A DNA stretch of 62,084 nt, from IMG/VR virus record IMGVR_UViG_3300032267_000768, positions 1 to 62,084 of that record; one strand, given 5' to 3'. Within the stretch, counting starts at the first letter, position 1; every line of letters begins with the position of its first letter. This DNA is from a virus. Positions 1 to 62,084 of this stretch are shown here, one piece after another. The notes beneath the pieces are model-generated. The model searched no databases. It saw nothing but the letters and a program-made list of their open reading frames with translations, and was not told where the DNA came from. The translations under genes and the position numbers were made by a program.

Positions 1-24
1 ACAATTAATTCCTAATATTCTCAT
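1..24 (-). CDS. 5' end of a gene cut by the window edge (carbamoyltransferase-like start?)
   Basis: Only the first eight codons are inside the window, read leftwards from an ATG at 24-22 and giving MRILGINC. The ATG lies two bases beyond the stop of the 34-codon gene at 26-130, so it is the next gene of the same operon. M-(K/R)-ILGIN is how many NodU/CmcH-type carbamoyltransferases begin, and such genes occur in marine T4-like phages. Eight residues cannot prove the family: the product name is a guess from this start and its setting beside glycan-type genes. Confidence 0.35.
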
Positions 25-25
25 T

Positions 26-130
26 TTATTTGTAAATGAAAGGATCTTTCTTTTTTAATTCTTTTAAACGTTTACGATATTGTCGTTCTAATCGTATTTT
101 GTTTATTAAAGATTTAAGCCAACCTAACAT
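26..130 (-). CDS. Small basic protein, 34 aa
   Basis: An ATG at 130 is preceded by a good Shine-Dalgarno (AGGAG, six bases upstream) and opens a 34-codon frame ending TAA at 26. The product is MLGWLKSLI followed by a strongly basic helix (RLERQYRKRLKELKKK) and the tail DPFIYK. A hydrophobic start, basic amphipathic middle and DPFIY ending are what I recall of tiny conserved proteins in marine T4-like phages, but no function is known to me. It follows the SGNH-like gene by eight bases and precedes the edge-truncated gene by one, so it belongs to the left-hand operon. The strong ribosome site and tight packing support a real gene. Confidence 0.7.
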   Translation of the reverse strand: MLGWLKSLINKIRLERQYRKRLKELKKKDPFIYK

Positions 131-138
131 ATTATCTC

Positions 139-933
139 CTATTGTTGATTATAAAGTTTTAAAAATTTATCTTTTATTAGTCCCGCAGCATCTGCATGCG
201 CAGCGTCTAATGGATGTGTAGTACCCCGAGGATACTCGTTGAGCAACGACCATTGATTAAATCCCATCTGTCTCTCTCCAAATACTACCCATTTGTTAAA
301 GTCTATTTCATTATATAGACCATTTAGTAATGAATCACTTGCATTTAACGGTTTTAATTCGTCCCAAAATAAACTATTGTCGGCTAGAGTAAACATATAT
401 GGTATTTTTTTCTTTTCTAAAATATTTTGTAACCATATAATATTCTTCCAACTCAGATAGGCTTCGTGGTATTGATTAGCAGCATGACGATAAAGAGCAT
501 CAGCAAAAGGTCCTACTCCAGTACTTTTGGTATTTTCTCTTCGTCTTTTCCATTCTTCCAATTGAGGTTCACTGTTAGATAATGTTTTTTGAACTTCTGC
601 TTGATTATCAGAGGTATCCCATGGAGTTATAGTAGCCCATCTAGTTCCTTCTAACACATTGTGTCTAGGCATAGCCCAATCATAACGAGATAGGAAACTC
701 CACATAGCAGTAACAAAAATATCTTTGTCAGGATTTAAAGAAATATAAGAAAAAAGTTTTCTAGCTATACCAGAATTTCCTATTCCGGCTTTAGCTACAC
801 AAACGTATTCGGCGTTTGTTTCTTTAGCTAATAGAGCTGACCAAGATTTTGAAGATGGTATTTTTCCATTATCATCACTTAATTCGTGTCCAAAAGTAAA
901 GCTGCAACCCCCTGCTAATAATGTTCTATTCAT
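139..933 (-). CDS. SGNH/GDSL-hydrolase-like protein
   Basis: 264 residues. The N-terminus has a hydrophobic strand ending in GGCSFTFG, the block-I position of SGNH hydrolases, with Ser11 as candidate nucleophile. The C-terminus has HPLDAAHADAAG, matching the block-V Asp-x-x-His pair. These enzymes are esterases or acetyl-transferring hydrolases, often acting on O-acetylated glycans, so acyl trimming or transfer on a carbohydrate would fit. The start overlaps the stop of the upstream radical-SAM gene by eight bases (926-933), implying coupled translation. No signal peptide or membrane segment is visible, so the product is probably cytoplasmic. Substrate unknown. Confidence 0.6.
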   Translation of the reverse strand: MNRTLLAGGCSFTFGHELSDDNGKIPSSKSWSALLAKETNAEYVCVAKAGIGNSGIARKLFSYISLNPDKDIFVTAMWSFLSRYDWAMPRHNVLEGTRWATITPWDTSDNQAEVQKTLSNSEPQLEEWKRRRENTKSTGVGPFADALYRHAANQYHEAYLSWKNIIWLQNILEKKKIPYMFTLADNSLFWDELKPLNASDSLLNGLYNEIDFNKWVVFGERQMGFNQWSLLNEYPRGTTHPLDAAHADAAGLIKDKFLKLYNQQ

Positions 934-2098
934 AAATTTTTAAAAAATTATTTAACTCTGGAAAAATATTAGAAAATTTTTCTTTTCTGTATTCATCTGT
1001 TCTTTTTATTCTTCTTTTTCTTTCTGTGTTTATTTTATCAGAATATCTATCCTCTATATTCATAAAATTAATTATAGATCTATATGGGGGTAAATCTTTA
1101 TATTTTTCTGTTACAATTTTTTTAAGCTCATTAGGCAATGTTTGAATATTAAAACACTCTGGAGCAAACAATGTATTAACATGAAAATATTTTGGATTGT
1201 ATTCTTTTACCCAATTTAATAATTTGTCTAAACTTAAAATGTTAAAAATGTTTATAGTTGAGCATATTTGAAAATCTATGTTACCTGTTTGTGTGGATCT
1301 TATACCAAACTCTTTTAAATTATTTTTAACAATATCCCATTTAGCAGGATGACGCTGATATTCAAATGCTGCTTCTGTATCATCAATACTAAATGCTATT
1401 TCTACATTCTTAAATTGACTCCACATCCAAAATATTTTTATAGGAGGCAGTTGAGTACCATTAGTATTATAATGTATATTTTGATTACGAGCATAACCTT
1501 GCTCCACACAATGTTCTAATATTTTAAAATGATTTTCTATCATAAATGGTTCACCACCTGTAAATTCAAAATATTCTACATCTTTTAGTACAGGTTTAAT
1601 GTCTTCAAAGAAAGCAGGATTACGTTTGGGCCATTGTCCTGAATCTAAATTCTGTTTGGCCACAGGATTAGTACCATAGTCTAATTCTTCCTGAGCCCAT
1701 TTAGAGCTGCTGTAACTGCCGCATATACGACATTTTAGATTACACACATTGCCTAGTTTAAAATCAATAAATTTTAGAGATGGTTTTGATTCAGGAGTCC
1801 ATTCATTTAAACTATTTTTCATTTTGTAATAGCTGTTCATTCTTTTGGATACTTTACCTGCATCTTCTTCTTGCCAACAACTAGTACATCCTTTAGGTCT
1901 TTCACCTCGGCGGAATTGATCTCTCAAATTGTTCATATATTCTGAATCTTGTATGACATCGAGATTATCTTTATATACTTTATAATCTCCTATTTCTCCG
2001 TTGTATAGACAGCAAGGTGATGCAGAACCATTTACATCCACTTCCAACGAAGTCCATGGCAGTACGCACATGTTAGATTTTATATATTTTTCCACCAT
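926..2098 (-). CDS. Radical SAM protein with N-terminal Twitch/SPASM-like cysteine region (copy 5)
   Basis: 390 residues. The radical-SAM CX3CX2C motif is at Cys119, Cys123 and Cys126 (VCNLKCRIC) and should hold the [4Fe-4S] cluster that cleaves S-adenosylmethionine. A second cysteine set precedes it: Cys11 in CVLPW, Cys29-Cys30, and Cys71/Cys74 (GCTSCW), the pattern of Twitch or half-SPASM auxiliary-cluster regions annotated in marine phages. A TGGEPF glycine-rich segment (SAM-binding GGE) follows. It is the last of five consecutive radical-SAM genes and overlaps its neighbours by 19 and 8 bases. SPASM/Twitch enzymes usually modify peptides or sugars; the substrate here is unknown. An ATG at 2071 is a possible alternative start. 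Confidence 0.85.
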   Translation of the reverse strand: MVEKYIKSNMCVLPWTSLEVDVNGSASPCCLYNGEIGDYKVYKDNLDVIQDSEYMNNLRDQFRRGERPKGCTSCWQEEDAGKVSKRMNSYYKMKNSLNEWTPESKPSLKFIDFKLGNVCNLKCRICGSYSSSKWAQEELDYGTNPVAKQNLDSGQWPKRNPAFFEDIKPVLKDVEYFEFTGGEPFMIENHFKILEHCVEQGYARNQNIHYNTNGTQLPPIKIFWMWSQFKNVEIAFSIDDTEAAFEYQRHPAKWDIVKNNLKEFGIRSTQTGNIDFQICSTINIFNILSLDKLLNWVKEYNPKYFHVNTLFAPECFNIQTLPNELKKIVTEKYKDLPPYRSIINFMNIEDRYSDKINTERKRRIKRTDEYRKEKFSNIFPELNNFLKIYE

Positions 2099-3384
2099 TC
2101 CAATAATCTTTCATCGGTTAATATTTTTTTAATATCTGTGCCTCGAATAGTATCAATTTGTTCACATCTAGTTTTACCACTGCGAATGCCTATTTCCGCT
2201 TTGGGATATTCTTCCCAAAATGTAGCACGAGTTTTCATATTCTCTAGAACATCTATTAAACTCTGTTGTAGAGGAGTTGCTCGTGGTCGAATATAAGCTA
2301 GATTTTCATCTATAATTTCATTTAATAGTGTTTTTGGCAGACACATTGGTGACATTATCTGCTGAGAATCAAATGCAAATGTAACTTTGGTTAAAAGTTT
2401 AGCATTCAATTGTTGAGATAGATCAAACATATTACGAATTTCTTGTAAACCAGGCATTGTAATTGTAAAGTCTAACTGCATCTGTCTTTTATTACGAGCT
2501 ACAGCTAATCCTTCTCGAAAGTTATCTAAGAATTTTTTGTAGTTTAATCCTGTTCTAATGTACTCTCCAATCTCTCCTGTACCATCAATGGAAGCACACA
2601 CTTGCCAATCGCGGAATTGTCGTAATAATTCAAAGAGTTTTTTACCTTTAAATTCCGTACGACTTAAATTGGTATTATATCTTACATAAACCCTATCGCT
2701 AAATTTTAAATCAATAATTCTAGCCATGGCATCCCAATGTATATCCCACATTAAGGGTTCTCCACCTACCCAATAAATCTCTTCCATACGTTTTTCTTCT
2801 ATAGCATTCATAAATTCCATAACCACTGTGCTGTCTTGAAAGAGAGAAATTTGTTGTCTTAGTGGTGATGCCATCCATGGTTGACGTTCTGGTGACCACA
2901 TGTCATGGTTTCTTTGTTCTGATTCCCAACTAGAGCTCAGCATATCTCCGCATTGACGACATTTAAAATTACAAAGATTATTGAAACGATAATCAAAACT
3001 TACAGTTTTCATCTCTGTATAACCTGTATCATCAGTCTTAGCAAAAGCATCATCTATCTTGTGACGGAAAAGATTGTTAAAATAATCTCTATAAACATCA
3101 GTATTGAGCAATTTATCATTGCATACTTGACATTCTGGTAGAATTTCTCCAGCCATCATTCTTTTTCGTACACTCCGCATATGCTCATTGTTCCAATGCT
3201 GTTCTAGTGTTTCAGGATTATATTCTTTTAAATCACCTTCTCTGTCGATATATTGACGAAAACTTTGAGCTGGTTCTCTAGAAGCACAACACATTCTTCT
3301 CTCTGTTTGTGGAGAGAGATAGGTATGCGTCCACGGAGCCATACAAAATGCTTGGTTGCCTTCTACAGGTTTAATTTTTTTCAT
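2080..3384 (-). CDS. Radical SAM protein with N-terminal Twitch/SPASM-like cysteine region (copy 4)
   Basis: 434 residues. The core motif is Cys138, Cys142 and Cys145 (LCNFKCRQC), followed by the GGEPL SAM-binding segment. The N-terminal auxiliary-cluster candidates are Cys14 in FCMAPW, Cys32-Cys33 and Cys85/Cys88. The layout matches copies 3 and 5 (the PW type, with C-x2-PW near the start), so the three form one subfamily. It overlaps the previous gene by 14 bases and the next by 19. No clear Shine-Dalgarno precedes the ATG, consistent with translational coupling to the upstream gene. The reaction is presumably radical chemistry on a peptide or glycan; no substrate can be read from the sequence. 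Confidence 0.85.
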   Translation of the reverse strand: MKKIKPVEGNQAFCMAPWTHTYLSPQTERRMCCASREPAQSFRQYIDREGDLKEYNPETLEQHWNNEHMRSVRKRMMAGEILPECQVCNDKLLNTDVYRDYFNNLFRHKIDDAFAKTDDTGYTEMKTVSFDYRFNNLCNFKCRQCGDMLSSSWESEQRNHDMWSPERQPWMASPLRQQISLFQDSTVVMEFMNAIEEKRMEEIYWVGGEPLMWDIHWDAMARIIDLKFSDRVYVRYNTNLSRTEFKGKKLFELLRQFRDWQVCASIDGTGEIGEYIRTGLNYKKFLDNFREGLAVARNKRQMQLDFTITMPGLQEIRNMFDLSQQLNAKLLTKVTFAFDSQQIMSPMCLPKTLLNEIIDENLAYIRPRATPLQQSLIDVLENMKTRATFWEEYPKAEIGIRSGKTRCEQIDTIRGTDIKKILTDERLLEWWKNI

Positions 3385-4663
3385 ATTTTTCGAATAATTC
3401 TTTTAATTCCGGAAATACTTCTAGAGTATTTTCTTGTCTAATATTGTCATATTTTCTAGTCATTTGAAAAAATTCAGGCAAATTTTTTATATTATCTTTC
3501 ATCCACATCCAATTAAGAGCACTTTCATATCCTTTAGTTGCTCGTGTTAAAGGATCTTTATCTTTAAGCCATTCTATGTGTGTTTTGTATTTCTTATCCA
3601 CTTGTTCTTTATATTCTTGTGGTAGATTGTCCATTCTTTGGGCTTTGGGCCATTGTAACAAATTAAAATTAAAATCCATGGGTTTTATTAATCCTTGATC
3701 TGCCCATGATCTATGAAAATCTACCACGTGAAGAGCATTAATCAATCCTACAGTAGCACTGATATAAAAATCTACTTTAGGACAAATTTCTATCATTCTT
3801 TTTCTATTTTCTATTATATCTTTCCACACAGTGCCTTTTCTCATGAGTTCTGCTCTTGCACCTTCTGCGTCTAAACTCGCCCCTACAGATACTGTGTCAA
3901 ATTTGTTCCATAACTCTAACACATCCATATCTTTAAAAGTTAATTTACTAAAATTAGTGTTGTACACCAATCTCACGTGATACATCTTCCTACGATCTAA
4001 TTCTTTTAATATTCTGTAATGTTCTTCCATTATTAATGGTTCCCCACCTGCAAAATAGAACTGTTCCACGTGATCAAACTGTGTCAACATCTGTTCCCAC
4101 ATATCGTCTGATGTTCTACCTACTTTTAATATTTTTGCATGAGGAGGAGGAGATCCTGTAAGTTTTTTATGATCTTCATACCAATTGGAACTGAACCACG
4201 TGCCACAACTCCTGCAGGCAAAATTACAAAGATTACTAAATCTTATATCCCAATATTTGATTACGAAATCAGCAGTGCCATCTGGTTGTGTAGCATCTGT
4301 TAATCCTATATTATGCCCGAAATGTTTGTTAGAACTTAATCTTAAACTAAAAAATCCTGCTTTTTCTTGGTCATAACATTTGCCACATTCTTTGCAAGGT
4401 TTATTCTCCAGCATGTTCAAACGCATCTGTTTCATTTTGCCACCATTGAACACATCTTCTAGAGATTCTTTGTTTAGATCTCCTACAGGATAAGCATCAA
4501 ATGCAAAACAGCAAGGATAGGCTCGGCCGTCTGGATAAGCGTGTAGATGCATCCACGGCAACATACAGAATGTATCGCTCTTTAGCAATAATTCTTTTTG
4601 ACGTTCAGTCATATTTTTAATCTTTAATTTTTCGGGCTCTTTAGCCCCATACTCATAAGCCAC
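3371..4663 (-). CDS. Radical SAM protein with N-terminal Twitch/SPASM-like cysteine region (copy 3)
   Basis: 430 residues from a GTG start at 4663, which has an AGGAG nine bases upstream. The core cysteines are Cys146, Cys150 and Cys153 (LCNFACRSC), with GGEPL downstream. The N-terminal region carries Cys33 (FCMLPW), Cys51-Cys52 (PCC) and a closer set Cys90, Cys93 and Cys96, one cysteine more than its siblings. The phrase SLEDVFNGGKMKQMRLNML between them is the typical SPASM/Twitch linker in which a short helix precedes the last cysteine pair. It overlaps its upstream neighbour by 11 bases and its downstream one by 14. PW subfamily, with copies 4 and 5. Substrate unknown. Confidence 0.85.
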   Translation of the reverse strand: MAYEYGAKEPEKLKIKNMTERQKELLLKSDTFCMLPWMHLHAYPDGRAYPCCFAFDAYPVGDLNKESLEDVFNGGKMKQMRLNMLENKPCKECGKCYDQEKAGFFSLRLSSNKHFGHNIGLTDATQPDGTADFVIKYWDIRFSNLCNFACRSCGTWFSSNWYEDHKKLTGSPPPHAKILKVGRTSDDMWEQMLTQFDHVEQFYFAGGEPLIMEEHYRILKELDRRKMYHVRLVYNTNFSKLTFKDMDVLELWNKFDTVSVGASLDAEGARAELMRKGTVWKDIIENRKRMIEICPKVDFYISATVGLINALHVVDFHRSWADQGLIKPMDFNFNLLQWPKAQRMDNLPQEYKEQVDKKYKTHIEWLKDKDPLTRATKGYESALNWMWMKDNIKNLPEFFQMTRKYDNIRQENTLEVFPELKELFEKYEKN

Positions 4664-6002
4664 GGTACCACTCTCCTATTCTTGTAAATGTTTTTGCAAA
4701 ATCTTTGCCTCGTCTCTCATCATATTGTTTATAGAAATTTTTAAAGTCAAACCTTAATCTTGGTAAATCGAATGCCTCAGAATGCGGTGTTTTAACCACA
4801 TCTAGATAATCTATCAATCTTTGCACGTGTGCTATTTCCATAAACTCGCAATGATCTATATTTTTATCCAACCATTGAGATAAGTTGTCTTTAAATTCTG
4901 TTCTTAAATAGTCTGGCAATACTAGGGGAGATTGGAAGCTGGGAAATCTCAATATGTTTAAAGTAAAGTTTACATCTACTCCATAAACTCTTTTAGCGTC
5001 TAATTTATTTCTCACAATAACATCTAGAAACTGAGGCAATGATTCTAGACATAGAGCATTTATGGTACACATGTTGTGCAATCCTGCAGGTTTTATTTGA
5101 TTAATTACATTAACAAAATTTACATACCAACGAGTATAATCTATACCATCTCGAATATAATCTGAGTGAGCATACGTTGATTCATTAGAAGTATAGATAT
5201 GTAGATTTTTTATTTTTTTACATTTATCTATAAATTTTTCAAATAATTCTGCCTTGGGTACTAGGTTAGAGTTAATAGCCAATCTCATATTAGGATTAAT
5301 TCGTTCTCCCTGTGTTTCAAACCAATCTAATAGTCTCCATAAAGATGGTGACATCATGGGTTCTCCGCCTGTAATTCGTAACTCATCTAATGTTTTATGT
5401 AAATCAGAATCCCACCATTTAAAAAATGCTTCTACATAAGGATTAGTTTCTTCTAATTTGTATAATTGAGTACCATCGTGTGAATGTGTAAAATGATTTC
5501 TACCATCTGATATTAAATTTTTATAAGGACCATGCTGTTTTATATCTTTTGCCCAAGTGGTACTAAATGCAGGGTTACAATAGGAACAAGCAAAATTACA
5601 TGTTCTATCGAAAGCAATCTCTAGAGTTTTAAGATCAACATCTTCAGTGATAGGAGTATTGAATGCCCGTTCTAGATCTGCATCCGAATAAATTTTACTT
5701 TTATAAACTCTATCACTCACAGCATCTCTGCCCATGTCTTCTATCTTCCAGCAATATTCACAACCTGCAGGTCTTTCACCAGCAATCATTTTAGCACGAT
5801 CCTGTTTCTTTTGAGGAGTGTTATGTAATAATCGAGGATTATCTTTTAATTTTTTTGCATCCACTTGATGTGCAGGTGGATGATGACAACTGGTACTCAT
5901 GCCAGAGCCTAACCATATAGTAGCATTGTACCATTTGGCTCCACAGAAACTGGGAGATAGAGAGTCTAATACTTGTTTACGATATTCTAGGTCTTTATTC
6001 AT
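4653..6002 (-). CDS. Radical SAM protein, KW subfamily (copy 2)
   Basis: 449 residues. The core motif is Cys135, Cys139 and Cys142 (TCNFACSYC) and a TGGEPMM segment follows. The N-terminal cysteine region differs from the PW copies: Cys20 in FCGAKW, a lone Cys39 in SCHHPP, then Cys81/Cys84 (GCEYCWKIED). The same arrangement (C-x-AKW, CxHPP, GCxYCWKxED) appears in the copy at 6627-8021, so these two form a second subfamily and probably arose by duplication. It overlaps the SGNH-like gene by eight bases. The adjoining histidines at Cys39 might also take part in metal binding; this is inference. Confidence 0.85.
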   Translation of the reverse strand: MNKDLEYRKQVLDSLSPSFCGAKWYNATIWLGSGMSTSCHHPPAHQVDAKKLKDNPRLLHNTPQKKQDRAKMIAGERPAGCEYCWKIEDMGRDAVSDRVYKSKIYSDADLERAFNTPITEDVDLKTLEIAFDRTCNFACSYCNPAFSTTWAKDIKQHGPYKNLISDGRNHFTHSHDGTQLYKLEETNPYVEAFFKWWDSDLHKTLDELRITGGEPMMSPSLWRLLDWFETQGERINPNMRLAINSNLVPKAELFEKFIDKCKKIKNLHIYTSNESTYAHSDYIRDGIDYTRWYVNFVNVINQIKPAGLHNMCTINALCLESLPQFLDVIVRNKLDAKRVYGVDVNFTLNILRFPSFQSPLVLPDYLRTEFKDNLSQWLDKNIDHCEFMEIAHVQRLIDYLDVVKTPHSEAFDLPRLRFDFKNFYKQYDERRGKDFAKTFTRIGEWYRGL

Positions 6003-6630
6003 TGTTTTTAATTATTGTATAAACCTTATCAGCCCAAAGTTTATTTTGTTCCTTGTTCATGTGATTGATTATACCTTTACCCCAAGGCATAGTGGCTCCT
6101 CCAGCTGGAGCGTGTTCAGTTAACGATGAAGCATATAAACTCTCATCTATGAATATACCACTCTTTAATTTTATACCAGCATCCTTGCCTGCTGTTTCAA
6201 ACGGTCTGAAACTCCACATCTGTACAATTGTTTTATTTTTTGTTTTAGATAATATGTCATGGTCAAACCATTTAACAGCATATTCATATGACAGCTCATC
6301 TTTGTCATAATTGTGTAGATGTATCCAATACTGTTCAAGAGCTTCATAAATTTTAGTATCTACTCCTTCTACTGGGTCGGTGTTAGCAGATAATATTACA
6401 GATGGATGATACAATCTATAAGGTTCTGTATAACATAAAACACAGATGTCAGGTAATTTATTTGCTTTGTTTAGTTGATTAAATTTAAAAAAAATACTCC
6501 ATATGCTTCTACCAGGTTCTCCCCAATGAGTTATTTGAGCATTCAGTTGATCGGCTAATAATACACACCAACTCTCAGGTTCTCTTCCGGCACAAAAACT
6601 ATCTCCAAAAAATCCTATAGTTTTTCTCAT
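5995..6630 (-). CDS. SGNH-hydrolase-like protein, second copy
   Basis: 211 residues. The start, IGFFGDSFCAG, is a GDS-type block I with Ser11 or Ser12 in the nucleophile position. A GEPGRSIWS segment follows at about 37-45 (block II-like glycine). The C-terminal NHMNKEQN region could provide the catalytic histidine, but a clear D-x-x-H is not obvious, so activity is less certain than for the 264-residue copy. Its ATG overlaps the stop of the radical-SAM gene upstream in an ATGA, and its own end overlaps the next radical-SAM start by eight bases. The alternation of SGNH and radical-SAM genes suggests they act on one product. Confidence 0.55.
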   Translation of the reverse strand: MRKTIGFFGDSFCAGREPESWCVLLADQLNAQITHWGEPGRSIWSIFFKFNQLNKANKLPDICVLCYTEPYRLYHPSVILSANTDPVEGVDTKIYEALEQYWIHLHNYDKDELSYEYAVKWFDHDILSKTKNKTIVQMWSFRPFETAGKDAGIKLKSGIFIDESLYASSLTEHAPAGGATMPWGKGIINHMNKEQNKLWADKVYTIIKNNE

Positions 6631-8021
6631 AGATTTTTACACTCCTGCCAAAATTCCTGCATCTCAGGAAAGGTTTGTTCAAAACTTGTGCCACGTCTGC
6701 GATCATGTTCTGCAAAAAATGCGTAAAAATTCTTTTTTTGCGTAGTATCTTGTTCTGCGTGCTTGCGCCAGTAAGCAAGATTGCGCTGCATCTTTTGTAT
6801 CTCAAAGTCTTTAAACAATGAGAAATCCAATCTAGTTTCTGTCGCTTGTTTAGGACCAATCTGCTCTTGATGTTCCATCATCCATTTGATGTTGTCTTCA
6901 TGTATGCGCTGATATGATTCTGGCAGTAGAGTAATCTGTTGCCACAAGGGTTGACGCAACAGAGGAATATCAAACCACACTCGCTGATAGGTTTTTGAAT
7001 GTTCTGATCTTAATAAACGTATATCCTTGAGTAATCTATCCAGTGAAGTAACACTTAAATTATTATAGGTAATAATAAATGTGACAGAATTACGCACAGG
7101 TATGCTGTGTAGGAATTCATTCACGTTGTCCATAAATTGATTATAATTCAATCCGTTCCTTATGTATTCTGCTGGTGCTCCATGAGCATCTACAGATACA
7201 AATTGCATGAAATGTTCCACTTTTTCATCTAGACATATCCTTTTGACTTGATCAAAATACTTGTTTTTTAATTTAACATCTGGAGGACACATATTAGATG
7301 TAACATTCAAATGCAAATCTTTTTTAGGATGATTTATAATGTAGTCAAACACTCGATAGGTATTCACATCCATCATGGGTTCTCCACCAGTCATGCGGAA
7401 ATGTTTTAAATTTTTATATAATTCTGGCCACCAACGCCAAAATGCTTCCACATAAAGATTGGGTTCTCTGTTGAGTATGGGTTTTCTTCTGCCTGTAAAA
7501 TGTTCGGGTGCATTATGTGCTGGAGCAGTAGGGTACGCTCCATGTATTTCTATTTCTTTACCCCATGCTGTGGAGAATTGTGGTGAACAATAGCTGCATT
7601 TAAAATTACAAGCATTATTAAAGTTCACTTCCACATAACGAGGCACATGAGTTCTATCTAAAGGATTGTCTCGAATCTTTTCAAAGTCCATCATGGCCCA
7701 GGGCTCACCAGAACGATAGTGGCGATCACTCATCTCGCCTGTGTCTTCCATTTTCCAGCAATAGGAACAGCCTACAGGTCGTTCTCCTGCCAGCATTTGT
7801 TGTCTTTGTTTAATCTTTTCTTCTGTGTTGTGCAGTGCTGCTGGATTGTCTGCTAGACTATCAGCATCTATTTCGTGCAATGGAGGATGATAACAAGAAT
7901 TTGTGAGTCCTGTAGGCAGATGCAAGGATACTTGATTCCATTTAGCTAGACACATGGTAGGACTTATTCTTTCTAATTCTTTTTTTGCTTCATCTGCTGA
8001 TGCTTTATAAACACTACTCAC
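6627..8021 (-). CDS. Radical SAM protein, KW subfamily (copy 1)
   Basis: 464 residues from a GTG at 8021, chosen because AAAGGAG stands nine bases upstream and because this start leaves only an eight-base overlap with the previous gene; the longer frame to 8087 would overlap by 74. The core cysteines are Cys138, Cys142 and Cys145 (ACNFKCSYC), with TGGEPMM downstream. The N-terminal cysteines are Cys24 (MCLAKW), Cys43 (SCYHPP) and Cys85/Cys88 (GCSYCWKMED). It is the closest relative of the 4653-6002 copy. It is the first of the five radical-SAM genes in transcription order and the first to follow the glycosyltransferase-like genes. Its stop overlaps the next start in ATGA. Confidence 0.87.
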   Translation of the reverse strand: MSSVYKASADEAKKELERISPTMCLAKWNQVSLHLPTGLTNSCYHPPLHEIDADSLADNPAALHNTEEKIKQRQQMLAGERPVGCSYCWKMEDTGEMSDRHYRSGEPWAMMDFEKIRDNPLDRTHVPRYVEVNFNNACNFKCSYCSPQFSTAWGKEIEIHGAYPTAPAHNAPEHFTGRRKPILNREPNLYVEAFWRWWPELYKNLKHFRMTGGEPMMDVNTYRVFDYIINHPKKDLHLNVTSNMCPPDVKLKNKYFDQVKRICLDEKVEHFMQFVSVDAHGAPAEYIRNGLNYNQFMDNVNEFLHSIPVRNSVTFIITYNNLSVTSLDRLLKDIRLLRSEHSKTYQRVWFDIPLLRQPLWQQITLLPESYQRIHEDNIKWMMEHQEQIGPKQATETRLDFSLFKDFEIQKMQRNLAYWRKHAEQDTTQKKNFYAFFAEHDRRRGTSFEQTFPEMQEFWQECKNL

Positions 8022-8904
8022 GATCTTGTACTCCTTTATTTCTATGTGGTGTTTGACAGAATTTGTAAAAGCGACTCTGTTCTGCATCTAGATCTGCCAC
8101 AGGCAATCCCAATCTCTGTCTCAGACTGTTTCCATATGACTGCATGTCTGATTCTATATCCATCATCATTCTAGAAAATTTATTACTCATAAATTCTAAA
8201 TCGCTGACCAGTGTGACATCATAGTTTGAGTCTAGCGTGGCCATATAACAGCCACAACGAGCACCCAATATCGCCCATTTACCATTGTCTGCATCAGCAC
8301 CCACACTCATCCATGTGAGTAAGGTTCTTAAATTAATTGGTTGTATAGTTTGCATGAACTCTTCTGGTTTTACTTTTTTTCCTTTATCTAAACTCATTTT
8401 AACACCTTCTCTGTATCCAGCAATAAAAGCCTGCTCAGGAGTGTGATTAATCATTGTAGTGGAATAAACATTGTGTAAATTTTCATGTGGCACAGTCCAA
8501 CAAAAGTCTATTTTGGCTTGTTCATCTTCTGCATTCTCATGTGTTTTCATTTCTAGACAAGTGTTTTTTGGCCAACCTACAATACCTCCATTGCCATATA
8601 TCAATCCATTAATACTGTTCTTTGCTCTCCATCGATGCACAGCCTTAGGATTAGTTTTAGTCCAGTCTAGAGTTTGTAATAGGAAAGCAGGATCTATTCT
8701 ATTGTCTCCATCAATACTAATAAAGAAATCTGTTTCAGACTTTTCAGCAGCAGCCTTGTGTGCATTGTCAAATCCTCGAACACCATGCACTCGTTTTGCC
8801 CATGGCACTATGTTTAATAGATCAGCATAGTTCTCATCAGCATTGGGTTCGCGATAGCTAATGAAAACAAAATCTAAATCACTTATTCGGACGGTATTTG
8901 CCAT
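8014..8904 (-). CDS. Glycosyltransferase-like protein (GT-A fold)
   Basis: 296 residues from the ATG at 8904, which has AGAAGGG six bases upstream; the longer frame begins with TTG at 8937 and has no ribosome site. The N-terminus (LDFVFISYREPN) is a Rossmann-like first strand. ETDFFISIDGDNRIDP is a GT-A metal-binding acidic motif, here D-G-D in place of DxD, at about residues 58-73. FIAGYREGVKMSL later resembles an acceptor-side helix of phage glycosyltransferases. It is expected to transfer a sugar from a nucleotide-sugar. It overlaps the 112-residue gene upstream by 22 bases and the radical-SAM gene downstream by eight. Acceptor unknown. Confidence 0.6.
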   Translation of the reverse strand: MANTVRISDLDFVFISYREPNADENYADLLNIVPWAKRVHGVRGFDNAHKAAAEKSETDFFISIDGDNRIDPAFLLQTLDWTKTNPKAVHRWRAKNSINGLIYGNGGIVGWPKNTCLEMKTHENAEDEQAKIDFCWTVPHENLHNVYSTTMINHTPEQAFIAGYREGVKMSLDKGKKVKPEEFMQTIQPINLRTLLTWMSVGADADNGKWAILGARCGCYMATLDSNYDVTLVSDLEFMSNKFSRMMMDIESDMQSYGNSLRQRLGLPVADLDAEQSRFYKFCQTPHRNKGVQDRE

Positions 8905-9221
8905 GTGTACCCTTCTTCCACTATTCCTGTAGGCCAATAAGGATCGTTATCTTGTAGATCATATCCTCGAACAGCTTTGCCTAACATAGGAAATACTCTG
9001 TGAGTTCTTTTTTTAGGTTTCTTTTCAATAGAACCATTGTAGATAAAATTATTAATACCATTGTCTAACAAAAACTTATAATTTTCCTGTGTAATTTTTA
9101 CAGTGTTATTATTTGCTTCTCTGCACAGAGACACAATCTCTGTATTAACAACTTCTATATAGAAGTTATCGTCCGGCGGAGAAGGTTTAAAATCGTTTAA
9201 TGCTTTAAAAAATTCTGTCAT
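8883..9221 (-). CDS. Unknown small protein, 112 aa
   Basis: I do not recognise the family. The start MTEFFKALNDF is followed by a mixed alpha/beta sequence with a basic patch (KKPKKRTHR) at about residues 68-76 and the tail TWQIPSE. There are no cysteine clusters, no signal peptide and no membrane segment. It lies between two glycosyltransferase-like genes, overlapping the upstream one by 17 bases and the downstream one by 22, so it is certainly co-transcribed and probably co-translated. An accessory role in the same pathway is only inferred from position. Confidence 0.6.
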   Translation of the reverse strand: MTEFFKALNDFKPSPPDDNFYIEVVNTEIVSLCREANNNTVKITQENYKFLLDNGINNFIYNGSIEKKPKKRTHRVFPMLGKAVRGYDLQDNDPYWPTGIVEEGYTWQIPSE

Positions 9222-10011
9222 TTAAGATATCTATCATTTTTTTATTGTGGTAGTGCCAAATACGGTTTAGTCTACGTCCACCCACGTATATTCTATCATC
9301 TATTGATATGGGATTGAGATAATTGTATTGGTCCGCTGCATTTTCTACAGCATTTATTTCAGGTTTGCCGTGTATAAACTTAAACCATGGATAGTCTATC
9401 AGATGCAGTTGTAATGGATCCATGATTCTATAAGCTAGTGCATACACTATGTCTGTAGAAGGATACTGCTCATGACAATTTATTAACAACTCATTTTTTA
9501 CCTGTGTCCAATTCTCAGTTATATCTCTGCAAATTTTAAAAAACTGCATAGCTCTTTCGCTGTGTCTAAAATAGGTCAATCCATTATATACATCTGGTAG
9601 ATTATTTTGATAAAATAATTTTCTATAGGGTGTTTTTTTGATCACATTGTCTTGATAATTTCTACAATTTACAGCAAACACAAGATCATGCTGACCTAAA
9701 TAATTCCACCACCAATCTGTGTCAGCAGTAAACAGCATGTCTGCTTCTAATTTTATAGTATGCGTAAATGGTGATAGTTTAAATGCTTTATATTCATTAG
9801 CGAATTTTAATAATTGATTTTCGCTGTGATCCTGTTTCAAAACGATTACCGTGTCCACATGTTCACTCTGTATTTTTGTATGCTCGTCCACGACCACGCA
9901 CACAGAATTAATCTTGCAATGCGCCTTGATGGATTTGGCCAATGCGATACTCAATGCAGCATAGTCAGTGGTGTCGTTGTTCTGTGCAAACCAAAGAAAC
10001 CCTTTAGACAT
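9205..10011 (-). CDS. Glycosyltransferase-like protein (GT-A fold)
   Basis: 268 residues from the ATG at 10011, which has AAGGAGAT eight bases upstream; the in-frame start at 10044 would overlap the previous gene by 41 bases. After a first strand (GFLWFAQNND) and a long helix, the KLEADMLF segment at about 88-95 sits where GT-A enzymes place the DxD metal site, followed by TDWWWNYL. Segments such as VYNGLTYFRHSERAMQFF (a glycine-rich active-site strand) and the closing WHYHNKK (metal-binding His candidate) are shared with family-8-like transferases. Donor and acceptor are unknown. It overlaps its upstream partner by eight bases, the same coupling used elsewhere in the operon. Confidence 0.6.
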   Translation of the reverse strand: MSKGFLWFAQNNDTTDYAALSIALAKSIKAHCKINSVCVVVDEHTKIQSEHVDTVIVLKQDHSENQLLKFANEYKAFKLSPFTHTIKLEADMLFTADTDWWWNYLGQHDLVFAVNCRNYQDNVIKKTPYRKLFYQNNLPDVYNGLTYFRHSERAMQFFKICRDITENWTQVKNELLINCHEQYPSTDIVYALAYRIMDPLQLHLIDYPWFKFIHGKPEINAVENAADQYNYLNPISIDDRIYVGGRRLNRIWHYHNKKMIDILNDRIF

Positions 10012-10762
10012 TGAATGGTATCTCCTTGTCCAACACATGCACATCTTGATCTGATATCAAATTTACGAACTTGTCATGTTTAAATGTCAGTCCATGCTGG
10101 TCTATTTTTACAATTTGCGTGTCCACGGGCAACATGGCCATTGCAGATGGCATAAAATATTGTTTTGTAAATCCGTTTAACTGATGCAATGCTATAGCAA
10201 AAGCATAATCATTCCTAAAATTACGAAAATCTATTCTATATAGATTACAGAAATAATCATAGTGCTGTTGAATGTGTTGAATCATATCGAAAATTTTTCT
10301 TACAAACGGAGTTTTTTTAAAAATAGTCACTGTGGCCCACACTAGAGGGATCATGCTCTTTGTTTCATAACGAAAACTATCTCTATTGGTAAGATCATGC
10401 ACTCTATCATGCAATAAAAATTCACGTTCACTGTCTACATATGCCAGTAAATTATCTGTGTAAACGAAATAATCAGCATCTAAAAGTATAGTGGTATCAT
10501 AGGGAGAATGATCATAGGCCATGGCTCGCTCTAGATTGTACCATGGAATTTGTTTGTTCTTGTAATAACGTCGATTACCCTGAGCATTTTCTATAATTAC
10601 AAGTTGATCTGCTCCTTGAATATTTCTTTCTGTGTCTCTGTTGGTCACTACTGTGACAGGTAATTGTAAATTTTTTTTGATCTGCTGTATGCAAAAATTA
10701 GCAGTGTGATGATACTGCAATTGATCCGAATCGAAACAGTAGATTAACGCTCCCAATGACAT
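10004..10762 (-). CDS. Glycosyltransferase-like protein (GT-A fold)
   Basis: 252 residues. LGALIYCFDSDQ begins the Rossmann-like fold, PVTVVTN is the second strand, and TTILLDADYFVY at about 89-100 is a canonical D-A-D metal motif. WYNLERAM just before it is the helix that usually contacts the donor in GT-8-like enzymes. FRNDYAFAIALHQL later resembles the conserved acceptor-side helix with an aspartate. It lies two bases downstream of the operon's first gene and shares an eight-base overlap with the next transferase. It resembles the 9205-10011 protein in length and layout, so the two may act in sequence. Sugar specificity cannot be inferred. Confidence 0.65.
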   Translation of the reverse strand: MSLGALIYCFDSDQLQYHHTANFCIQQIKKNLQLPVTVVTNRDTERNIQGADQLVIIENAQGNRRYYKNKQIPWYNLERAMAYDHSPYDTTILLDADYFVYTDNLLAYVDSEREFLLHDRVHDLTNRDSFRYETKSMIPLVWATVTIFKKTPFVRKIFDMIQHIQQHYDYFCNLYRIDFRNFRNDYAFAIALHQLNGFTKQYFMPSAMAMLPVDTQIVKIDQHGLTFKHDKFVNLISDQDVHVLDKEIPFNV

Positions 10763-10764
10763 TT

Positions 10765-11079
10765 TTATATTTTTTTCTTTAATTGCTGATGCAATTGATG
10801 ATATTCGTTGAGTGTTTCTTGATTACGCTGTATTAAAATATTTAAAAATGCTGTTGGATCAGTAATTTCACATGGATTATCATTGACATCTAGTATGAAA
10901 AATTTATCATGCTGTTGTTTTAATACACTAACCACGTTGATGGTGTTAGCATCTGCACAAAAAAGATGATTGTTGTATGCCACGATCTGTCGTGATTTGG
11001 CTCGTTCCAGTGCATTCTTCTTAGCAGTGGCAATGTCAAAACTAATGTCAGATTGATTGCGTAAAGACTCAATGTCCAT
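10765..11079 (-). CDS. Small DUF4376-like protein, first gene of the left operon
   Basis: 104 residues. The sequence has an N-terminal helix (ATAKKNALERAK), a short central hairpin around FCADANTINVV, FFILDVNDNPCEITDP, and a long C-terminal helix. That layout recalls DUF4376-type proteins found beside phage tail-fibre genes; the match is by eye and tentative. Its ATG lies six bases after the TATAAT of a strong sigma70-like promoter (11086-11114) with no room for a Shine-Dalgarno, so the message may be leaderless. It heads the accessory operon that runs to the left edge. Confidence 0.6.
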   Translation of the reverse strand: MDIESLRNQSDISFDIATAKKNALERAKSRQIVAYNNHLFCADANTINVVSVLKQQHDKFFILDVNDNPCEITDPTAFLNILIQRNQETLNEYHQLHQQLKKKI

Positions 11080-11085
11080 ATCTGT

Positions 11086-11114
11086 ATTATACAGTTAATT
11101 ATGGAAAAAATCAA
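11086..11114 (-). promoter_or_regulatory. Sigma70-type promoter of the left accessory operon
   Basis: Read on the minus strand: TTGATT (11114-11109), a spacer of exactly 17 bases, then TATAAT (11091-11086), then ACAGAT and the ATG of the first gene. The -10 box lies inside a 13-base inverted repeat (CTGTAT-A-ATACAG). With normal spacing transcription should start at or within a base or two of the ATG. The same geometry occurs at 17821-17849. Confidence 0.7.
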
Positions 11115-11129
11115 CCTGGTAAAAAGTTT

Positions 11130-12098
11130 TTATACTGTGGTATTTGATACTTGTGCAGTGGCACTTGGAGTGTACACCGTGGCAAGACCTTCTGCTGTGG
11201 TAGGATTCACAGTTTTCAGTATCACATTGGTGGTACCAATAAAATTAGCATACTGATCCACTGAATCTGTGTTGCCTGCTGTGTATTCACTGTCACCCGC
11301 ATCCGGATCCACTATGGAAGTCTTGATCGTTACCACTATAGCAGAACCTGCTGCTGCATCTGCCTTGGCTTCTATTTTAAAATACATAGTGGTGTATGTG
11401 CCTGAATTTTGTGTTAACTCTAAAATGGTCTGATATGACGTGGTGAGATCATAGAAACCAATAGCAGTTCCATCTGTGCTGAGTGTCTCTCCCGATCCAG
11501 ATCTGGAAGAAGTCTGTGATTTCAATTGGAAGTTACCCAATCCTGTGATTAACTCACTCACTGATGAATCTTTAGATGTGGCTGCTGTGCCAGCATTGGT
11601 GGTTCTTGTGATGTTGATCTGTATCTTGCCGCCCGCATTGAAGAAGTAGCGAGCTTGATTGGCATTGGTGAATGTGATAGAGTGTTCCACTGTGTGTGAT
11701 CCCGCATATCGAACAGATGATGTTGAAGTTTGTAGAGCTGCTGATGTGCTGAGTGCTGTGGCATTGGGACTGCCATTAGCCACTGATGATGCCAGTGTGG
11801 TCAAGTCAGCTACCAGAGCTGCTTTGACAGCGATGACATCTCCTGCTGCTTTGGCTGCTGTGGATGTTAGAGTGTCGTTGGTGTGATTGGCCACGTTGTC
11901 CATGGCTGCAAATAATGAATTCCATTGAGCTGCTGTGATATTTTCTCCTACTGCAACTGAACTTAATGCTGTCTGTCCTAATCCCCATTGTAGAGCACCT
12001 GTACCAAATGTATAATTGATACCTTTTGGAGTAGACGTGCTATTTAAAAAATTATTGTATTCTTGATCTAGTATTTTATCACCAACTGTATAACCCAT
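11130..12098 (-). CDS. Tail fibre / virion structural protein
   Basis: 322 residues. The start MGYTVGDKILDQEYNNFL is a short N-terminal module I associate with fibre-type proteins of marine myoviruses. A helical, alanine-rich stretch (AAKAAGDVIAVKAALVADLTTLAS) comes next, then a beta-rich, Ser/Thr-rich C-terminal half starting near VRYAGSHTVEHSITFTN, likely a receptor-side or trimeric beta domain. There are no enzymatic motifs. It is last in the fibre group, one base from its upstream neighbour. Its role in host attachment is inferred from composition and position. Confidence 0.6.
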   Translation of the reverse strand: MGYTVGDKILDQEYNNFLNSTSTPKGINYTFGTGALQWGLGQTALSSVAVGENITAAQWNSLFAAMDNVANHTNDTLTSTAAKAAGDVIAVKAALVADLTTLASSVANGSPNATALSTSAALQTSTSSVRYAGSHTVEHSITFTNANQARYFFNAGGKIQINITRTTNAGTAATSKDSSVSELITGLGNFQLKSQTSSRSGSGETLSTDGTAIGFYDLTTSYQTILELTQNSGTYTTMYFKIEAKADAAAGSAIVVTIKTSIVDPDAGDSEYTAGNTDSVDQYANFIGTTNVILKTVNPTTAEGLATVYTPSATAQVSNTTV

Positions 12099-12099
12099 A

Positions 12100-13716
12100 T
12101 TATTTCACTCCTACTACACACTCTGTTAATTCTAATAGTGCATTATATTTATCACTAATCAGTCTACCCAGCACGTTAAATGCTGTGCATTCATTTAGCT
12201 GTGCTACTCTAGCAACTCCGGGGATTTGACTGGATACTATGCGATCTCCTGCTGTGCCCGCCCCTATTACTTTTACTCTGGTTCTACCTTTGAGAGCGAT
12301 CATAGGATGACTGTCATCATTACCAGCATCTTTGTTCATTAAAAACGCTGGTTTTTCAGAAACCACACCAAATACTCTGTGATCTAACTCTTGTGTGGAT
12401 TTGCTTATTTCTTTTGATCCACCCAGTATCACCACATCACCTGATTCTAATGGCATGTCTGTGGCATAACGCTCTGCCAAATCCGCATACTGAGCTGCTG
12501 TGGAAGTTGCATGCACTATGTTGGCTCTGATATCTACCAATGTGGGAGAAGCAATCTCTCCTTGGTCTCTGAATGCAGTCCAAGCACCACCAGCATTACC
12601 ATAACGAGTTGTACCATCATCTGCAAATGTTTCATCCCAAACCCAAAATAGATTTTCATTTACTCCGCCAGCTGCATCACTTCTTCTAACTTTTAATCCA
12701 GAATAGTTGGGCATGGCCGCAGCACTAGAAATATTTCTATTCAACTCAATGATGTTGTCTTCTATGGACAGTGTTTGGGTTTCCACAACCACTTGTGTGC
12801 CTGTGATTGTTAATCTGCCTGCCACTGTAAGATTTGGTATAGAAACATGCCCTGTTGATCCAGTGATGGTCATTGCTGTGGTTTCGGTATCTCCACCTTT
12901 GTTTACTCTAAATAATATATTTCCGTTGCTGGTGTTGTTCTGTAACACCACATTGGATCCCCCTGTTACTCCTAATAATGCATCTGAACTTGCTCCTACT
13001 AATAGTCCGTCATCTGCAGCGATAGTGAATTGATAGTTTGTGGTTTCTGCTGCGTTGGATCTTAAGAAATCACTTGTGGCTAATCCACCAAATAATTCTG
13101 AATTGGTCGCAGTGCCTACAAATTTTGCTCCCACTATGCTGGTGGAATTCATGGTTATACCTTTGTAAATTGTAGTGAACCCTGCTAATGCAGTTAAAGG
13201 AGTAAATTGTTCTCTAGAAATTGTGGCCACAATCTGATCATCAACCACTAATTTTAATAAAGATTTATAAACACCCACGTTGTCACGAACACTGTCTGGA
13301 ATAACTTGTGTAACTCCACTACCTGACACTGTGGTTGGTCCAATCAACTGCCATGCAGTGCCTGAATACACATACAACTGACCGTTGCCTGTGTCAAACC
13401 ACATGTCTCCAGCATTGGCACTGGTGGGTCTAGCAGTGCCCACTGTGCTGCTGCCTACAGGTTTAAATTTTGATCCATTCCAAACTTTAATTTGATTTGT
13501 AAGTGTATCATACCACAGTTGTCCTTTAATTTTTTTTGCCGGTGCTGCGGTGTTGGCAAAATTTTCTAATACCTTAATAAAGTTTTCATTAAGTCTTTCA
13601 CCAAATCCTGCATATCCTTTTCCGAATAGAGCCAAATCCGTAGTGGAGATATCCACTGTGCCATCTTTTAGCACTACTAGTTTTGTTCCGTCCGTTTTGT
13701 TTATGGTATAAGACAT
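12100..13716 (-). CDS. Tail fibre protein A (shared N-terminal module, distinct C-terminal domain)
   Basis: 538 residues. Residues 1 to about 130 (INKTDGT, DLALFGKGYAGFGE, IKGQLWYDT, ANAGDMWFDT) are shared with the fibres at 16263-17753 and 23145-24368, so this is probably the virion-attachment part. The middle is beta-rich with repeats of the TLTITG type. The C-terminal 140 residues (YADLAERYATD, VFGVVSEKPAFLMN, ALKGRTRVKV, GDRIVSS) form a domain seen at the ends of many marine phage fibres and resembling chaperone or autoprocessing tail domains. It is expected at the tail tip in host recognition. Only this copy of the three carries that terminus. Confidence 0.72.
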   Translation of the reverse strand: MSYTINKTDGTKLVVLKDGTVDISTTDLALFGKGYAGFGERLNENFIKVLENFANTAAPAKKIKGQLWYDTLTNQIKVWNGSKFKPVGSSTVGTARPTSANAGDMWFDTGNGQLYVYSGTAWQLIGPTTVSGSGVTQVIPDSVRDNVGVYKSLLKLVVDDQIVATISREQFTPLTALAGFTTIYKGITMNSTSIVGAKFVGTATNSELFGGLATSDFLRSNAAETTNYQFTIAADDGLLVGASSDALLGVTGGSNVVLQNNTSNGNILFRVNKGGDTETTAMTITGSTGHVSIPNLTVAGRLTITGTQVVVETQTLSIEDNIIELNRNISSAAAMPNYSGLKVRRSDAAGGVNENLFWVWDETFADDGTTRYGNAGGAWTAFRDQGEIASPTLVDIRANIVHATSTAAQYADLAERYATDMPLESGDVVILGGSKEISKSTQELDHRVFGVVSEKPAFLMNKDAGNDDSHPMIALKGRTRVKVIGAGTAGDRIVSSQIPGVARVAQLNECTAFNVLGRLISDKYNALLELTECVVGVK

Positions 13717-13722
13717 TTATTT

Positions 13723-13902
13723 TTAGTTGCTTTCGTTATCTCTCACATGTACTAAAAAGCTAACATCTCCTAGTAACTTGATTAGGATTGCTGCTAGTTC
13801 TGGTGTCAATGCTTGATCTATTTTTACAAGATCATCAGCAGTTAAACTAGACTGATAATTTGCATTGATATAATCAGCTACTTGTTGTTTTGTTATGGCC
13901 AT
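13723..13902 (-). CDS. Small fibre-linked protein, 59 aa
   Basis: The ATG at 13902 has AAGGAG eight bases upstream and gives a 59-residue protein (MAITKQQVADYINANYQSSL...). A longer frame exists only from a TTG at 13956 inside the previous gene. The product is helical: a first amphipathic helix, then LTADDLVKIDQALTPELAAILIKLLGDVSFL, and an acidic tail. I do not recognise it. It lies between the helical-domain protein and fibre A in one transcription unit, so a fibre-assembly role is possible but unsupported. Confidence 0.6.
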   Translation of the reverse strand: MAITKQQVADYINANYQSSLTADDLVKIDQALTPELAAILIKLLGDVSFLVHVRDNESN

Positions 13903-13922
13903 TTGTTGTTTCTCCTTATTAA

Positions 13923-14756
13923 TTATCCTTGTTTTGTAGAATACAGTGTCAGCCAATTGTTAAACTTTTTGGCTAAAAAAGGTTTTGCTATAGTGCCTAT
14001 AATAAAGCACATGCCTTCTCCTACTATTCTAACAAATTTACCCAGTATATCACTTTGAGCTCTTGTTCCTATTTGATATGCTATCTCATTGGTTCTAGCT
14101 TGAGCAATGATTCTAATTGTTTTTACAAATAAAGAATCAACTTTTGTTTTGTAATTTTTTTCCATATAGTGTACCAGTGGACATGCCCATATCCAATAAC
14201 CTATTTTGGTATTATCACTCAAGTATTGTACACTGAATTGGGTATCCATTGCAAGATCTTCTGGAGAAAATAGACCATTGTTTCTTAACCAGGTGCATAT
14301 AACTCTACCATTGGTATATTCTAATGCTTCTAACATTTCCACAATTTTTACCACTGCAGTATTTTTATCGTTGTTTCTTAAAGAATTTAGAATGTCTCTA
14401 ACATATCTTTCGTAATATCCTTGCCATATGATTCTATCATTTTGATGTATGCCTCTGATTTGTGTTACTATTTTTTCTGCTCTTACATAATATTCTACCA
14501 TTTTATCTTCGTTAATATATTCTCTGAATGCTTGTAATAGAGCAAAGTCAGCCTGTGCTGATGCATTATTTTCATCTGGTGTAAATGGTGTTGTTTTTGT
14601 TCTAGTGGGTAGATGATATGCTAGAATTGAATTATAAAATATGCAATTGTCTTCACGACTTAATAGGGTAGATACACAATGCTCTTCATCTCCATGCTCT
14701 TGACATTGAGCACAGGCCTGTCTATTGTGTAGATATTCTTCAACTGATATTCCCAT
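13923..14756 (-). CDS. Helical protein sharing a domain with the adjacent polyglycine adhesin
   Basis: 277 residues from the ATG at 14756, which overlaps the upstream stop (TAATG) and has AGGAG eight bases before it; the longer frame from 14801 lacks such a site. The N-terminus has a cysteine group (CAQCQEHGDEEHC) that could bind metal. From about residue 150 (VICTWLRNNGLFS, GYWIWACPLVHYM) it aligns by eye with the C-terminal domain of the neighbouring adhesin, including the ICT-L-x3-G start, an internal D-x2-F and GY-x2-WA. The shared domain points to duplication and perhaps interaction between the two. Virion-associated, function unknown. Confidence 0.6.
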   Translation of the reverse strand: MGISVEEYLHNRQACAQCQEHGDEEHCVSTLLSREDNCIFYNSILAYHLPTRTKTTPFTPDENNASAQADFALLQAFREYINEDKMVEYYVRAEKIVTQIRGIHQNDRIIWQGYYERYVRDILNSLRNNDKNTAVVKIVEMLEALEYTNGRVICTWLRNNGLFSPEDLAMDTQFSVQYLSDNTKIGYWIWACPLVHYMEKNYKTKVDSLFVKTIRIIAQARTNEIAYQIGTRAQSDILGKFVRIVGEGMCFIIGTIAKPFLAKKFNNWLTLYSTKQG

Positions 14757-16258
14757 TATTTTACTCCTGCTATCATGTATAATAATCCAAACATTGCCCA
14801 CATGGCATAACCAATCGCTACATTTTTAGTAGGCTGGTTGGTATGTTTAACAAATTTTCCTACAATTCTGCTTACAGTAATACCAATATTCATTATCCAT
14901 CTGCCTGCTCGATTGTCTTCTTTTAACACTCCCATTTTGTAAGCCATATGCTGTGCCCATGGTGTAGCAATTCTTTTTGCCCATCTTACAGCCATAGCTT
15001 TTTGACGAGAATTTCTTTCGATTTTATCTTGGATCCAAAACATACATTGTGGACCTTCGTTACTCATCCAATCCACAACGACTCGTGCCCATTTAAGGTA
15101 TCCATAATACGCATCAGGATCTGTCTGTCTTAACCAATGACCAAATTTTTCGTCTGCTTGATAGATCTCATCTGATAGATAACCTAACTCATGTAATTTG
15201 GTACAGATAATAGAACATCCTCCTCCACCTCCACCTCCACCTGAAGGACCGGTACCTGGACTGCCTGAATAAGGATTACCTGTGGTGTCTCCAAACCCTG
15301 CTGTTGTTGATTGCCAATTAAATCCTGTATTAAATATAGCTTTCCATACTCCATTTACTTTTATGTAAGCAGCAGTAATATTCTTCCAAATACCGTCACG
15401 TTTGAATTTCATAGCGGTAATAGTTTTCCATGCTCCAGTTGCTTTGACTCTTGCTTCTGCACTGATTGTAAAAATTATTATTGCCTTACCGTTATTTCCG
15501 GAAGAACCTTGATTTCCTCCTGTAGCAAATCCACTGCCTGGTGATCCAGCTGGCGTTTGTCCGCTTGCTACTGTAGTTGTTCCTCCGCTTGGTACTAAAG
15601 AAGAACCTGCATATCCACCGTTTCCTCCGGCATCATTATCATTACTGTCTCCACCTATACCCCCATCTACTCCACCTCCACCAGCACCACCTCCGCCACC
15701 GTTTCCGTTGTGAGGTGTTCCATTTTCTCCCAGTGTGCCTGGCGCAGCTAATGTCGGAGCATTAGAAGTTATACCTACTCCTCCTTGACTGTCTGCTCCT
15801 CCTCCACCGCCGGCTCCTCCTCCTGCAGCTAAAGCTACGTCAACGCTATTAATTTGTATTATTGTGGCTCCACCTCCACCACCACCAGATCCTGACGATC
15901 CTGTTGATCCGGAACTACCTCCCACACCGCCTGAATATCCTGTTAAACTTCTACCATTAAATCCACCTGCAACTCCTCCACCGTTGGATCCTCCGCCACC
16001 ACCTCCACCTATTCCTAATGTTATAGTTTCTCCCACATGTGATGTAAGATCAATAGAATCGTGATAAACGTAATGTCCGCCTGTGCCTGTGCCGTTTGCT
16101 CCGGAAGTTTCTTGTGCTCCACCTCCGCCACCTCCTCCCCAAAGATAAACTTTCATAGATTGTGCGCCAGCCGGAATGATGCCAGTCCATTTATAACCAT
16201 CATATGTGAATGTATAGGTGTCGTTGGGTTTAACAGTAGTTGAAATAGTGTAAGGCAT
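14756..16258 (-). CDS. Polyglycine-rich tail adhesin
   Basis: 500 residues in three parts. Residues 1-40 (YTFTYDGYKWTGIIPAGAQSMKVYLWG) are a beta domain common in front of glycine-rich fibre tips. Residues 40 to about 260 are dominated by runs of glycine up to seven long, such as GGGGGGGAQE and GGGAGGGGVDGG, resembling the polyglycine-II helices of Salmonella phage S16-type gp38 adhesins. A beta linker with three repeats (ATGAWKTI, RDGIWKNI, VNGVWKAI) follows, then a helical C-terminal domain from about 345 (CSIICTKLHELGYLS) also found in the next gene. It is likely a receptor-binding tip protein. Confidence 0.68.
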   Translation of the reverse strand: MPYTISTTVKPNDTYTFTYDGYKWTGIIPAGAQSMKVYLWGGGGGGGAQETSGANGTGTGGHYVYHDSIDLTSHVGETITLGIGGGGGGGSNGGGVAGGFNGRSLTGYSGGVGGSSGSTGSSGSGGGGGGATIIQINSVDVALAAGGGAGGGGGADSQGGVGITSNAPTLAAPGTLGENGTPHNGNGGGGGAGGGGVDGGIGGDSNDNDAGGNGGYAGSSLVPSGGTTTVASGQTPAGSPGSGFATGGNQGSSGNNGKAIIIFTISAEARVKATGAWKTITAMKFKRDGIWKNITAAYIKVNGVWKAIFNTGFNWQSTTAGFGDTTGNPYSGSPGTGPSGGGGGGGGCSIICTKLHELGYLSDEIYQADEKFGHWLRQTDPDAYYGYLKWARVVVDWMSNEGPQCMFWIQDKIERNSRQKAMAVRWAKRIATPWAQHMAYKMGVLKEDNRAGRWIMNIGITVSRIVGKFVKHTNQPTKNVAIGYAMWAMFGLLYMIAGVK

Positions 16259-16262
16259 GGAA

Positions 16263-17753
16263 TTAAGGCTCCCTTACAAACCAAAGATCCCCGTTACTTC
16301 CCTGTCCACTGGTTGGTGCAACAGTTTCTACATATCTAGCACCTGCTATACTATTGCCTGTTGGTGAACCTACAGTACCATCTATAGTGACATAAGAGCC
16401 ACCCCATCTTTTGATAGATTCTGCAACTTGATAAATTGTGGCTGCTTTTTGCGAGGTACTTGCTGTGGACACTGCAACGAATGCTGTGCCTATAGTAACA
16501 TCAGTTACTGTAACATTACCTGTGGATACATCTGTCTTTAAAACTGTACCTTTGTTGGCATCTCCATTAGTGCTAGCATCAGCTAATCTAATTATTTGAG
16601 AGTAAGAAGCATTGCTGCCTGCTGACCAAAAACCGTCTGACACTGACCAAAATAATCTAGCATCATCTGTTAAAGAATCTGTTTCTGCTATGATACCGGC
16701 ATCTGCTTGTGAATTTCCTGTGTTTAATTTTAACCAGTTGTCATCAATCACGTTAATATTACTTGTGGTGTTGGCATATTCTCCAGACACACTTAAATTT
16801 CCTACAATTCTAACGTCACCTGTGATTTCAAATGGCACTGTGGGTGAGCTTGTAAAAATACCCACTCTACCATTTGCTGCATCAATCTTGATTGGTGTTA
16901 TGGTTGATCCGTTGTTGTTAACTTGAATGTCAATGTCTCCATTTTCAGTCACGTTAGAAATAGTAGTATCAATGCCCGACACTGTTAATTGTAAATCATT
17001 AGCAGCACCAATTCTCATACCGCTGTCTGTAGAAATAGTTAGAACACCCGTCATGGTTTGCGCTGTGTCTTTTCTCATGATATTACCGCCAGCGATCACT
17101 GTGCCTGAAATGTTTGTGGTTCCTGAAATATTTAAATTAGCTGCTGTGGTAGTTGATCCTGCAAAGGTTGCACCTAGAGCATTGCTCATTGTGATACCAG
17201 CATATATTTCTGGGAATCCCGACGGTGCTGATGCTGGAGTAAAAGTCACAGAACTCATAATTGCAACTCTGGTGTTGCCATTATACATTGAGCTGATTAC
17301 TCTACTGCTTCCAAAGCTGTCATTAATGGTTTCTACTTTCCATCCTGACAGTGTTTGACCTTTTGAATAAACCGGTCCTACCAATTGCCATGTGCTGGAG
17401 CTGGTTCTAAAATACATTTGTTCATCGTCACTGTTGATCCATAAATCTCCTGCAGAAGCTCCTGTAGGTTCTGCTGATTGTGATTTGGCTCCACCTGTGG
17501 GCTTGAATGCTGTTCCGTCATACACTTTTAATTGATTGGTGTTGGTATCAAACCAAAGCTCACCTCTTAAAGGTGCCGATGGACTAGCTGTGGATGCAGA
17601 ATTTTCTAATAATTTTACTAAATCTTCGTTGAGATACTCTCCGTATCCTGAATAACTTTTACCAAATAGATACAGCGATGTGCTGTTATCCACTGTACCG
17701 TCTGTGATTGAGACTAATTGTGATCCGTCTGTTTTGTTTACAATGTATGCCAT
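16263..17753 (-). CDS. Tail fibre protein B (paralogue of A and C)
   Basis: 496 residues. The N-terminal module (VNKTDGSQLV, YLFGKSYSGYGEYLNE, LRGELWFDT, ASAGDLWINS) matches fibres A and C. The rest is beta-rich with NISGTTNISGTV-type repeats, suggesting a trimeric fibre shaft, and it ends SGQGSNGDLWFVREP. It lacks the YADLAERY terminus of fibre A. It is the first gene of the minus-strand fibre block and lies beside the inverted accessory island. AATAAATA, a one-base variant of the T4 late promoter box, sits six bases before its ATG (17767-17760, minus strand), so it may also start a late transcript. Confidence 0.72.
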   Translation of the reverse strand: MAYIVNKTDGSQLVSITDGTVDNSTSLYLFGKSYSGYGEYLNEDLVKLLENSASTASPSAPLRGELWFDTNTNQLKVYDGTAFKPTGGAKSQSAEPTGASAGDLWINSDDEQMYFRTSSSTWQLVGPVYSKGQTLSGWKVETINDSFGSSRVISSMYNGNTRVAIMSSVTFTPASAPSGFPEIYAGITMSNALGATFAGSTTTAANLNISGTTNISGTVIAGGNIMRKDTAQTMTGVLTISTDSGMRIGAANDLQLTVSGIDTTISNVTENGDIDIQVNNNGSTITPIKIDAANGRVGIFTSSPTVPFEITGDVRIVGNLSVSGEYANTTSNINVIDDNWLKLNTGNSQADAGIIAETDSLTDDARLFWSVSDGFWSAGSNASYSQIIRLADASTNGDANKGTVLKTDVSTGNVTVTDVTIGTAFVAVSTASTSQKAATIYQVAESIKRWGGSYVTIDGTVGSPTGNSIAGARYVETVAPTSGQGSNGDLWFVREP

Positions 17754-17820
17754 GCTGTATATTTATTTCATTTTACAAATAACGTTTTAAAGGGTTTTTG
17801 GCGTAATTTAGTTAACTTGC

Positions 17821-17849
17821 TTGATATTGAGCAAATATATATGTATAAT
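17821..17849 (+). promoter_or_regulatory. Sigma70-type promoter of the inverted accessory island
   Basis: TTGATA (17821-17826), a 17-base spacer, TATAAT (17844-17849), then AGCATA and an ATG at 17856. The -35 to -10 spacing and the six-base gap from -10 box to ATG are the same as at the left operon's promoter. It predicts a transcript starting at or next to the start codon. No Shine-Dalgarno precedes 17856. Confidence 0.68.
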
Positions 17850-17855
17850 AGCATA

Positions 17856-18869
17856 ATGGACCAAATAGATTCAGTACATGTGGAAATTACAAGCCGTTGC
17901 AACGCAAAATGCCCAATGTGCTCGAGAACTAATAACCCAATAATACTGAATAATCAGTCAGAAATATCCTATACAGATTTCGTTAAATTTTTTCCAGAAA
18001 CTTTTATAAAACAATTAAAGAAAATTAAATTCTGTGGCAATTACGGTGATCCTGCTATCGCCCATGATCTAATACAGATTCACGAATATGTGTTGGAACA
18101 CAATCCCTCTATCATGATTACTTTAAGCACCAACGGTGGAGTACGCAACACCGATTTTTGGGAAAAGTTAGGCAACGTTTATGCCCGAACTCCTCACTCA
18201 TTTGTAGAGTGGCACATCGATGGTTTGGAAGATACCAATCATATATATAGAGTAGGAGTACAATGGAAAAAGTTGATAGACAATGCTAGAGCATTTATAA
18301 AAACAGGAGCCAATGCCAAATGGTTCTTTATACCTTTCTTTCACAATGAGCATCAGGTTGAGACAGCTGAAACAATGGCTAAAGAAATGGGATTTAAAGA
18401 TTTTGTTTTAAAAATTTCTGCTCGATTTAAAGATTTTAATAAACCGTTTATCTATCGTGATGAGAATAATACAACTAAAAAAATATATCCTCCCACAGCA
18501 GACAGATTTGATATTGATTTTATGCAGCACAAAGGATCACTAATTTGTCTACACAAACAAAGGAAAGAGATTTATGTGGATTCTTGGGGTAGATTGTTCC
18601 CTTGTTGTTGGACTGCATCTACATTTAACAAAGTAAACAACTGGGCAATATCTGAAAATAAATACTCTATATCATTGCATCAGCGTGGTGTCTTTGAAAT
18701 ATTAAATGACCCAATATTTCAAAATTGGCTGGAAACAATGTACAAAAATGACAAATCTATTTGTCATCAAAGATGTACTGGTTCACAGGTTCACGTGATT
18801 GAAGCAGATGGTATAAAAATACCACAAAAAACTTTGTGGCATTATACAGAAAAGGTTGACCATGAATAA
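17856..18869 (+). CDS. Radical SAM/SPASM protein (sixth copy, different architecture)
   Basis: 337 residues from the ATG at 17856, chosen because the promoter's -10 box ends six bases earlier; upstream TTG (17817) and ATG (17841) codons would lie inside the promoter. The core motif comes very early: Cys15, Cys19 and Cys22 (RCNAKCPMC). Unlike the five left-hand copies, its extra cysteines are C-terminal, as in true SPASM proteins: one near residue 230 (SLICLHKQ), a pair near 250 (FPCCW) and two near 305-310 (SICHQRC). It overlaps the QueC-like gene by eight bases. SPASM enzymes modify peptides or sugars; substrate unknown. Confidence 0.85.
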   Translation: MDQIDSVHVEITSRCNAKCPMCSRTNNPIILNNQSEISYTDFVKFFPETFIKQLKKIKFCGNYGDPAIAHDLIQIHEYVLEHNPSIMITLSTNGGVRNTDFWEKLGNVYARTPHSFVEWHIDGLEDTNHIYRVGVQWKKLIDNARAFIKTGANAKWFFIPFFHNEHQVETAETMAKEMGFKDFVLKISARFKDFNKPFIYRDENNTTKKIYPPTADRFDIDFMQHKGSLICLHKQRKEIYVDSWGRLFPCCWTASTFNKVNNWAISENKYSISLHQRGVFEILNDPIFQNWLETMYKNDKSICHQRCTGSQVHVIEADGIKIPQKTLWHYTEKVDHE

Positions 18870-19653
18870 GTCGTATGTTTTAGGAAAAAACAAAACACCG
18901 TTTAATCTAGACGAGTTTCCTAAAATTGCATCTGGTGAAAAAGTAGGAATTCTATTTACTGGAGATATTGAAACTACTCTAATTGCTTTAATAGCTAAAG
19001 AGTTATATGGTATAGATAATGTAGTTTTTGTATTGATTGCTTTTGAAGAATTTTTACAATTTAAAAACGATGAAGACAAATTAAATTTTTTAAAAGAATA
19101 TTTTGACCAAGCTGTAAAAAAACTAGGTGGTACTCATCAATATATTTTATCAAATACAGTTAAAGAAAATAGAAATATGACTGTTGAAGCAAAAAGATTA
19201 ATATTACAACAATATCCTCAATTGAAATTTGTATTATCCGGACACAATAAAATTCATGAACAATGTATGACTATGTTAAAAGATTCTAAATGGAGTGAAG
19301 GAAAAATTACAAATGATAGACTTAACCCATACCTTGAAACAAATAAAAACAAATATCTAGAATTGTACAATTATGTTTTTAAACAACAAGGAAAATTATT
19401 TGGAGTAAGCAAATATATCGGTTTTGAACAATACGAAATTGACTATGAAACAAACACTCGACCTTTTAAAAAACTTACACAATCAGAAATTATAGATCTA
19501 TATGATGCTCTTGGTTATACTTCACAATTGTACCAAACAAGTAGCTGCGATGTGTCTATGGGTAATTGTGGTATTTGTGAAAGTTGTGCAAGAAGAAAAA
19601 CAGTATTCAAAGACAGCACTGTGTCCGATCTTACAAATTATTCTGTTAATTAA
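18862..19653 (+). CDS. QueC-like (7-cyano-7-deazaguanine synthase-like) protein with degenerate P-loop
   Basis: 263 residues from the ATG at 18862, with AAAGG seven bases upstream. The C-terminus has a zinc-site cysteine group (SCDVSMGNCGICESCARR; C-x6-C-x2-C-x2-C followed by Arg) very like QueC. The N-terminal ATP-binding loop, where QueC has SGGxDS, reads FTGDIETT, missing the second glycine and the Asp-Ser pair. The middle contains FVLSGHNKIHEQC. It may therefore bind but not adenylylate as QueC does, or work on another carboxylate. No QueD, QueE or FolE partner is visible in the window. It overlaps the radical-SAM gene by eight bases. Very AT-rich, suggesting separate ancestry. Confidence 0.6.
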   Translation: MNKSYVLGKNKTPFNLDEFPKIASGEKVGILFTGDIETTLIALIAKELYGIDNVVFVLIAFEEFLQFKNDEDKLNFLKEYFDQAVKKLGGTHQYILSNTVKENRNMTVEAKRLILQQYPQLKFVLSGHNKIHEQCMTMLKDSKWSEGKITNDRLNPYLETNKNKYLELYNYVFKQQGKLFGVSKYIGFEQYEIDYETNTRPFKKLTQSEIIDLYDALGYTSQLYQTSSCDVSMGNCGICESCARRKTVFKDSTVSDLTNYSVN

Positions 19654-19682
19654 AGATAAAAAATTATATAATATCTAGTACA

Positions 19683-20252
19683 ATGTATGAAATAAAAAAA
19701 TATACTAATGACCTCGATCTGTCTTTCTTTTACCAGCGATGCCAAGAAAAAGGATTTTTAAACAATGCTTCACAAAAAAGACTGATTGATTCTTTTAGTA
19801 AACAAAAATATTTTAATTTGTGGATCTTATTTTATGATAATTTACCTGTTGGTTCAACTGCTGTTCACGACTTCGATGAAGTAATGGGAGAAAATAGTTA
19901 TAGAATTTGTGTGAGAACTTGTGCGTTGACTGAACTATTACCTATTAAACATATGAGAGCTAAAGACGGTATTACAAAACATCAAAATATTTGTTCTCAA
20001 ATTTTTATCCCGGTTACATTAGATGCTCTTCCCAAAGACAGCAAATATTATATTACATCATCCAATAAAGATGAGGCTAGTATGCAAAAGGTAAATGGTA
20101 TATGGGCCAAGCTATTGTCAAAACAAGGTGTAATAAAAAAAGTTAAAGATGTTTTTTACAGAGGTACCAATCAAACTGTGTGGCAATTGAACACTGAAGA
20201 ATTTATGAAACAAATCGATCGACACACAAAATGGGAGTATCAAACTGTATGA
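19683..20252 (+). CDS. GNAT-like acyltransferase (tentative)
   Basis: 189 residues. The arrangement of an N-terminal helix (DLSFFYQRCQEKGF), strands FNLWILFYDNLPVGSTAVHDFD and SYRICVRTCALTELLP, and a later long helix resembles GNAT acyltransferases, in which the strand with P-V-G-S precedes the acetyl-CoA loop. A clear R/Q-x2-G-x-G/A loop is not visible, so the call is tentative. It starts 29 bases after the QueC-like gene without a good ribosome site; TATAAT at 19667-19672 is present but has no convincing -35. It overlaps the next gene in ATGA. Acylation of an amino-sugar would suit the setting. Confidence 0.35.
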   Translation: MYEIKKYTNDLDLSFFYQRCQEKGFLNNASQKRLIDSFSKQKYFNLWILFYDNLPVGSTAVHDFDEVMGENSYRICVRTCALTELLPIKHMRAKDGITKHQNICSQIFIPVTLDALPKDSKYYITSSNKDEASMQKVNGIWAKLLSKQGVIKKVKDVFYRGTNQTVWQLNTEEFMKQIDRHTKWEYQTV

Positions 20253-20929
20253 TTAATATAATGTGTGTCAAATGGGGTGACAAATACTCCGCAGAATTTG
20301 TGAATAAACTATTTAATATGGTTGAAAAAAACATTTGCGGCACCCCATTCACGTTTTATTGCTATACCGATAATGGCAAAGACATTAACCCGTCTGTTAA
20401 AATTATTCCCATGCAGACTGATCTAACACAGTATTGGCCCAAATTAGAATTATTCAAACTGTTTAGACAAGGCACTAACATATTTTTTGATCTCGACGTG
20501 GTGATCTTACAACCTATGGAAAGATTGTTATCTGTAAAAACAAGAACAGTGTCTATTCTATACTCACAATGGAAAGAAGGTTTCTTATTACCTCATAAAA
20601 AAGCCAAGCCAGAAAACAAATATCCTACACAATATAACTCATCCATAATGAAATGGCAAGACAATCAAGGTGATGAAATATACAATTATTTTCAAAAAAA
20701 TAAAGACATGATATTGTTTAAGTATCGAGGTATAGATCGTTATCTATATCATGAACCTGTACAAATAGATTTGTTACCTACAGGTATTGCTTATTCTTAT
20801 TGGAAAGGTGCCAAGTATGGCAAAGACACCACACCTGAAAAATTAAGATTAGACTACGAGGTATGTATTTTAAACAACGGACCTAAACAAAATGAAGTAA
20901 ATTCTTGGGTCAACGATTATTGGCTATGA
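20249..20929 (+). CDS. Glycosyltransferase-like protein
   Basis: 226 residues from the ATG at 20249 (ATGA overlap with the previous stop, GGGAG 11 bases upstream); the frame extends to an earlier ATG at 20231. It begins INIMCVKWGDKYS, a short strand with the K-W-G-x-x-Y signature of phage transferases of this type. It then has FTFYCYTDN and NIFFDLDVVILQ near residue 87, a D-L-D metal motif of GT-A enzymes. It stands next to a second transferase-like gene, overlapping it by four bases. Acceptor unknown; fibre or host-envelope glycan is a guess from position. Confidence 0.62.
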   Translation: MINIMCVKWGDKYSAEFVNKLFNMVEKNICGTPFTFYCYTDNGKDINPSVKIIPMQTDLTQYWPKLELFKLFRQGTNIFFDLDVVILQPMERLLSVKTRTVSILYSQWKEGFLLPHKKAKPENKYPTQYNSSIMKWQDNQGDEIYNYFQKNKDMILFKYRGIDRYLYHEPVQIDLLPTGIAYSYWKGAKYGKDTTPEKLRLDYEVCILNNGPKQNEVNSWVNDYWL

Positions 20930-21624
20930 CAAAAATAATTGCTGTTAGAATAGGCACGAGATATGGTCCTGAATATGAGACCTATCTAGAATCTAAATTA
21001 CCTGAATATGAATTCAATTGGATTAGAGAACCTATAGCCGACAACATAAAACTGCAATGGAATAAAATGTATGGTATGGCTCTCGCACAAGACGAGCCTA
21101 TCTGTGTAATGGATATTGATGTCTTACTCATCAATGATTATAAAAAAATATTTGAATATCCTATTAAACCTGGACAATTTCTTGCTGCTCCGGGTTGGTG
21201 GAGAGATAAAACAGGAGAAAAAAATAGATTTAATATAAATGGAGGTTTTTACAAATATTATCCACGTGATTGCTATTACATTTATGAAAAATTCATGAGC
21301 AATCCTGAACATTGGCAGAAAAAATATATAGAAGAAGGATTCACTAGTGGTCCTGTTAATGGAGAACAACATTTCATTGAAGACAGTGCAAAAGAAAGAT
21401 TAGAATTAATTACACTACCAGATGCTTGGTTTTGTAGGATGGAAGCTAGACCCAAACCTTTTTCTAGACACACATTGGCTAATCTTAATAAAAAATATAA
21501 TGAAGTTACAGGAAATCCTTACATGTTTTTAGGCAATGAGTTCTATCCCGACATCAAGTTCGTACATTTTACTCATATGAGTAATCAACCACATCAGTGG
21601 GAAAAATACAATCTATTCGTATAA
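20926..21624 (+). CDS. Glycosyltransferase-like protein
   Basis: 232 residues. The start is the ATG of an ATGA overlap at 20926; the frame extends upstream only to a TTG. ICVMDIDVLLIND at about 62-74 holds a D-I-D metal motif, and RFNINGGFYKYYPRD resembles the glycine-rich active-site segment of family-8/32-like transferases. FVHFTHMSNQPHQW near the end gives the C-terminal histidine that often completes the metal site. It is the last gene of the inverted island. Its 3' end overlaps the convergent minus-strand gene by 12 bases. Confidence 0.62.
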   Translation: MTKIIAVRIGTRYGPEYETYLESKLPEYEFNWIREPIADNIKLQWNKMYGMALAQDEPICVMDIDVLLINDYKKIFEYPIKPGQFLAAPGWWRDKTGEKNRFNINGGFYKYYPRDCYYIYEKFMSNPEHWQKKYIEEGFTSGPVNGEQHFIEDSAKERLELITLPDAWFCRMEARPKPFSRHTLANLNKKYNEVTGNPYMFLGNEFYPDIKFVHFTHMSNQPHQWEKYNLFV

Positions 21625-22101
21625 AAATTTACCTGCTATATACAGAGATTCTAGAGGAGTTTTTGCTTCGCGAAGTTTTTTCTTCAATTCAGTATTGTTA
21701 GATTGTGTTACTTCCGGGAGATCAAATATTTTTAATTTTAAATTAAACAATAAATCTGTACCTACATCTCCTGCAAGTGGATTAAACAGATTATCAACTG
21801 TTAACTTTTCTTGTGGATTATGTATCAGGGGATCATAAACTAATCCGTATTTTAAAGCAATATCCTTCACATAAATCTCAAACGTTTGACTGTTTAATTT
21901 TCTTTTTTGGTCTGTCATTTGATAAATTTCGTCAGGAGTAAAAGTTTCTAATAATTTTTTATAAAGTTTGTTATCGAGATCTGTTTTAATTGCAATCTCT
22001 TTGTGCTTCTTAGTATTTTCGCTGTACCATGTAGCAAAAATTAAATTCTGTTTGCTACTGGCATACACAGCATGAGTAAATCTACCGTTGTCTAAAATCA
22101 T
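21613..22101 (-). CDS. Conserved phage protein of unknown function, 162 aa
   Basis: I cannot assign a function. MILDNGRFTHAVYASSKQNLIFATWYSENTKKH begins with beta strands. A helical middle with TFTPDEIYQMTDQKRK and YVKDIALKYGLVYDP follows, and the C-terminus is charged (NTELKKKLREAKTPLESLYIAGKFLYE). It lies three bases downstream of a virion protein gene and reads with it, so a structural or assembly role is likely. It converges on the island's last gene with 12 bases of 3' overlap and no terminator between them. Confidence 0.55.
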   Translation of the reverse strand: MILDNGRFTHAVYASSKQNLIFATWYSENTKKHKEIAIKTDLDNKLYKKLLETFTPDEIYQMTDQKRKLNSQTFEIYVKDIALKYGLVYDPLIHNPQEKLTVDNLFNPLAGDVGTDLLFNLKLKIFDLPEVTQSNNTELKKKLREAKTPLESLYIAGKFLYE

Positions 22102-22104
22102 TAA

Positions 22105-23082
22105 TTATATTTGATTAACTTTTAATTCGTATGTGCTTATAATTGTGCTGGATCCATCTGGAAATTCTTGGGCTCTATAATCATCACCACCTGCTCCAAG
22201 CGTTTGATAAACACCAGCGCCGCCTTCCAATCGAGTGTCTGTCATCGCAGTGCCACAGGTAGAGCCACTACCATTGATGGAATAACGTAATCTATATCCT
22301 TCTACATTAGCTGCCATATAACGTATAATCGATTGAAACACAGTGTTCCAAGTTTCTGTGCTTGGAGTAATAATATTTCCTGTTGATGTTAATCTAGCCG
22401 GTGCTTGATAAGCAGGTGTAACATAATTTTTTTTGTGTAGATAATAATTTTGTATTTCTTGTGTGGTTGTGGAGTCTTCGGTTTCTGGAATTTCAGCTGC
22501 GTTATAGCCTGCAGGGTTAGCTCTAGTGTCTAAAAAAAATGGAGTTTCGTCGCCACTAACTTCTGTATATCCTGCTTCTGTTGTACTGGTTGACACTGTA
22601 TATACAGCACCTCCCACAGAAAGATCATTTGTAACAACAGCTTCTGCAAAAGTATCGTACATATCCTGCAGAGTCATTGATTTTAATATCGGTTGTGAAG
22701 CACCATCAGTGTAGTAATAGATTGGATATTCAATATTACTAGCATTGGTTGGCTGAGTCACTGATTCAATTGTTTGATTTAATCTATCATACTCTACTGT
22801 TTGTATTTGCGGTTCCTGTGTTGTTTCTTCGTTTGGAAAAGTAGTGGGATCGGTAGAATAAGCACCCGCTACCAATCTAGTATTTGTCATTGCACTATTG
22901 TCAGGCAATCTCATATTACCACCACCGGAAGGAATAACATTTAATCTCACGGATGGAGATTGAAAATACAATTGTTTAAAAGCATTTTTGACTGCAGTAA
23001 TTTGACCTGCGGACATCTGTTTTAAAATAGGCGTAGAAGCAGATGATGTATCATCATGATATAGGGGTGTTCTAACTGCCAT
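22105..23082 (-). CDS. Virion structural protein with internal duplication
   Basis: 325 residues. AVRTPLYHDDTSS at the start is a module I associate with marine T4-like structural proteins. The phrase AMTNTRLVAGAYST near residue 65 recurs as AMTDTRLEGGAGVYQT near 275, each followed by a PxGG- or GGDD-type loop and an FP segment, suggesting an internal duplication of a beta domain. GCAGGA lies before the ATG, giving a plausible ribosome site. Unlike its neighbours it has a good sigma70-type promoter close upstream (23103-23131). Probably part of the tail or baseplate periphery. Confidence 0.6.
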   Translation of the reverse strand: MAVRTPLYHDDTSSASTPILKQMSAGQITAVKNAFKQLYFQSPSVRLNVIPSGGGNMRLPDNSAMTNTRLVAGAYSTDPTTFPNEETTQEPQIQTVEYDRLNQTIESVTQPTNASNIEYPIYYYTDGASQPILKSMTLQDMYDTFAEAVVTNDLSVGGAVYTVSTSTTEAGYTEVSGDETPFFLDTRANPAGYNAAEIPETEDSTTTQEIQNYYLHKKNYVTPAYQAPARLTSTGNIITPSTETWNTVFQSIIRYMAANVEGYRLRYSINGSGSTCGTAMTDTRLEGGAGVYQTLGAGGDDYRAQEFPDGSSTIISTYELKVNQI

Positions 23083-23102
23083 AAAAATTCCTGCTGTAAA
23101 CT

Positions 23103-23131
23103 ATAGTAAACAAATAATAAGACATTGTCAA
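23103..23131 (-). promoter_or_regulatory. Sigma70-type promoter before a structural gene
   Basis: Minus strand: TTGACA (23131-23126, full consensus), a 17-base spacer, TACTAT (23108-23103, four of six). Start of transcription is expected near 23096, leaving a leader of about 14 bases that contains GCAGGA before the ATG at 23082. An inverted repeat, ACATT-GTC-AATGT (23122-23134), covers the -35 box and could be an operator. Confidence 0.55.
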
Positions 23132-23144
23132 TGTTAATAAAATA

Positions 23145-24368
23145 TTAAGTGTTAGAGCCTGGAGCATACATTGTGGTTAGCGTTGCACCGCTTGAATCTA
23201 AAATACTTAAAGTAATTTTGCTTTTGAACATGTTACCACTGATCGAAGCATTACCGTTGGTATCACCGGTAGTAACCACTGACCCTGATCGATCAGGCAG
23301 AGTGATTGTGTTGGTTCCTGTGGGTTCGGCTACTGTTAGAACAGTTGAATTACTGTCATCGATAGTTCCATTAAATGCTATAGTTCCGCCATCATTAACT
23401 TCAATGCCTGTGGTTGTAACTGCTCCTGTTATTGGTCCTGTAAAAGCTGTGGCATTCACTGTGCCACTAACATCTAGTGTTGAAGAAGGAGTAATTGTGC
23501 CAATACCTATTCTCGAAGTGGCTCCATCAATGGTCATTACTGTGGTTACTGCACCACCGTCTTTAATTGTAAAAGTGATATCTGCATTATTGGTATTGTT
23601 AATTATAGAAACATTGCCGTTTGATTCAACTGTAATTCTAAAATCATCATCAGCACCTATCTGTAGTCCTTCATCATTTTTAATATTAACTTTTCCTGTA
23701 AGGTTTCCACCTGTTTTTAAATAAAAATTGTCGGGATCTACACCAGCTAAACTGCTGGCACTTGATGCTGTACCAGCAAATGCTACTCCTACTATATCTT
23801 CTGTAAGGGTTATTCCTTTTTTAATTGTAGGAAATCCAGGAATAGAAATTTTAGGAATAAATTGTTCTTCGCTGATAATTGCTATAAGCACATTGTTATT
23901 TTTTAAATAGGTTATATTTTTTAATTGATCAATTGATGAAAGAATTGTATCAAAACTAAAACCACTGTCTGTAGTTGCTGCTGGACCAACTAAAACATCG
24001 TCAGTACCATTATTAAAATATAGTTGTTGAGTTGTAGAATTAACCCATAAATCTCCAGCATTTAATCCAACCGGAGCAGTATTTTGATAGTTTGCTCCTC
24101 CTACTGGTTGAAATGAGGTACCTGTAAATATTTTTAATTTTTGTGTGCTAGAATCATACCATAACTGTCCTTTGATAGGTTTACTCGGTGCATTTGAATT
24201 GCTAAAATTTTCTAAAAGATGTAAGAAATTTTCTGCTACAATTTCTCCATAACCGGCATATCCTTTTCCTATTAAAGAAATATTTGTTTGAGTATTTAAA
24301 ACAGAATCTTGTACTGTGTATTGATTGGGTGATTCTGTTGAGTCTGTTTTATTTACTGTATAAGGCAT
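23145..24368 (-). CDS. Tail fibre protein C (paralogue of A and B)
   Basis: 407 residues. The N-terminal module (VNKTDSTESPN, SLIGKGYAGYGEIVAENF, IKGQLWYDS, LNAGDLWVNS) is shared with fibres A and B. The following part is beta-rich with a VTIDGATSRIGIGT element, typical of trimeric phage fibres with short triple-stranded segments. The end is short (LDSSGATLTTMYAPGSNT), and it lacks the C-terminal domain of fibre A. It sits on the far side of the accessory island from fibres A and B, separated from B by about 5.4 kb. Likely a tail fibre or its attachment piece. Confidence 0.7.
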   Translation of the reverse strand: MPYTVNKTDSTESPNQYTVQDSVLNTQTNISLIGKGYAGYGEIVAENFLHLLENFSNSNAPSKPIKGQLWYDSSTQKLKIFTGTSFQPVGGANYQNTAPVGLNAGDLWVNSTTQQLYFNNGTDDVLVGPAATTDSGFSFDTILSSIDQLKNITYLKNNNVLIAIISEEQFIPKISIPGFPTIKKGITLTEDIVGVAFAGTASSASSLAGVDPDNFYLKTGGNLTGKVNIKNDEGLQIGADDDFRITVESNGNVSIINNTNNADITFTIKDGGAVTTVMTIDGATSRIGIGTITPSSTLDVSGTVNATAFTGPITGAVTTTGIEVNDGGTIAFNGTIDDSNSTVLTVAEPTGTNTITLPDRSGSVVTTGDTNGNASISGNMFKSKITLSILDSSGATLTTMYAPGSNT

Positions 24369-24373
24369 CTAAA

Positions 24374-25063
24374 TTATTCCGTAAATGTTGTTAATGATTG
24401 TATCCTCAACGTATAATCTATCTGTATTAATCTATTCAAACTTTTTTGTACAGGGTGAAATATTACGTGTGTCAATAATTTATTAGTGCTTCCATTTTCT
24501 GTGCCTTCCCAAGATTTTAATCCTAGTTCATCAAACACATAAGTGTCATTAAAATCTGTTGTATTATCAAATGCTGACTGTCCAGCCGGTTCACCGTAGT
24601 CCAATGTACAAGTTACAATGATGTCTGTATATTTGTTTCCTGTAGTATGTCTCACTTCCATTTTATTTCTTGTGGTATCTTTGTTAGATGATGAATTATT
24701 GTCTACTACTTTATAATATGTTTGATTGTATAGAGTAGCATTGCTACCTGATGTGTTAGGAGTTAGATATGTTATAATTCCTGTAGGATCGACAGTAGTT
24801 CCACCATTTCCAAATGCCATCTCATGAACGAATCCTGTGGTCTTATGTGCCAAACTATTAGCAAGTGCTATACTCATGTTTTCATAATGAATAGCATTTC
24901 TTTTGTCCACTATTACTTCACCGGTGGTCGGATCCCATATTTTAATATGACCTTCTACTTTAATTCCTGAATTATCTTTTGGTTTGGATTCTTTCATTTG
25001 TTTTTCATTGGTTAATTCTTGTTTAGCATGCTCTGTCATTTCGTTATATTTATTCAGGTACAT
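24374..25063 (-). CDS. Virion structural protein, 229 aa
   Basis: 229 residues. A charged N-terminus (EHAKQELTNEKQMKESKPKDNSG) leads into KVEGHIKIWDPTTGEVIVDKRNAIHYENMSIALANSLAHK, which reads like a conserved module of marine myovirus tail proteins, then a beta-rich domain with AFGNGGTTVD. Its start overlaps the end of the giant protein gene by 14 bases, so the two are translationally linked, and it precedes fibre C by five bases. A baseplate or fibre-connector role is inferred from this position. No catalytic motifs. Confidence 0.6.
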   Translation of the reverse strand: MYLNKYNEMTEHAKQELTNEKQMKESKPKDNSGIKVEGHIKIWDPTTGEVIVDKRNAIHYENMSIALANSLAHKTTGFVHEMAFGNGGTTVDPTGIITYLTPNTSGSNATLYNQTYYKVVDNNSSSNKDTTRNKMEVRHTTGNKYTDIIVTCTLDYGEPAGQSAFDNTTDFNDTYVFDELGLKSWEGTENGSTNKLLTHVIFHPVQKSLNRLIQIDYTLRIQSLTTFTE

Positions 25064-28000
25064 TTGTTGGTTCTCCCGCTATGAATTTGGCCTGTGCTGT
25101 GTTGGATTTACCCAATCCTTTACCATCAGCAGCAGTTGTTTCTCCCCTATTATACCATATTTGTCCACGTTTTTGTATAATTTTTACTTCTGTACCAGCA
25201 GCAGGTTGCTCGCTTAATATAATATTGGCTGAGCTACCATCCCATGTGTTTACTGTGTAATTGGCACTGCTGTCTTCATTAAGATATGGTAATCGTCTTC
25301 CTCCCACAAAAACATCAACCTCATGAGGAGAATTCAACGATTGTGATGAAATAAATGCTGTGGTTGATCCATCAGCAATGTGTTTTTTAGTATATATTGT
25401 GTCAGCATATGGAACAGTTTGTTGACCAGATGCATCAACTACTGATGCTCCAGAAATATGATTTTTAATTGCTGTTCCTAGAGTACCTCTTCTGATATTA
25501 GATAGTGTATTACCATCTTTATAAAGATATTCTATTCTTTCATTGTCAATAAAGATTACTCCTGGTAACAATGTACTACCATCCACAGATTTCAACACAC
25601 TGCCATCGGTTACTGTGATTGTTTTGTCATCAATTGATAAATTTGTTGTCAGTGTTGTTGTGTTTGTTTGACTGATTCTCTTATAGAATGTTCTATTGAG
25701 CATGTCTTTAAATATTCTAAAGCCAGTAGAAAAATTGTTACCTTCGGTAACAAAATACATTATATCAATTCTGTCATTAGATGTTAATAATCTCGTGATT
25801 GTGATCTTATTATCTGTTATTATCCAATCAAACCCCTGTACTAGATTTTCTCCATTTGCCCAAACAAATACATAATCGTTATTCAACGGAGTTTGAAACA
25901 GATAATATTCTCCAGAGTCGTTACCTTTAAACTTTTCTCTGCGTTGATTCATGCCCACAGCATTATTAAATGTTGTTGCTGTAATAATATCTCCTTCAGC
26001 AAGAGTGATACCATCTAGAGTCATGTTGTCTGGTTGTAAAACTATTTGATCATTTTTATCAAAGTAATGCGTTCCTACCTGTGTGGATATAGCAATTAAA
26101 TCCAAATTTGCTGGTGCATCATTAAATATAATTGATTTCGTATCAATATTAACAGCGTAATCACTAAATCGATCTTTCTTAATACCATTTAGGTATACTC
26201 TGACCTTGCTGGGATCAATTATTGTTCCTCCTGGATTACGCAATAATCCAAATCTATAAACACTAACAACAGTGCCTGAACCTGATGTTGAACTTGCGTT
26301 GAACGATATTGTACTTCCAGATATTGAACTACTAAATGATAATTGATCTGATCCTTTGGTGCTTAGGTGCGGTGCGGTGTTAGTATATATTTGTGAAGAA
26401 CTTGCCACTAATGTCACTTCCGATATCGATGCTGCTCCTTCACTTGCATTGTACGCTGTCACAATATAATGAGCTCCGATATAATCAGAAATTTGAAAAG
26501 TGTCTATTTGGGTTTCACCGCTTGAGATTACAGTGTTTCCAACAACATTACTTCCATCATTAGTGTCTCCATCACTCAGCAATATTCTATAAGCTCTAAC
26601 TCTACAATCACCCACATTAGATGACATTAATAATCTCACTTTACCTGCGGCTATATCACTCGAAATTGTGACCATATCCGATGCTCCTGTGTTCACTATG
26701 TTGTACGAGGTAACATATGCGTTTGTCCCATCATGCACTAGTAATGCTTCTATATTGCTTTTTTTTACAGGACCAGTGATGGTCTCTACTGATATAAAAT
26801 ATTTGGCTCCTCTACTAGTGTTTTTATCCCAACCCGGCGTTTCTAATGATACCGTGGCAGAATCTAACAAAGGTAGGTTAATTGTTACAGACGTTCCTAT
26901 AGTATCTACTGTGTTATCACCTAGGCCTATTCTATACCAAGAAACAGAATTTAATGTAGAACTACCCGTACCCGTCAATGACACCAAACCCGAACCTATT
27001 GAACCATCTGTGGTGATATGTTCAGCTATTCCGGTTGAAGTGATAGATGAAGAGCTTACAAAAACATTTGTGTTATCATGAACTAAAGAATATTTAGCAG
27101 TGGCTAATTCTCCTGAAACTTCGTCTCTTGTGATGGCCATATACCAAGCACTGTCGTATTCTGTTTGTAACCACGAGTCTATTGCCGTGGGGTCATTAAG
27201 GATTCCAGTTTTTTCACCAGATTTTACGTCCACATATCCTGTGGATGTGCTGTCATCTTCTGTGGATCCTGCATAGTCAACAAATGAAAAAGCATTGCTG
27301 GATCCATCACCTAGATAGTAAGTGTTGTCGGGTCCTCTTAAAATTTTTCCTTGATGCTCCAGTATGGTTAAACTTGAATAGGGTTCTATTGAACCAGGAG
27401 GATATGACAATGTGTAAGTGTCTGTGCTGCCATCATACACAATCTGTTGTGATCGAATCTCAGAGTATGCTCTTCCGTTGCCTGCAGGTTGATTGAAAGA
27501 TGCGACCTGTACGCTGGTGCCTGCGGCTGGAGGATTTGCTGTGGATCCATCTCCTGTGTGTAAACTTATGGTTATATCTCTATTGTTTACTGTATAAGTG
27601 TAATCTGTAGTAGGAACACCATCTACAGTAACAAATAATTGACTCATCGAGCTGTCTAATTGATAAGTTTCTCTACTCTTAGTTGCAAAAGAATATGTGG
27701 ATCCATCTCCAACGAATGTATCGAGAACCATATAGTTGCTGCCAGATATAGCAAAACTTTTTATAGAAATTTTACTGCTAACTGCTGGTGCTGATGCAAA
27801 TGTAATTGTTTTGTTTTGAATATCTACTGTGTATTCAGAATTTAATGTCTGTGTTACTCCGTCTAAAGAAACTACCACAGATGATTGTGTACCTGCTAGT
27901 TGTCCTATTGAGAATAAGGTAGTTGATGCATCTCCGATATAATTTTTATGTATAATAAAAGGCACACCCGATGTTGGAGCAGTGTAAACTCGAATATCTA

Positions 28001-31000
28001 CAGTATCAAAAATGCTACCAGGTAAATTTTCTTCTGGAGCATAGCTGGTTTCTGGTGTAATAAAAGCATCTCCTTCCACAATAATATCACTAGGCGATAC
28101 TCCTAATGCTGATTTAAATAATCCTCCTGTGATTAGAGTATCCAAAGTCTTATCATCGGTGGGTGTTAAAACTCCATCATCATCAAACGGTATCAATTCA
28201 ATAACTGTATTTGCAGGAGTAGGATTACCATCGTCACCTAAGATGGTAAAAGTCTTAGTTGTGCCATCTCCTCTTAACACTTGTGTTCTCTGTCTGACTC
28301 TATTAACATTTGCCATAGCAGCGGGGTATTGTACTGATGAATCACTGATATCAGTAAAATAAACTGTGTATACGTCTGTTGGTTGAGGAGCGTAATCAAA
28401 AGTAAAGCTGGTTGTAGTACCGTCTCCGTAGAATATTTTGACTCTACTTAAACCAAAACTATCCCATGGCAAGTCATACCATGGAGATCTATCCCAACCC
28501 TGACCGTTATCAAAAGCTAATCCTGTAACCATAACTCCACCGTAGTCTACTCCTGTCATCACTTGAGATAATTCATTACCTGGCATACCAGCATCTGGAG
28601 CATACAATCCAAGCGTTCTTTCTGCTGCTGTAATGTATGGTTCGTCTCCTCTTAATCTTGTAAGATTTGTTAATCCTTCATCAAAAGTTTCTGTACTGGT
28701 GTATGTTGCAATAACTTTATAAAGTTTATTGTCATGCCTAATTAAATCATTATAAGCATAGGTAGTATTGCTAGTCCATTGTAACACTGTGGCTGTGGAT
28801 TGTACTCTGTCAAATTTGATTGTAGTACTGATATCTCTTACAATATCATTTCTAAGATTTGCATATGCTCTTGCCGAATTTACAGGAGTATTGCCATTAG
28901 CACCACCTCCTGTTATAATAACTCTAGGTATTGAAGTATATTTTGTTCCAGCAGTTAATACAACTATTCTAACCACTGCTCCTTCTTTGATCACTGCTCT
29001 AGCTGTGGCTTGTGTCACATCAGACAATGTGTAAATTTCATAACTTTCAGGTCTGTCTGTAATAGCAATGTTTTGTCCTGTAGTAGGCATGTAAAAATCA
29101 ACACTAGAAAACTCATTAAATTTAAATAACTCACTCGTTCCTGCTCCGCCTGCTTGTGAGTCAGCAAGGTCAGCATCTACTTTGGCTGTATATAATGGAT
29201 AAAAATATCCATATTGGCCGGAAGAAGCACCTTGTGTACTGGTTCCTAACACTGTAAATGGTCCAACTGTTTTTATGGTTCCTCCGACTAGTGTAACTGT
29301 GGGAGCAGTGATATAGCCGCTACCACCATCTATCACTGTGATAGAGTCTACATATTTTTTATAATTGTCTCTCCAAAAACGATAAGGATATGTGCTTAAT
29401 ATTGCCGCATCATTGGATATGTTAACATTTCTAATAGTATCTCCATCATAGAAAGCAGGCAAATCAAAATCTGTATAGATACCGTCCTCAGTATCTAATC
29501 CAGTATAACCTAATTTATATTCTCTAATTTTGGTATGATATGGTTTTATTTCGTTAATATACTCTTCAACATAATCTTCTGTGGTAACTCTATAACTTTT
29601 TCTTTGATCTAATTCTCTTAAAACATTAGATACATTAATAAATGATGTTTTTATTAACCAATCTACATATTTTTGTTGTTCTAAAACTTTTCTTAAACCT
29701 ATAAAGAAAATATTATTATATTCTACTTTTAAATCTCCTATGAATAAATCATCTCTTATAGCTGTTAATATTTTTCTTAACTCTAATTTAGGTTCGGAGT
29801 CAAAGAAATTAACATCAAATGCATCTTGACCATCAAACCCTGTGTTATCGATTGAATAATCATACAGTGACGTTTTTAATTGAATAGTACCATTCTGTGT
29901 AGCAATGTTCTTGAATCCTTCTGCGGTGCTTTCAAATATTTTCCAACCACCAGTATCGGCTGTTAAAACTTTAACATATTTGCCATTGTCTAGAGATAAT
30001 GCATCTAATTCATACTGATAATTTAATTGTTTCTCAATAATAGCATTAGAATCAAATGATTCATCATACCAATCAACACGATCATAATAAGCACTGGTCT
30101 TGTAGGTTTGTAATTTAGTTCTAACCCATTCAGCGCCATTCCAATTATAGATAGCCCAAAAACCTTTACTAAAAGTTTGATCATTTTTTACTAATATATT
30201 TGTTGTACCGCTGATATCTCTAGTATCAATATATGTTAAATCATCATAGGTTTCTACTGTGTCATCCCATTCCCTAGATATAGCATTTGGTTCAGCTTCT
30301 GCTGAATTTAAATTATCATATCTAATATTATCTGCCAATTGATTTTTTGCTAATACCGAATTAACATAATCTATAATTTCTTTTAGTGCATTAAATCTAT
30401 CCACATACCAGCTCTGTCTTGGTCTAACTTTATTACCATATTTTTGATTTAACGGCAATGCAATATCTGGAACTTCGTTGCCTGCTTCGTCTGAACCAAT
30501 CAAACTATCCCACCACTTCTTTTCAATCTGTGTATTAGGTGCGTCGTCTTTGTCTCCTTCTTTAATCAGTTTCCAAACATAATGAGAATCACCTTCTTTA
30601 ATTGTATCTTTATAGGTAATATTCAAAACAGTGTTGTCATTAATGATATCGTTTTTAATATTAAATGCAATTAACTTGTTTGTTCCTGACACTGCAAAAT
30701 ATCTAATTCCTGCTGCTTTTGGATTGTTTATTATATTGGCTATGTAACCGGTGGTATTTTTTCTAGTAACAACACTTTTTGCAATGTTGGGTAAGAATAC
30801 ATTATTTTTTACCCAATAATAATAATAATTTATAAATCCATCTGAACGAGAATCATATTTTTGTCTCAACGTAAACACAGTGTTATCTGGATATAACGGT
30901 TTTCCTGATACTTTCTGACTTAATCCTACAGCAGTATCTGCTAATTGATTCCACTCCGATGGCAATAGTGTAGTTTCTACCCATTCATAAATGTCAATTT

Positions 31001-34000
31001 CACTACCTGGAAAAAGTTTGCCCCAATTCTTTGTTTTGTACTCTTGATTTCCTTGTTCATACCATATCCATCGAACTTTGCTCAAATCCCACCAAACTTC
31101 TCCTACGTGTTCTTCAGCCCAAGACATGGTTGGTTTAACATTAACCGCTTCTGTGCCTAAATTGTAAACTGCTGGATCCCATTCAGTTTTATAATTAATT
31201 TCTCTGTCTGCTATACCTAATATTCTACCTTTAATGGGATCATAATAATCAATATATGATTTAATTTTTTGTTCTGCTCGATCAAAAATAAAAGCAGAAT
31301 CTATTTGTCGATCATCAATTAATGTTTCCTCTTCTTCTACCGCGTTCCAACTATATGATCCGGGTGTTGCTAAATCAAACACAGCAACCATACCATCATT
31401 TTCACGAGTAGAATTATCAGAAAATTTTGTATCATCACCTGGAGCACCTACAAATACACTGTTATTAATTACAAAAACAGATCTACCAAAATCATCATTG
31501 GCTGACACGTTAGAAGTTATTAACTTGCCATCTAAAACAAAATTGTCATTGTATTTGGTTGCTGTAAAAACTCCCCCAGATCCTATATTAAGATCTACTA
31601 TTTGTGTGTCTTGTAAATCAAATGTAGTCAATCCACTATCAAATTTTACTGTTCGACTGTTTGCAAATTTTTCTGCTCCTATAACTAATCTATCAGCATC
31701 ATGATTAAGATGCACTGTAGATCCAAATTGCATGTTAGTTGCAGTTTCTGGAGAATAAATTGTTTGTTGTAAAGTATATGTGTTGGTTGATCCGTCTGCG
31801 TTCCATTTATAAATGTAAACAGCACCTGCATCTGCTTGTGATAAGTTGTCTCTACCTGGAGCAGAAATAATCAAAGTTGCTCCGTCCTTACTCATAGATA
31901 GACTCTCTCCAAACGCTGTGTTTAATGTGCTGTCATCTGCTGATACACCTTTGAGTGTTTGCACATGAGAGAATCCTAAAACACTGCTGTCATCGTTGCT
32001 TGGACTGTTTCTAACAAAAATTTCTACCATACCAGCATCATCTGGACTTACTGAAGATACTGCTAATATATCACCATTATCATTTATAGCCATTCTATGA
32101 CCAAATCTTTTATTACTGCCTGATTGGCTGCTGACAACACTATTATCCTGTGTCCATGCTGCAAATGTACTATCTTCAACCGGAGTATATGTGTATAGAT
32201 ACACTATTCCTGTATCATTAGCATAACCTGGAGCTCCAACCAAAAGATATTTTTGTCTAGTATATTTGTTGCTGTCTATAGTTGGTTCTGCCATAGCATG
32301 CGACCAACCAAAATTTATATTTGCCGATGAGCTGTCGTCTGCAGGTTTTATAGTTGTAAATTCATTATATGCTTTTGTCACGGAATCCCATATGAATAAT
32401 TTTACTAAACCACTGTTGTTGCGTCTTGTGCTGCCGTCTATTGTTAAAATATTAGCATATGGTGCTCCTGCTACAACAAAATTTTCATCAGTACTCATTG
32501 ATAAACTATGTCCCAGTCGACCGGTGCCAGTGGTGCTGTCCGACATTACAGCAGTGTTTGCGAGTGAAAATGCTACTCCAGGATTATTTTCTCCTCTGCT
32601 AAAGAAATATAAAGCTCCTTGAGACGTTGCTCCTCGACTGCCAGGCGCAGAAATTATAACAAATCTTCCATCAGATCTAGCAATTGTTTTATAACCAAAC
32701 TCTTGATTATTATCTGTATCCGGAGATCCTATTCTAAAAGTTTTGTAAGGATCGATCTTTTCATAAATTTTCCAATTGGCTCCTGCATTGTCTACAAAGA
32801 TTTTATCCCCAGGCAATCGATTAACAGCATCTGCTGCTTGATATTCGTTATAAGGTAAAACAGTATTAACAGTGTCCAACGAAGATAATCTCACACTTAC
32901 AAAACGATATAGATTACCATATGTTGTTATTGTGGATGCATCTGTTGATATGAAAGATCTGCTAATTGTAGAAGCATTTGAAAAATTAACTAAAATAGAA
33001 GTTGCATCTATAATCTGTGTAATTTGGTATACGATATTTAATGTAGGAAATTGACTATTGTTTATCGCTATATATTGATTCACTATTAAATTGTGTACTC
33101 CGTTAAATCCTAATATAACCTGAGTATTATTGTTTATTGGTTTTATTGTGATAAGATTAAGTCCTGTATACGTGATCCTCTGTACGTCCCAATCGCTGTT
33201 GGGTTTTTTTGCTATCCATATCAAATCTTTATTATTAATCTCATTAACATTTAAATTTAATAAGTCTTTTTCATCAAATGCAGTGTGTTGTGCATCTGTT
33301 ATTCTCACATATCCTGCAGTTTTATATTTTTGAACAAAATCTCTATCATATCCCTGTTGAGTATAATCATATCTAGAGAACGTAGTTGAAGCTGTATACT
33401 CTAGAGGTTTAGAATAAAACTTATCGCTAGTTACTGACAACGATCTTGTATAATCTTCAGTATCATTATCATCATTCAATAATTCAATACTTTGAGCATT
33501 GCTTGTAAAATTATTGTCTGATAAGGTAAGTTGTATCGACTTGCTGCCGTCAAGATTTCCAAATTCTCCTACTTTTATCATCCACTCTGGATACACTGTT
33601 AAATTGATATTTTCTCCATAAAATTTGGCTTTAACTAATCGGTCTATGGCATTCTGTGTGCCTTTTTCTCTAATAAAGCCTTGATAGAATTTATATTGAG
33701 AAACGTCATTTAAGAAAAGATTTTCTAAATATGACCTAGATTGATACCCTGTTAAATGCTGTGCTAATTTTTGTTGTGTTTCATCAAAATTGTTAGTTTC
33801 TAAATTATAAAAATCGTTGAATTGTGAAATTTTATAATCAAAGTTAGGTATTAATTGAGCCGATGGTTTAGATTTTTTCTTAGTCCATTTTTCAAAATCG
33901 AATTCTGTGCCAGAATTATGATTTTTTTTAGACACATAGAACCCATTGGCATACTCTACTGTGTTTCCTATTTGATAGTCTGTATTTGCAATCCATCTGT

Positions 34001-37000
34001 CTACTTTAGCTTCATCAAATATAAATCCTGGAGAATAATAATCCCCATTCCAATCACCTGTTTTCCATCCTACTAATTTTAATCTCTGCTGACGAAATCC
34101 TGTAACCAATTCAAATATTATGTCAGAAAACACTGTGATATTATCAAAAAGTATAATTTGTTCTTTTTGCACAGCATTCATTGAAATGTTATAGATGCCT
34201 GCTTCGGTATTTTTTACAGCAATAGAAAATTTATTACCAACACGTTTGGTTGAAATATATTGAGTTTCTATAGCACGACCAGCAGAATCTAAAACTGAAT
34301 ATTGTCCTAATGAATTTTGAAATTTACTGATAACACTATTATCAGTAGCTAAAACAAATCCTGCAGCGCCTGGACTCAATGTTATTGCTGAGCCTAGAGC
34401 CCATCCTTGTCTAGTCCAATATAAGAATTCTTTAGCACTGGTTTCCCAATTGTTTATTTCTTTTATTTCGTTGCTAAATTTATCAAATATAAATCCTTGA
34501 AGTTCTAAATATTTTCCATAACCAATTAAAAAATTAATCACTTGTTGAACAGTTTTAAACACAGCACCATAAGGAACAACAGTTTCGTTTTCACTCCAGT
34601 CGTTATAAATGATTGCACTGCTGTTTCCGATAGTGATCGAATGAGCATTTTTATTTTCTACAGGATTTAAAACTCTAAAATAAGGTTTGATTGTGTTATA
34701 TCCAATAACTTTGTACCCACCTTCAAGTGTGCTGCCATCACCAGTAACATTAGAATTTAATTCAACCAACACTCCCGAATAATCATAATCTCTAACAGGA
34801 TTACTGATTCTAAATAAAACTTTATAGTTTTCATTAGGTATAAATTGAGACCCTGCTGTAGATCCTGGGCTTATGCTGTCTGTTAAAACTTTTAAATTTT
34901 CTTTATCAGTAAATCCTCCCAATTTATATGCTAATTGTACATTGAGATTTTTTAATTTGTCATAGAAAAAGGGAGCTGGATCTAATCCGTTCTTAATTAG
35001 ATAGTTAACTATAAAAGGTTGATATCCAGCAGTGATTCCTGTTGTAGATCCGCCGGTTGTTTCTAAATAATATTTGGTAGATTTAAGTGTTGATGCTACT
35101 TCTGTTTCACTGTTAATATAATTTCCTGCTACATTCTTTTTTAATCTACTATTGTCTAAAAAATATCCAAAGAATTTAGCTGGCTTAGTTAATGCTAATA
35201 ATTTCATTATACTGAAAGGATATTGACTGCTTCTACGCCACGCCGTTTCACTTGGTCCTTGGTCTCCAAATTTCCATTTTTCATTAATTCCAAGATTTTG
35301 ATACTGATCTATTAATCCGATAGCCATAGGTGATTTTAAATTGCCAGAGTTATCCACAGGAATATAATCTAATAAGCCGGGTCTTTTGTATTTGTTTACA
35401 GTTTCTTCTAGCCCTGTGTTATAGCCTGCCGTTAGATCATTCCATAGTAATTCGTTACCTGAAGTATAAGGTGCTGGTCCATAAGTGTCTATCCACCAAG
35501 ACGGTTGTTCGCTGTGCCCCAACATTTCCCATGGATGAGTGTGTGGTCGATCTGTATCATAGAAATATTTGTATATGCCTCTCCAATACCCTGGAAGAGT
35601 TTCACCATTTATAATATTTTTATTTTTACTGTAATTGAAAGTAAAATAATCATTCTCATCATAGTTTGTATTGTTTTGATATTCTATACCATTTTGTCCT
35701 GCCCAGTTATAAAAATCTAAACTTAATATACTGTTAATTTCACTGTTATTATATTCGGAGGTCCTAAATACTCCAGGTCTTATATCATCTTCTGATAATA
35801 ATTCTGAATTAAATACTGTTTTGCAATTGTTATAAATTCTTTTTTCTAATTCTAGTAAAAGATCATCACGATAGTCTCCAAAAGCAATAGTTCTGCTACC
35901 ATCGTGCCCTACGATAACTTCCACAGGTGTTCTATACGTGTTATCAATAATTTTTTCTGGTTTAAATTTTGGATACATTCCTAGTTTTGTTGGTGTTGGC
36001 GGTACAAAACTTCCTGCAGTATTTTCATAATCTTTAATTGTAATTTTATCTCCGGTGTTTAAGGCTTTTGTTATGGTTACACCATCTGATTCTGTGTTAA
36101 AAATATAGTCATACCCTAGAATTAATATTTGGTCATTAAGATATACATATACTGCTCTAGTACTCGGAACAGTAGTATCAAACTGTGAATCAATAGCATA
36201 TTCTAGTTCTTCGGGATCTTGTACTGTATAATTTCTCACAGTAAGTTTTTCTCCATGCCCTATCATGTCATCATAATAAAAAGGAAAACTTGCATTCTTA
36301 TTATTAGAAGTATTTTTAATTATTTCGTTAACTCTGTCTGAAATTAATCCTTCGTGTGCTGTTCCTTGTGTATTAACTAAAAACGTTTCTTTAAACCTTT
36401 GGTATTCATTATTACAATATTCTATCGATTTAATAGCATTCGCATTTTGATCTATTAATAAAAATATAGCCTGAGGTAAAGCAGAACCGTGTTGAATTAT
36501 AGAACCACCTTCTAATCTCACATTGCCTATGTCCCTTAAATTGCTGCTGCCAGGAGTATCACCAACCATTTCAACATTTTTTTCATTGATGTCGTGTAAA
36601 TGATTTAATATTTGTCCGTATGTAAAATCAGACAGTTGTGCATTGAACGGATTTACTGATATGTTTTCGGGTATTTCGTATATGCCTTTGCTTGCAATTT
36701 TTTTTGCTGAACTGTAACAATTTAACTCAACTAAATCGTTTACATTTAAATCTTTAGCAAATTTTACATATTTGTAGGTCAATCCATCTACCAGTGTGTA
36801 ATCTGTTCCTAAATTTTGAGTTATGTGATTAACATCTACAGTTACAGATAAATCAGATAACGATTTACTGTTTTCAAAAACATCCACCGGAAATAATTTT
36901 AATTCATCTCTGGTTACTGTAAATAACCTTTTAACTCTCTGTCTGCTCTCTTCTTTTCTTTCAATCCAACCGCATCTGCTGACATGATTATCTTTAGAAA

Positions 37001-38990
37001 GAATCTGATGTGCATGTCCTGTATTAAAATTCTTTGTGTAAGATTGTTCATTAACGTTATATTCAAAAGATCCTGTAGCAAAATCAGAAGTAAAAACAAT
37101 ATCACCTACATTTTTTATTGTATTGTACTTTATTTGTAATCCTAACACAGGATCTTTTGCAGCCATTGAACTAATTTTGTATTCAAAAAGTTTAGATCCT
37201 GTGAAAGTGGAATTTGGATACACATCATTGTCATCAAATGCTTTGTGATTTTTATCAAACAATGAGAACAGTGGTGGTTGATTAATATCTAATTTAGATT
37301 GTCCTTCTATCCATGCTCTTTCAACGGTGCTGTAATAAAAAGTTTTTGATTGATTAATTGCTCCTAGCTCAACCGATACAGCGTCCCCGTCTAATGGTAG
37401 AGCATCTGAATCTTCAGTTAATCTCAGCGTGGTTACTTCTGCTCCTGCCACACTAACAAAGTTAACCACATATATTCTATTATTAATTAAAGGATCTGTG
37501 TCTGCAGTAATTAACAATCTCATGCCGTCTCTCAAAGGCACGCCATCCACAATATATCCTGTTTGGTTGACCATTTTTGAAAAAACATCTTTGGTCACGT
37601 TATCAACCAACGCTACTGATTTTTTAGCAGTGGTTCCATGATTGAATAAAGACAATCCAGAATCAAATTCTATAATGGGTCTTTTGGCTCTGTCTGTTTC
37701 TAGTAGTACTGGTGTATAGCCATTTGCTACAGCAGTAGCTTCTATCACTGCTTTGTGAAACCATCTATTGTATTTGCTCCAAGCATTGCCATCGATACTG
37801 TCTCTTTTAATAGTGATATAATCTGGTGTTACTGGTCTATAAAAACTAACCGAATATGGTCTGTCTGCATAGGGCACACCATCATATGGTTCTGTAGATT
37901 CTTCAGTGTATGATCCTGTTACAATTAAATTTGCTGTGTCTGTTAATGTAATTGATGCTCCTACGCCTTCAACATAAAATTCTTTTCTAGCGTAAGTAGA
38001 ACTAGCGACATTATCTTCAAATCGCACTTTCATACCATTTGATAATTTGGTACCTGATTTTAAAGTATAATTTTTTGTTCCTATGATCTCGTGTTCGACA
38101 TCTATTTTTGTTGTCTCACTTATGGTTCTTATTGTGAATATGCCCTGCATGCTTGCATGATTACCACATTGATAATATAAAACAGCAGGAGCACTTGTGG
38201 GTACAGTAAAAGTTAATGTGCCTTTGTCTGTGCCATTGCCTGACACTCCTGTACTGTATATTACCGAAGTGCTGCCATCTTCTGCTATACCGGTTTTGAA
38301 TGGTTCAGTCATTATGTAGAAAGGATGTCCCTGTGTATCTAAAATAAACTTATAAGTGTTACCTCTGTATAGAGTAATTGACGGATTATCTAGGCCTGGA
38401 TATATTCCAAAATTATAAGCAGATTGTCCAGTGTGTGTTACTTCAATTTCAGAAACTGTATTGGTTCCGTTGTTGGCTATCAGAATAGGATTAGGTCCTT
38501 CTGGCATCCAGTAATATTCTCTGTAATTGATTAACTTGTCAAAATCTATAGATGGATCCCATGAATAAACTTTTTCTTTATTAAGTCTATCATGATTAGT
38601 AATATTGCCTCCAAAGAATTTTATTTGATTAATATAATCATCATAGGTAGCAGTAAATTTTATTTGATCTTCTGGATTAATCGAAGAAGTATCTTTGTCT
38701 GTGTATGTTACTGTGGGTTCTAATTGATAATTGTCTCTGTCTTCAATACCAGATTCAATATACTTGTCTGTGGATAATCTAGTATAAGAATCTTTTCTAC
38801 CAACATATCCATCTAATCTAATTAAACTACCTGGTTGGATCAATTGATCTAGTGTGGTGTTTAAAAATCTTTCGTTAACATCGGTTCTATAAAAAGCAGG
38901 TAAATGTGCAATTGATCTACGAAGCGTTACTCCTTTTTCATCAGTAACGACGTCATAGTTTGATTGACTATCTAAAGGTTTGTCTACCAT
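25050..38990 (-). CDS. Giant virion structural protein (4646 aa) with FG-GAP propeller and cupredoxin-like segment
   Basis: 4646 residues, nearly 14 kb. The N-terminus (RRSIAHLPAFYRTDVNERFL) resembles the giant tail or baseplate proteins of marine T4-like phages. Residues ~196-290 look like a cupredoxin: GHPF with His222 and CGNHASM giving Cys275, His278 and Met281. Residues ~2095-2545 hold seven FG-GAP-like repeats (such as FGHRMAINDNGD, FGESLSMSKDGA, ISAPG, VGAPG), the number needed for a closed beta-propeller. From about 3517 to the end there are at least seven short modules opening (G)DGST-x-F. Starting just after gp6 and ending in the fibre connector gene, it likely forms a large peripheral baseplate or fibre-like appendage. 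No internal stop or frameshift. Confidence 0.8.
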   Translation of the reverse strand: MVDKPLDSQSNYDVVTDEKGVTLRRSIAHLPAFYRTDVNERFLNTTLDQLIQPGSLIRLDGYVGRKDSYTRLSTDKYIESGIEDRDNYQLEPTVTYTDKDTSSINPEDQIKFTATYDDYINQIKFFGGNITNHDRLNKEKVYSWDPSIDFDKLINYREYYWMPEGPNPILIANNGTNTVSEIEVTHTGQSAYNFGIYPGLDNPSITLYRGNTYKFILDTQGHPFYIMTEPFKTGIAEDGSTSVIYSTGVSGNGTDKGTLTFTVPTSAPAVLYYQCGNHASMQGIFTIRTISETTKIDVEHEIIGTKNYTLKSGTKLSNGMKVRFEDNVASSTYARKEFYVEGVGASITLTDTANLIVTGSYTEESTEPYDGVPYADRPYSVSFYRPVTPDYITIKRDSIDGNAWSKYNRWFHKAVIEATAVANGYTPVLLETDRAKRPIIEFDSGLSLFNHGTTAKKSVALVDNVTKDVFSKMVNQTGYIVDGVPLRDGMRLLITADTDPLINNRIYVVNFVSVAGAEVTTLRLTEDSDALPLDGDAVSVELGAINQSKTFYYSTVERAWIEGQSKLDINQPPLFSLFDKNHKAFDDNDVYPNSTFTGSKLFEYKISSMAAKDPVLGLQIKYNTIKNVGDIVFTSDFATGSFEYNVNEQSYTKNFNTGHAHQILSKDNHVSRCGWIERKEESRQRVKRLFTVTRDELKLFPVDVFENSKSLSDLSVTVDVNHITQNLGTDYTLVDGLTYKYVKFAKDLNVNDLVELNCYSSAKKIASKGIYEIPENISVNPFNAQLSDFTYGQILNHLHDINEKNVEMVGDTPGSSNLRDIGNVRLEGGSIIQHGSALPQAIFLLIDQNANAIKSIEYCNNEYQRFKETFLVNTQGTAHEGLISDRVNEIIKNTSNNKNASFPFYYDDMIGHGEKLTVRNYTVQDPEELEYAIDSQFDTTVPSTRAVYVYLNDQILILGYDYIFNTESDGVTITKALNTGDKITIKDYENTAGSFVPPTPTKLGMYPKFKPEKIIDNTYRTPVEVIVGHDGSRTIAFGDYRDDLLLELEKRIYNNCKTVFNSELLSEDDIRPGVFRTSEYNNSEINSILSLDFYNWAGQNGIEYQNNTNYDENDYFTFNYSKNKNIINGETLPGYWRGIYKYFYDTDRPHTHPWEMLGHSEQPSWWIDTYGPAPYTSGNELLWNDLTAGYNTGLEETVNKYKRPGLLDYIPVDNSGNLKSPMAIGLIDQYQNLGINEKWKFGDQGPSETAWRRSSQYPFSIMKLLALTKPAKFFGYFLDNSRLKKNVAGNYINSETEVASTLKSTKYYLETTGGSTTGITAGYQPFIVNYLIKNGLDPAPFFYDKLKNLNVQLAYKLGGFTDKENLKVLTDSISPGSTAGSQFIPNENYKVLFRISNPVRDYDYSGVLVELNSNVTGDGSTLEGGYKVIGYNTIKPYFRVLNPVENKNAHSITIGNSSAIIYNDWSENETVVPYGAVFKTVQQVINFLIGYGKYLELQGFIFDKFSNEIKEINNWETSAKEFLYWTRQGWALGSAITLSPGAAGFVLATDNSVISKFQNSLGQYSVLDSAGRAIETQYISTKRVGNKFSIAVKNTEAGIYNISMNAVQKEQIILFDNITVFSDIIFELVTGFRQQRLKLVGWKTGDWNGDYYSPGFIFDEAKVDRWIANTDYQIGNTVEYANGFYVSKKNHNSGTEFDFEKWTKKKSKPSAQLIPNFDYKISQFNDFYNLETNNFDETQQKLAQHLTGYQSRSYLENLFLNDVSQYKFYQGFIREKGTQNAIDRLVKAKFYGENINLTVYPEWMIKVGEFGNLDGSKSIQLTLSDNNFTSNAQSIELLNDDNDTEDYTRSLSVTSDKFYSKPLEYTASTTFSRYDYTQQGYDRDFVQKYKTAGYVRITDAQHTAFDEKDLLNLNVNEINNKDLIWIAKKPNSDWDVQRITYTGLNLITIKPINNNTQVILGFNGVHNLIVNQYIAINNSQFPTLNIVYQITQIIDATSILVNFSNASTISRSFISTDASTITTYGNLYRFVSVRLSSLDTVNTVLPYNEYQAADAVNRLPGDKIFVDNAGANWKIYEKIDPYKTFRIGSPDTDNNQEFGYKTIARSDGRFVIISAPGSRGATSQGALYFFSRGENNPGVAFSLANTAVMSDSTTGTGRLGHSLSMSTDENFVVAGAPYANILTIDGSTRRNNSGLVKLFIWDSVTKAYNEFTTIKPADDSSSANINFGWSHAMAEPTIDSNKYTRQKYLLVGAPGYANDTGIVYLYTYTPVEDSTFAAWTQDNSVVSSQSGSNKRFGHRMAINDNGDILAVSSVSPDDAGMVEIFVRNSPSNDDSSVLGFSHVQTLKGVSADDSTLNTAFGESLSMSKDGATLIISAPGRDNLSQADAGAVYIYKWNADGSTNTYTLQQTIYSPETATNMQFGSTVHLNHDADRLVIGAEKFANSRTVKFDSGLTTFDLQDTQIVDLNIGSGGVFTATKYNDNFVLDGKLITSNVSANDDFGRSVFVINNSVFVGAPGDDTKFSDNSTRENDGMVAVFDLATPGSYSWNAVEEEETLIDDRQIDSAFIFDRAEQKIKSYIDYYDPIKGRILGIADREINYKTEWDPAVYNLGTEAVNVKPTMSWAEEHVGEVWWDLSKVRWIWYEQGNQEYKTKNWGKLFPGSEIDIYEWVETTLLPSEWNQLADTAVGLSQKVSGKPLYPDNTVFTLRQKYDSRSDGFINYYYYWVKNNVFLPNIAKSVVTRKNTTGYIANIINNPKAAGIRYFAVSGTNKLIAFNIKNDIINDNTVLNITYKDTIKEGDSHYVWKLIKEGDKDDAPNTQIEKKWWDSLIGSDEAGNEVPDIALPLNQKYGNKVRPRQSWYVDRFNALKEIIDYVNSVLAKNQLADNIRYDNLNSAEAEPNAISREWDDTVETYDDLTYIDTRDISGTTNILVKNDQTFSKGFWAIYNWNGAEWVRTKLQTYKTSAYYDRVDWYDESFDSNAIIEKQLNYQYELDALSLDNGKYVKVLTADTGGWKIFESTAEGFKNIATQNGTIQLKTSLYDYSIDNTGFDGQDAFDVNFFDSEPKLELRKILTAIRDDLFIGDLKVEYNNIFFIGLRKVLEQQKYVDWLIKTSFINVSNVLRELDQRKSYRVTTEDYVEEYINEIKPYHTKIREYKLGYTGLDTEDGIYTDFDLPAFYDGDTIRNVNISNDAAILSTYPYRFWRDNYKKYVDSITVIDGGSGYITAPTVTLVGGTIKTVGPFTVLGTSTQGASSGQYGYFYPLYTAKVDADLADSQAGGAGTSELFKFNEFSSVDFYMPTTGQNIAITDRPESYEIYTLSDVTQATARAVIKEGAVVRIVVLTAGTKYTSIPRVIITGGGANGNTPVNSARAYANLRNDIVRDISTTIKFDRVQSTATVLQWTSNTTYAYNDLIRHDNKLYKVIATYTSTETFDEGLTNLTRLRGDEPYITAAERTLGLYAPDAGMPGNELSQVMTGVDYGGVMVTGLAFDNGQGWDRSPWYDLPWDSFGLSRVKIFYGDGTTTSFTFDYAPQPTDVYTVYFTDISDSSVQYPAAMANVNRVRQRTQVLRGDGTTKTFTILGDDGNPTPANTVIELIPFDDDGVLTPTDDKTLDTLITGGLFKSALGVSPSDIIVEGDAFITPETSYAPEENLPGSIFDTVDIRVYTAPTSGVPFIIHKNYIGDASTTLFSIGQLAGTQSSVVVSLDGVTQTLNSEYTVDIQNKTITFASAPAVSSKISIKSFAISGSNYMVLDTFVGDGSTYSFATKSRETYQLDSSMSQLFVTVDGVPTTDYTYTVNNRDITISLHTGDGSTANPPAAGTSVQVASFNQPAGNGRAYSEIRSQQIVYDGSTDTYTLSYPPGSIEPYSSLTILEHQGKILRGPDNTYYLGDGSSNAFSFVDYAGSTEDDSTSTGYVDVKSGEKTGILNDPTAIDSWLQTEYDSAWYMAITRDEVSGELATAKYSLVHDNTNVFVSSSSITSTGIAEHITTDGSIGSGLVSLTGTGSSTLNSVSWYRIGLGDNTVDTIGTSVTINLPLLDSATVSLETPGWDKNTSRGAKYFISVETITGPVKKSNIEALLVHDGTNAYVTSYNIVNTGASDMVTISSDIAAGKVRLLMSSNVGDCRVRAYRILLSDGDTNDGSNVVGNTVISSGETQIDTFQISDYIGAHYIVTAYNASEGAASISEVTLVASSSQIYTNTAPHLSTKGSDQLSFSSSISGSTISFNASSTSGSGTVVSVYRFGLLRNPGGTIIDPSKVRVYLNGIKKDRFSDYAVNIDTKSIIFNDAPANLDLIAISTQVGTHYFDKNDQIVLQPDNMTLDGITLAEGDIITATTFNNAVGMNQRREKFKGNDSGEYYLFQTPLNNDYVFVWANGENLVQGFDWIITDNKITITRLLTSNDRIDIMYFVTEGNNFSTGFRIFKDMLNRTFYKRISQTNTTTLTTNLSIDDKTITVTDGSVLKSVDGSTLLPGVIFIDNERIEYLYKDGNTLSNIRRGTLGTAIKNHISGASVVDASGQQTVPYADTIYTKKHIADGSTTAFISSQSLNSPHEVDVFVGGRRLPYLNEDSSANYTVNTWDGSSANIILSEQPAAGTEVKIIQKRGQIWYNRGETTAADGKGLGKSNTAQAKFIAGEPTNVPE

Positions 38991-38992
38991 TA

Positions 38993-41900
38993 TTAGTACC
39001 CTGTTCCACTACTGCCAGTATTAGATCCAGAACCTAATTTAGATATTGTTACAGATGATACTGCAGAAGTTGCACGTGTGTTAGTGGTTAGTCCAGTAGT
39101 ATTTGTTACTACATTTCCGCTGGCTAATAACTGATTAGCACCGATAGCATCAATAATTGATATATCATCAACTGTTGCTCCATTAACAAAAATTTCATCT
39201 GCTGCCCCGCTGATTTGGAACAGTGAACCAAACCCCTGTCCTTCTTGATTTGGTACTATAACCACTGTTAGTAGATCGGGAGCAAGTTGAGTATGAATAT
39301 AAGCTGCAAGCTCTGTAAAATAAAAAGTGTCTCCGAAATCAAAATTATCCAAAGCAAAAAATTCGTTAATTGCTTGAATTGCTCGAGTTTTAATTACTGC
39401 ATTAGTAACATTGGTTGCTGAATTCTTAACCACTTTAAATGTAGCTTGAAATTGTTCTTCTGCGTTAGTTCCAAATAATATTTTGTATTTCACTGGATGG
39501 TATACAATTTGATCTGATAATGCTTTAATAGGATTTAGTGTGTTAGCATAGCTAATTCTCAACTGGTCTGATGTAGATGGAGTGGGTTCTTCTCCTCCTT
39601 GACTTAACCAAGTTCTAAATAATTGATCATAGGTACGTTCTAAAATATAAAGATCTATTATGTTGGTTTGTGCAGGGTCTATTCTTGTGTTTTGACTAGC
39701 AGTGTGTTTGTATAAAAATTCTATATTACTTCTACCTTTTCTTGCAATATAATCTGTAGTAGTTTCTAAAGTTATAGATTCAGCATTAAATTTTTTAATA
39801 ACATCTTCGTCTACATCATAAAAATAAAATAATTGTCCATCCTCATACGTTTCAGATAATACAATAGAAGATTCGTATTGTGTTACAATAAAATTAGTAG
39901 CATCGTAGGGTCTATATCTTTCGATATCATTGTACCCTAAATATTTTTCAAAAAATACAAATTTTGTGCTGACATTAGTATTAGGTTCTACAATAATATC
40001 AAAGATATCAGGATTATCCACTACTCCGTCGTCATCATTATCATAAAATCCTACTTTAACTTTTCTATTATCTTGATATCCATCTGCTTCTTCTACAGTG
40101 TCCACAATCTGCCAATTAATTGGATAACCTATTCCCAATCCTGTGCTGGGCACAGTATTACTTTTTAGTACTTTTACAATGTCTTTAACTGAAGTTCCTG
40201 TGATATAATCATAAACTCTATCAGTTTTATCAAAATAAAATTTATTATCTTTTTTACTTTCAAAAATATAATTTAATGCTCTATAATTTACTGTGTATAC
40301 ACTTCCGTCTGTTGTAAATTTAAACCACCAGCTAGCATCTAAGTTATTTTGTGATATGTCACCGGTGTAATCTAAAGAAAAATCACTATGATTACTTAGA
40401 TTAACTGCTGTAATAACTTTCCATGCTGATTCTTCCTCATCATATCTTAGACCAAATTCTTCATATGATTCTATTCTATCTATAATATCTGTTTTCAATT
40501 CAGTGTCAAATATATTTGTAAATGTAGGATACACAGCACTAGCTACTGCATTCTCTGGTATAACATCGTTTAGTGTAACCGGTCCTTGTCCGTTCTCTAA
40601 ATTGCCTTCTCCCTGATTGGCACCATCTAATACCACTGCTGATATTTTTGCCCAAGCTCTATCTGCTGCTAGATCTGTGCCTAATGTTACTAATTTTCCG
40701 TTTAAAAATTCTCTAGTGTCTGGCGATGTAAATTTAATTAATGCTCCAACTTTGGCATATTTTAAATTGCTGGTTGAATAATCTCCCAGTGTTAGTGGTC
40801 CGGCAGCATTAAAATATCCAGTGTTGGTATTGGTTCCTACAGTAGTACTGCTCCAACTAGCTGATAAAGCACTTAAATCTTTAGTTCCATATTTTAAATA
40901 GAAAAACTGTCTTGCGTATGCTTCTTTTAATTTTACTTCTACTAATCTATTGATAATATCTAGTATTTCATTTCTAGTTGTAAATGTAAAAGTAAATTGT
41001 GGTATAGTTTCTTCTCTGTATAATATTCCGTCATCTGCAAAAACAGAAACATTACTATAAGCACCTGTTGGATCAATAATTTCTCTTGATCTACTAACTC
41101 CACTTGCTGTTCTATTAGTCGATTTAATTTTAATAATTTCTTGTGATGATGCTAATGGTACTACATTGTAATCTTCAGCAGTGATCATTCTGTTTTGAGC
41201 ATAATATACCTGAGACGCTTTGGTCTTAATACTTTCGTTTGATTCTGCTGCTGCTGAATTATAAACTGACTGTTGTAGAGCACAAGTTACAGTGAGTGAT
41301 TGTTCTCCTCCGCTCTTGTCTTTGTAAGGTACTACAAAAGTTATACCTTGCATATCTGCTGATTGTATAGAATATTTGGCATTGTCACTGGTTCTGTAAT
41401 ATAATCTAAAACTTCCTAAAGGAATATTAGAAAAGTTTCCATCTCCAAAAACTAAATCTACAGCATCATTATTTTTAGTTACAACATTGTAAATGTCTCT
41501 CACATCGGCTGCCAAACTGTTATAGATCACGTTACTGCCAGAAAGCTCTGGTACCTTGGTCCATAATTTTTCTAACTGATTAAAATCATCTAATTTATAT
41601 AACCAAACGTCGGTATTGTTAATGTTATTAATAGTGATCGGTTGAACATAATTTGTAGTTGGTTGAGTTATTGAAAATTCTGTGCTGCCTAAAGAACCTT
41701 GTTTAAACAAAATAAAAAATCCTGTATTTGGACTGGTGTCACCTGCTCCGTCTGTTCTATATAGATATGTGAATCCCGTTCCAGGAATTGGATCTTGTTC
41801 ATATATCGATTCTGAATTAGAAATAGTAGCTGGTACTATTTCAAACTGTCTAGATATTCCGCTAACTGATCTATTAAAAACAAATATCGGCACATCGGTG

Positions 41901-42478
41901 TTGGTTGAATCTAATGTATAAACCTCTGTCGGTATGCCTCCAATATCATCACTTTCTTTTGGTTTTCCAAATTTCTGTCCGTCAACGTTGGCCGCATTTA
42001 ATAAATTAATAAATTGTTCTCTATAATTTGTATTCGATGGATCATTCCAAACAATTGTAGAATTTATTAAACTATTGCCGCTGCTGTCTCTAATGTCTTG
42101 TGTGGTAGATATCGAAGTTATTTTTAAAAGACCAGTAGCTGTTAAATTTCTTTTGGCATTGTAATTAATTAATCTTGCTAATCTTAAAATGCTATTTCTT
42201 CTAGAAGCAGTTTCTAAGAAATTTTCTCGAGCATTTAAGTCTACTCTAAAACTTAAACTTTGAGAAATATAAGCAATAAGATCTATCAGTGCGATATACT
42301 CTGAACTCTCAACAAAATCATTAAAATCATCTGGATAATTTTCTCTAAGGTAAGCCACCATGGTTCTTCTTAGAGTTTCGAAATCGTAAGATTTGAAATC
42401 TGCTTGTTGGAAAGCAGTATAAATTTTGCGCCAATCTTCGGCTACAAGCAATCGATTTTGTCTGTCAATGGTGGCCAT
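38993..42478 (-). CDS. gp6: Baseplate wedge protein gp6
   Basis: 1161 residues. The start (DRQNRLLVAEDWRKIYTAFQQADF, DFETLRRTMVAYLRENYPDDFNDFVESSEYIALIDLIAYI) is the classic T4 gp6/J-like wedge opening, followed by FRVDLNARENFLETA. In T4, gp6 dimers tie the wedges into the inner baseplate ring. T4 gp6 is about 660 residues, so this version carries several hundred additional residues, mainly in the middle, as marine relatives often do. It follows gp25 by 43 bases. AATAAATA (42501-42494) precedes it as a possible late promoter, and its ATG lies inside an 18-base perfect palindrome. It ends two bases before the giant gene. Confidence 0.9.
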   Translation of the reverse strand: MATIDRQNRLLVAEDWRKIYTAFQQADFKSYDFETLRRTMVAYLRENYPDDFNDFVESSEYIALIDLIAYISQSLSFRVDLNARENFLETASRRNSILRLARLINYNAKRNLTATGLLKITSISTTQDIRDSSGNSLINSTIVWNDPSNTNYREQFINLLNAANVDGQKFGKPKESDDIGGIPTEVYTLDSTNTDVPIFVFNRSVSGISRQFEIVPATISNSESIYEQDPIPGTGFTYLYRTDGAGDTSPNTGFFILFKQGSLGSTEFSITQPTTNYVQPITINNINNTDVWLYKLDDFNQLEKLWTKVPELSGSNVIYNSLAADVRDIYNVVTKNNDAVDLVFGDGNFSNIPLGSFRLYYRTSDNAKYSIQSADMQGITFVVPYKDKSGGEQSLTVTCALQQSVYNSAAAESNESIKTKASQVYYAQNRMITAEDYNVVPLASSQEIIKIKSTNRTASGVSRSREIIDPTGAYSNVSVFADDGILYREETIPQFTFTFTTRNEILDIINRLVEVKLKEAYARQFFYLKYGTKDLSALSASWSSTTVGTNTNTGYFNAAGPLTLGDYSTSNLKYAKVGALIKFTSPDTREFLNGKLVTLGTDLAADRAWAKISAVVLDGANQGEGNLENGQGPVTLNDVIPENAVASAVYPTFTNIFDTELKTDIIDRIESYEEFGLRYDEEESAWKVITAVNLSNHSDFSLDYTGDISQNNLDASWWFKFTTDGSVYTVNYRALNYIFESKKDNKFYFDKTDRVYDYITGTSVKDIVKVLKSNTVPSTGLGIGYPINWQIVDTVEEADGYQDNRKVKVGFYDNDDDGVVDNPDIFDIIVEPNTNVSTKFVFFEKYLGYNDIERYRPYDATNFIVTQYESSIVLSETYEDGQLFYFYDVDEDVIKKFNAESITLETTTDYIARKGRSNIEFLYKHTASQNTRIDPAQTNIIDLYILERTYDQLFRTWLSQGGEEPTPSTSDQLRISYANTLNPIKALSDQIVYHPVKYKILFGTNAEEQFQATFKVVKNSATNVTNAVIKTRAIQAINEFFALDNFDFGDTFYFTELAAYIHTQLAPDLLTVVIVPNQEGQGFGSLFQISGAADEIFVNGATVDDISIIDAIGANQLLASGNVVTNTTGLTTNTRATSAVSSVTISKLGSGSNTGSSGTGY

Positions 42479-42492
42479 AGTTTAAACTATGG
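42475..42492 (-). repeat. Perfect 18-base palindrome over the gp6 start codon
   Basis: CCATAGTTTAAACTATGG reads the same on both strands. The gp6 ATG (42478-42476, minus strand) is in its 3' arm. In mRNA it can fold as a seven-base-pair hairpin with a TTAA loop that pairs the start codon. No Shine-Dalgarno lies upstream. It could limit gp6 initiation or be a DNA-binding site. Confidence 0.6.
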
Positions 42493-42521
42493 ATATTTAT
42501 TGTTTTTATTATATGCGTAGA

Positions 42522-42932
42522 TTAAGAAAGGCGCAAAGCAGCGTTTTCGTCGAAACTAAAGGTAAGTTTTTCAGTTATATTGTATGGTATATAGGTAATA
42601 GTGGCTTGCACTGATATTCCATGCTCTGTTTCACTTACTAATATCTCTTTAGTGCTTATTCTAGGGTCAGCATTGAGATTTTGTGCAATATCATCTGCTA
42701 CTGCTTGTTTGGTTGCATCAGTTAATGGTTCAAATAGTATATCATAGATAATAGTACCAAAATCAGGATTTTCTACTCTTTCTCCTTTTCTCACACTCAA
42801 TCGATTGATAAGATCCTGTTTAATTAATTCAAAGTCATACAATTTATAATTGTTTCTATCAGCTCGCGAGCTGAACCCCTTAAAGGTCTGCTGACCATTT
42901 GCTATAAAATTATTTTTTTCTTTTTCACTCAT
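42522..42932 (-). CDS. gp25: Baseplate wedge protein gp25
   Basis: 136 residues, the expected length for gp25. The diagnostic segments are LYDFELIKQDLINRL, RKGERVENPDFGTIIYDILFEPL and the following DDIAQNLNADPRI, all typical of the gp25/lysozyme-like wedge family (GPW_gp25). In T4 it sits in the inner baseplate beside gp6 and gp53 and contacts the sheath at its start point. It lies between gp5 (two-base gap) and gp6, as in other marine T4-like phages. No lysozyme active-site residues are apparent, consistent with a structural role. Confidence 0.93.
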   Translation of the reverse strand: MSEKEKNNFIANGQQTFKGFSSRADRNNYKLYDFELIKQDLINRLSVRKGERVENPDFGTIIYDILFEPLTDATKQAVADDIAQNLNADPRISTKEILVSETEHGISVQATITYIPYNITEKLTFSFDENAALRLS

Positions 42933-42934
42933 TT

Positions 42935-45364
42935 TTAAAATCCAAAAATCTTACCTATACTTCTACCCACTGTGGCTATGGTTGACCCTATTTGATTGCC
43001 CACCATTCCCACCACACTTCTAACCTGTGTCACTGCTGTTATACTAGACCCCATCACAGATTTATAAACGTTATTTACAATATTTACAGATCCTAATGCA
43101 CTGTTTAATTGGTTCACCCCTGGTATTTTATTTTGTACCGCATTCAAAGCATTGTTTCCTAGTTGGCCTAGGGCATTGTTTCCTATTTGTGTGAGATTTC
43201 CTAAAGAGTTTACTCCCAGTTGGCTGAGATTTCCTATGCCGGAGCCAACCCGATTCGCAAGTATGTTGCCTGCGCCGGTGCCGCCTAATATTTTGCTTGC
43301 CTGGTTCAGAACATTGCCTGCACCTAGTTGGCCCAACACGCTGTTGGCCTGGTTCAATATATTGCCTGCCCCTGTGCCACCAAGTACATTGCCTGCTGTA
43401 GTGAATACTCCTTTTCCTGAACTTAGATCGTTTATTACTCCTTGCACTGATCCTGTCAACGCCTGTCCTAAATTGCCCGCACTGTACAAAACTCCTCCTT
43501 GATTGACAAATACTTGATCTTTTAATAAGTTGATTGATGATCCAGTAACAGATTCAATAGTTTGTTTAATAGTAGAACTTACTCCTTCTGCTATTGGAGA
43601 TATCGAAAAAGGTCCATTGTCTGTTAAATTATATCTTTTATTGTAATTTTTAGTAAAATCTTCTGCTACTGATTGTAATTTTTTTACATCTGTCACAGCA
43701 ATATCTTGTTTGCCCATATAGGTTGCTAAGTATGCTTGGAACTGTCCGATCCTGCAGGTTGGATTATCACTGTCTCTGTTTAATTGTGCGAGGAATCCCA
43801 CCGTGCCTGGCACGTTGCAGTCTGTGTCATCTTCTGTGCCCGCAAATGACACGATATCATCCCAGTGTCCAGGGAATGGCTCGTGTGTGGGCATACGTAA
43901 ACCTGACATGGAAACATTTCCATTGGAAACATTTCCATCCGTGGGAATTAATCCAGAACCTGATGTGGGATCATTTCCTTCTTGTGTCCACTCGAGTGGT
44001 GCGCTTAATCCTTTTTTTGTTAGATCTACATCGGGTTTGGTTTCTCTCAATGTTCCCGTTCCGCTGTCGTCATAGAACACTGTTCTTTCATATGAGGCTA
44101 TCATGTCTGGACTGCCCGGAATACTGTTGAAATGTATTTGTTTGCCTGTTAAATGATGCTGATCGGTTGCCATATGCAATTGCGTCATACCAGCCGAGGT
44201 TATGATTGATCCTGTTAATGCTTTGTTAGTAAATGATCCTCCGGATTGAATTTGTGTGTCAGTATCAGAATACGTTTGAATCATTCCTCCATCAAGCACT
44301 AGTTTATTCATCGCACTTAATTTAATCTGTCCTTTGGCAAACATGTTGATATTGTTATCGCTGTGTAGATCAATATCGCCCACTGCTCGCAATGCTACAG
44401 TGTGTCCTGAATAGATATCAATAGCACCGTTGGCACTAAACTCCATCCAAACATTGCCTGATGCATTGGCAAGATACACAACACCTTTGGTATCATGCAT
44501 TAATAATTGATGACCACTGCTGGTTCGTAGTCTAATTAATTCATTATTGCCTGCTGCATCTCCGTCATCCATCACGAACGTGTGCCCTGCTTCTCTCACC
44601 ACTGAGGTTTCGGGGTTTGCATCTGTGGGTCCTAATTTAAATTTTTTCTTGCTCTTTTTGTCTAATCTTCCCGGAGTACTGATTCCAAACACTGCACTGG
44701 GGCTTTCTCTCCTAGCAGAACTAGTGGTTGTTCCTCTCACAGTATCTTTTATTAATCCTTGTTTACGTAATGTGTCAGCAAAAGGATGAATGGGTTTCTT
44801 AAGTTTATCAAGACCTTCAACATTACTTGCTGCGGTCCATGTGGTTCTATTAACTTCTGAAACTGGTACTTCTTTGGTTCCGTAGACCATTTCTACGGTT
44901 CTGGTCGATTCGAATCCTTCATCTGATGACATAGCAGTATGAGGGCTGGCAGCAATACCTGGCACCATGTGATTGGTGTAAGGGTCTTGCACACAGCCAA
45001 ACCAAAATCCTTGAGATATTTTTCCTTCTACAAATATCACTAAAACTCTTGTGTCAATGTCCGGTGGTACCATCCACATTCCATAACTATGAGGACTATC
45101 ATCAAAATCATAAGGACTGGTTTTGGTTGTTGCACTAGGACTTTTTGCACCGTAAAAGGGTGTTGAGTATTTTACATCATATAACATACTGGAAGGACCT
45201 TCATCTGTGCCTGATAGACTGGGAATCATAACTCTTAGTCCGCCCATTCTAGTTTCATCAACATTATCTTTAACAATGCCGATGTATGGGCCTGGATCAA
45301 TTTCAGTATAGGTTGTGCTCCTAAACTGTTTTTCTGGTGTTGATGCGTCTCCGTATATGGTCAT
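42935..45364 (-). CDS. gp5: Baseplate central spike/hub protein gp5 (no lysozyme domain)
   Basis: 809 residues from the ATG at 45364 (MTIYGDASTP); the frame extends 31 codons into the previous gene but those codons belong to that gene's overlap. Residues ~20-120 form the OB-fold (YIGIVKDNVDETRMGGLRVMIPSL, SQGFWFGCVQDPYTNHM). Residues ~240-400 carry the spike beta-helix pattern (GHQLLMHDTKGVVYLANASG, NINMFAKGQIKLSA). The T4 lysozyme insertion is absent. The C-terminal third is a Gly/Asn/Leu-rich region with an imperfect 16-residue repeat (LGGTGAGNILNQ, LGQLGAGNVLNQ, LGGTGAGNILAN). It is expected at the tip of the tail tube, piercing the outer membrane. Confidence 0.85.
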   Translation of the reverse strand: MTIYGDASTPEKQFRSTTYTEIDPGPYIGIVKDNVDETRMGGLRVMIPSLSGTDEGPSSMLYDVKYSTPFYGAKSPSATTKTSPYDFDDSPHSYGMWMVPPDIDTRVLVIFVEGKISQGFWFGCVQDPYTNHMVPGIAASPHTAMSSDEGFESTRTVEMVYGTKEVPVSEVNRTTWTAASNVEGLDKLKKPIHPFADTLRKQGLIKDTVRGTTTSSARRESPSAVFGISTPGRLDKKSKKKFKLGPTDANPETSVVREAGHTFVMDDGDAAGNNELIRLRTSSGHQLLMHDTKGVVYLANASGNVWMEFSANGAIDIYSGHTVALRAVGDIDLHSDNNINMFAKGQIKLSAMNKLVLDGGMIQTYSDTDTQIQSGGSFTNKALTGSIITSAGMTQLHMATDQHHLTGKQIHFNSIPGSPDMIASYERTVFYDDSGTGTLRETKPDVDLTKKGLSAPLEWTQEGNDPTSGSGLIPTDGNVSNGNVSMSGLRMPTHEPFPGHWDDIVSFAGTEDDTDCNVPGTVGFLAQLNRDSDNPTCRIGQFQAYLATYMGKQDIAVTDVKKLQSVAEDFTKNYNKRYNLTDNGPFSISPIAEGVSSTIKQTIESVTGSSINLLKDQVFVNQGGVLYSAGNLGQALTGSVQGVINDLSSGKGVFTTAGNVLGGTGAGNILNQANSVLGQLGAGNVLNQASKILGGTGAGNILANRVGSGIGNLSQLGVNSLGNLTQIGNNALGQLGNNALNAVQNKIPGVNQLNSALGSVNIVNNVYKSVMGSSITAVTQVRSVVGMVGNQIGSTIATVGRSIGKIFGF

Positions 45365-45371
45365 ATGTTTT

Positions 45372-47516
45372 TTAATTAGTAAATCCTTCAGTGTCAGTAA
45401 TATTTGGACTACTGTTTCCTGTAGCTTTAGCTGTAGCTTCTGCTTTCTTTTTTTCAATTATTTTTTGCATTTCACTAAGTGATGCAACTGATGTCATTTC
45501 TTTGCCTTGATTGTTAAATCTAACCAAATCTAACACTTGAGTAAATTTTCCTCCATCAAAAATACTGTCTACTGATACTACTTTATATAATCCGCTAAAC
45601 ACAATATTTTCTAAGTTTTTAAAATTCATTACACTTCTTTTTTCATCAATATCTGTAGGGAATCTAAAGTCTAGTGTAACAAACGGTTCTGCTTGATCAA
45701 AATTAAAACAACCTAAATCTTTATCCCATGCTTTGCCACTAAATGAAGAAAAATCAGATGACGTGTTTGAACTTTTATTTTCATAAGGCAAAGCAAAATC
45801 TTGTCCTATAAATGCAGGATCACCCAGTATGGTCATTTGTACATTGACCATATCTCCCATAGGTGATGTTAGATATTCATAAAATTCATCCACTTGCGTT
45901 TTACTAGCACCAGCACCACTAGATGGATCAGCTGATTTTGAATATGACGGATATCTACGTAAAGGTAGTGTTCCTTCTGGTTGATCTTTCACATAAGATC
46001 TATATGTTTGAACTAACTCTTGTAGGCTAAGGTCTTTGACTTGTTTTTTTGTAGTTGCATCGGCTCCTGTGCCATCGACTAATGCTGCTTGAAAGTATCC
46101 AAATTTATAATTTATTTTTAAATCCAATATATCATTGTTGGCACCAGTATAGATATAGTTGTATCTTTTTTTGACTGTCTTGCCCCATAATGGAGAAGCA
46201 CTTAGACCTGGTAGAGTAAAATTCATTACATGAACAGCATAAGGAATGATTGTATATGTAATTTTTTTTGGATGCATTCCTAAAATTGAATCAAATCGAG
46301 CTGTGTCTGTTTCAACGTTGGTTACTACTTTAAACCACGGTACATATGGTTCTTTGCCTGAAGATGGAGAATCTGCTTGAGCTTCCGTTTGATTATATTT
46401 GGACTCTTGTTCTTCTCCTACCTCCTGCCAATATTTTTTAACTATTTCTCCAATGTTTCTAAAACCGTCTGCTTGTTGTACACAATCGGTGATTACTTTA
46501 GCAATACTTTCGTTGGGTCTCACACTGATTTGAAATTTTGAGCCTAATGATCCTAAATTCCAGTTACCACTTCCGGTGTTCTTTACAGGTACATTTACAA
46601 TGTTTATTGCATAGGTGTCTTTTAATTCTCTCATTTTTCTTTCTATTTCTACATCTTGCATCTTGTTGAGAGTGTCGGCTAATCTATTCATTGCTTCAAC
46701 TAGTGTTTCTCCTGTTTTGGTATTAAAAGGAGTTTTCCAATTTGTGGATCCAGAACCTCGTATGTATAAAAACCTATCTGTCATTGCAAACTCTGTCCAA
46801 GGCACTGCACTCATTGTATAAATCGTTCCTCCCGCATTAATGTCCATCTCTGCATTGACGATTTTAATTGGCAATACTCTTTTTGTAACCACTGTTTTTG
46901 GATTTCCTAAATTATCATACCCACGAAATTCTAGTGTTAATAGATAGGGTGCATCTATATGATCCATAAATTTATTATTAAAGGCTGCAGCTTTTAATTT
47001 TTCAAATAATGTAACACCGTATGGTTCATGCAATACCATTTCTATTTTTGTAAAATTCATCATTTTTCTCTGCTCATTGGGTCTATGTATTCCGTTTATT
47101 TCTACTTTTTCAAAAAATATATCGTGTCCTCTTTTTAAAATTTCATTAGACGATGCTCTTGCCCTAATAATAGAATCTGTATGTTTATAATCAGTGTACA
47201 CCGTACCAGTATCTTCGGTATCTACTACTGTTTTGGCTCCTTTTACTGATCCACTTGCATTAAAAGAACTAAAATTGCCTTCTGTGCCAATACCAGAACT
47301 TTTGGCAATAATATCTCGTGGTTTATTTTTTGCTATCGATTGAGGTTTTTTTAAATCTTCTTGTGACAGTGCTGATAATGTCCAAACATAATTGTAAGAA
47401 GCATATTCATGCAACACATTTTTTTCTGCTGAGTCTTGATTATTCGAAGAAGTGTTGTTAACTGTCGCTCCTGTCATTGCAGGTCTTATGTCATATGTAA
47501 TTTCTTCGGAAGCCAT
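45372..47516 (-). CDS. Baseplate hub protein (gp27-position)
   Basis: 714 residues. ENVLHEYASYNYVWTLSALS-type N-terminal wording and a later HRPNEQRKMMNFTKIEMVLHEPYGVTLFEKL are familiar from the large structural protein that lies beside gp5 in marine T4-like phages. Its place between gp53 and gp5, and beta domains such as LLTLEFRGYD and VTLDFRFPTD, suggest it fills the gp27 hub role, where T4 gp27 trimers join spike to tube. Direct gp27 similarity is not evident to me, so the name rests on position. The C-terminal tail is charged and helical (SEMQKIIEKKKAEATAKATG). Confidence 0.6.
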   Translation of the reverse strand: MASEEITYDIRPAMTGATVNNTSSNNQDSAEKNVLHEYASYNYVWTLSALSQEDLKKPQSIAKNKPRDIIAKSSGIGTEGNFSSFNASGSVKGAKTVVDTEDTGTVYTDYKHTDSIIRARASSNEILKRGHDIFFEKVEINGIHRPNEQRKMMNFTKIEMVLHEPYGVTLFEKLKAAAFNNKFMDHIDAPYLLTLEFRGYDNLGNPKTVVTKRVLPIKIVNAEMDINAGGTIYTMSAVPWTEFAMTDRFLYIRGSGSTNWKTPFNTKTGETLVEAMNRLADTLNKMQDVEIERKMRELKDTYAINIVNVPVKNTGSGNWNLGSLGSKFQISVRPNESIAKVITDCVQQADGFRNIGEIVKKYWQEVGEEQESKYNQTEAQADSPSSGKEPYVPWFKVVTNVETDTARFDSILGMHPKKITYTIIPYAVHVMNFTLPGLSASPLWGKTVKKRYNYIYTGANNDILDLKINYKFGYFQAALVDGTGADATTKKQVKDLSLQELVQTYRSYVKDQPEGTLPLRRYPSYSKSADPSSGAGASKTQVDEFYEYLTSPMGDMVNVQMTILGDPAFIGQDFALPYENKSSNTSSDFSSFSGKAWDKDLGCFNFDQAEPFVTLDFRFPTDIDEKRSVMNFKNLENIVFSGLYKVVSVDSIFDGGKFTQVLDLVRFNNQGKEMTSVASLSEMQKIIEKKKAEATAKATGNSSPNITDTEGFTN

Positions 47517-47520
47517 GATC

Positions 47521-47820
47521 TTATATTCCTAGATCATTTTTAAGATTACTCAATTTAGGTAATTGAATAGTTCTTCCGGGAGCAAAATCATAAATTGGGT
47601 CTTCAATTACATCTGGATTTCTTTGAGCAAATACCCACCATAGTCTTGGGGTTCCATACAAGTCAAATGCTAGCAAGTCTGGCCTATATGCATATGTTCT
47701 TGTGATGGTATATGTGACATCGTCTGGTTCTGCCGTAATTGTGCGAGGCACTAAAAAATCTAAACTGATATTATTTTCGCTGGTATTAAAATATGGAGAG
47801 GTATTACTATATTTGGCCAT
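47521..47820 (-). CDS. gp53: Baseplate wedge protein gp53-like
   Basis: 99 residues. The sequence YRPDLLAFDLYGTPRLWWVFAQRNPDVIEDPIYDF is the conserved core of gp53-type wedge proteins, in which D-L-Y-G-x-P-x-L-W-W is the hallmark, and the ending with APGRTIQLP resembles the LysM-like tail of that family. T4 gp53 is longer, about 196 residues, so this is a compact version. It clamps neighbouring wedges to each other around the hub. Its ATG overlaps the end of the gp48-like gene by one base and it precedes the hub gene by four. Confidence 0.82.
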   Translation of the reverse strand: MAKYSNTSPYFNTSENNISLDFLVPRTITAEPDDVTYTITRTYAYRPDLLAFDLYGTPRLWWVFAQRNPDVIEDPIYDFAPGRTIQLPKLSNLKNDLGI

Positions 47821-48701
47821 TAAATGTATCCTATTCCGTTTTTATCATTTAATCCACCACTAATAAAATCACGCATATTAAATTTTTTAACTGATTCTCT
47901 AGAATAGATTGGTTGTAATTGTACTGTAACCTGACTCATTGTTGGAGCCCAAGAAGTATTTTTATCACTTAATAATGCTTGTGGTCCAATAAATGATTGT
48001 CTAACGTTTGTGCTCTGTGTTGTACAAATATAATCAACATCTGCTCTTAAATCCACGCTAAAATTTGTAACCAGTACTGGCACTTTATTAAACACATATG
48101 CTCCATACCCAGAAAGACTTAATATAGGGGGTGGGTTTCCTTTTAATGCATTATCGTCTCCCCCAAAAAACATTTTGGTTACTGATCTAAAGAAATGCAA
48201 CATAGCAATCCAATAGCGTGCATCTTCTTGATTCTGTACAGGAAATTCTCCTACCACTGTAAAACTAGGTATTTCACTGTGTGAGTAAGCATATGAAGGA
48301 TAGTTATTGTGAGTAAGATTCATAGCATTATAAGATGCCGAATGATTAATTATGATCGAGGGTGTTATTGGAAATGTAACTCCGCCTGTATCTGCTAATG
48401 GTCCTAGTATGTTATTTCTTAAAACTCCGCCGTCGTCGTCTCTGCCTGATTCAAAGAATATCGATTGTAAATCACTGTCTGTGGGTAAAACTACTTTTAC
48501 TCTAAAATCTTGTTTTTCGCTGCGTACAGTCCACTGTGCAGATCCACGCAGCTTCGTGCTGGCTTCGGCGCCTTTGTTTAATCCATTACCGAATAGCCTA
48601 CCTAGTGTACGATTAAAAATATTACCACCCGCATTGGATAGTACGTTGCCCAACGTGTTTGAATTAGAATTTTCTTCGTCAATATTAGGTTGTAAAGTCA
48701 T
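47820..48701 (-). CDS. gp48: Baseplate tail-tube cap gp48-like
   Basis: 293 residues. A low-complexity N-terminus with Gly/Asn (SNTLGNVLSNAGGNIFNRTLGRLFGNG) precedes a tube-type beta domain: WTVRSEKQDFRVKVVLP, FPITPSIIINHSASYNAMNLTHNNYPSYAY, FTVVGEFPVQNQEDARYWIAMLHFFRSVTKMFFG. This matches what is annotated gp48 in marine T4-like phages, the protein that caps the hub and starts tube polymerisation. Gp54 is the alternative in T4, but only one such gene is visible here. It is the first gene of the baseplate operon, 26 bases from a TATAAATA late promoter. Confidence 0.7.
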   Translation of the reverse strand: MTLQPNIDEENSNSNTLGNVLSNAGGNIFNRTLGRLFGNGLNKGAEASTKLRGSAQWTVRSEKQDFRVKVVLPTDSDLQSIFFESGRDDDGGVLRNNILGPLADTGGVTFPITPSIIINHSASYNAMNLTHNNYPSYAYSHSEIPSFTVVGEFPVQNQEDARYWIAMLHFFRSVTKMFFGGDDNALKGNPPPILSLSGYGAYVFNKVPVLVTNFSVDLRADVDYICTTQSTNVRQSFIGPQALLSDKNTSWAPTMSQVTVQLQPIYSRESVKKFNMRDFISGGLNDKNGIGYI

Positions 48702-48726
48702 AAAAAATTTATTATAATAACAATTG

Positions 48727-48734
48727 TATTTATA
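48727..48734 (-). promoter_or_regulatory. T4-type late promoter (TATAAATA) for the baseplate operon
   Basis: TATAAATA on the minus strand, an exact match to the T4 late -10 element, 26 bases upstream of the gp48-like ATG. It sits in the divergent spacer opposite gp55, whose product is expected to recognise it. Confidence 0.7.
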
Positions 48735-48803
48735 GGCATTATTTTAGGCGTACTTTATAGCTCAAAAACACCCAAAATGTTCAACAATTAAAGGATTTAA
48801 AAA

Positions 48804-49730
48804 ATGAAAAAAGTAAACTATCTAAACAATCGAGACTTATTGTCCGAAATTCACAAAAGTAAAAATACATATTGCTCATACGTTGCTCCCGAACACTGTC
48901 AATATGACATGATAGTTAATGATATTAAAAAAATTAACAATGCAAATATAGGCAAAGCAAGAAAAATACATGCAAAAAGACTCACTGCCCATGCATGGGA
49001 AATAGCCAAAAAGACAGGCAATAAAAGACTCAAAATGAGTGATTATGAGGTGTCTCCTAGGAAGATCAAAAAAACAGATCTAGTGTTTCGAGTAATGACA
49101 TTTGATCATATCACTACAGATAATGAAAGGAAAAAAAATCCTAAAACTCGAGCTGATCATCATACCAAAGTTAATTTTCCTCCTTTCCAACATTATAGGA
49201 TAGATGACAAAGGACAATTAATTTGTATAGGCAAATCACATTGGGTGGGTGGTATGAGCAACGGACATTTTTCTAATGATCACGGCAAGATAACTCCTAC
49301 TCTGGCAAATATGTTTTTAAAATTGGCAGAGAGATACAGTCAGCGTAGCAACTGGAGAGGATACACCTATGTGGACGAGATGCGTTCACAAGCATTGGTA
49401 CAATTAAGCCAAATTGGTTTACAGTTTGATGAATCTAAATCTGAAAATCCTTTTGCTTATTACACAGCAGCTATCACAAACTCATTCACAAGAATTCTAA
49501 ACATTGAAAAGAAGAATCAAAATATTCGTGATGACATATTAGAAATGAATGAGATGATGCCAAGCTATACTCGACAAGCAAAAAATGAGAGTGAGACTGT
49601 GTCAGCAAAGAGAAGAATGGCCACTCAAAATGGTGAGGTTAAAGTTTACAGCAAAGCCGCTCTAAAGGAATTAAACAAAGAATATAAAGCATCTGGAAAA
49701 TTAACAGTTGCAGAGTCTAAAAAAAAATAG
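48804..49730 (+). CDS. gp55: Late-transcription sigma factor gp55, N-terminally extended
   Basis: 308 residues; T4 gp55 has 185. The sigma-like core runs from about 163 to 242 (PTLANMFLKLAERYSQRSNWRGYTYVDEMRSQAL, NPFAYYTAAITNSFTRILNIEKKNQNIRD), equivalent to the region that binds the RNA polymerase clamp and late -10 box. The first 160 residues are an extra basic, mostly helical region (KARKIHAKRLTAHAWEIAKK) of unknown use. The C-terminus is lysine-rich (VAESKKK) and I see no clear hydrophobic clamp-binding end as in T4. The start follows AAAGGA by nine bases. It heads a plus-strand unit with gp47 and gp46 and diverges from the late baseplate operon it should activate. Confidence 0.88.
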   Translation: MKKVNYLNNRDLLSEIHKSKNTYCSYVAPEHCQYDMIVNDIKKINNANIGKARKIHAKRLTAHAWEIAKKTGNKRLKMSDYEVSPRKIKKTDLVFRVMTFDHITTDNERKKNPKTRADHHTKVNFPPFQHYRIDDKGQLICIGKSHWVGGMSNGHFSNDHGKITPTLANMFLKLAERYSQRSNWRGYTYVDEMRSQALVQLSQIGLQFDESKSENPFAYYTAAITNSFTRILNIEKKNQNIRDDILEMNEMMPSYTRQAKNESETVSAKRRMATQNGEVKVYSKAALKELNKEYKASGKLTVAESKKK

Positions 49731-49742
49731 TAAACTCAAATT

Positions 49743-50765
49743 ATGGCATTTTTTAAAAAAGCTGCTTGTTTCACTGATATACATTTTGGATTAAAAGGCA
49801 ACAGCCGAGTTCACAATGATGACGGAGAAGCATTCTGTCATTGGTTCATTGAGCAGGCCAAAGCACACGGTTGTGAAACCTGCATATTCCTAGGAGATTG
49901 GCATCATCACAGGAGTGCCACCAATGTCAGCACCATGAACTACACTGTCAGCAACATGGAGAGACTGGGCCGAGCGTTTGAAAAGGTCTATGTGATCATG
50001 GGCAATCACGATCTATTCTACAGAGACAAGAGAGAGATCAACAGCATGGAATACTGCAGGAACATTCCCAACATCGAGATCGTGAATGAGTGGTTACTGG
50101 CTGATGATGTAGCTATTATACCATGGATCGTGCATGACGAGTGGAGGAAGATACAGGATCTAAAACAGAGATATATTTTTGGACATTTTGAATTGCCTTA
50201 TTTTAAAATGAATGCCATGGTAGACATGCCAGATGTGGGCACTATCAAAGCAGAACACTTTGTGAATCAAGAGTATGTGTTCACAGGACACTTCCACAAG
50301 AGACAGATTAGAAACAATATACACTACATCGGCAATGCATTTCCTCACAACTATGCCGATGCTGGAGATGATGAGCGTGGCATGATGGTGTTGGAATATG
50401 GTGGACAGCCCAAATATATCAACTATCCCAACATGCCCAAGTATAGAAATGTAAAAATATCACAGTTACTATCTGATGCTGACAGCATATTGGCACCACG
50501 AATGTATGTGCGTGTGGGATTGGATATTAAAATTTCCTATGAGGAAGCCAACTTCATCAGAGAAACATTTATGGAAAAATATCAGTTGAGAGAATTACAA
50601 TTAATTCCAGAACAACTGGATCAAGCAGATCAGCCCATGGTCACTGTGGAAAAATTTGACTCGGTGGATCAGATTGTGATCAAACAGTTGGAAGCAGTGG
50701 ACTCACAGACCTATGATAAAAAAGTATTAATGGCAATTTACAATAATTTAGATGTTAACAATTAA
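49743..50765 (+). CDS. gp47: Recombination endonuclease subunit gp47 (Mre11/SbcD-like)
   Basis: 340 residues. The metallophosphoesterase motifs are in order: FTDIHFG (Asp12, His14), FLGDWHHH, IMGNHDLFY, and later FGHFELPY plus FTGHFHKRQ. Together they bind two metals and give the nuclease that, with gp46, resects DNA ends and helps degrade host DNA and prime recombination-dependent replication. The length matches T4 gp47 (about 340). It lies 12 bases after gp55 and its end overlaps gp46 by 14 bases, ensuring matched synthesis of the two subunits. Confidence 0.95.
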   Translation: MAFFKKAACFTDIHFGLKGNSRVHNDDGEAFCHWFIEQAKAHGCETCIFLGDWHHHRSATNVSTMNYTVSNMERLGRAFEKVYVIMGNHDLFYRDKREINSMEYCRNIPNIEIVNEWLLADDVAIIPWIVHDEWRKIQDLKQRYIFGHFELPYFKMNAMVDMPDVGTIKAEHFVNQEYVFTGHFHKRQIRNNIHYIGNAFPHNYADAGDDERGMMVLEYGGQPKYINYPNMPKYRNVKISQLLSDADSILAPRMYVRVGLDIKISYEEANFIRETFMEKYQLRELQLIPEQLDQADQPMVTVEKFDSVDQIVIKQLEAVDSQTYDKKVLMAIYNNLDVNN

Positions 50766-52545
50766 AGATCTCACAGTAAAAAACTTCATGAGCGTGGGCA
50801 ATCATACCCAAGCAGTAAACTTCGCTGGTAAAAATCTAGTGCTGGTTATCGGTGAGAACATGGATTTAGGAGGAGATGATGCTGGTGCTCGAAACGGCAC
50901 AGGCAAGACCACTATTATAAATGCCATCAGTTATGTGTTCTTTGGTGAAGCACTGACCCAGATACGAAGAGACAATCTAGTGAATAAAACCAATGCTAAA
51001 GACATGTTGGTCACTGTAAATTTTGAGAAGAACGGTGTACACTACAAAATTGAAAGAGGTAGAAAACCACAGGTACTGAAATTCTTTATCAATGAAGTGG
51101 AACAAAATTCCGGAGCAGATGGTACTGAAGATAACAATGAAGCACAGGGGGAGAATAAAGAAACACAAGAAGAGATTAATAAGTTAATTGGCATGACTCA
51201 TGCTATGTTTAAAAACATTATTGCTCTTAACACTTATACATTGCCATTCTTAGCAACCAAACAAGCCGAGCAGAGAGAAATTATAGAACAACTGTTGGGT
51301 ATAACTCTATTGAGTGAGAAAGCAGAACTGTTAAAAGAACAAATGCGAGTGGCTAAACTGGAGTTAGCAGAAGAAAAAATGCGATTAGATGCTATTCTAG
51401 TTAGTAATAAAAAAGTAGAAGAGTCTATTAAAACATTTGAATTAAGGAGTGCTGCGTGGCAGACGCAAAAGAATCAAGATATTGCAAAATTTGAATCCGC
51501 CATAGAAGAATTAGAACGAGTAGATATTAAAACAGAATTAGAATCCCATAAACGATTAGCCAAACATACAGATGATTCTAAAACGTTAAGAAACTTAGAA
51601 AAAGAGAAAAGTTATCATGAAGATTCATTAACCAAGGCTACTAAACAAAAAGAACAAACCGTAAAAGATTTAGAATATGCCGAAAAAGCCACGTGTCCTA
51701 CTTGTGAACAAGACTTACATGGAGAGAAACATGAACATCTTGTGGATGAACTTAAAAAAGATCTTGAGGAACAAACTCAATATGAACAAACATTATCTGC
51801 AAAATTAAAAGAAATACAAAGCAGCATAATATCTATTGGAGATTTGGGTTCTATACCAGACACATATTATGATTCTATCGATGAAGCATACAACCACAAA
51901 GGGTCTGTGGAAGATTTAAAACGACAATTGGAACAAACTAGCACAAAAGAAAATCCATACCAAGAACAGATCGATGAGTTAACAAAGAGTGCTGTACAAA
52001 AAGTAGATTATGTTAAAGCCAACGAAATGGAAGACTTATATAGACATCAAGAATTCTTGTATAAACTGTTGACTGCTAAGGATTCGTTTATAAGAACTAG
52101 GATTATAGAACAAAACTTAACGTATCTTAATCAAAGATTAGCATTCTATCTAACACAGGTTAAATTACCACACACAGTGGTATTCTTATCTGACTTGAAT
52201 GTAAGAATTGAAGAGCTAGGTCGAGAGTTAGACTTTGATAATTTAAGTCGAGGAGAAAGAAACAGATTAATTTTAAGTTTGAGCTGGGCATTCCGTGATG
52301 TGTGGGAAGGTCTTTACCAACAAATTAACCTATTATTCATTGACGAATTAATTGATGCAGGTATGGATATCTCTGGTGTAGAAAGCTCTATGGCAGTTTT
52401 AAAAGAGATGAGCCGAACCCAATCAAAAAACATATTCTTGATATCACACAAAGATGAGTTGATATCTAGAGTTAACTCTGTGTTAAAAGTGGTAAAAGAA
52501 AATGGTTTTACCAGTTATGCTAATGATGTTGACATTATAATTTAA
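50752..52545 (+). CDS. gp46: Recombination endonuclease subunit gp46 (Rad50/SbcC-like)
   Basis: 597 residues, near T4 gp46 (560). The Walker A motif is NGTGKTT at about 48-54, preceded by an acidic/glycine insert (GENMDLGGDDAGAR) usual in phage gp46. Long coiled coils (about 180-300 and 320-440) are joined by a zinc-hook-type CPTC at about 314-317. The ABC signature LSRGERNRL is near 497 and Walker B LLFIDELID near 526. It is the ATPase partner of gp47. The first codons overlap the gp47 end by 14 bases, and a free-standing promoter for the next gene begins just after its stop. Confidence 0.95.
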   Translation: MLTIKDLTVKNFMSVGNHTQAVNFAGKNLVLVIGENMDLGGDDAGARNGTGKTTIINAISYVFFGEALTQIRRDNLVNKTNAKDMLVTVNFEKNGVHYKIERGRKPQVLKFFINEVEQNSGADGTEDNNEAQGENKETQEEINKLIGMTHAMFKNIIALNTYTLPFLATKQAEQREIIEQLLGITLLSEKAELLKEQMRVAKLELAEEKMRLDAILVSNKKVEESIKTFELRSAAWQTQKNQDIAKFESAIEELERVDIKTELESHKRLAKHTDDSKTLRNLEKEKSYHEDSLTKATKQKEQTVKDLEYAEKATCPTCEQDLHGEKHEHLVDELKKDLEEQTQYEQTLSAKLKEIQSSIISIGDLGSIPDTYYDSIDEAYNHKGSVEDLKRQLEQTSTKENPYQEQIDELTKSAVQKVDYVKANEMEDLYRHQEFLYKLLTAKDSFIRTRIIEQNLTYLNQRLAFYLTQVKLPHTVVFLSDLNVRIEELGRELDFDNLSRGERNRLILSLSWAFRDVWEGLYQQINLLFIDELIDAGMDISGVESSMAVLKEMSRTQSKNIFLISHKDELISRVNSVLKVVKENGFTSYANDVDIII

Positions 52546-52548
52546 TTG

Positions 52549-52577
52549 TTGACTATCGCTTTTTTACAGCTTACAAT
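52549..52577 (+). promoter_or_regulatory. Sigma70-type promoter of the histone-H1-like gene
   Basis: TTGACT (52549-52554), a 17-base spacer, TACAAT (52572-52577). Transcription should start near 52584, leaving a leader of about 30 bases with AAGGAG before the ATG. It begins three bases after the gp46 stop codon. Confidence 0.68.
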
Positions 52578-52582
52578 ACAGA

Positions 52583-52598
52583 TGTATTAATTAATACA
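52583..52598. repeat. 16-base perfect palindrome at the predicted transcription start
   Basis: TGTATTAATTAATACA is self-complementary and sits six bases after the -10 box of the 52549-52577 promoter. It could be an operator for a dimeric regulator (perhaps the gene's own product) or a 5' hairpin that protects the message. Chance is possible in AT-rich DNA but 16 perfect positions are uncommon. Confidence 0.5.
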
Positions 52599-52613
52599 AC
52601 AAAAGGAGAATAC

Positions 52614-52805
52614 ATGTCAAATACACATGAGTCGATTATGGCCGCTATTCAGACTTATTCTGAAGAGAACCAAAGGTTCACTGAAAAAGGCGTTAAAGCT
52701 TCAGGAACTAGAGCCAGAAAAGCTCTTGCTGAATTAGGAAAACTAGTTAAAGCAAGAAGAAAAGAAATCCAAGAAACTAAAAACGCTGAAAAAACTGCAG
52801 CCTAA
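52614..52805 (+). CDS. Histone H1/Hc1-like DNA-binding protein, 63 aa
   Basis: 63 residues. The central part, FTEKGVKASGTRARKALAELGKLVKARRKEIQE, follows the pattern of Hc1-type histone-H1-like proteins of Chlamydia and Bacteroidetes (K-G-x-K-A-x-G-T-R-x-R-K-A, then a basic helix with K-E-I). The protein is lysine/arginine-rich with a helix-forming profile and an alanine-rich end, so it probably binds DNA without sequence preference. AAGGAG lies six bases before the ATG. It forms its own transcription unit: sigma70-type promoter, palindrome, gene, terminator. Possible roles are host nucleoid takeover, genome condensation or transcription shutoff; the sequence does not choose between them. Confidence 0.68.
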   Translation: MSNTHESIMAAIQTYSEENQRFTEKGVKASGTRARKALAELGKLVKARRKEIQETKNAEKTAA

Positions 52806-52822
52806 TTAGTAAGAAGGAATTT

Positions 52823-52858
52823 AAAAAGCCTGTGCATGCAAGTGTGCAGGCTTTTTTT
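52823..52858 (+). terminator. Intrinsic terminator after the histone-like gene
   Basis: Stem AGCCTGTGCA (52827-52836) with TGTGCAGGCT (52843-52852), six-base loop TGCAAG, then seven T residues (52852-52858). Two G-U pairs form only in the plus-strand RNA, which fits plus-strand use. An A-run before the stem would also give a U-run on the other strand, so it may serve the convergent minus gene, whose stop overlaps the T-run. Confidence 0.85.
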
Positions 52859-53117
52859 ATGACCCAAACCATCGCCGTGCTATAGGCGTTGAATGTTTTA
52901 AACACCACATGGTCCATTCTCTATCAGTAAATTTGGCTCGTACCACTATTTTATCTGGTTCAAAAGCAATGTCACATAGATTCTTTAGATATAACTCTTG
53001 CACATGCGGGAAACGTGCTAACCAACCCTCAAACCATATCTGAGCTTGGAAAGCATCATCATACTTTCCAACGATTTTTAACTCTCCTATGACCCTAAGT
53101 GTTCCATGTCGCTTCAT
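52857..53117 (-). CDS. Conserved small phage protein, 86 aa
   Basis: 86 residues that I cannot assign. MKRHGTLRVIGELKIVGKYDDAFQAQIWFEGWLARFPHVQELYLKNL is followed by a strand with DKIVVRAKFTDREWTMW. The alternation of strands and one helix suggests a small alpha/beta fold. There are no metal or nucleotide motifs. Its start overlaps the end of the GIY-YIG-like gene (ATGA), so the two form a pair. The stop lies in the bidirectional terminator of the histone-like gene. Confidence 0.55.
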   Translation of the reverse strand: MKRHGTLRVIGELKIVGKYDDAFQAQIWFEGWLARFPHVQELYLKNLCDIAFEPDKIVVRAKFTDREWTMWCLKHSTPIARRWFGS

Positions 53118-53578
53118 AGGTCTTTATCAATAATGAGTGACCCATGCACTCGCACACGTATGTGTCCATTGTAGTACTGGTCCGATTCTAAAACTTTCCT
53201 AGCAAACTGCTCTCGAGCTTCTACGTAGTTTAATTCTGCTTTGCTCTTGCAATAATAAAGTATCTCTCTACGAAATCGGTCTCGACCTAAAGATTCTATA
53301 TCTCTAGTTAACTGGTCACTGCTGCCATAGTAGTCCATCCAGTCACTTGCCACAGCGCCTCTTATTTTTTTGCGTATTTTTTTTCCGTTTTTTTGTGTGT
53401 GCATTTTATATCGCGTAGTTTTGAATCTAGATAATTTTTTTCCCACATACATGCGCCCATTCTCAGTGTTGGTAATAAGATACACAAATCCCACACACTC
53501 GTTTGGTAATTCTATTACCGGTTCATTTCTGTAAATCCACTGCATGTCAGTATTTAAACTCAAGAACCTGCCAATCAT
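53114..53578 (-). CDS. GIY-YIG-like nuclease
   Basis: 154 residues. GFVYLITNTENGRMYVGKK near 28-46 is the paired-strand GIY...YIG-type motif, with VYL and YVG in the two positions. The following basic segment (KMHTQKNGKKIRKKIRG), DWMDYYGSS and a later FRREILYYC plus YVEAREQFA (catalytic Glu candidate) match the layout of GIY-YIG nucleases found in T4-like phages. It may be a stand-alone homing or repair nuclease. The start is uncertain: ATG at 53578 or, closer to the conserved part, ATG at 53545; neither has a good ribosome site. It adjoins the structured-RNA region, which is worth noting because GIY-YIG genes often accompany mobile introns. Confidence 0.6.
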   Translation of the reverse strand: MIGRFLSLNTDMQWIYRNEPVIELPNECVGFVYLITNTENGRMYVGKKLSRFKTTRYKMHTQKNGKKIRKKIRGAVASDWMDYYGSSDQLTRDIESLGRDRFRREILYYCKSKAELNYVEAREQFARKVLESDQYYNGHIRVRVHGSLIIDKDL

Positions 53579-53639
53579 AATATACGCACATTATATACAT
53601 GTGAAAAAGGCACATTAAAAATAATCACAATTTCTATTA

Positions 53640-54046
53640 GGCTCTATAGCGTCTTTGGTAAAACAGTGAACTACTCCTATTCAGTTAGGCGGCGAATCAC
53701 TTGACGCAACAGGCAAAAATGACGGAGCTCTGGGAAACAGATCCAACTCCAGGTTCATATGATATTATCATACAAAGATCATGTGAATTCGCGTTGCAAT
53801 GAATGAGCTAACGGGTACAGCGCAACCGCCCGGCGACAGCAGCGATGTATGATGACTGCGAACTCAGCACATATGCAGAGTAGGTCTATTCGGCTAGCAA
53901 TAGCCGAATCATGACTGCTCATCTAGCACATAAGGCGCACGATGCTATCGCATCGCGCTTAACAATTGTTGTATCAAGATGTAAAAGGAAACGAGCGCAA
54001 GCGAAGTTTCAGATGTGCGTAGCACATCTTGTTAGGATTGCAACTG
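53640..54046 (+). ncRNA. Candidate large structured non-coding RNA
   Basis: The 468-base gap from 53579 to 54046 has no plausible gene, is visibly richer in G and C than its surroundings and is packed with helices. From 5' to 3': GCGTC (53649-53653) with GACGC (53703-53707), enclosing AGTGA (53665-53669) with TCACT (53697-53701); a ten-pair helix 53754-53763 with 53778-53787; 53791-53797 with 53822-53829 (one bulge); a hairpin 53862-53881; a nine-pair stem with a GCAA tetraloop 53888-53909; a bulged hairpin 53933-53960; GAAAC/GTTTC capped by a GCAA loop 53988-54010; and an eight-pair hairpin 54011-54029. The GNRA loops, and G-U pairs in two helices, exist only on the plus strand. No tRNA, tmRNA tag or RNase P core is seen. 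Boundaries approximate. Confidence 0.6.
53852..53932 (+). repeat. Direct repeat ATGACTGC-N6-AGCACATA (two copies)
   Basis: Exact copies at 53852-53873 and 53911-53932, offset 59 bases, both inside the candidate RNA. The six middle bases differ (GAACTC and TCATCT). Between them lies the GCAA-capped nine-pair hairpin. The shorter AGCACAT recurs at 54022-54027 with one base lacking. A repeated sequence unit in a structured RNA may mark duplicated domains or protein sites. Confidence 0.65.
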
Positions 54047-54277
54047 TTAAAAGAATGGCTGTCCAGTTTTTTTAGTAACGTCTAGATTGTCTTTAACTAT
54101 ACGAGAAACAATATCGCGATCCGAAGGACTCAGTGCCAATGCTTCTTGATAGGTAACTCCACCTCGCATGTACCAACAGATTTTAAACAGCTCGTGCTTG
54201 ATGCTTTTACCTTCATTTTCAAGATCTTTTAGATATTTTATAAGGTCAGATTCCGAGAGCGATAATAGTTTTATACG
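54047..54277 (-). CDS. -1 frame extension of the gp26-like gene (gp51-like, by ribosomal frameshift)
   Basis: 76 codons read in the -1 frame from 54277 to a TAA at 54047. The product starts RIKLLSLSESDLIKYLKDLE, continues HELFKICWYMRGGVTYQEALALSPSDRDIVSRIV, and ends KKTGQPFF. There is no ATG, GTG or TTG before Met37, and the open window begins only two codons upstream of the slippery heptamer TTTTTTC. The WYMRGG and LSPSDRDIV segments look like small tail-assembly chaperone extensions, and in T4 gene 51 follows gene 26. The frameshifted protein would have 360 residues. Independent translation from a non-standard codon is the alternative and is less likely. Confidence 0.72.
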   Translation of the reverse strand, partial: RIKLLSLSESDLIKYLKDLENEGKSIKHELFKICWYMRGGVTYQEALALSPSDRDIVSRIVKDNLDVTKKTGQPFF

Positions 54278-55128
54278 AAAAAATTTGCGTTATCAAATGT
54301 GATCGGCACTTCGTAGGTTGCTGGAGCGCCGGCTTTAATCTGTTCTTCTGTGGCTTTGACTTTGACAGGTTTGATAGAACCCTGTTGACGAATATCACCC
54401 AATTTGTTTTCTAACTCTTTGATTGTTCTAGCGTCTGCGTTTTTGATAAAATCTAAAATGGCTGTTTTATCAGTCACTGTTTCTCCTGTGGGCAGTTGAA
54501 TACGTTCGATATTGTTGATCAACAAGCTCACGTTGAGGTCGCTCAGCACTCGGAAGCTCTCAGTGAAACGTTTGGTTTTTTCTTCGGCGCTGAGATTGCT
54601 CTGAGCCACTTGTGCGTAAATTCTCTGTTGTTCAAATGTTTTTAACTGTGCATCTGTGATCTGTTTGTAGGTCAGTGGAGCAATGTGCAGGGTCAGCCCA
54701 TCCTGCAGCACACAGCGGTCTGTGATTTTTTCCTGTCTAATAGTTTCCAACATCTGCGGTAGATTCACCACGTGTGTTTGTGTTTCATTGGTTCCTGGAA
54801 CCCCTGCTGTGATTTCCATGGTCTCTCCATAGCTGGCAATTCTAATAGCAATCAACACAGTATCAATGTCATGATTGACCAGTTGCCATGGATCCTGTAT
54901 GGTAGGAATACAACTTTTAATCACATCCACAGTGGCCTGTCCATTCATCATGCTGTCAGGGGTGCGGAAACTCAATTCATCCATGGCAGTCATGGGCAAC
55001 ACAGGGTGTTCTCCCGTAGTGGTCTTTTGCACCACCGACTCGGCATAGTATTTTTCACCAGAGGGCAAACGTATGCTGATCTGCGGCTGTCTATAATAGC
55101 GTTTTAACGGGTTTGTATTTTCTACCAT
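54271..55128 (-). CDS. gp26: Baseplate hub assembly protein gp26-like
   Basis: 285 residues. The opening PLKRYYRQPQISIRLPSGEKYY, followed by HPVLPMTAMDELSFRTPDSMMNGQATVDVIKSCIP and DIDTVLIAIRIASYGETM, is the signature of the T4_baseplate/gp26 family (T4 gp26 is about 208 residues). In T4, gp26 and gp51 help build the hub and are thought not to stay in the virion. The gene ends NANFFV, with the slippery heptamer T-TTT-TTC placed three codons before the stop, so a -1 shift adds 76 residues. The upstream region is shared with the divergent tape-measure gene. No clear Shine-Dalgarno precedes the ATG. Confidence 0.85.
   Translation of the reverse strand: MVENTNPLKRYYRQPQISIRLPSGEKYYAESVVQKTTTGEHPVLPMTAMDELSFRTPDSMMNGQATVDVIKSCIPTIQDPWQLVNHDIDTVLIAIRIASYGETMEITAGVPGTNETQTHVVNLPQMLETIRQEKITDRCVLQDGLTLHIAPLTYKQITDAQLKTFEQQRIYAQVAQSNLSAEEKTKRFTESFRVLSDLNVSLLINNIERIQLPTGETVTDKTAILDFIKNADARTIKELENKLGDIRQQGSIKPVKVKATEEQIKAGAPATYEVPITFDNANFFV
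54277..54283 (-). promoter_or_regulatory. Programmed -1 ribosomal frameshift site TTTTTTC
   Basis: Minus strand, in the zero frame T TTT TTC, the X-XXY-YYZ arrangement used for tandem tRNA slippage. The normal reading GCA AAT TTT TTC GTA TAA stops two codons later, while the -1 reading stays open for 76 codons. I see no strong hairpin immediately downstream and no Shine-Dalgarno-like stimulator upstream. Confidence 0.75.
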
Positions 55129-55138
55129 TTTTGTATTC

Positions 55139-55146
55139 TATAAATA
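55139..55146 (+). promoter_or_regulatory. T4-type late promoter (TATAAATA) for the tape-measure/portal genes
   Basis: Exact TATAAATA on the plus strand, 61 bases upstream of the tape-measure-like ATG and inside the divergent spacer with the gp26-like gene. Consistent with gp55-driven late expression of the plus-strand structural genes that follow. Confidence 0.65.
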
Positions 55147-55206
55147 TACATTATATTAATGTGCTTGTCACTATTTATGTGAGCATATTTTAGGGGTTTT
55201 TAAAGC

Positions 55207-57426
55207 ATGGACGAACAGGAACTAGCAAAGATATTGGCTAAAGCCAACCAAGATCAAGCCAAGGAAATTACCAGACTCATCAGCGATCTTAGGAAAGCTC
55301 CCATACTCAGCTCATCCCAAATCAAGAGAGTCAGTGATTCTTTAACAAGTTTAACCAAAAACATCAAACTAGGGGAAAAAGAGAATAAGGCCCTGCAGGA
55401 AATTATAAGCCAAGTCATAGAAATCAAAGAAAAAGAGATCAAGGCCACCAAAACTTTAAACGAAAGATTTTATACCCTATTTAGAGCGTTCGGCAAAAAT
55501 GAACTAGCCGCACAATCTTCCGCAGACGCATTCACGGGTGCAGCCACAACAACCGTTGCTCTAGGCAAGGCAGCCTACAAGGGGGCAGGCGATATATCAA
55601 ACTTCACCGATGCCTTCAAAGATAGACTGGGTCTCATAGGCACCGGTTTACAAAATTTTGGCAGTTTCGCCGACACCTCGCTAGAGGCATTCCGCACACT
55701 GTCCAATGTGGGTGCCAACTTCGGACAAAATTTATTCACACTGAGAGAAACTGCTGCCAGTGCAGCTCTGCCACTGCAAGACTTTGTCAAATTGATCTCT
55801 GCCAACAGCGAAAGTCTAGCAGCCCTGTATGGTAGTAGCACGCTGGGAGCAAAAAGATTTTCTCAACTCAGCGAACAATTTAGAAGAACCACTATTGAGC
55901 GTTTAGGACCTTTAGGATTTACAGTAGACGAGTTAAATGATGTTTTACTAACCACATTAAATTTAGAAAGAAGAACAGGCACTTTTGTTGCTGGGGCAAC
56001 TCAAGATCAAATCGCATCAGCCGAAGGATTTGCAACAGAACTAGACAAACTGTCCAAACTCACAGGACAACAGAGAACTGTACTGGCCAAACAGATAGAA
56101 TCTCAACTAGCTAACGAACGTTTCACAGCATTCCTAGGAGGAGCAAGCAAAGAGGCTCAGCAAAGACTGAGTGCATTTTCAGCTTCTATCGGTGAATTGG
56201 CTCCAGGATTAAAAGAAGGTTTCCAAGATTTAATTGCCAACTCAGGTACTCCGGTTACCGAAGCAGCAAGGATGCTGGTACAGAACATACCAGAAGCCAG
56301 CGGCATTATTCAACAGTTGACTGCAGGAACTTTAGACTCTGCACAGGCCATGATAATGTTGAGAGATGCTGCTCAACGATCTAATAAAGCTCTAGCAGGT
56401 GTTGCAGTAACAGGGAAGGTGCCTTTTGCAAGATTATATAGTGAAGTTAGTAAACTTGCATCAGCTGAACTTGATCTAAAAGAAGTTACTGAAGAACAGA
56501 AAGCAGCACAAGACAAAGCGACCAAATCTCTTGCACTATTTCAAGATTCTACCAAAAGACTGAGTTCAAGTTTTCAAAGCATCGAAACAGGATTCTACAC
56601 AGTATTGGGTGGATTTATAGGAACCACAGGCAATCAACTTAACAACGGTGTAAAAGATATAGCAGACGGTATTAATAAAATGAACAACGGTACCAAAGCT
56701 CTGTTGTTCATGAGTAAAACCATTGGGGGATTCTTTTTAGACAAAGGAGGACAAATAGCCATACAAGCTGCAGGTACTGCTGCCGGTATTCGAATGGCTG
56801 GTGGAGGCATGGGTGGAGGAAGCGGAGTAGGAGATTTATTAGGAGGCAAAGTCGGCAAAGGATTAAAAATTGGTGCAGGCATAGGATCGGCTGCAGGAGT
56901 GGCCGGAGGTACTGCTATGGCATATCAAGCAGACACAGGATATGGCAAGGCAGCCGGCATAGGAACTTCTGCGCTGTCAGGTGCTGCACTGGGTGCTACT
57001 ATCGGTTCAGTAATTCCCGGACTTGGCACTTTAGCAGGAGCAATTATAGGTGGTGTTGGCGGATTAGTATCAGGCGGAATAGGAGCAGGACTAGGAGCAG
57101 ACATCAAAAGATCCACAGGCACATTCGGTGAAACAGGATTACCATTTGAACCCAAAACCAGTCTATTGCATGTGGAAGCTGGTGAACGAGTATTGAATAG
57201 ACAAGAAGCACAAGACTATAATGCCGAAGGCTCTGGAGGAAATGCACAATATACACAACTAAATGCCCAAATGACACAATATAATATGACCGCTAAAGAA
57301 ACATTAGAGCTGCAAAAAGCCAATTACAAAGCATTAAATACGTTGGTTAACATTAATATGGCCACAGAGAAGAATACCAAAAAAACTTCTAAAGTGGTTG
57401 ATAAAGTAGGGCCTTCTATTGTATAA
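55207..57426 (+). CDS. Tail tape-measure-like structural protein
   Basis: 739 residues. The first 110 are charged coiled coil (RLISDLRKAP, IEIKEKEIKATKTLNERF), the middle is helical and Ala/Leu-rich, and residues ~525-650 are a hydrophobic glycine/alanine stretch (GIGSAAGVAGGTAMAY, IGSVIPGLGTLAGAIIGGVGGLV) with the look of pore-forming segments. It then has LLHVEAGERVLNRQEAQ near 665, a motif common close to the C-terminus of tape-measure proteins. The gp26/gp51-like pair lies just upstream on the other strand, echoing the assembly-chaperone/tape-measure pairing of other long-tailed phages. In T4 the corresponding role belongs to gp29; direct gp29 similarity is not evident to me. Confidence 0.65.
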   Translation: MDEQELAKILAKANQDQAKEITRLISDLRKAPILSSSQIKRVSDSLTSLTKNIKLGEKENKALQEIISQVIEIKEKEIKATKTLNERFYTLFRAFGKNELAAQSSADAFTGAATTTVALGKAAYKGAGDISNFTDAFKDRLGLIGTGLQNFGSFADTSLEAFRTLSNVGANFGQNLFTLRETAASAALPLQDFVKLISANSESLAALYGSSTLGAKRFSQLSEQFRRTTIERLGPLGFTVDELNDVLLTTLNLERRTGTFVAGATQDQIASAEGFATELDKLSKLTGQQRTVLAKQIESQLANERFTAFLGGASKEAQQRLSAFSASIGELAPGLKEGFQDLIANSGTPVTEAARMLVQNIPEASGIIQQLTAGTLDSAQAMIMLRDAAQRSNKALAGVAVTGKVPFARLYSEVSKLASAELDLKEVTEEQKAAQDKATKSLALFQDSTKRLSSSFQSIETGFYTVLGGFIGTTGNQLNNGVKDIADGINKMNNGTKALLFMSKTIGGFFLDKGGQIAIQAAGTAAGIRMAGGGMGGGSGVGDLLGGKVGKGLKIGAGIGSAAGVAGGTAMAYQADTGYGKAAGIGTSALSGAALGATIGSVIPGLGTLAGAIIGGVGGLVSGGIGAGLGADIKRSTGTFGETGLPFEPKTSLLHVEAGERVLNRQEAQDYNAEGSGGNAQYTQLNAQMTQYNMTAKETLELQKANYKALNTLVNINMATEKNTKKTSKVVDKVGPSIV

Positions 57427-57439
57427 TGATAGATAATAT

Positions 57440-59158
57440 ATGAGCTGGAAAAAATATTTTAAAGAACCCAATCTAAGTCCAATCAGTGGAGACAAAACTC
57501 CCAATTTCGCCAAAAGAAATTATTCATCTTATCTGCCTGATGTGTACACAGGACATCCAAATAGAATACAGAGATATTTTCAATATGATCAAATGGACAA
57601 CGACTCGGAGATCAATGCAGCTCTAGATATTCTTGCAGAATTTTGCACACAGAGCAACAACGAAAACGAAACACCGTTTGATTTAGTATTCAAAGACGAT
57701 ATCACAGAAACTGAAGTTAAGTTATTAAAAAAAGCACTGCAACAGTGGACTAAGTCTAACAGATTCGCTAGAAGAATATTCCGTATTTTTAGAAACTGTT
57801 TAAAATACGGTGATTGTTTCTTTGTGAGAGATACAGAAACTGACAAGTTGTTGTATATGGATCCTGCAAAAATTGATAGAATCATTGTAAATGAATCTGA
57901 TGGAAAGGTTCCTGAACAATATATCATAAGAGACATCAATCCTAATTTACAAAAATTATCTGCCACACAGATCACACCAAATCAATTGTATGGTGGTACT
58001 ACTGGTGGACCATATCAACAAAACTATATGGGCACAGGACAAGGCATGGGCACAAGTCCAACAGGAGCAGGAGCATCCGGCGGAAGATTCTACAGAACCA
58101 TGAATCAATATGCTATCAATGCTGAGCACGTGGTACACATGAGTCTATCAGATGGTATGGACAATCTATTTCCATTTGGTCAATCAGTGTTGGAACAAGT
58201 GTTCAAGGTTTACAAACAAAAAGAATTATTAGAAGATGCAATCATCATTTATCGAGTACAAAGAGCACCAGAACGAAGAGTATTCTATATCGATGTGGGT
58301 AACATGCCCACACACTTGGCTATGCAATTCGTTGAGCGAGTTAAAAACGAGATTAATCAGAGAAGAATTCCTAGTACATCAGGCGGAATGAGTTATATCG
58401 ACGCCACATACAATCCAATGAGTATCAATGAAGATTACTTCTTTCCACAAACAGCAGAGGGCAGAGGATCTAAAGTGGACACATTGCCAGGAGGAACTAA
58501 CCTAGGAGAGATTGACGATTTAAGATATTTCACTAACAAATTGTACAGAGGTTTAAGAATTCCAAGCTCATACTTGCCTACAGGTGCTGACGACGGAGCG
58601 CAACAATACAACGATGGTAGAGTGGGCACAGCATACATTCAAGAATTAAGATTTAACAAATATTGCGAAAGATTACAGAGTTTAATTGCTCCAGTGTTTG
58701 ATGAAGAGTTTAAATTATGGATCAAACACAAAGGTTACACCATTGACAACAGCACATTTGAAATTAAATTTAATCCGCCACAAAACTTTGCACAATACAG
58801 ACAAACAGAAATGGACCAAAGCCGAGTGGGTACATTTGTACAGGTGGCAGAGTTACCTTACATGAGCAAACGTTTTGCATTGAATAGATTTTTAGGATTA
58901 TCGGAAGAAGAAATGGCAAAAAATAGCACACTGTGGGCCGAAGAGAACGCAGTAGCACAAAAAAAACAAACCAAAACTACTCAATTAAGATCAGCAGGGA
59001 TCAGTCAAGCAGGAGTACAATCAGATTTAGATCAGTTTGAAAACCCAACTCCAGAAGAAGGAGCACCAACACCAGGCACACCAACACCAGGTACAACTAG
59101 CACACCGTCTACAGGCGGAACACCGGGTACCACTCCGGGTGGTGGAGCGACCGTCTAA
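57440..59158 (+). CDS. gp20: Portal vertex protein gp20
   Basis: 572 residues (T4 gp20 has 524). The characteristic portal sequence includes RNYSSYLPDVYTGHPNRIQRYFQYDQMDNDSEINAALDILAEFC, the NRFARRIFRIFRNCLKYGDCFFVRD clip/stem region, and DGMDNLFPFGQSVLEQVFKVYKQ, then IPSSYLPTGADDGAQQYNDGR near 370-390. The C-terminus is a proline/threonine/glycine-rich tail (PTPGTPTPGTTSTPSTG). Twelve copies form the DNA channel at the head vertex. It starts 13 bases after the tape-measure gene. The glycine-rich insert GQGMGTSPTGAGASGG near 205-220 is a variable loop. Confidence 0.95.
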   Translation: MSWKKYFKEPNLSPISGDKTPNFAKRNYSSYLPDVYTGHPNRIQRYFQYDQMDNDSEINAALDILAEFCTQSNNENETPFDLVFKDDITETEVKLLKKALQQWTKSNRFARRIFRIFRNCLKYGDCFFVRDTETDKLLYMDPAKIDRIIVNESDGKVPEQYIIRDINPNLQKLSATQITPNQLYGGTTGGPYQQNYMGTGQGMGTSPTGAGASGGRFYRTMNQYAINAEHVVHMSLSDGMDNLFPFGQSVLEQVFKVYKQKELLEDAIIIYRVQRAPERRVFYIDVGNMPTHLAMQFVERVKNEINQRRIPSTSGGMSYIDATYNPMSINEDYFFPQTAEGRGSKVDTLPGGTNLGEIDDLRYFTNKLYRGLRIPSSYLPTGADDGAQQYNDGRVGTAYIQELRFNKYCERLQSLIAPVFDEEFKLWIKHKGYTIDNSTFEIKFNPPQNFAQYRQTEMDQSRVGTFVQVAELPYMSKRFALNRFLGLSEEEMAKNSTLWAEENAVAQKKQTKTTQLRSAGISQAGVQSDLDQFENPTPEEGAPTPGTPTPGTTSTPSTGGTPGTTPGGGATV

Positions 59159-59173
59159 GGCTTAAATAGCATT

Positions 59174-59416
59174 ATGTATTTGAAAGAGATGTGGTCATAT
59201 ACTCCGCAAGGATTTGAACAGAACAAAGGGTACAATGCAGAAGATGATATTTCTGTATTAGACGCTGATGATACACGTAAAACTCGTTTAAAATTACGAG
59301 ATATACATAAAATGCGTTTGGCTAGCGAAGCACACGATCAAGATCAAAGAGAACAAGCAGAATTTGTACAAAAGATGTACGGACAACAGCCAGCAGCCGA
59401 CGATCTATCACTTTAA
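59174..59416 (+). CDS. Conserved 80-aa protein at the gp67 position
   Basis: 80 residues. The conserved-looking part is DDTRKTRLKLRDIHKMRLASEAHDQDQREQAEFVQKMYG, a basic then acidic helix. It lies directly after gp20, where T4 has the 80-residue prohead core protein gp67, and it has the same length, but the sequence is less acidic than gp67. A prohead-core role is therefore a positional suggestion. It starts 15 bases after the portal stop without an obvious Shine-Dalgarno and ends six bases before the next gene. Confidence 0.55.
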   Translation: MYLKEMWSYTPQGFEQNKGYNAEDDISVLDADDTRKTRLKLRDIHKMRLASEAHDQDQREQAEFVQKMYGQQPAADDLSL

Positions 59417-59422
59417 TATAAC

Positions 59423-60049
59423 ATGTCTAACGTAGCATTCGTATTGGGCAACGGCGAATCACGTAGGGGTATCCGAATAGCAGATTTAAAACAACACGGC
59501 ACTGTGTTTGCCTGTAATGCTGTGTACAGAACCGAAGAACCCGACTATCTCATAGCAGTGGATCCCAAAATGATACTGGAAATTGCTGAAACTGATTATC
59601 CCAAAACACACGAAGTATGGACCAATTACAATCATCAGTACTCAAAAAATGAAAATGCTAAGAATCATATCAAATGGTTTCAACCCAGCCTAGGATGGAG
59701 TTCGGGACCTACTGCTTTAAAAATGGCTGCTGATAAAAAATTTACCATGATTTATATACTGGGGTTTGATTATCAAGGACACGTTAAGGATGCAAAAAAC
59801 AAAAGATTTGGTTTTAATAACGTATTCAAAGACACTAGAAACTATAAAAAAAGCTCAGACGAAGCTACATATCATGGAAATTGGTTAAATCAAACCAAAA
59901 GAGTGGTTGCAGATTATCCTCAGATTGAGTTCCGCAGAGTAATACGCAAAGATACATTTAAACCGCACGATTTAGAGTTTAGTACCAACATTAAACACCT
60001 AGATATTGATGAATTTCTAAAGATACATAATATACAAGTCCAACCATAG
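59423..60049 (+). CDS. GT42/DUF115-like protein in the head gene cluster
   Basis: 208 residues. VAFVLGNGESRRGIRIADLKQHGTVFACNAVYR at 4-36 has the layout of GT42 sialyltransferases and DUF115 proteins, in which G-N-G-(P/E)-S is followed after about 20 residues by V-F-x-C-N-x-x-Y. PDYLIAVDPKM and IYILGFDYQG supply the next Rossmann-type strands, and SLGWSSGPTALKMAA the donor-side loop. It would be expected to bind a nucleotide or nucleotide-sugar. It lies between the gp67-position gene and the acidic prohead gene, an odd place for a transferase. The similarity is motif-level only, so catalytic activity is unproven. Confidence 0.5.
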   Translation: MSNVAFVLGNGESRRGIRIADLKQHGTVFACNAVYRTEEPDYLIAVDPKMILEIAETDYPKTHEVWTNYNHQYSKNENAKNHIKWFQPSLGWSSGPTALKMAADKKFTMIYILGFDYQGHVKDAKNKRFGFNNVFKDTRNYKKSSDEATYHGNWLNQTKRVVADYPQIEFRRVIRKDTFKPHDLEFSTNIKHLDIDEFLKIHNIQVQP

Positions 60050-60122
60050 CCAAAAACCACCGTTTTTCGCCTAAAAGTACCGCTTTATTTCTCCGGTCGC
60101 GTAAATACAACACTTTATAAAG

Positions 60123-60130
60123 TATAAATC
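60123..60130 (+). promoter_or_regulatory. Late-promoter-like box (TATAAATC) before the prohead genes
   Basis: Seven of eight match to TATAAATA, 27 bases upstream of the ATG at 60157, in a 107-base spacer that also carries the 12-base palindrome ACTTTATAAAGT just before it. Fits late expression of the prohead cluster. Confidence 0.5.
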
Positions 60131-60156
60131 AAACTTGCCAAAAGGAGCACGTGCAA

Positions 60157-61053
60157 ATGACACAATCTACAAACAAATTCGAGCAATTGCTGGAATTATT
60201 AATCAACGAAGAAAACGATAAAGCCCAAGCGCTATTTCACGAAATCGTTGTGGAAAAATCTAGAGACATCTACGAAGGTTTAGCAGAAGCTGAAACTAAA
60301 GAAGACTCTAAAGAAGAAGTTAAAGAAACTGAACAAGCTGAAGTAAAAGCAGAAACAGTTAAAGAAACAGAAAAAACAGATTCAAAAGACGAATCAGTTG
60401 ACGAAACTGTTGAAATCGAAGAAGAATCAATTGAAGAAGTTGGTGGCGATGCTACTGATGATTTAATCGGTGACATTTCAGCTGACGAAAAAGGCGATGC
60501 AGAACACGGTGATGATGCAAATGGTGAAGAACCTGCTGCTGATGACCAAGCTGACGCTGGAATCGAAAATAAAATCGTTGACTTAGAAGATGCTTTAGAA
60601 GAATTAAAAGCAGAATTCGAAAAAATGATGAATGGTGACAACGGCGAAGATTCAGAAGAGAAATCAGAAGAATCAGTAGCAATTGCTCAACCAGCTCAAG
60701 ATGCTCAGGCTCAAGTTGCAGTAGCTCAAGAAGCTAAAGAAGAAATGAAGAAGGAAACTGTAAAAGAATACAAGATCCAGAAATCAGCTGACAACAAAGA
60801 TGCTTCAGACAAATCAGCAAAATCACCAGTAGTTGACGCAGGAACTAAAATGGGACAAGGTGCTAAAAATATAGCACAAGGTAGCAAAGAAGAAAAAGGT
60901 GCTACTGCCCCAACTGCTAAAAAAATCGAAACTAGTTTCGAAAACACTGGCGGAAAAGACAAATCAACTTCTTTCAAAAAAGAAGTAAAAGCCGACAATA
61001 AAGACGGTTCAGATAAGTCTGCTAAATCTCCAATCGTTGCTGCTAAGAAGTAA
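60157..61053 (+). CDS. Acidic prohead core/scaffold protein (gp67/gp68-like position)
   Basis: 298 residues from the ATG at 60157, which has AAAGGAG nine bases upstream; an in-frame GTG at 60151 is only three bases from it. The first 45 residues (NKFEQLLELLINEENDKAQALFHEIVVEKSRDIYEGL) are a helical head resembling T4-type prohead core proteins. The rest is extremely rich in Glu, Asp, Lys and Ala (KEEVKETEQAEVKAE, EIEEESIEEVGGD), with two near-repeats of (D)NKDxSDKSAKSP near the C-terminus. Low-complexity acidic chains suit a scaffold that is cleaved by gp21 during maturation. It directly precedes gp21. Confidence 0.68.
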   Translation: MTQSTNKFEQLLELLINEENDKAQALFHEIVVEKSRDIYEGLAEAETKEDSKEEVKETEQAEVKAETVKETEKTDSKDESVDETVEIEEESIEEVGGDATDDLIGDISADEKGDAEHGDDANGEEPAADDQADAGIENKIVDLEDALEELKAEFEKMMNGDNGEDSEEKSEESVAIAQPAQDAQAQVAVAQEAKEEMKKETVKEYKIQKSADNKDASDKSAKSPVVDAGTKMGQGAKNIAQGSKEEKGATAPTAKKIETSFENTGGKDKSTSFKKEVKADNKDGSDKSAKSPIVAAKK

Positions 61054-61081
61054 GCAATAGAATAGAGAACAGGGAGCAAAG

Positions 61082-61711
61082 ATGGGACTATACCTAAGAG
61101 AGCATTTAACCTACGATCAGGCCAGGATGGAAGTCTTGCACGAAGGCAAGGAAGGCAAGGACCTTTATATGAAAGGAATTTGTATCCAAGGCGGCATTAA
61201 AAATGCCAATCAGAGAGTTTACCCAGTGAATGAAATTCAAAAAGCGGTAAAAACACTCAATGATCAGATCACATCAGGTTATTCTGTTCTAGGAGAAGTA
61301 GACCATCCCGATGATCTAAAAATTAATTTGGACCGTGTTAGCCACATGATTACTGATATGTGGATGGACGGTCCGAATGGATACGGCAAGATGAAAATCC
61401 TGCCAACACCAATGGGCCAACTAGTGAAAACTATGTTAGAGTCTGGAGTTAAACTAGGCGTGTCAAGCCGCGGTTCTGGAAACGTTTCAGAATACGGTGG
61501 AGGACAAGTTAGTGATTTCGAGATTATAACAGTGGACGTAGTGGCACAACCTTCAGCACCGGGTGCTTACCCAACTGCAATTTACGAACATTTGTTGAAT
61601 ACAAAGGGCGGAAATAAAGCAATGGGTCTGGCTGCTGAGATTAGAGATGATAAAAAAGCACAGAAGTACCTTAAAGAGGCACTAACCAACATAATAAAGG
61701 ACCTAAAATAA
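61082..61711 (+). CDS. gp21: Prohead core protease gp21
   Basis: 209 residues, equal to T4 gp21 (212). GEVDHPDD (His75) and GVSSRGSG (Ser128/Ser129) supply the catalytic His and Ser of this serine protease family, and IITVDVVAQPSAPGA holds the conserved Asp152. Gp21 digests the scaffold and trims the major capsid protein and core proteins after prohead assembly. GGGAG lies before the ATG. The stop overlaps the gp22 start in TAATG, coupling protease and scaffold synthesis. Confidence 0.95.
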   Translation: MGLYLREHLTYDQARMEVLHEGKEGKDLYMKGICIQGGIKNANQRVYPVNEIQKAVKTLNDQITSGYSVLGEVDHPDDLKINLDRVSHMITDMWMDGPNGYGKMKILPTPMGQLVKTMLESGVKLGVSSRGSGNVSEYGGGQVSDFEIITVDVVAQPSAPGAYPTAIYEHLLNTKGGNKAMGLAAEIRDDKKAQKYLKEALTNIIKDLK

Positions 61712-62084
61712 TGTTCGACGCAATATCAAAACTGGTTGAATCAGGCGTTATTGGAGAAGAAACTCAAAAGACTATCCAAGAAGCATGGGAAAACAAAGTT
61801 AAAGAAAACAAAGAGCAAGCTGCTGCTGAACTTAGAGAAGAATTCGCTAAGAGATACGAGCACGACAAAAACAACATGGTAGAAGCCATCGACAAAATGA
61901 TGACTGACAAGTTGAGTGAAGAAATTACCAAGTTCGTTGAAGACAGAAAAGCACTTGCAATGGAAAAAACAACATACAAAGAAAACGTAGGCGCACACTC
62001 TGCAAAATTAGAATCATTTGTAATGAACAAATTAGCAGAAGAGCTGAACGAGCTTAATGTTGACAGAAAGAGTGTACACGAAAA
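61711..62084 (+). CDS. gp22: Prohead core scaffold gp22, 5' part (cut by window edge)
   Basis: The first 124 codons of a gene that runs off the right end. AAAGGA lies nine bases before the ATG. The product begins MFDAISKLVESGVIGEETQKTIQEAWE and continues as a highly charged, helical, glutamate-rich chain (NKEQAAAELREEFAKRYEHDKNNM) typical of gp22, the main scaffold around which the major capsid protein assembles. Its place immediately after gp21 matches T4 order. The 3' end and the expected gp23 are outside the window. Confidence 0.9.
   Translation, partial: MFDAISKLVESGVIGEETQKTIQEAWENKVKENKEQAAAELREEFAKRYEHDKNNMVEAIDKMMTDKLSEEITKFVEDRKALAMEKTTYKENVGAHSAKLESFVMNKLAEELNELNVDRKSVHE

Follow-up and report, generated by a model that had tools for sequence, protein, structure and literature searches.

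In lambda gpG/gpGT and in the tail assembly chaperones (TACs) of other long-tailed phages, -1 slippage near the 3' end of the short chaperone gene adds a C-terminal domain (Xu, Hendrix & Duda 2004; PMC5009743), and the same is predicted for the gene described here. A 2016 review by Atkins et al. (PMC5009743) described G-T frameshifting as conserved among long-tailed phages "except T4". For T4 itself, gp26 and gp51 have been listed as hub assembly chaperones, gp51 being required and absent from the particle (PMC3004832). The earlier note on this DNA knew of no report of such frameshifting in T4-like phages, but one was published in 2022. According to the PRFect paper (PMC10885494), which cites Vladimirov, Gautam & Davidson (Virology 2022), a short gene and a longer fusion gene take the place of frameshifting in some T4-like phages, and the Adele paper (PMC12846349) cites Vladimirov et al. 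2022 for polyT slippery sites in the TAC-N genes of T4-like phages. As represented in these two papers, the systems of Vladimirov et al. share with the present locus both the gene family and the logic of a short and a long form. A literature search on cyanophage or gp26/gp51 frameshifting found nothing direct besides reference 44 of PRFect. The mechanism is already known in kind, and the locus reported here is a well-supported new example of it. The present evidence supports the 2022 study, which took up the T4 exception named in the review, and adds an uncultured clade and jumbo phages of the RaK2/Atu_ph07 type to its scope.

The locus lies on the minus strand of the window, that is, the whole 62-kb virus record (62,084 nucleotides) analysed in this study. 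Judged from sequence, it is very probably the tail assembly chaperone gene of a T4-like myovirus, with a short and a long form produced by programmed -1 ribosomal frameshifting. Its features are as follows.

54271-55128, minus strand: gp26-type 0-frame gene for the predicted short tail assembly chaperone (TAC-N), 285 aa, identified by its ORF, PF12322, phrog_150 and AF2/Foldseek
54277-54283, minus strand: slippery heptamer T_TTT_TTC, read from the sequence, kept in relatives and codon-invariant
54280-54286, minus strand: overlapping second canonical heptamer, A_AAT_TTT, present in the window and in 70 of 73 IMG/VR relatives
54271-54273, minus strand: 0-frame stop TAA, one codon past the heptamer
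54047-54283, minus strand: -1 frame extension (TAC-C) of 78 codons, counted from the slipped FF up to the stop, with an open frame, a coding signature and an AF2 model
54246-54250, minus strand: TCTGA, a possible stimulator that starts 27 nt 3' of the heptamer, marked by Ser12 codon conservation in the clade

The gp26-type ORF ends in GCA AAT TTT TTC GTA TAA, with the heptamer at 54283-54277 followed by GTA and the stop. The earlier note placed the heptamer correctly, and its account of the -1 frame was also accurate: this frame becomes open two codons ahead of the heptamer, stays open past the FF pair for 76 codons until a stop at 54047-54049, and contains no ATG, GTG or TTG before an internal Met (residue 39 from FF, or Met37 when counted from the following R). 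The predicted fusion product has 360 aa, as against 285 aa for the short form. In-frame T_TTT_TTY heptamers are found only twice among the 46 genes (20,140 codons) of the window, and that at 54283-54277 is the only one located at a gene end. The open -1 frame alone was dropped as evidence, since the tightly packed genes of the window yield many such frames and several neighbouring genes are followed by longer ones behind their stops; the frameshift question must therefore be decided by the relatives.

The 0-frame protein passed the profile cut-off of PF12322 (44.7 bits against a cut-off of 24.5, E=1.7e-11) and matched phrog_150 (E=7e-14). Its AF2 model (pLDDT 86) aligned in Foldseek with T4-like baseplate hub assembly proteins at a TM of 0.81, while searches of the PDB by sequence and by fold returned no match. 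The -1 extension was modelled by AF2 as helical (pLDDT 84); Foldseek with this model gave no significant match, and the extension of the window found no credible match in Pfam and PHROG.

With the 0-frame protein as query, IMG/VR yielded 73 loci of 42-94% identity, and ten cultured jumbo phages of 25-32% identity were compared, including RaK2, 121Q, GAP32, CBB, Munch, PA5oct, Atu_ph07, Phosso, SCTP-2 and a Vibrio phage. Duplicates were allowed for in the counts (L085 is the window; L097-L099 are L001, L007 and L005; L206 is L091; L205 is L096). T_TTT_TTC stands at the same place in 73/73 IMG/VR relatives and is followed by a -1 extension, which is cut by the contig end in L025 and L038. Both the heptamer and the -1 extension are likewise present in 10/10 cultured jumbo phages. 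The second heptamer overlaps the first in all but three of the IMG/VR relatives, and its AAT is invariant in 59/59 sequences. Codon usage was then compared across 60 distinct window-clade genes, in which 64 degenerate codon columns have a conserved amino acid. The only columns among the 64 that use a single codon are AAT, TTT and TTC of the slip site, and the remaining conserved Phe and Asn columns use mixed codons. The conservation of heptamer position and -1 frame that the earlier note had asked an alignment of relatives to show was thus found, together with invariant slip-site codons. Pairwise differences in the -1 frame number 37317, 20109 and 71341 at codon positions 1, 2 and 3, respectively, a third-position bias that indicates purifying selection on a translated protein.

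The slippage that we infer, its rate and the chaperone roles would then operate as follows. Most ribosomes would read the gp26-type frame to TAA and yield the 285-aa short form (TAC-N), and some would slip by -1 on A_AAU_UUU_UUC and add 76 more codons, giving the 360-aa long form (TAC-NC). By analogy with gpG/gpGT of lambda, the tape measure protein would be coated by the short form, with the long form serving to recruit subunits of the tail tube. Neither form would be kept in the finished virion, as T4 gp51 and lambda suggest. The lambda proteins belong to another protein family and use another heptamer than the gene of the window.

It is very unlikely that the extension is instead a separate small gene, translated by termination and reinitiation (translational coupling) at the gp26 stop or close to it. 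Such a reading has some appeal in database records and in start codons: in the records of KVP40 and P-SSM2 a small ORF is annotated separately (as gp51 in KVP40 and cyanophages), an ATG closely follows the stop in many cyanophage-type relatives, and Phosso, KVP40 and Cygsa01 show ATGA or TAATG overlaps. In the window, however, no ATG, GTG or TTG is found near the junction, and across the clade the start positions vary or are absent, with no start codon in the first 25 codons of the extension in 17 of the 73 window-clade rows with a complete extension. In six jumbo phages (RaK2, Munch, GAP32, CBB, PA5oct and SCTP-2), moreover, 9-33 nt separate the heptamer from the 0-frame stop downstream, and the conserved FFR..LL of the extension starts exactly at the heptamer, before that stop. 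Homology of the extension thus begins ahead of the 0-frame stop, which argues that it is not a coupled downstream gene. The GAGG of cyanophage-type phages is separated from the downstream ATG by more than 20 nt, a distance that the spacing rule for ribosome binding sites makes too large for it to serve this ATG, and reinitiation would leave the codon-level freezing of AAT-TTT-TTC unexplained.

Slippage of RNA polymerase on the T6 run, by which a share of the mRNAs would carry an indel fusing the two frames, is extremely improbable, even though a T6 homopolymer occurs in all clade relatives and T8 in HTVC008M. The run is always in register for tandem -1 tRNA slippage, and its terminal C, which a mechanism based purely on a T run does not demand, is kept in nearly all sequences. 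T6 is also short for efficient transcriptional slippage, for which longer runs are usually needed. Finally, decay or chance as the origin of the open -1 frame, or a sequencing error that has split one gene, has a negligible probability: long open frames after stops are indeed common among the packed genes of the window, but the arrangement is common to 83 relatives, ten of them cultured phage genomes, its divergence is biased to third positions, and no degraded extension was seen in relatives of like identity apart from the two contig-end cuts. Programmed -1 ribosomal frameshifting, as the earlier note had predicted it, accounts for the frozen slip-site codons, the register of the run and the homology that begins at the heptamer.

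Candidate stimulatory signals differ between clades. In the window clade, Ser12 of the extension, whose codon begins the TCTGA motif, is encoded by TCT in 56/56 sequences that have this residue, as against 7-12% of the other Ser codons in the same genes. No pairing partner for TCTGA was found within -250 to +300, and no downstream stem-loop or pseudoknot was detected, the single-sequence fold giving z=+0.42 and RNAalifold zero pairs over 36 sequences. In cyanophage-type phages, an SD-like motif precedes the heptamer in 52/56 sequences, typically GAGG at -14 to -11 and thus ending 10 nt before it (e.g. L091-L092, L095 and L101-L180), whereas such a motif upstream of the heptamer was found in 0/54 window-clade sequences and 0/10 jumbo phages. 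The Glu codon at this site is GAG in 51/54 cyanophage-type sequences, and GAG makes up only 25% of the Glu codons in those genes. The spacing of GAGG matches that of known SD stimulators of -1 frameshifting, as in dnaX. These two clade-specific cis signals, GAGG in cyanophages and TCTGA in the window clade, may be new, and as conserved elements they offer candidates that can be tested directly as determinants of the frameshift rate.

The slippery site is also present in other T4-like groups. A search with PF12322 found one gene each in S-PM2, P-SSM2, HTVC008M, KVP40 and Cr30 and two in T4. T_TTT_TT[CT] with a -1 extension occurs in S-PM2, P-SSM2, KVP40, Cr30 and HTVC008M, in Aeh1, Cronobacter S13, BUCT608 and IC12, and in 80/80 further cyanophage-type loci. 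The frame of L185 is interrupted in the middle of the gene, probably through an error in the contig, which explains its missing heptamer; L192 stops within the gene. Pseudomonas phage Cygsa01 (L202, 2072-2982) has no slippery run, and an ATG overlaps its gp26 stop (TAATG), a third way of getting the C-terminal piece; in Vibrio phage Kuja the only slippery-type run is C_CTT_TTT. In some relatives, as Cygsa01, Kuja and T4 illustrate, the long form or the C-terminal domain is obtainable by other routes, and the device is therefore widespread and not universal. The cyanophage and KVP40 loci have the layout of the window, T_TTT_TTC included, but are annotated as separate genes, gp26 and a small "gp51" ORF, that of the KVP40 record being described as similar to the C-terminal 40 residues of T4 gp51. 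In the genomes of the uncultured clade and of the RaK2/Atu_ph07-type jumbo phages, annotation of the chaperone locus gives a single "baseplate hub" gene and an ORF that is hypothetical or absent. Protein databases built on such annotation would therefore lack the long form, as would proteomics searches run against them.

Comparison with T4 clarifies how the two arrangements are related. T4 gp26 and gp51 both match PF12322, as does the protein of the window, and are encoded by two genes on opposite strands, which makes a frameshift between them impossible. The earlier note had described genes 26 and 51 of T4 as adjacent and separate; they are adjacent, but they lie on opposite strands, and gp51 comprises a whole gp26-type domain plus the extension. 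The two proteins are paralogues. The extension of cyanophage-type phages matches the C-terminus of T4 gp51 (hhalign 97.4%, E=9e-12), and that of P-SSM2 matches phrog_634, "baseplate hub assembly catalyst" (E=1.6e-29), as well as the last 50 positions of phrog_150, which are covered by T4 gp51 and not by T4 gp26. The C-terminal piece of gp51 sits in the -1 frame of a single gp26 gene in cyanophages, KVP40 and HTVC008M. T4 gp51 is thus a long form encoded in one frame and gp26 the short form, a pair for which gene duplication is the simplest explanation; the end of T4 gene 26, GAG TTC TTT GAG, has lost the slippery run. The abstract of the 2022 study reportedly describes several T4-like groups that use frameshifting and a T4 group in which genes 26 and 51 are separate. 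The proposal of the earlier note that the gp26/gp51 pair is the T4-type equivalent of the frameshifted chaperones is borne out in substance by these matches.

Its term "gp51-like" fits the extensions of cyanophage type well and that of the window less directly. In hhalign, the window extension gave 33% against T4 gp51, a weak similarity, and 99.7% against the jumbo-phage extensions, and a joint window/jumbo profile gave 64% against the cyanophage-type set. As the direct match to gp51 is weak for the window clade, the term rests there on position, on the shared 0-frame family and on the intermediates. A possible but rather doubtful history would start from one ancestral frameshift gene that acquired lineage-specific cis elements, namely GAGG in cyanophages and the double heptamer with TCTGA, as a new type of stimulator, in the window clade, with T4 dropping frameshifting by duplication into 26 (short) and 51 (long).

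In lambda, the tape measure gene lies downstream in the same operon, whereas the candidate tape measure gene of the window is divergent from the chaperone gene. The following features belong to this neighbourhood or resemble its promoters.

55207-57426, plus strand: divergent neighbour, 739 aa, candidate tape measure protein, matching phrog_14121 "virion structural protein" (E=8e-8)
55172-55178, minus strand: ATAAATA, resembling a T4-type late promoter, upstream of the gp26-type gene; found by pattern scan, putative function
55139-55146, plus strand: T4-type late promoter box TATAAATA, found by pattern scan
48727-48734, minus strand: T4-type late promoter box TATAAATA, found by pattern scan

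The product of 55207-57426 is long and has a glycine-rich hydrophobic stretch. In the RaK2 record, the ORF at this position is noted to resemble a tape measure protein, but direct BLAST between it and the window product was insignificant (E=0.027). The statement of the earlier note that a tape-measure-like gene adjoins the chaperone gene is plausible, with weak support from size, composition, the phrog_14121 match and the annotation of the RaK2 counterpart. The stretch that separates the gp26-type gene from the candidate tape measure gene contains two divergent boxes, TATAAATA and ATAAATA. The window has only two copies of TATAAATA, as against 8.6 expected, and both stand directly before structural genes.

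On the other side of the chaperone gene, a SegE-like GIY-YIG homing endonuclease is encoded at 53114-53578 on the minus strand (PF19835, E=3.6e-32), and the approximately 400 nt between it and the extension (53640-54046) contain no plausible gene and gave no Rfam match. Elsewhere in the window, a single ORF of 4646 aa (25050-38990, minus strand) carries FG-GAP repeats and a weak carbohydrate-binding match, and its product is probably a giant virion or tail protein. In addition, radical-SAM/SPASM-like proteins, with Pfam matches at 926-2098 and 17817-18869 only, are encoded at 926-8087 (minus strand) and 17817-18869 (plus strand) next to glycosyltransferase-like ORFs, an unusual cargo for a T4-like phage.
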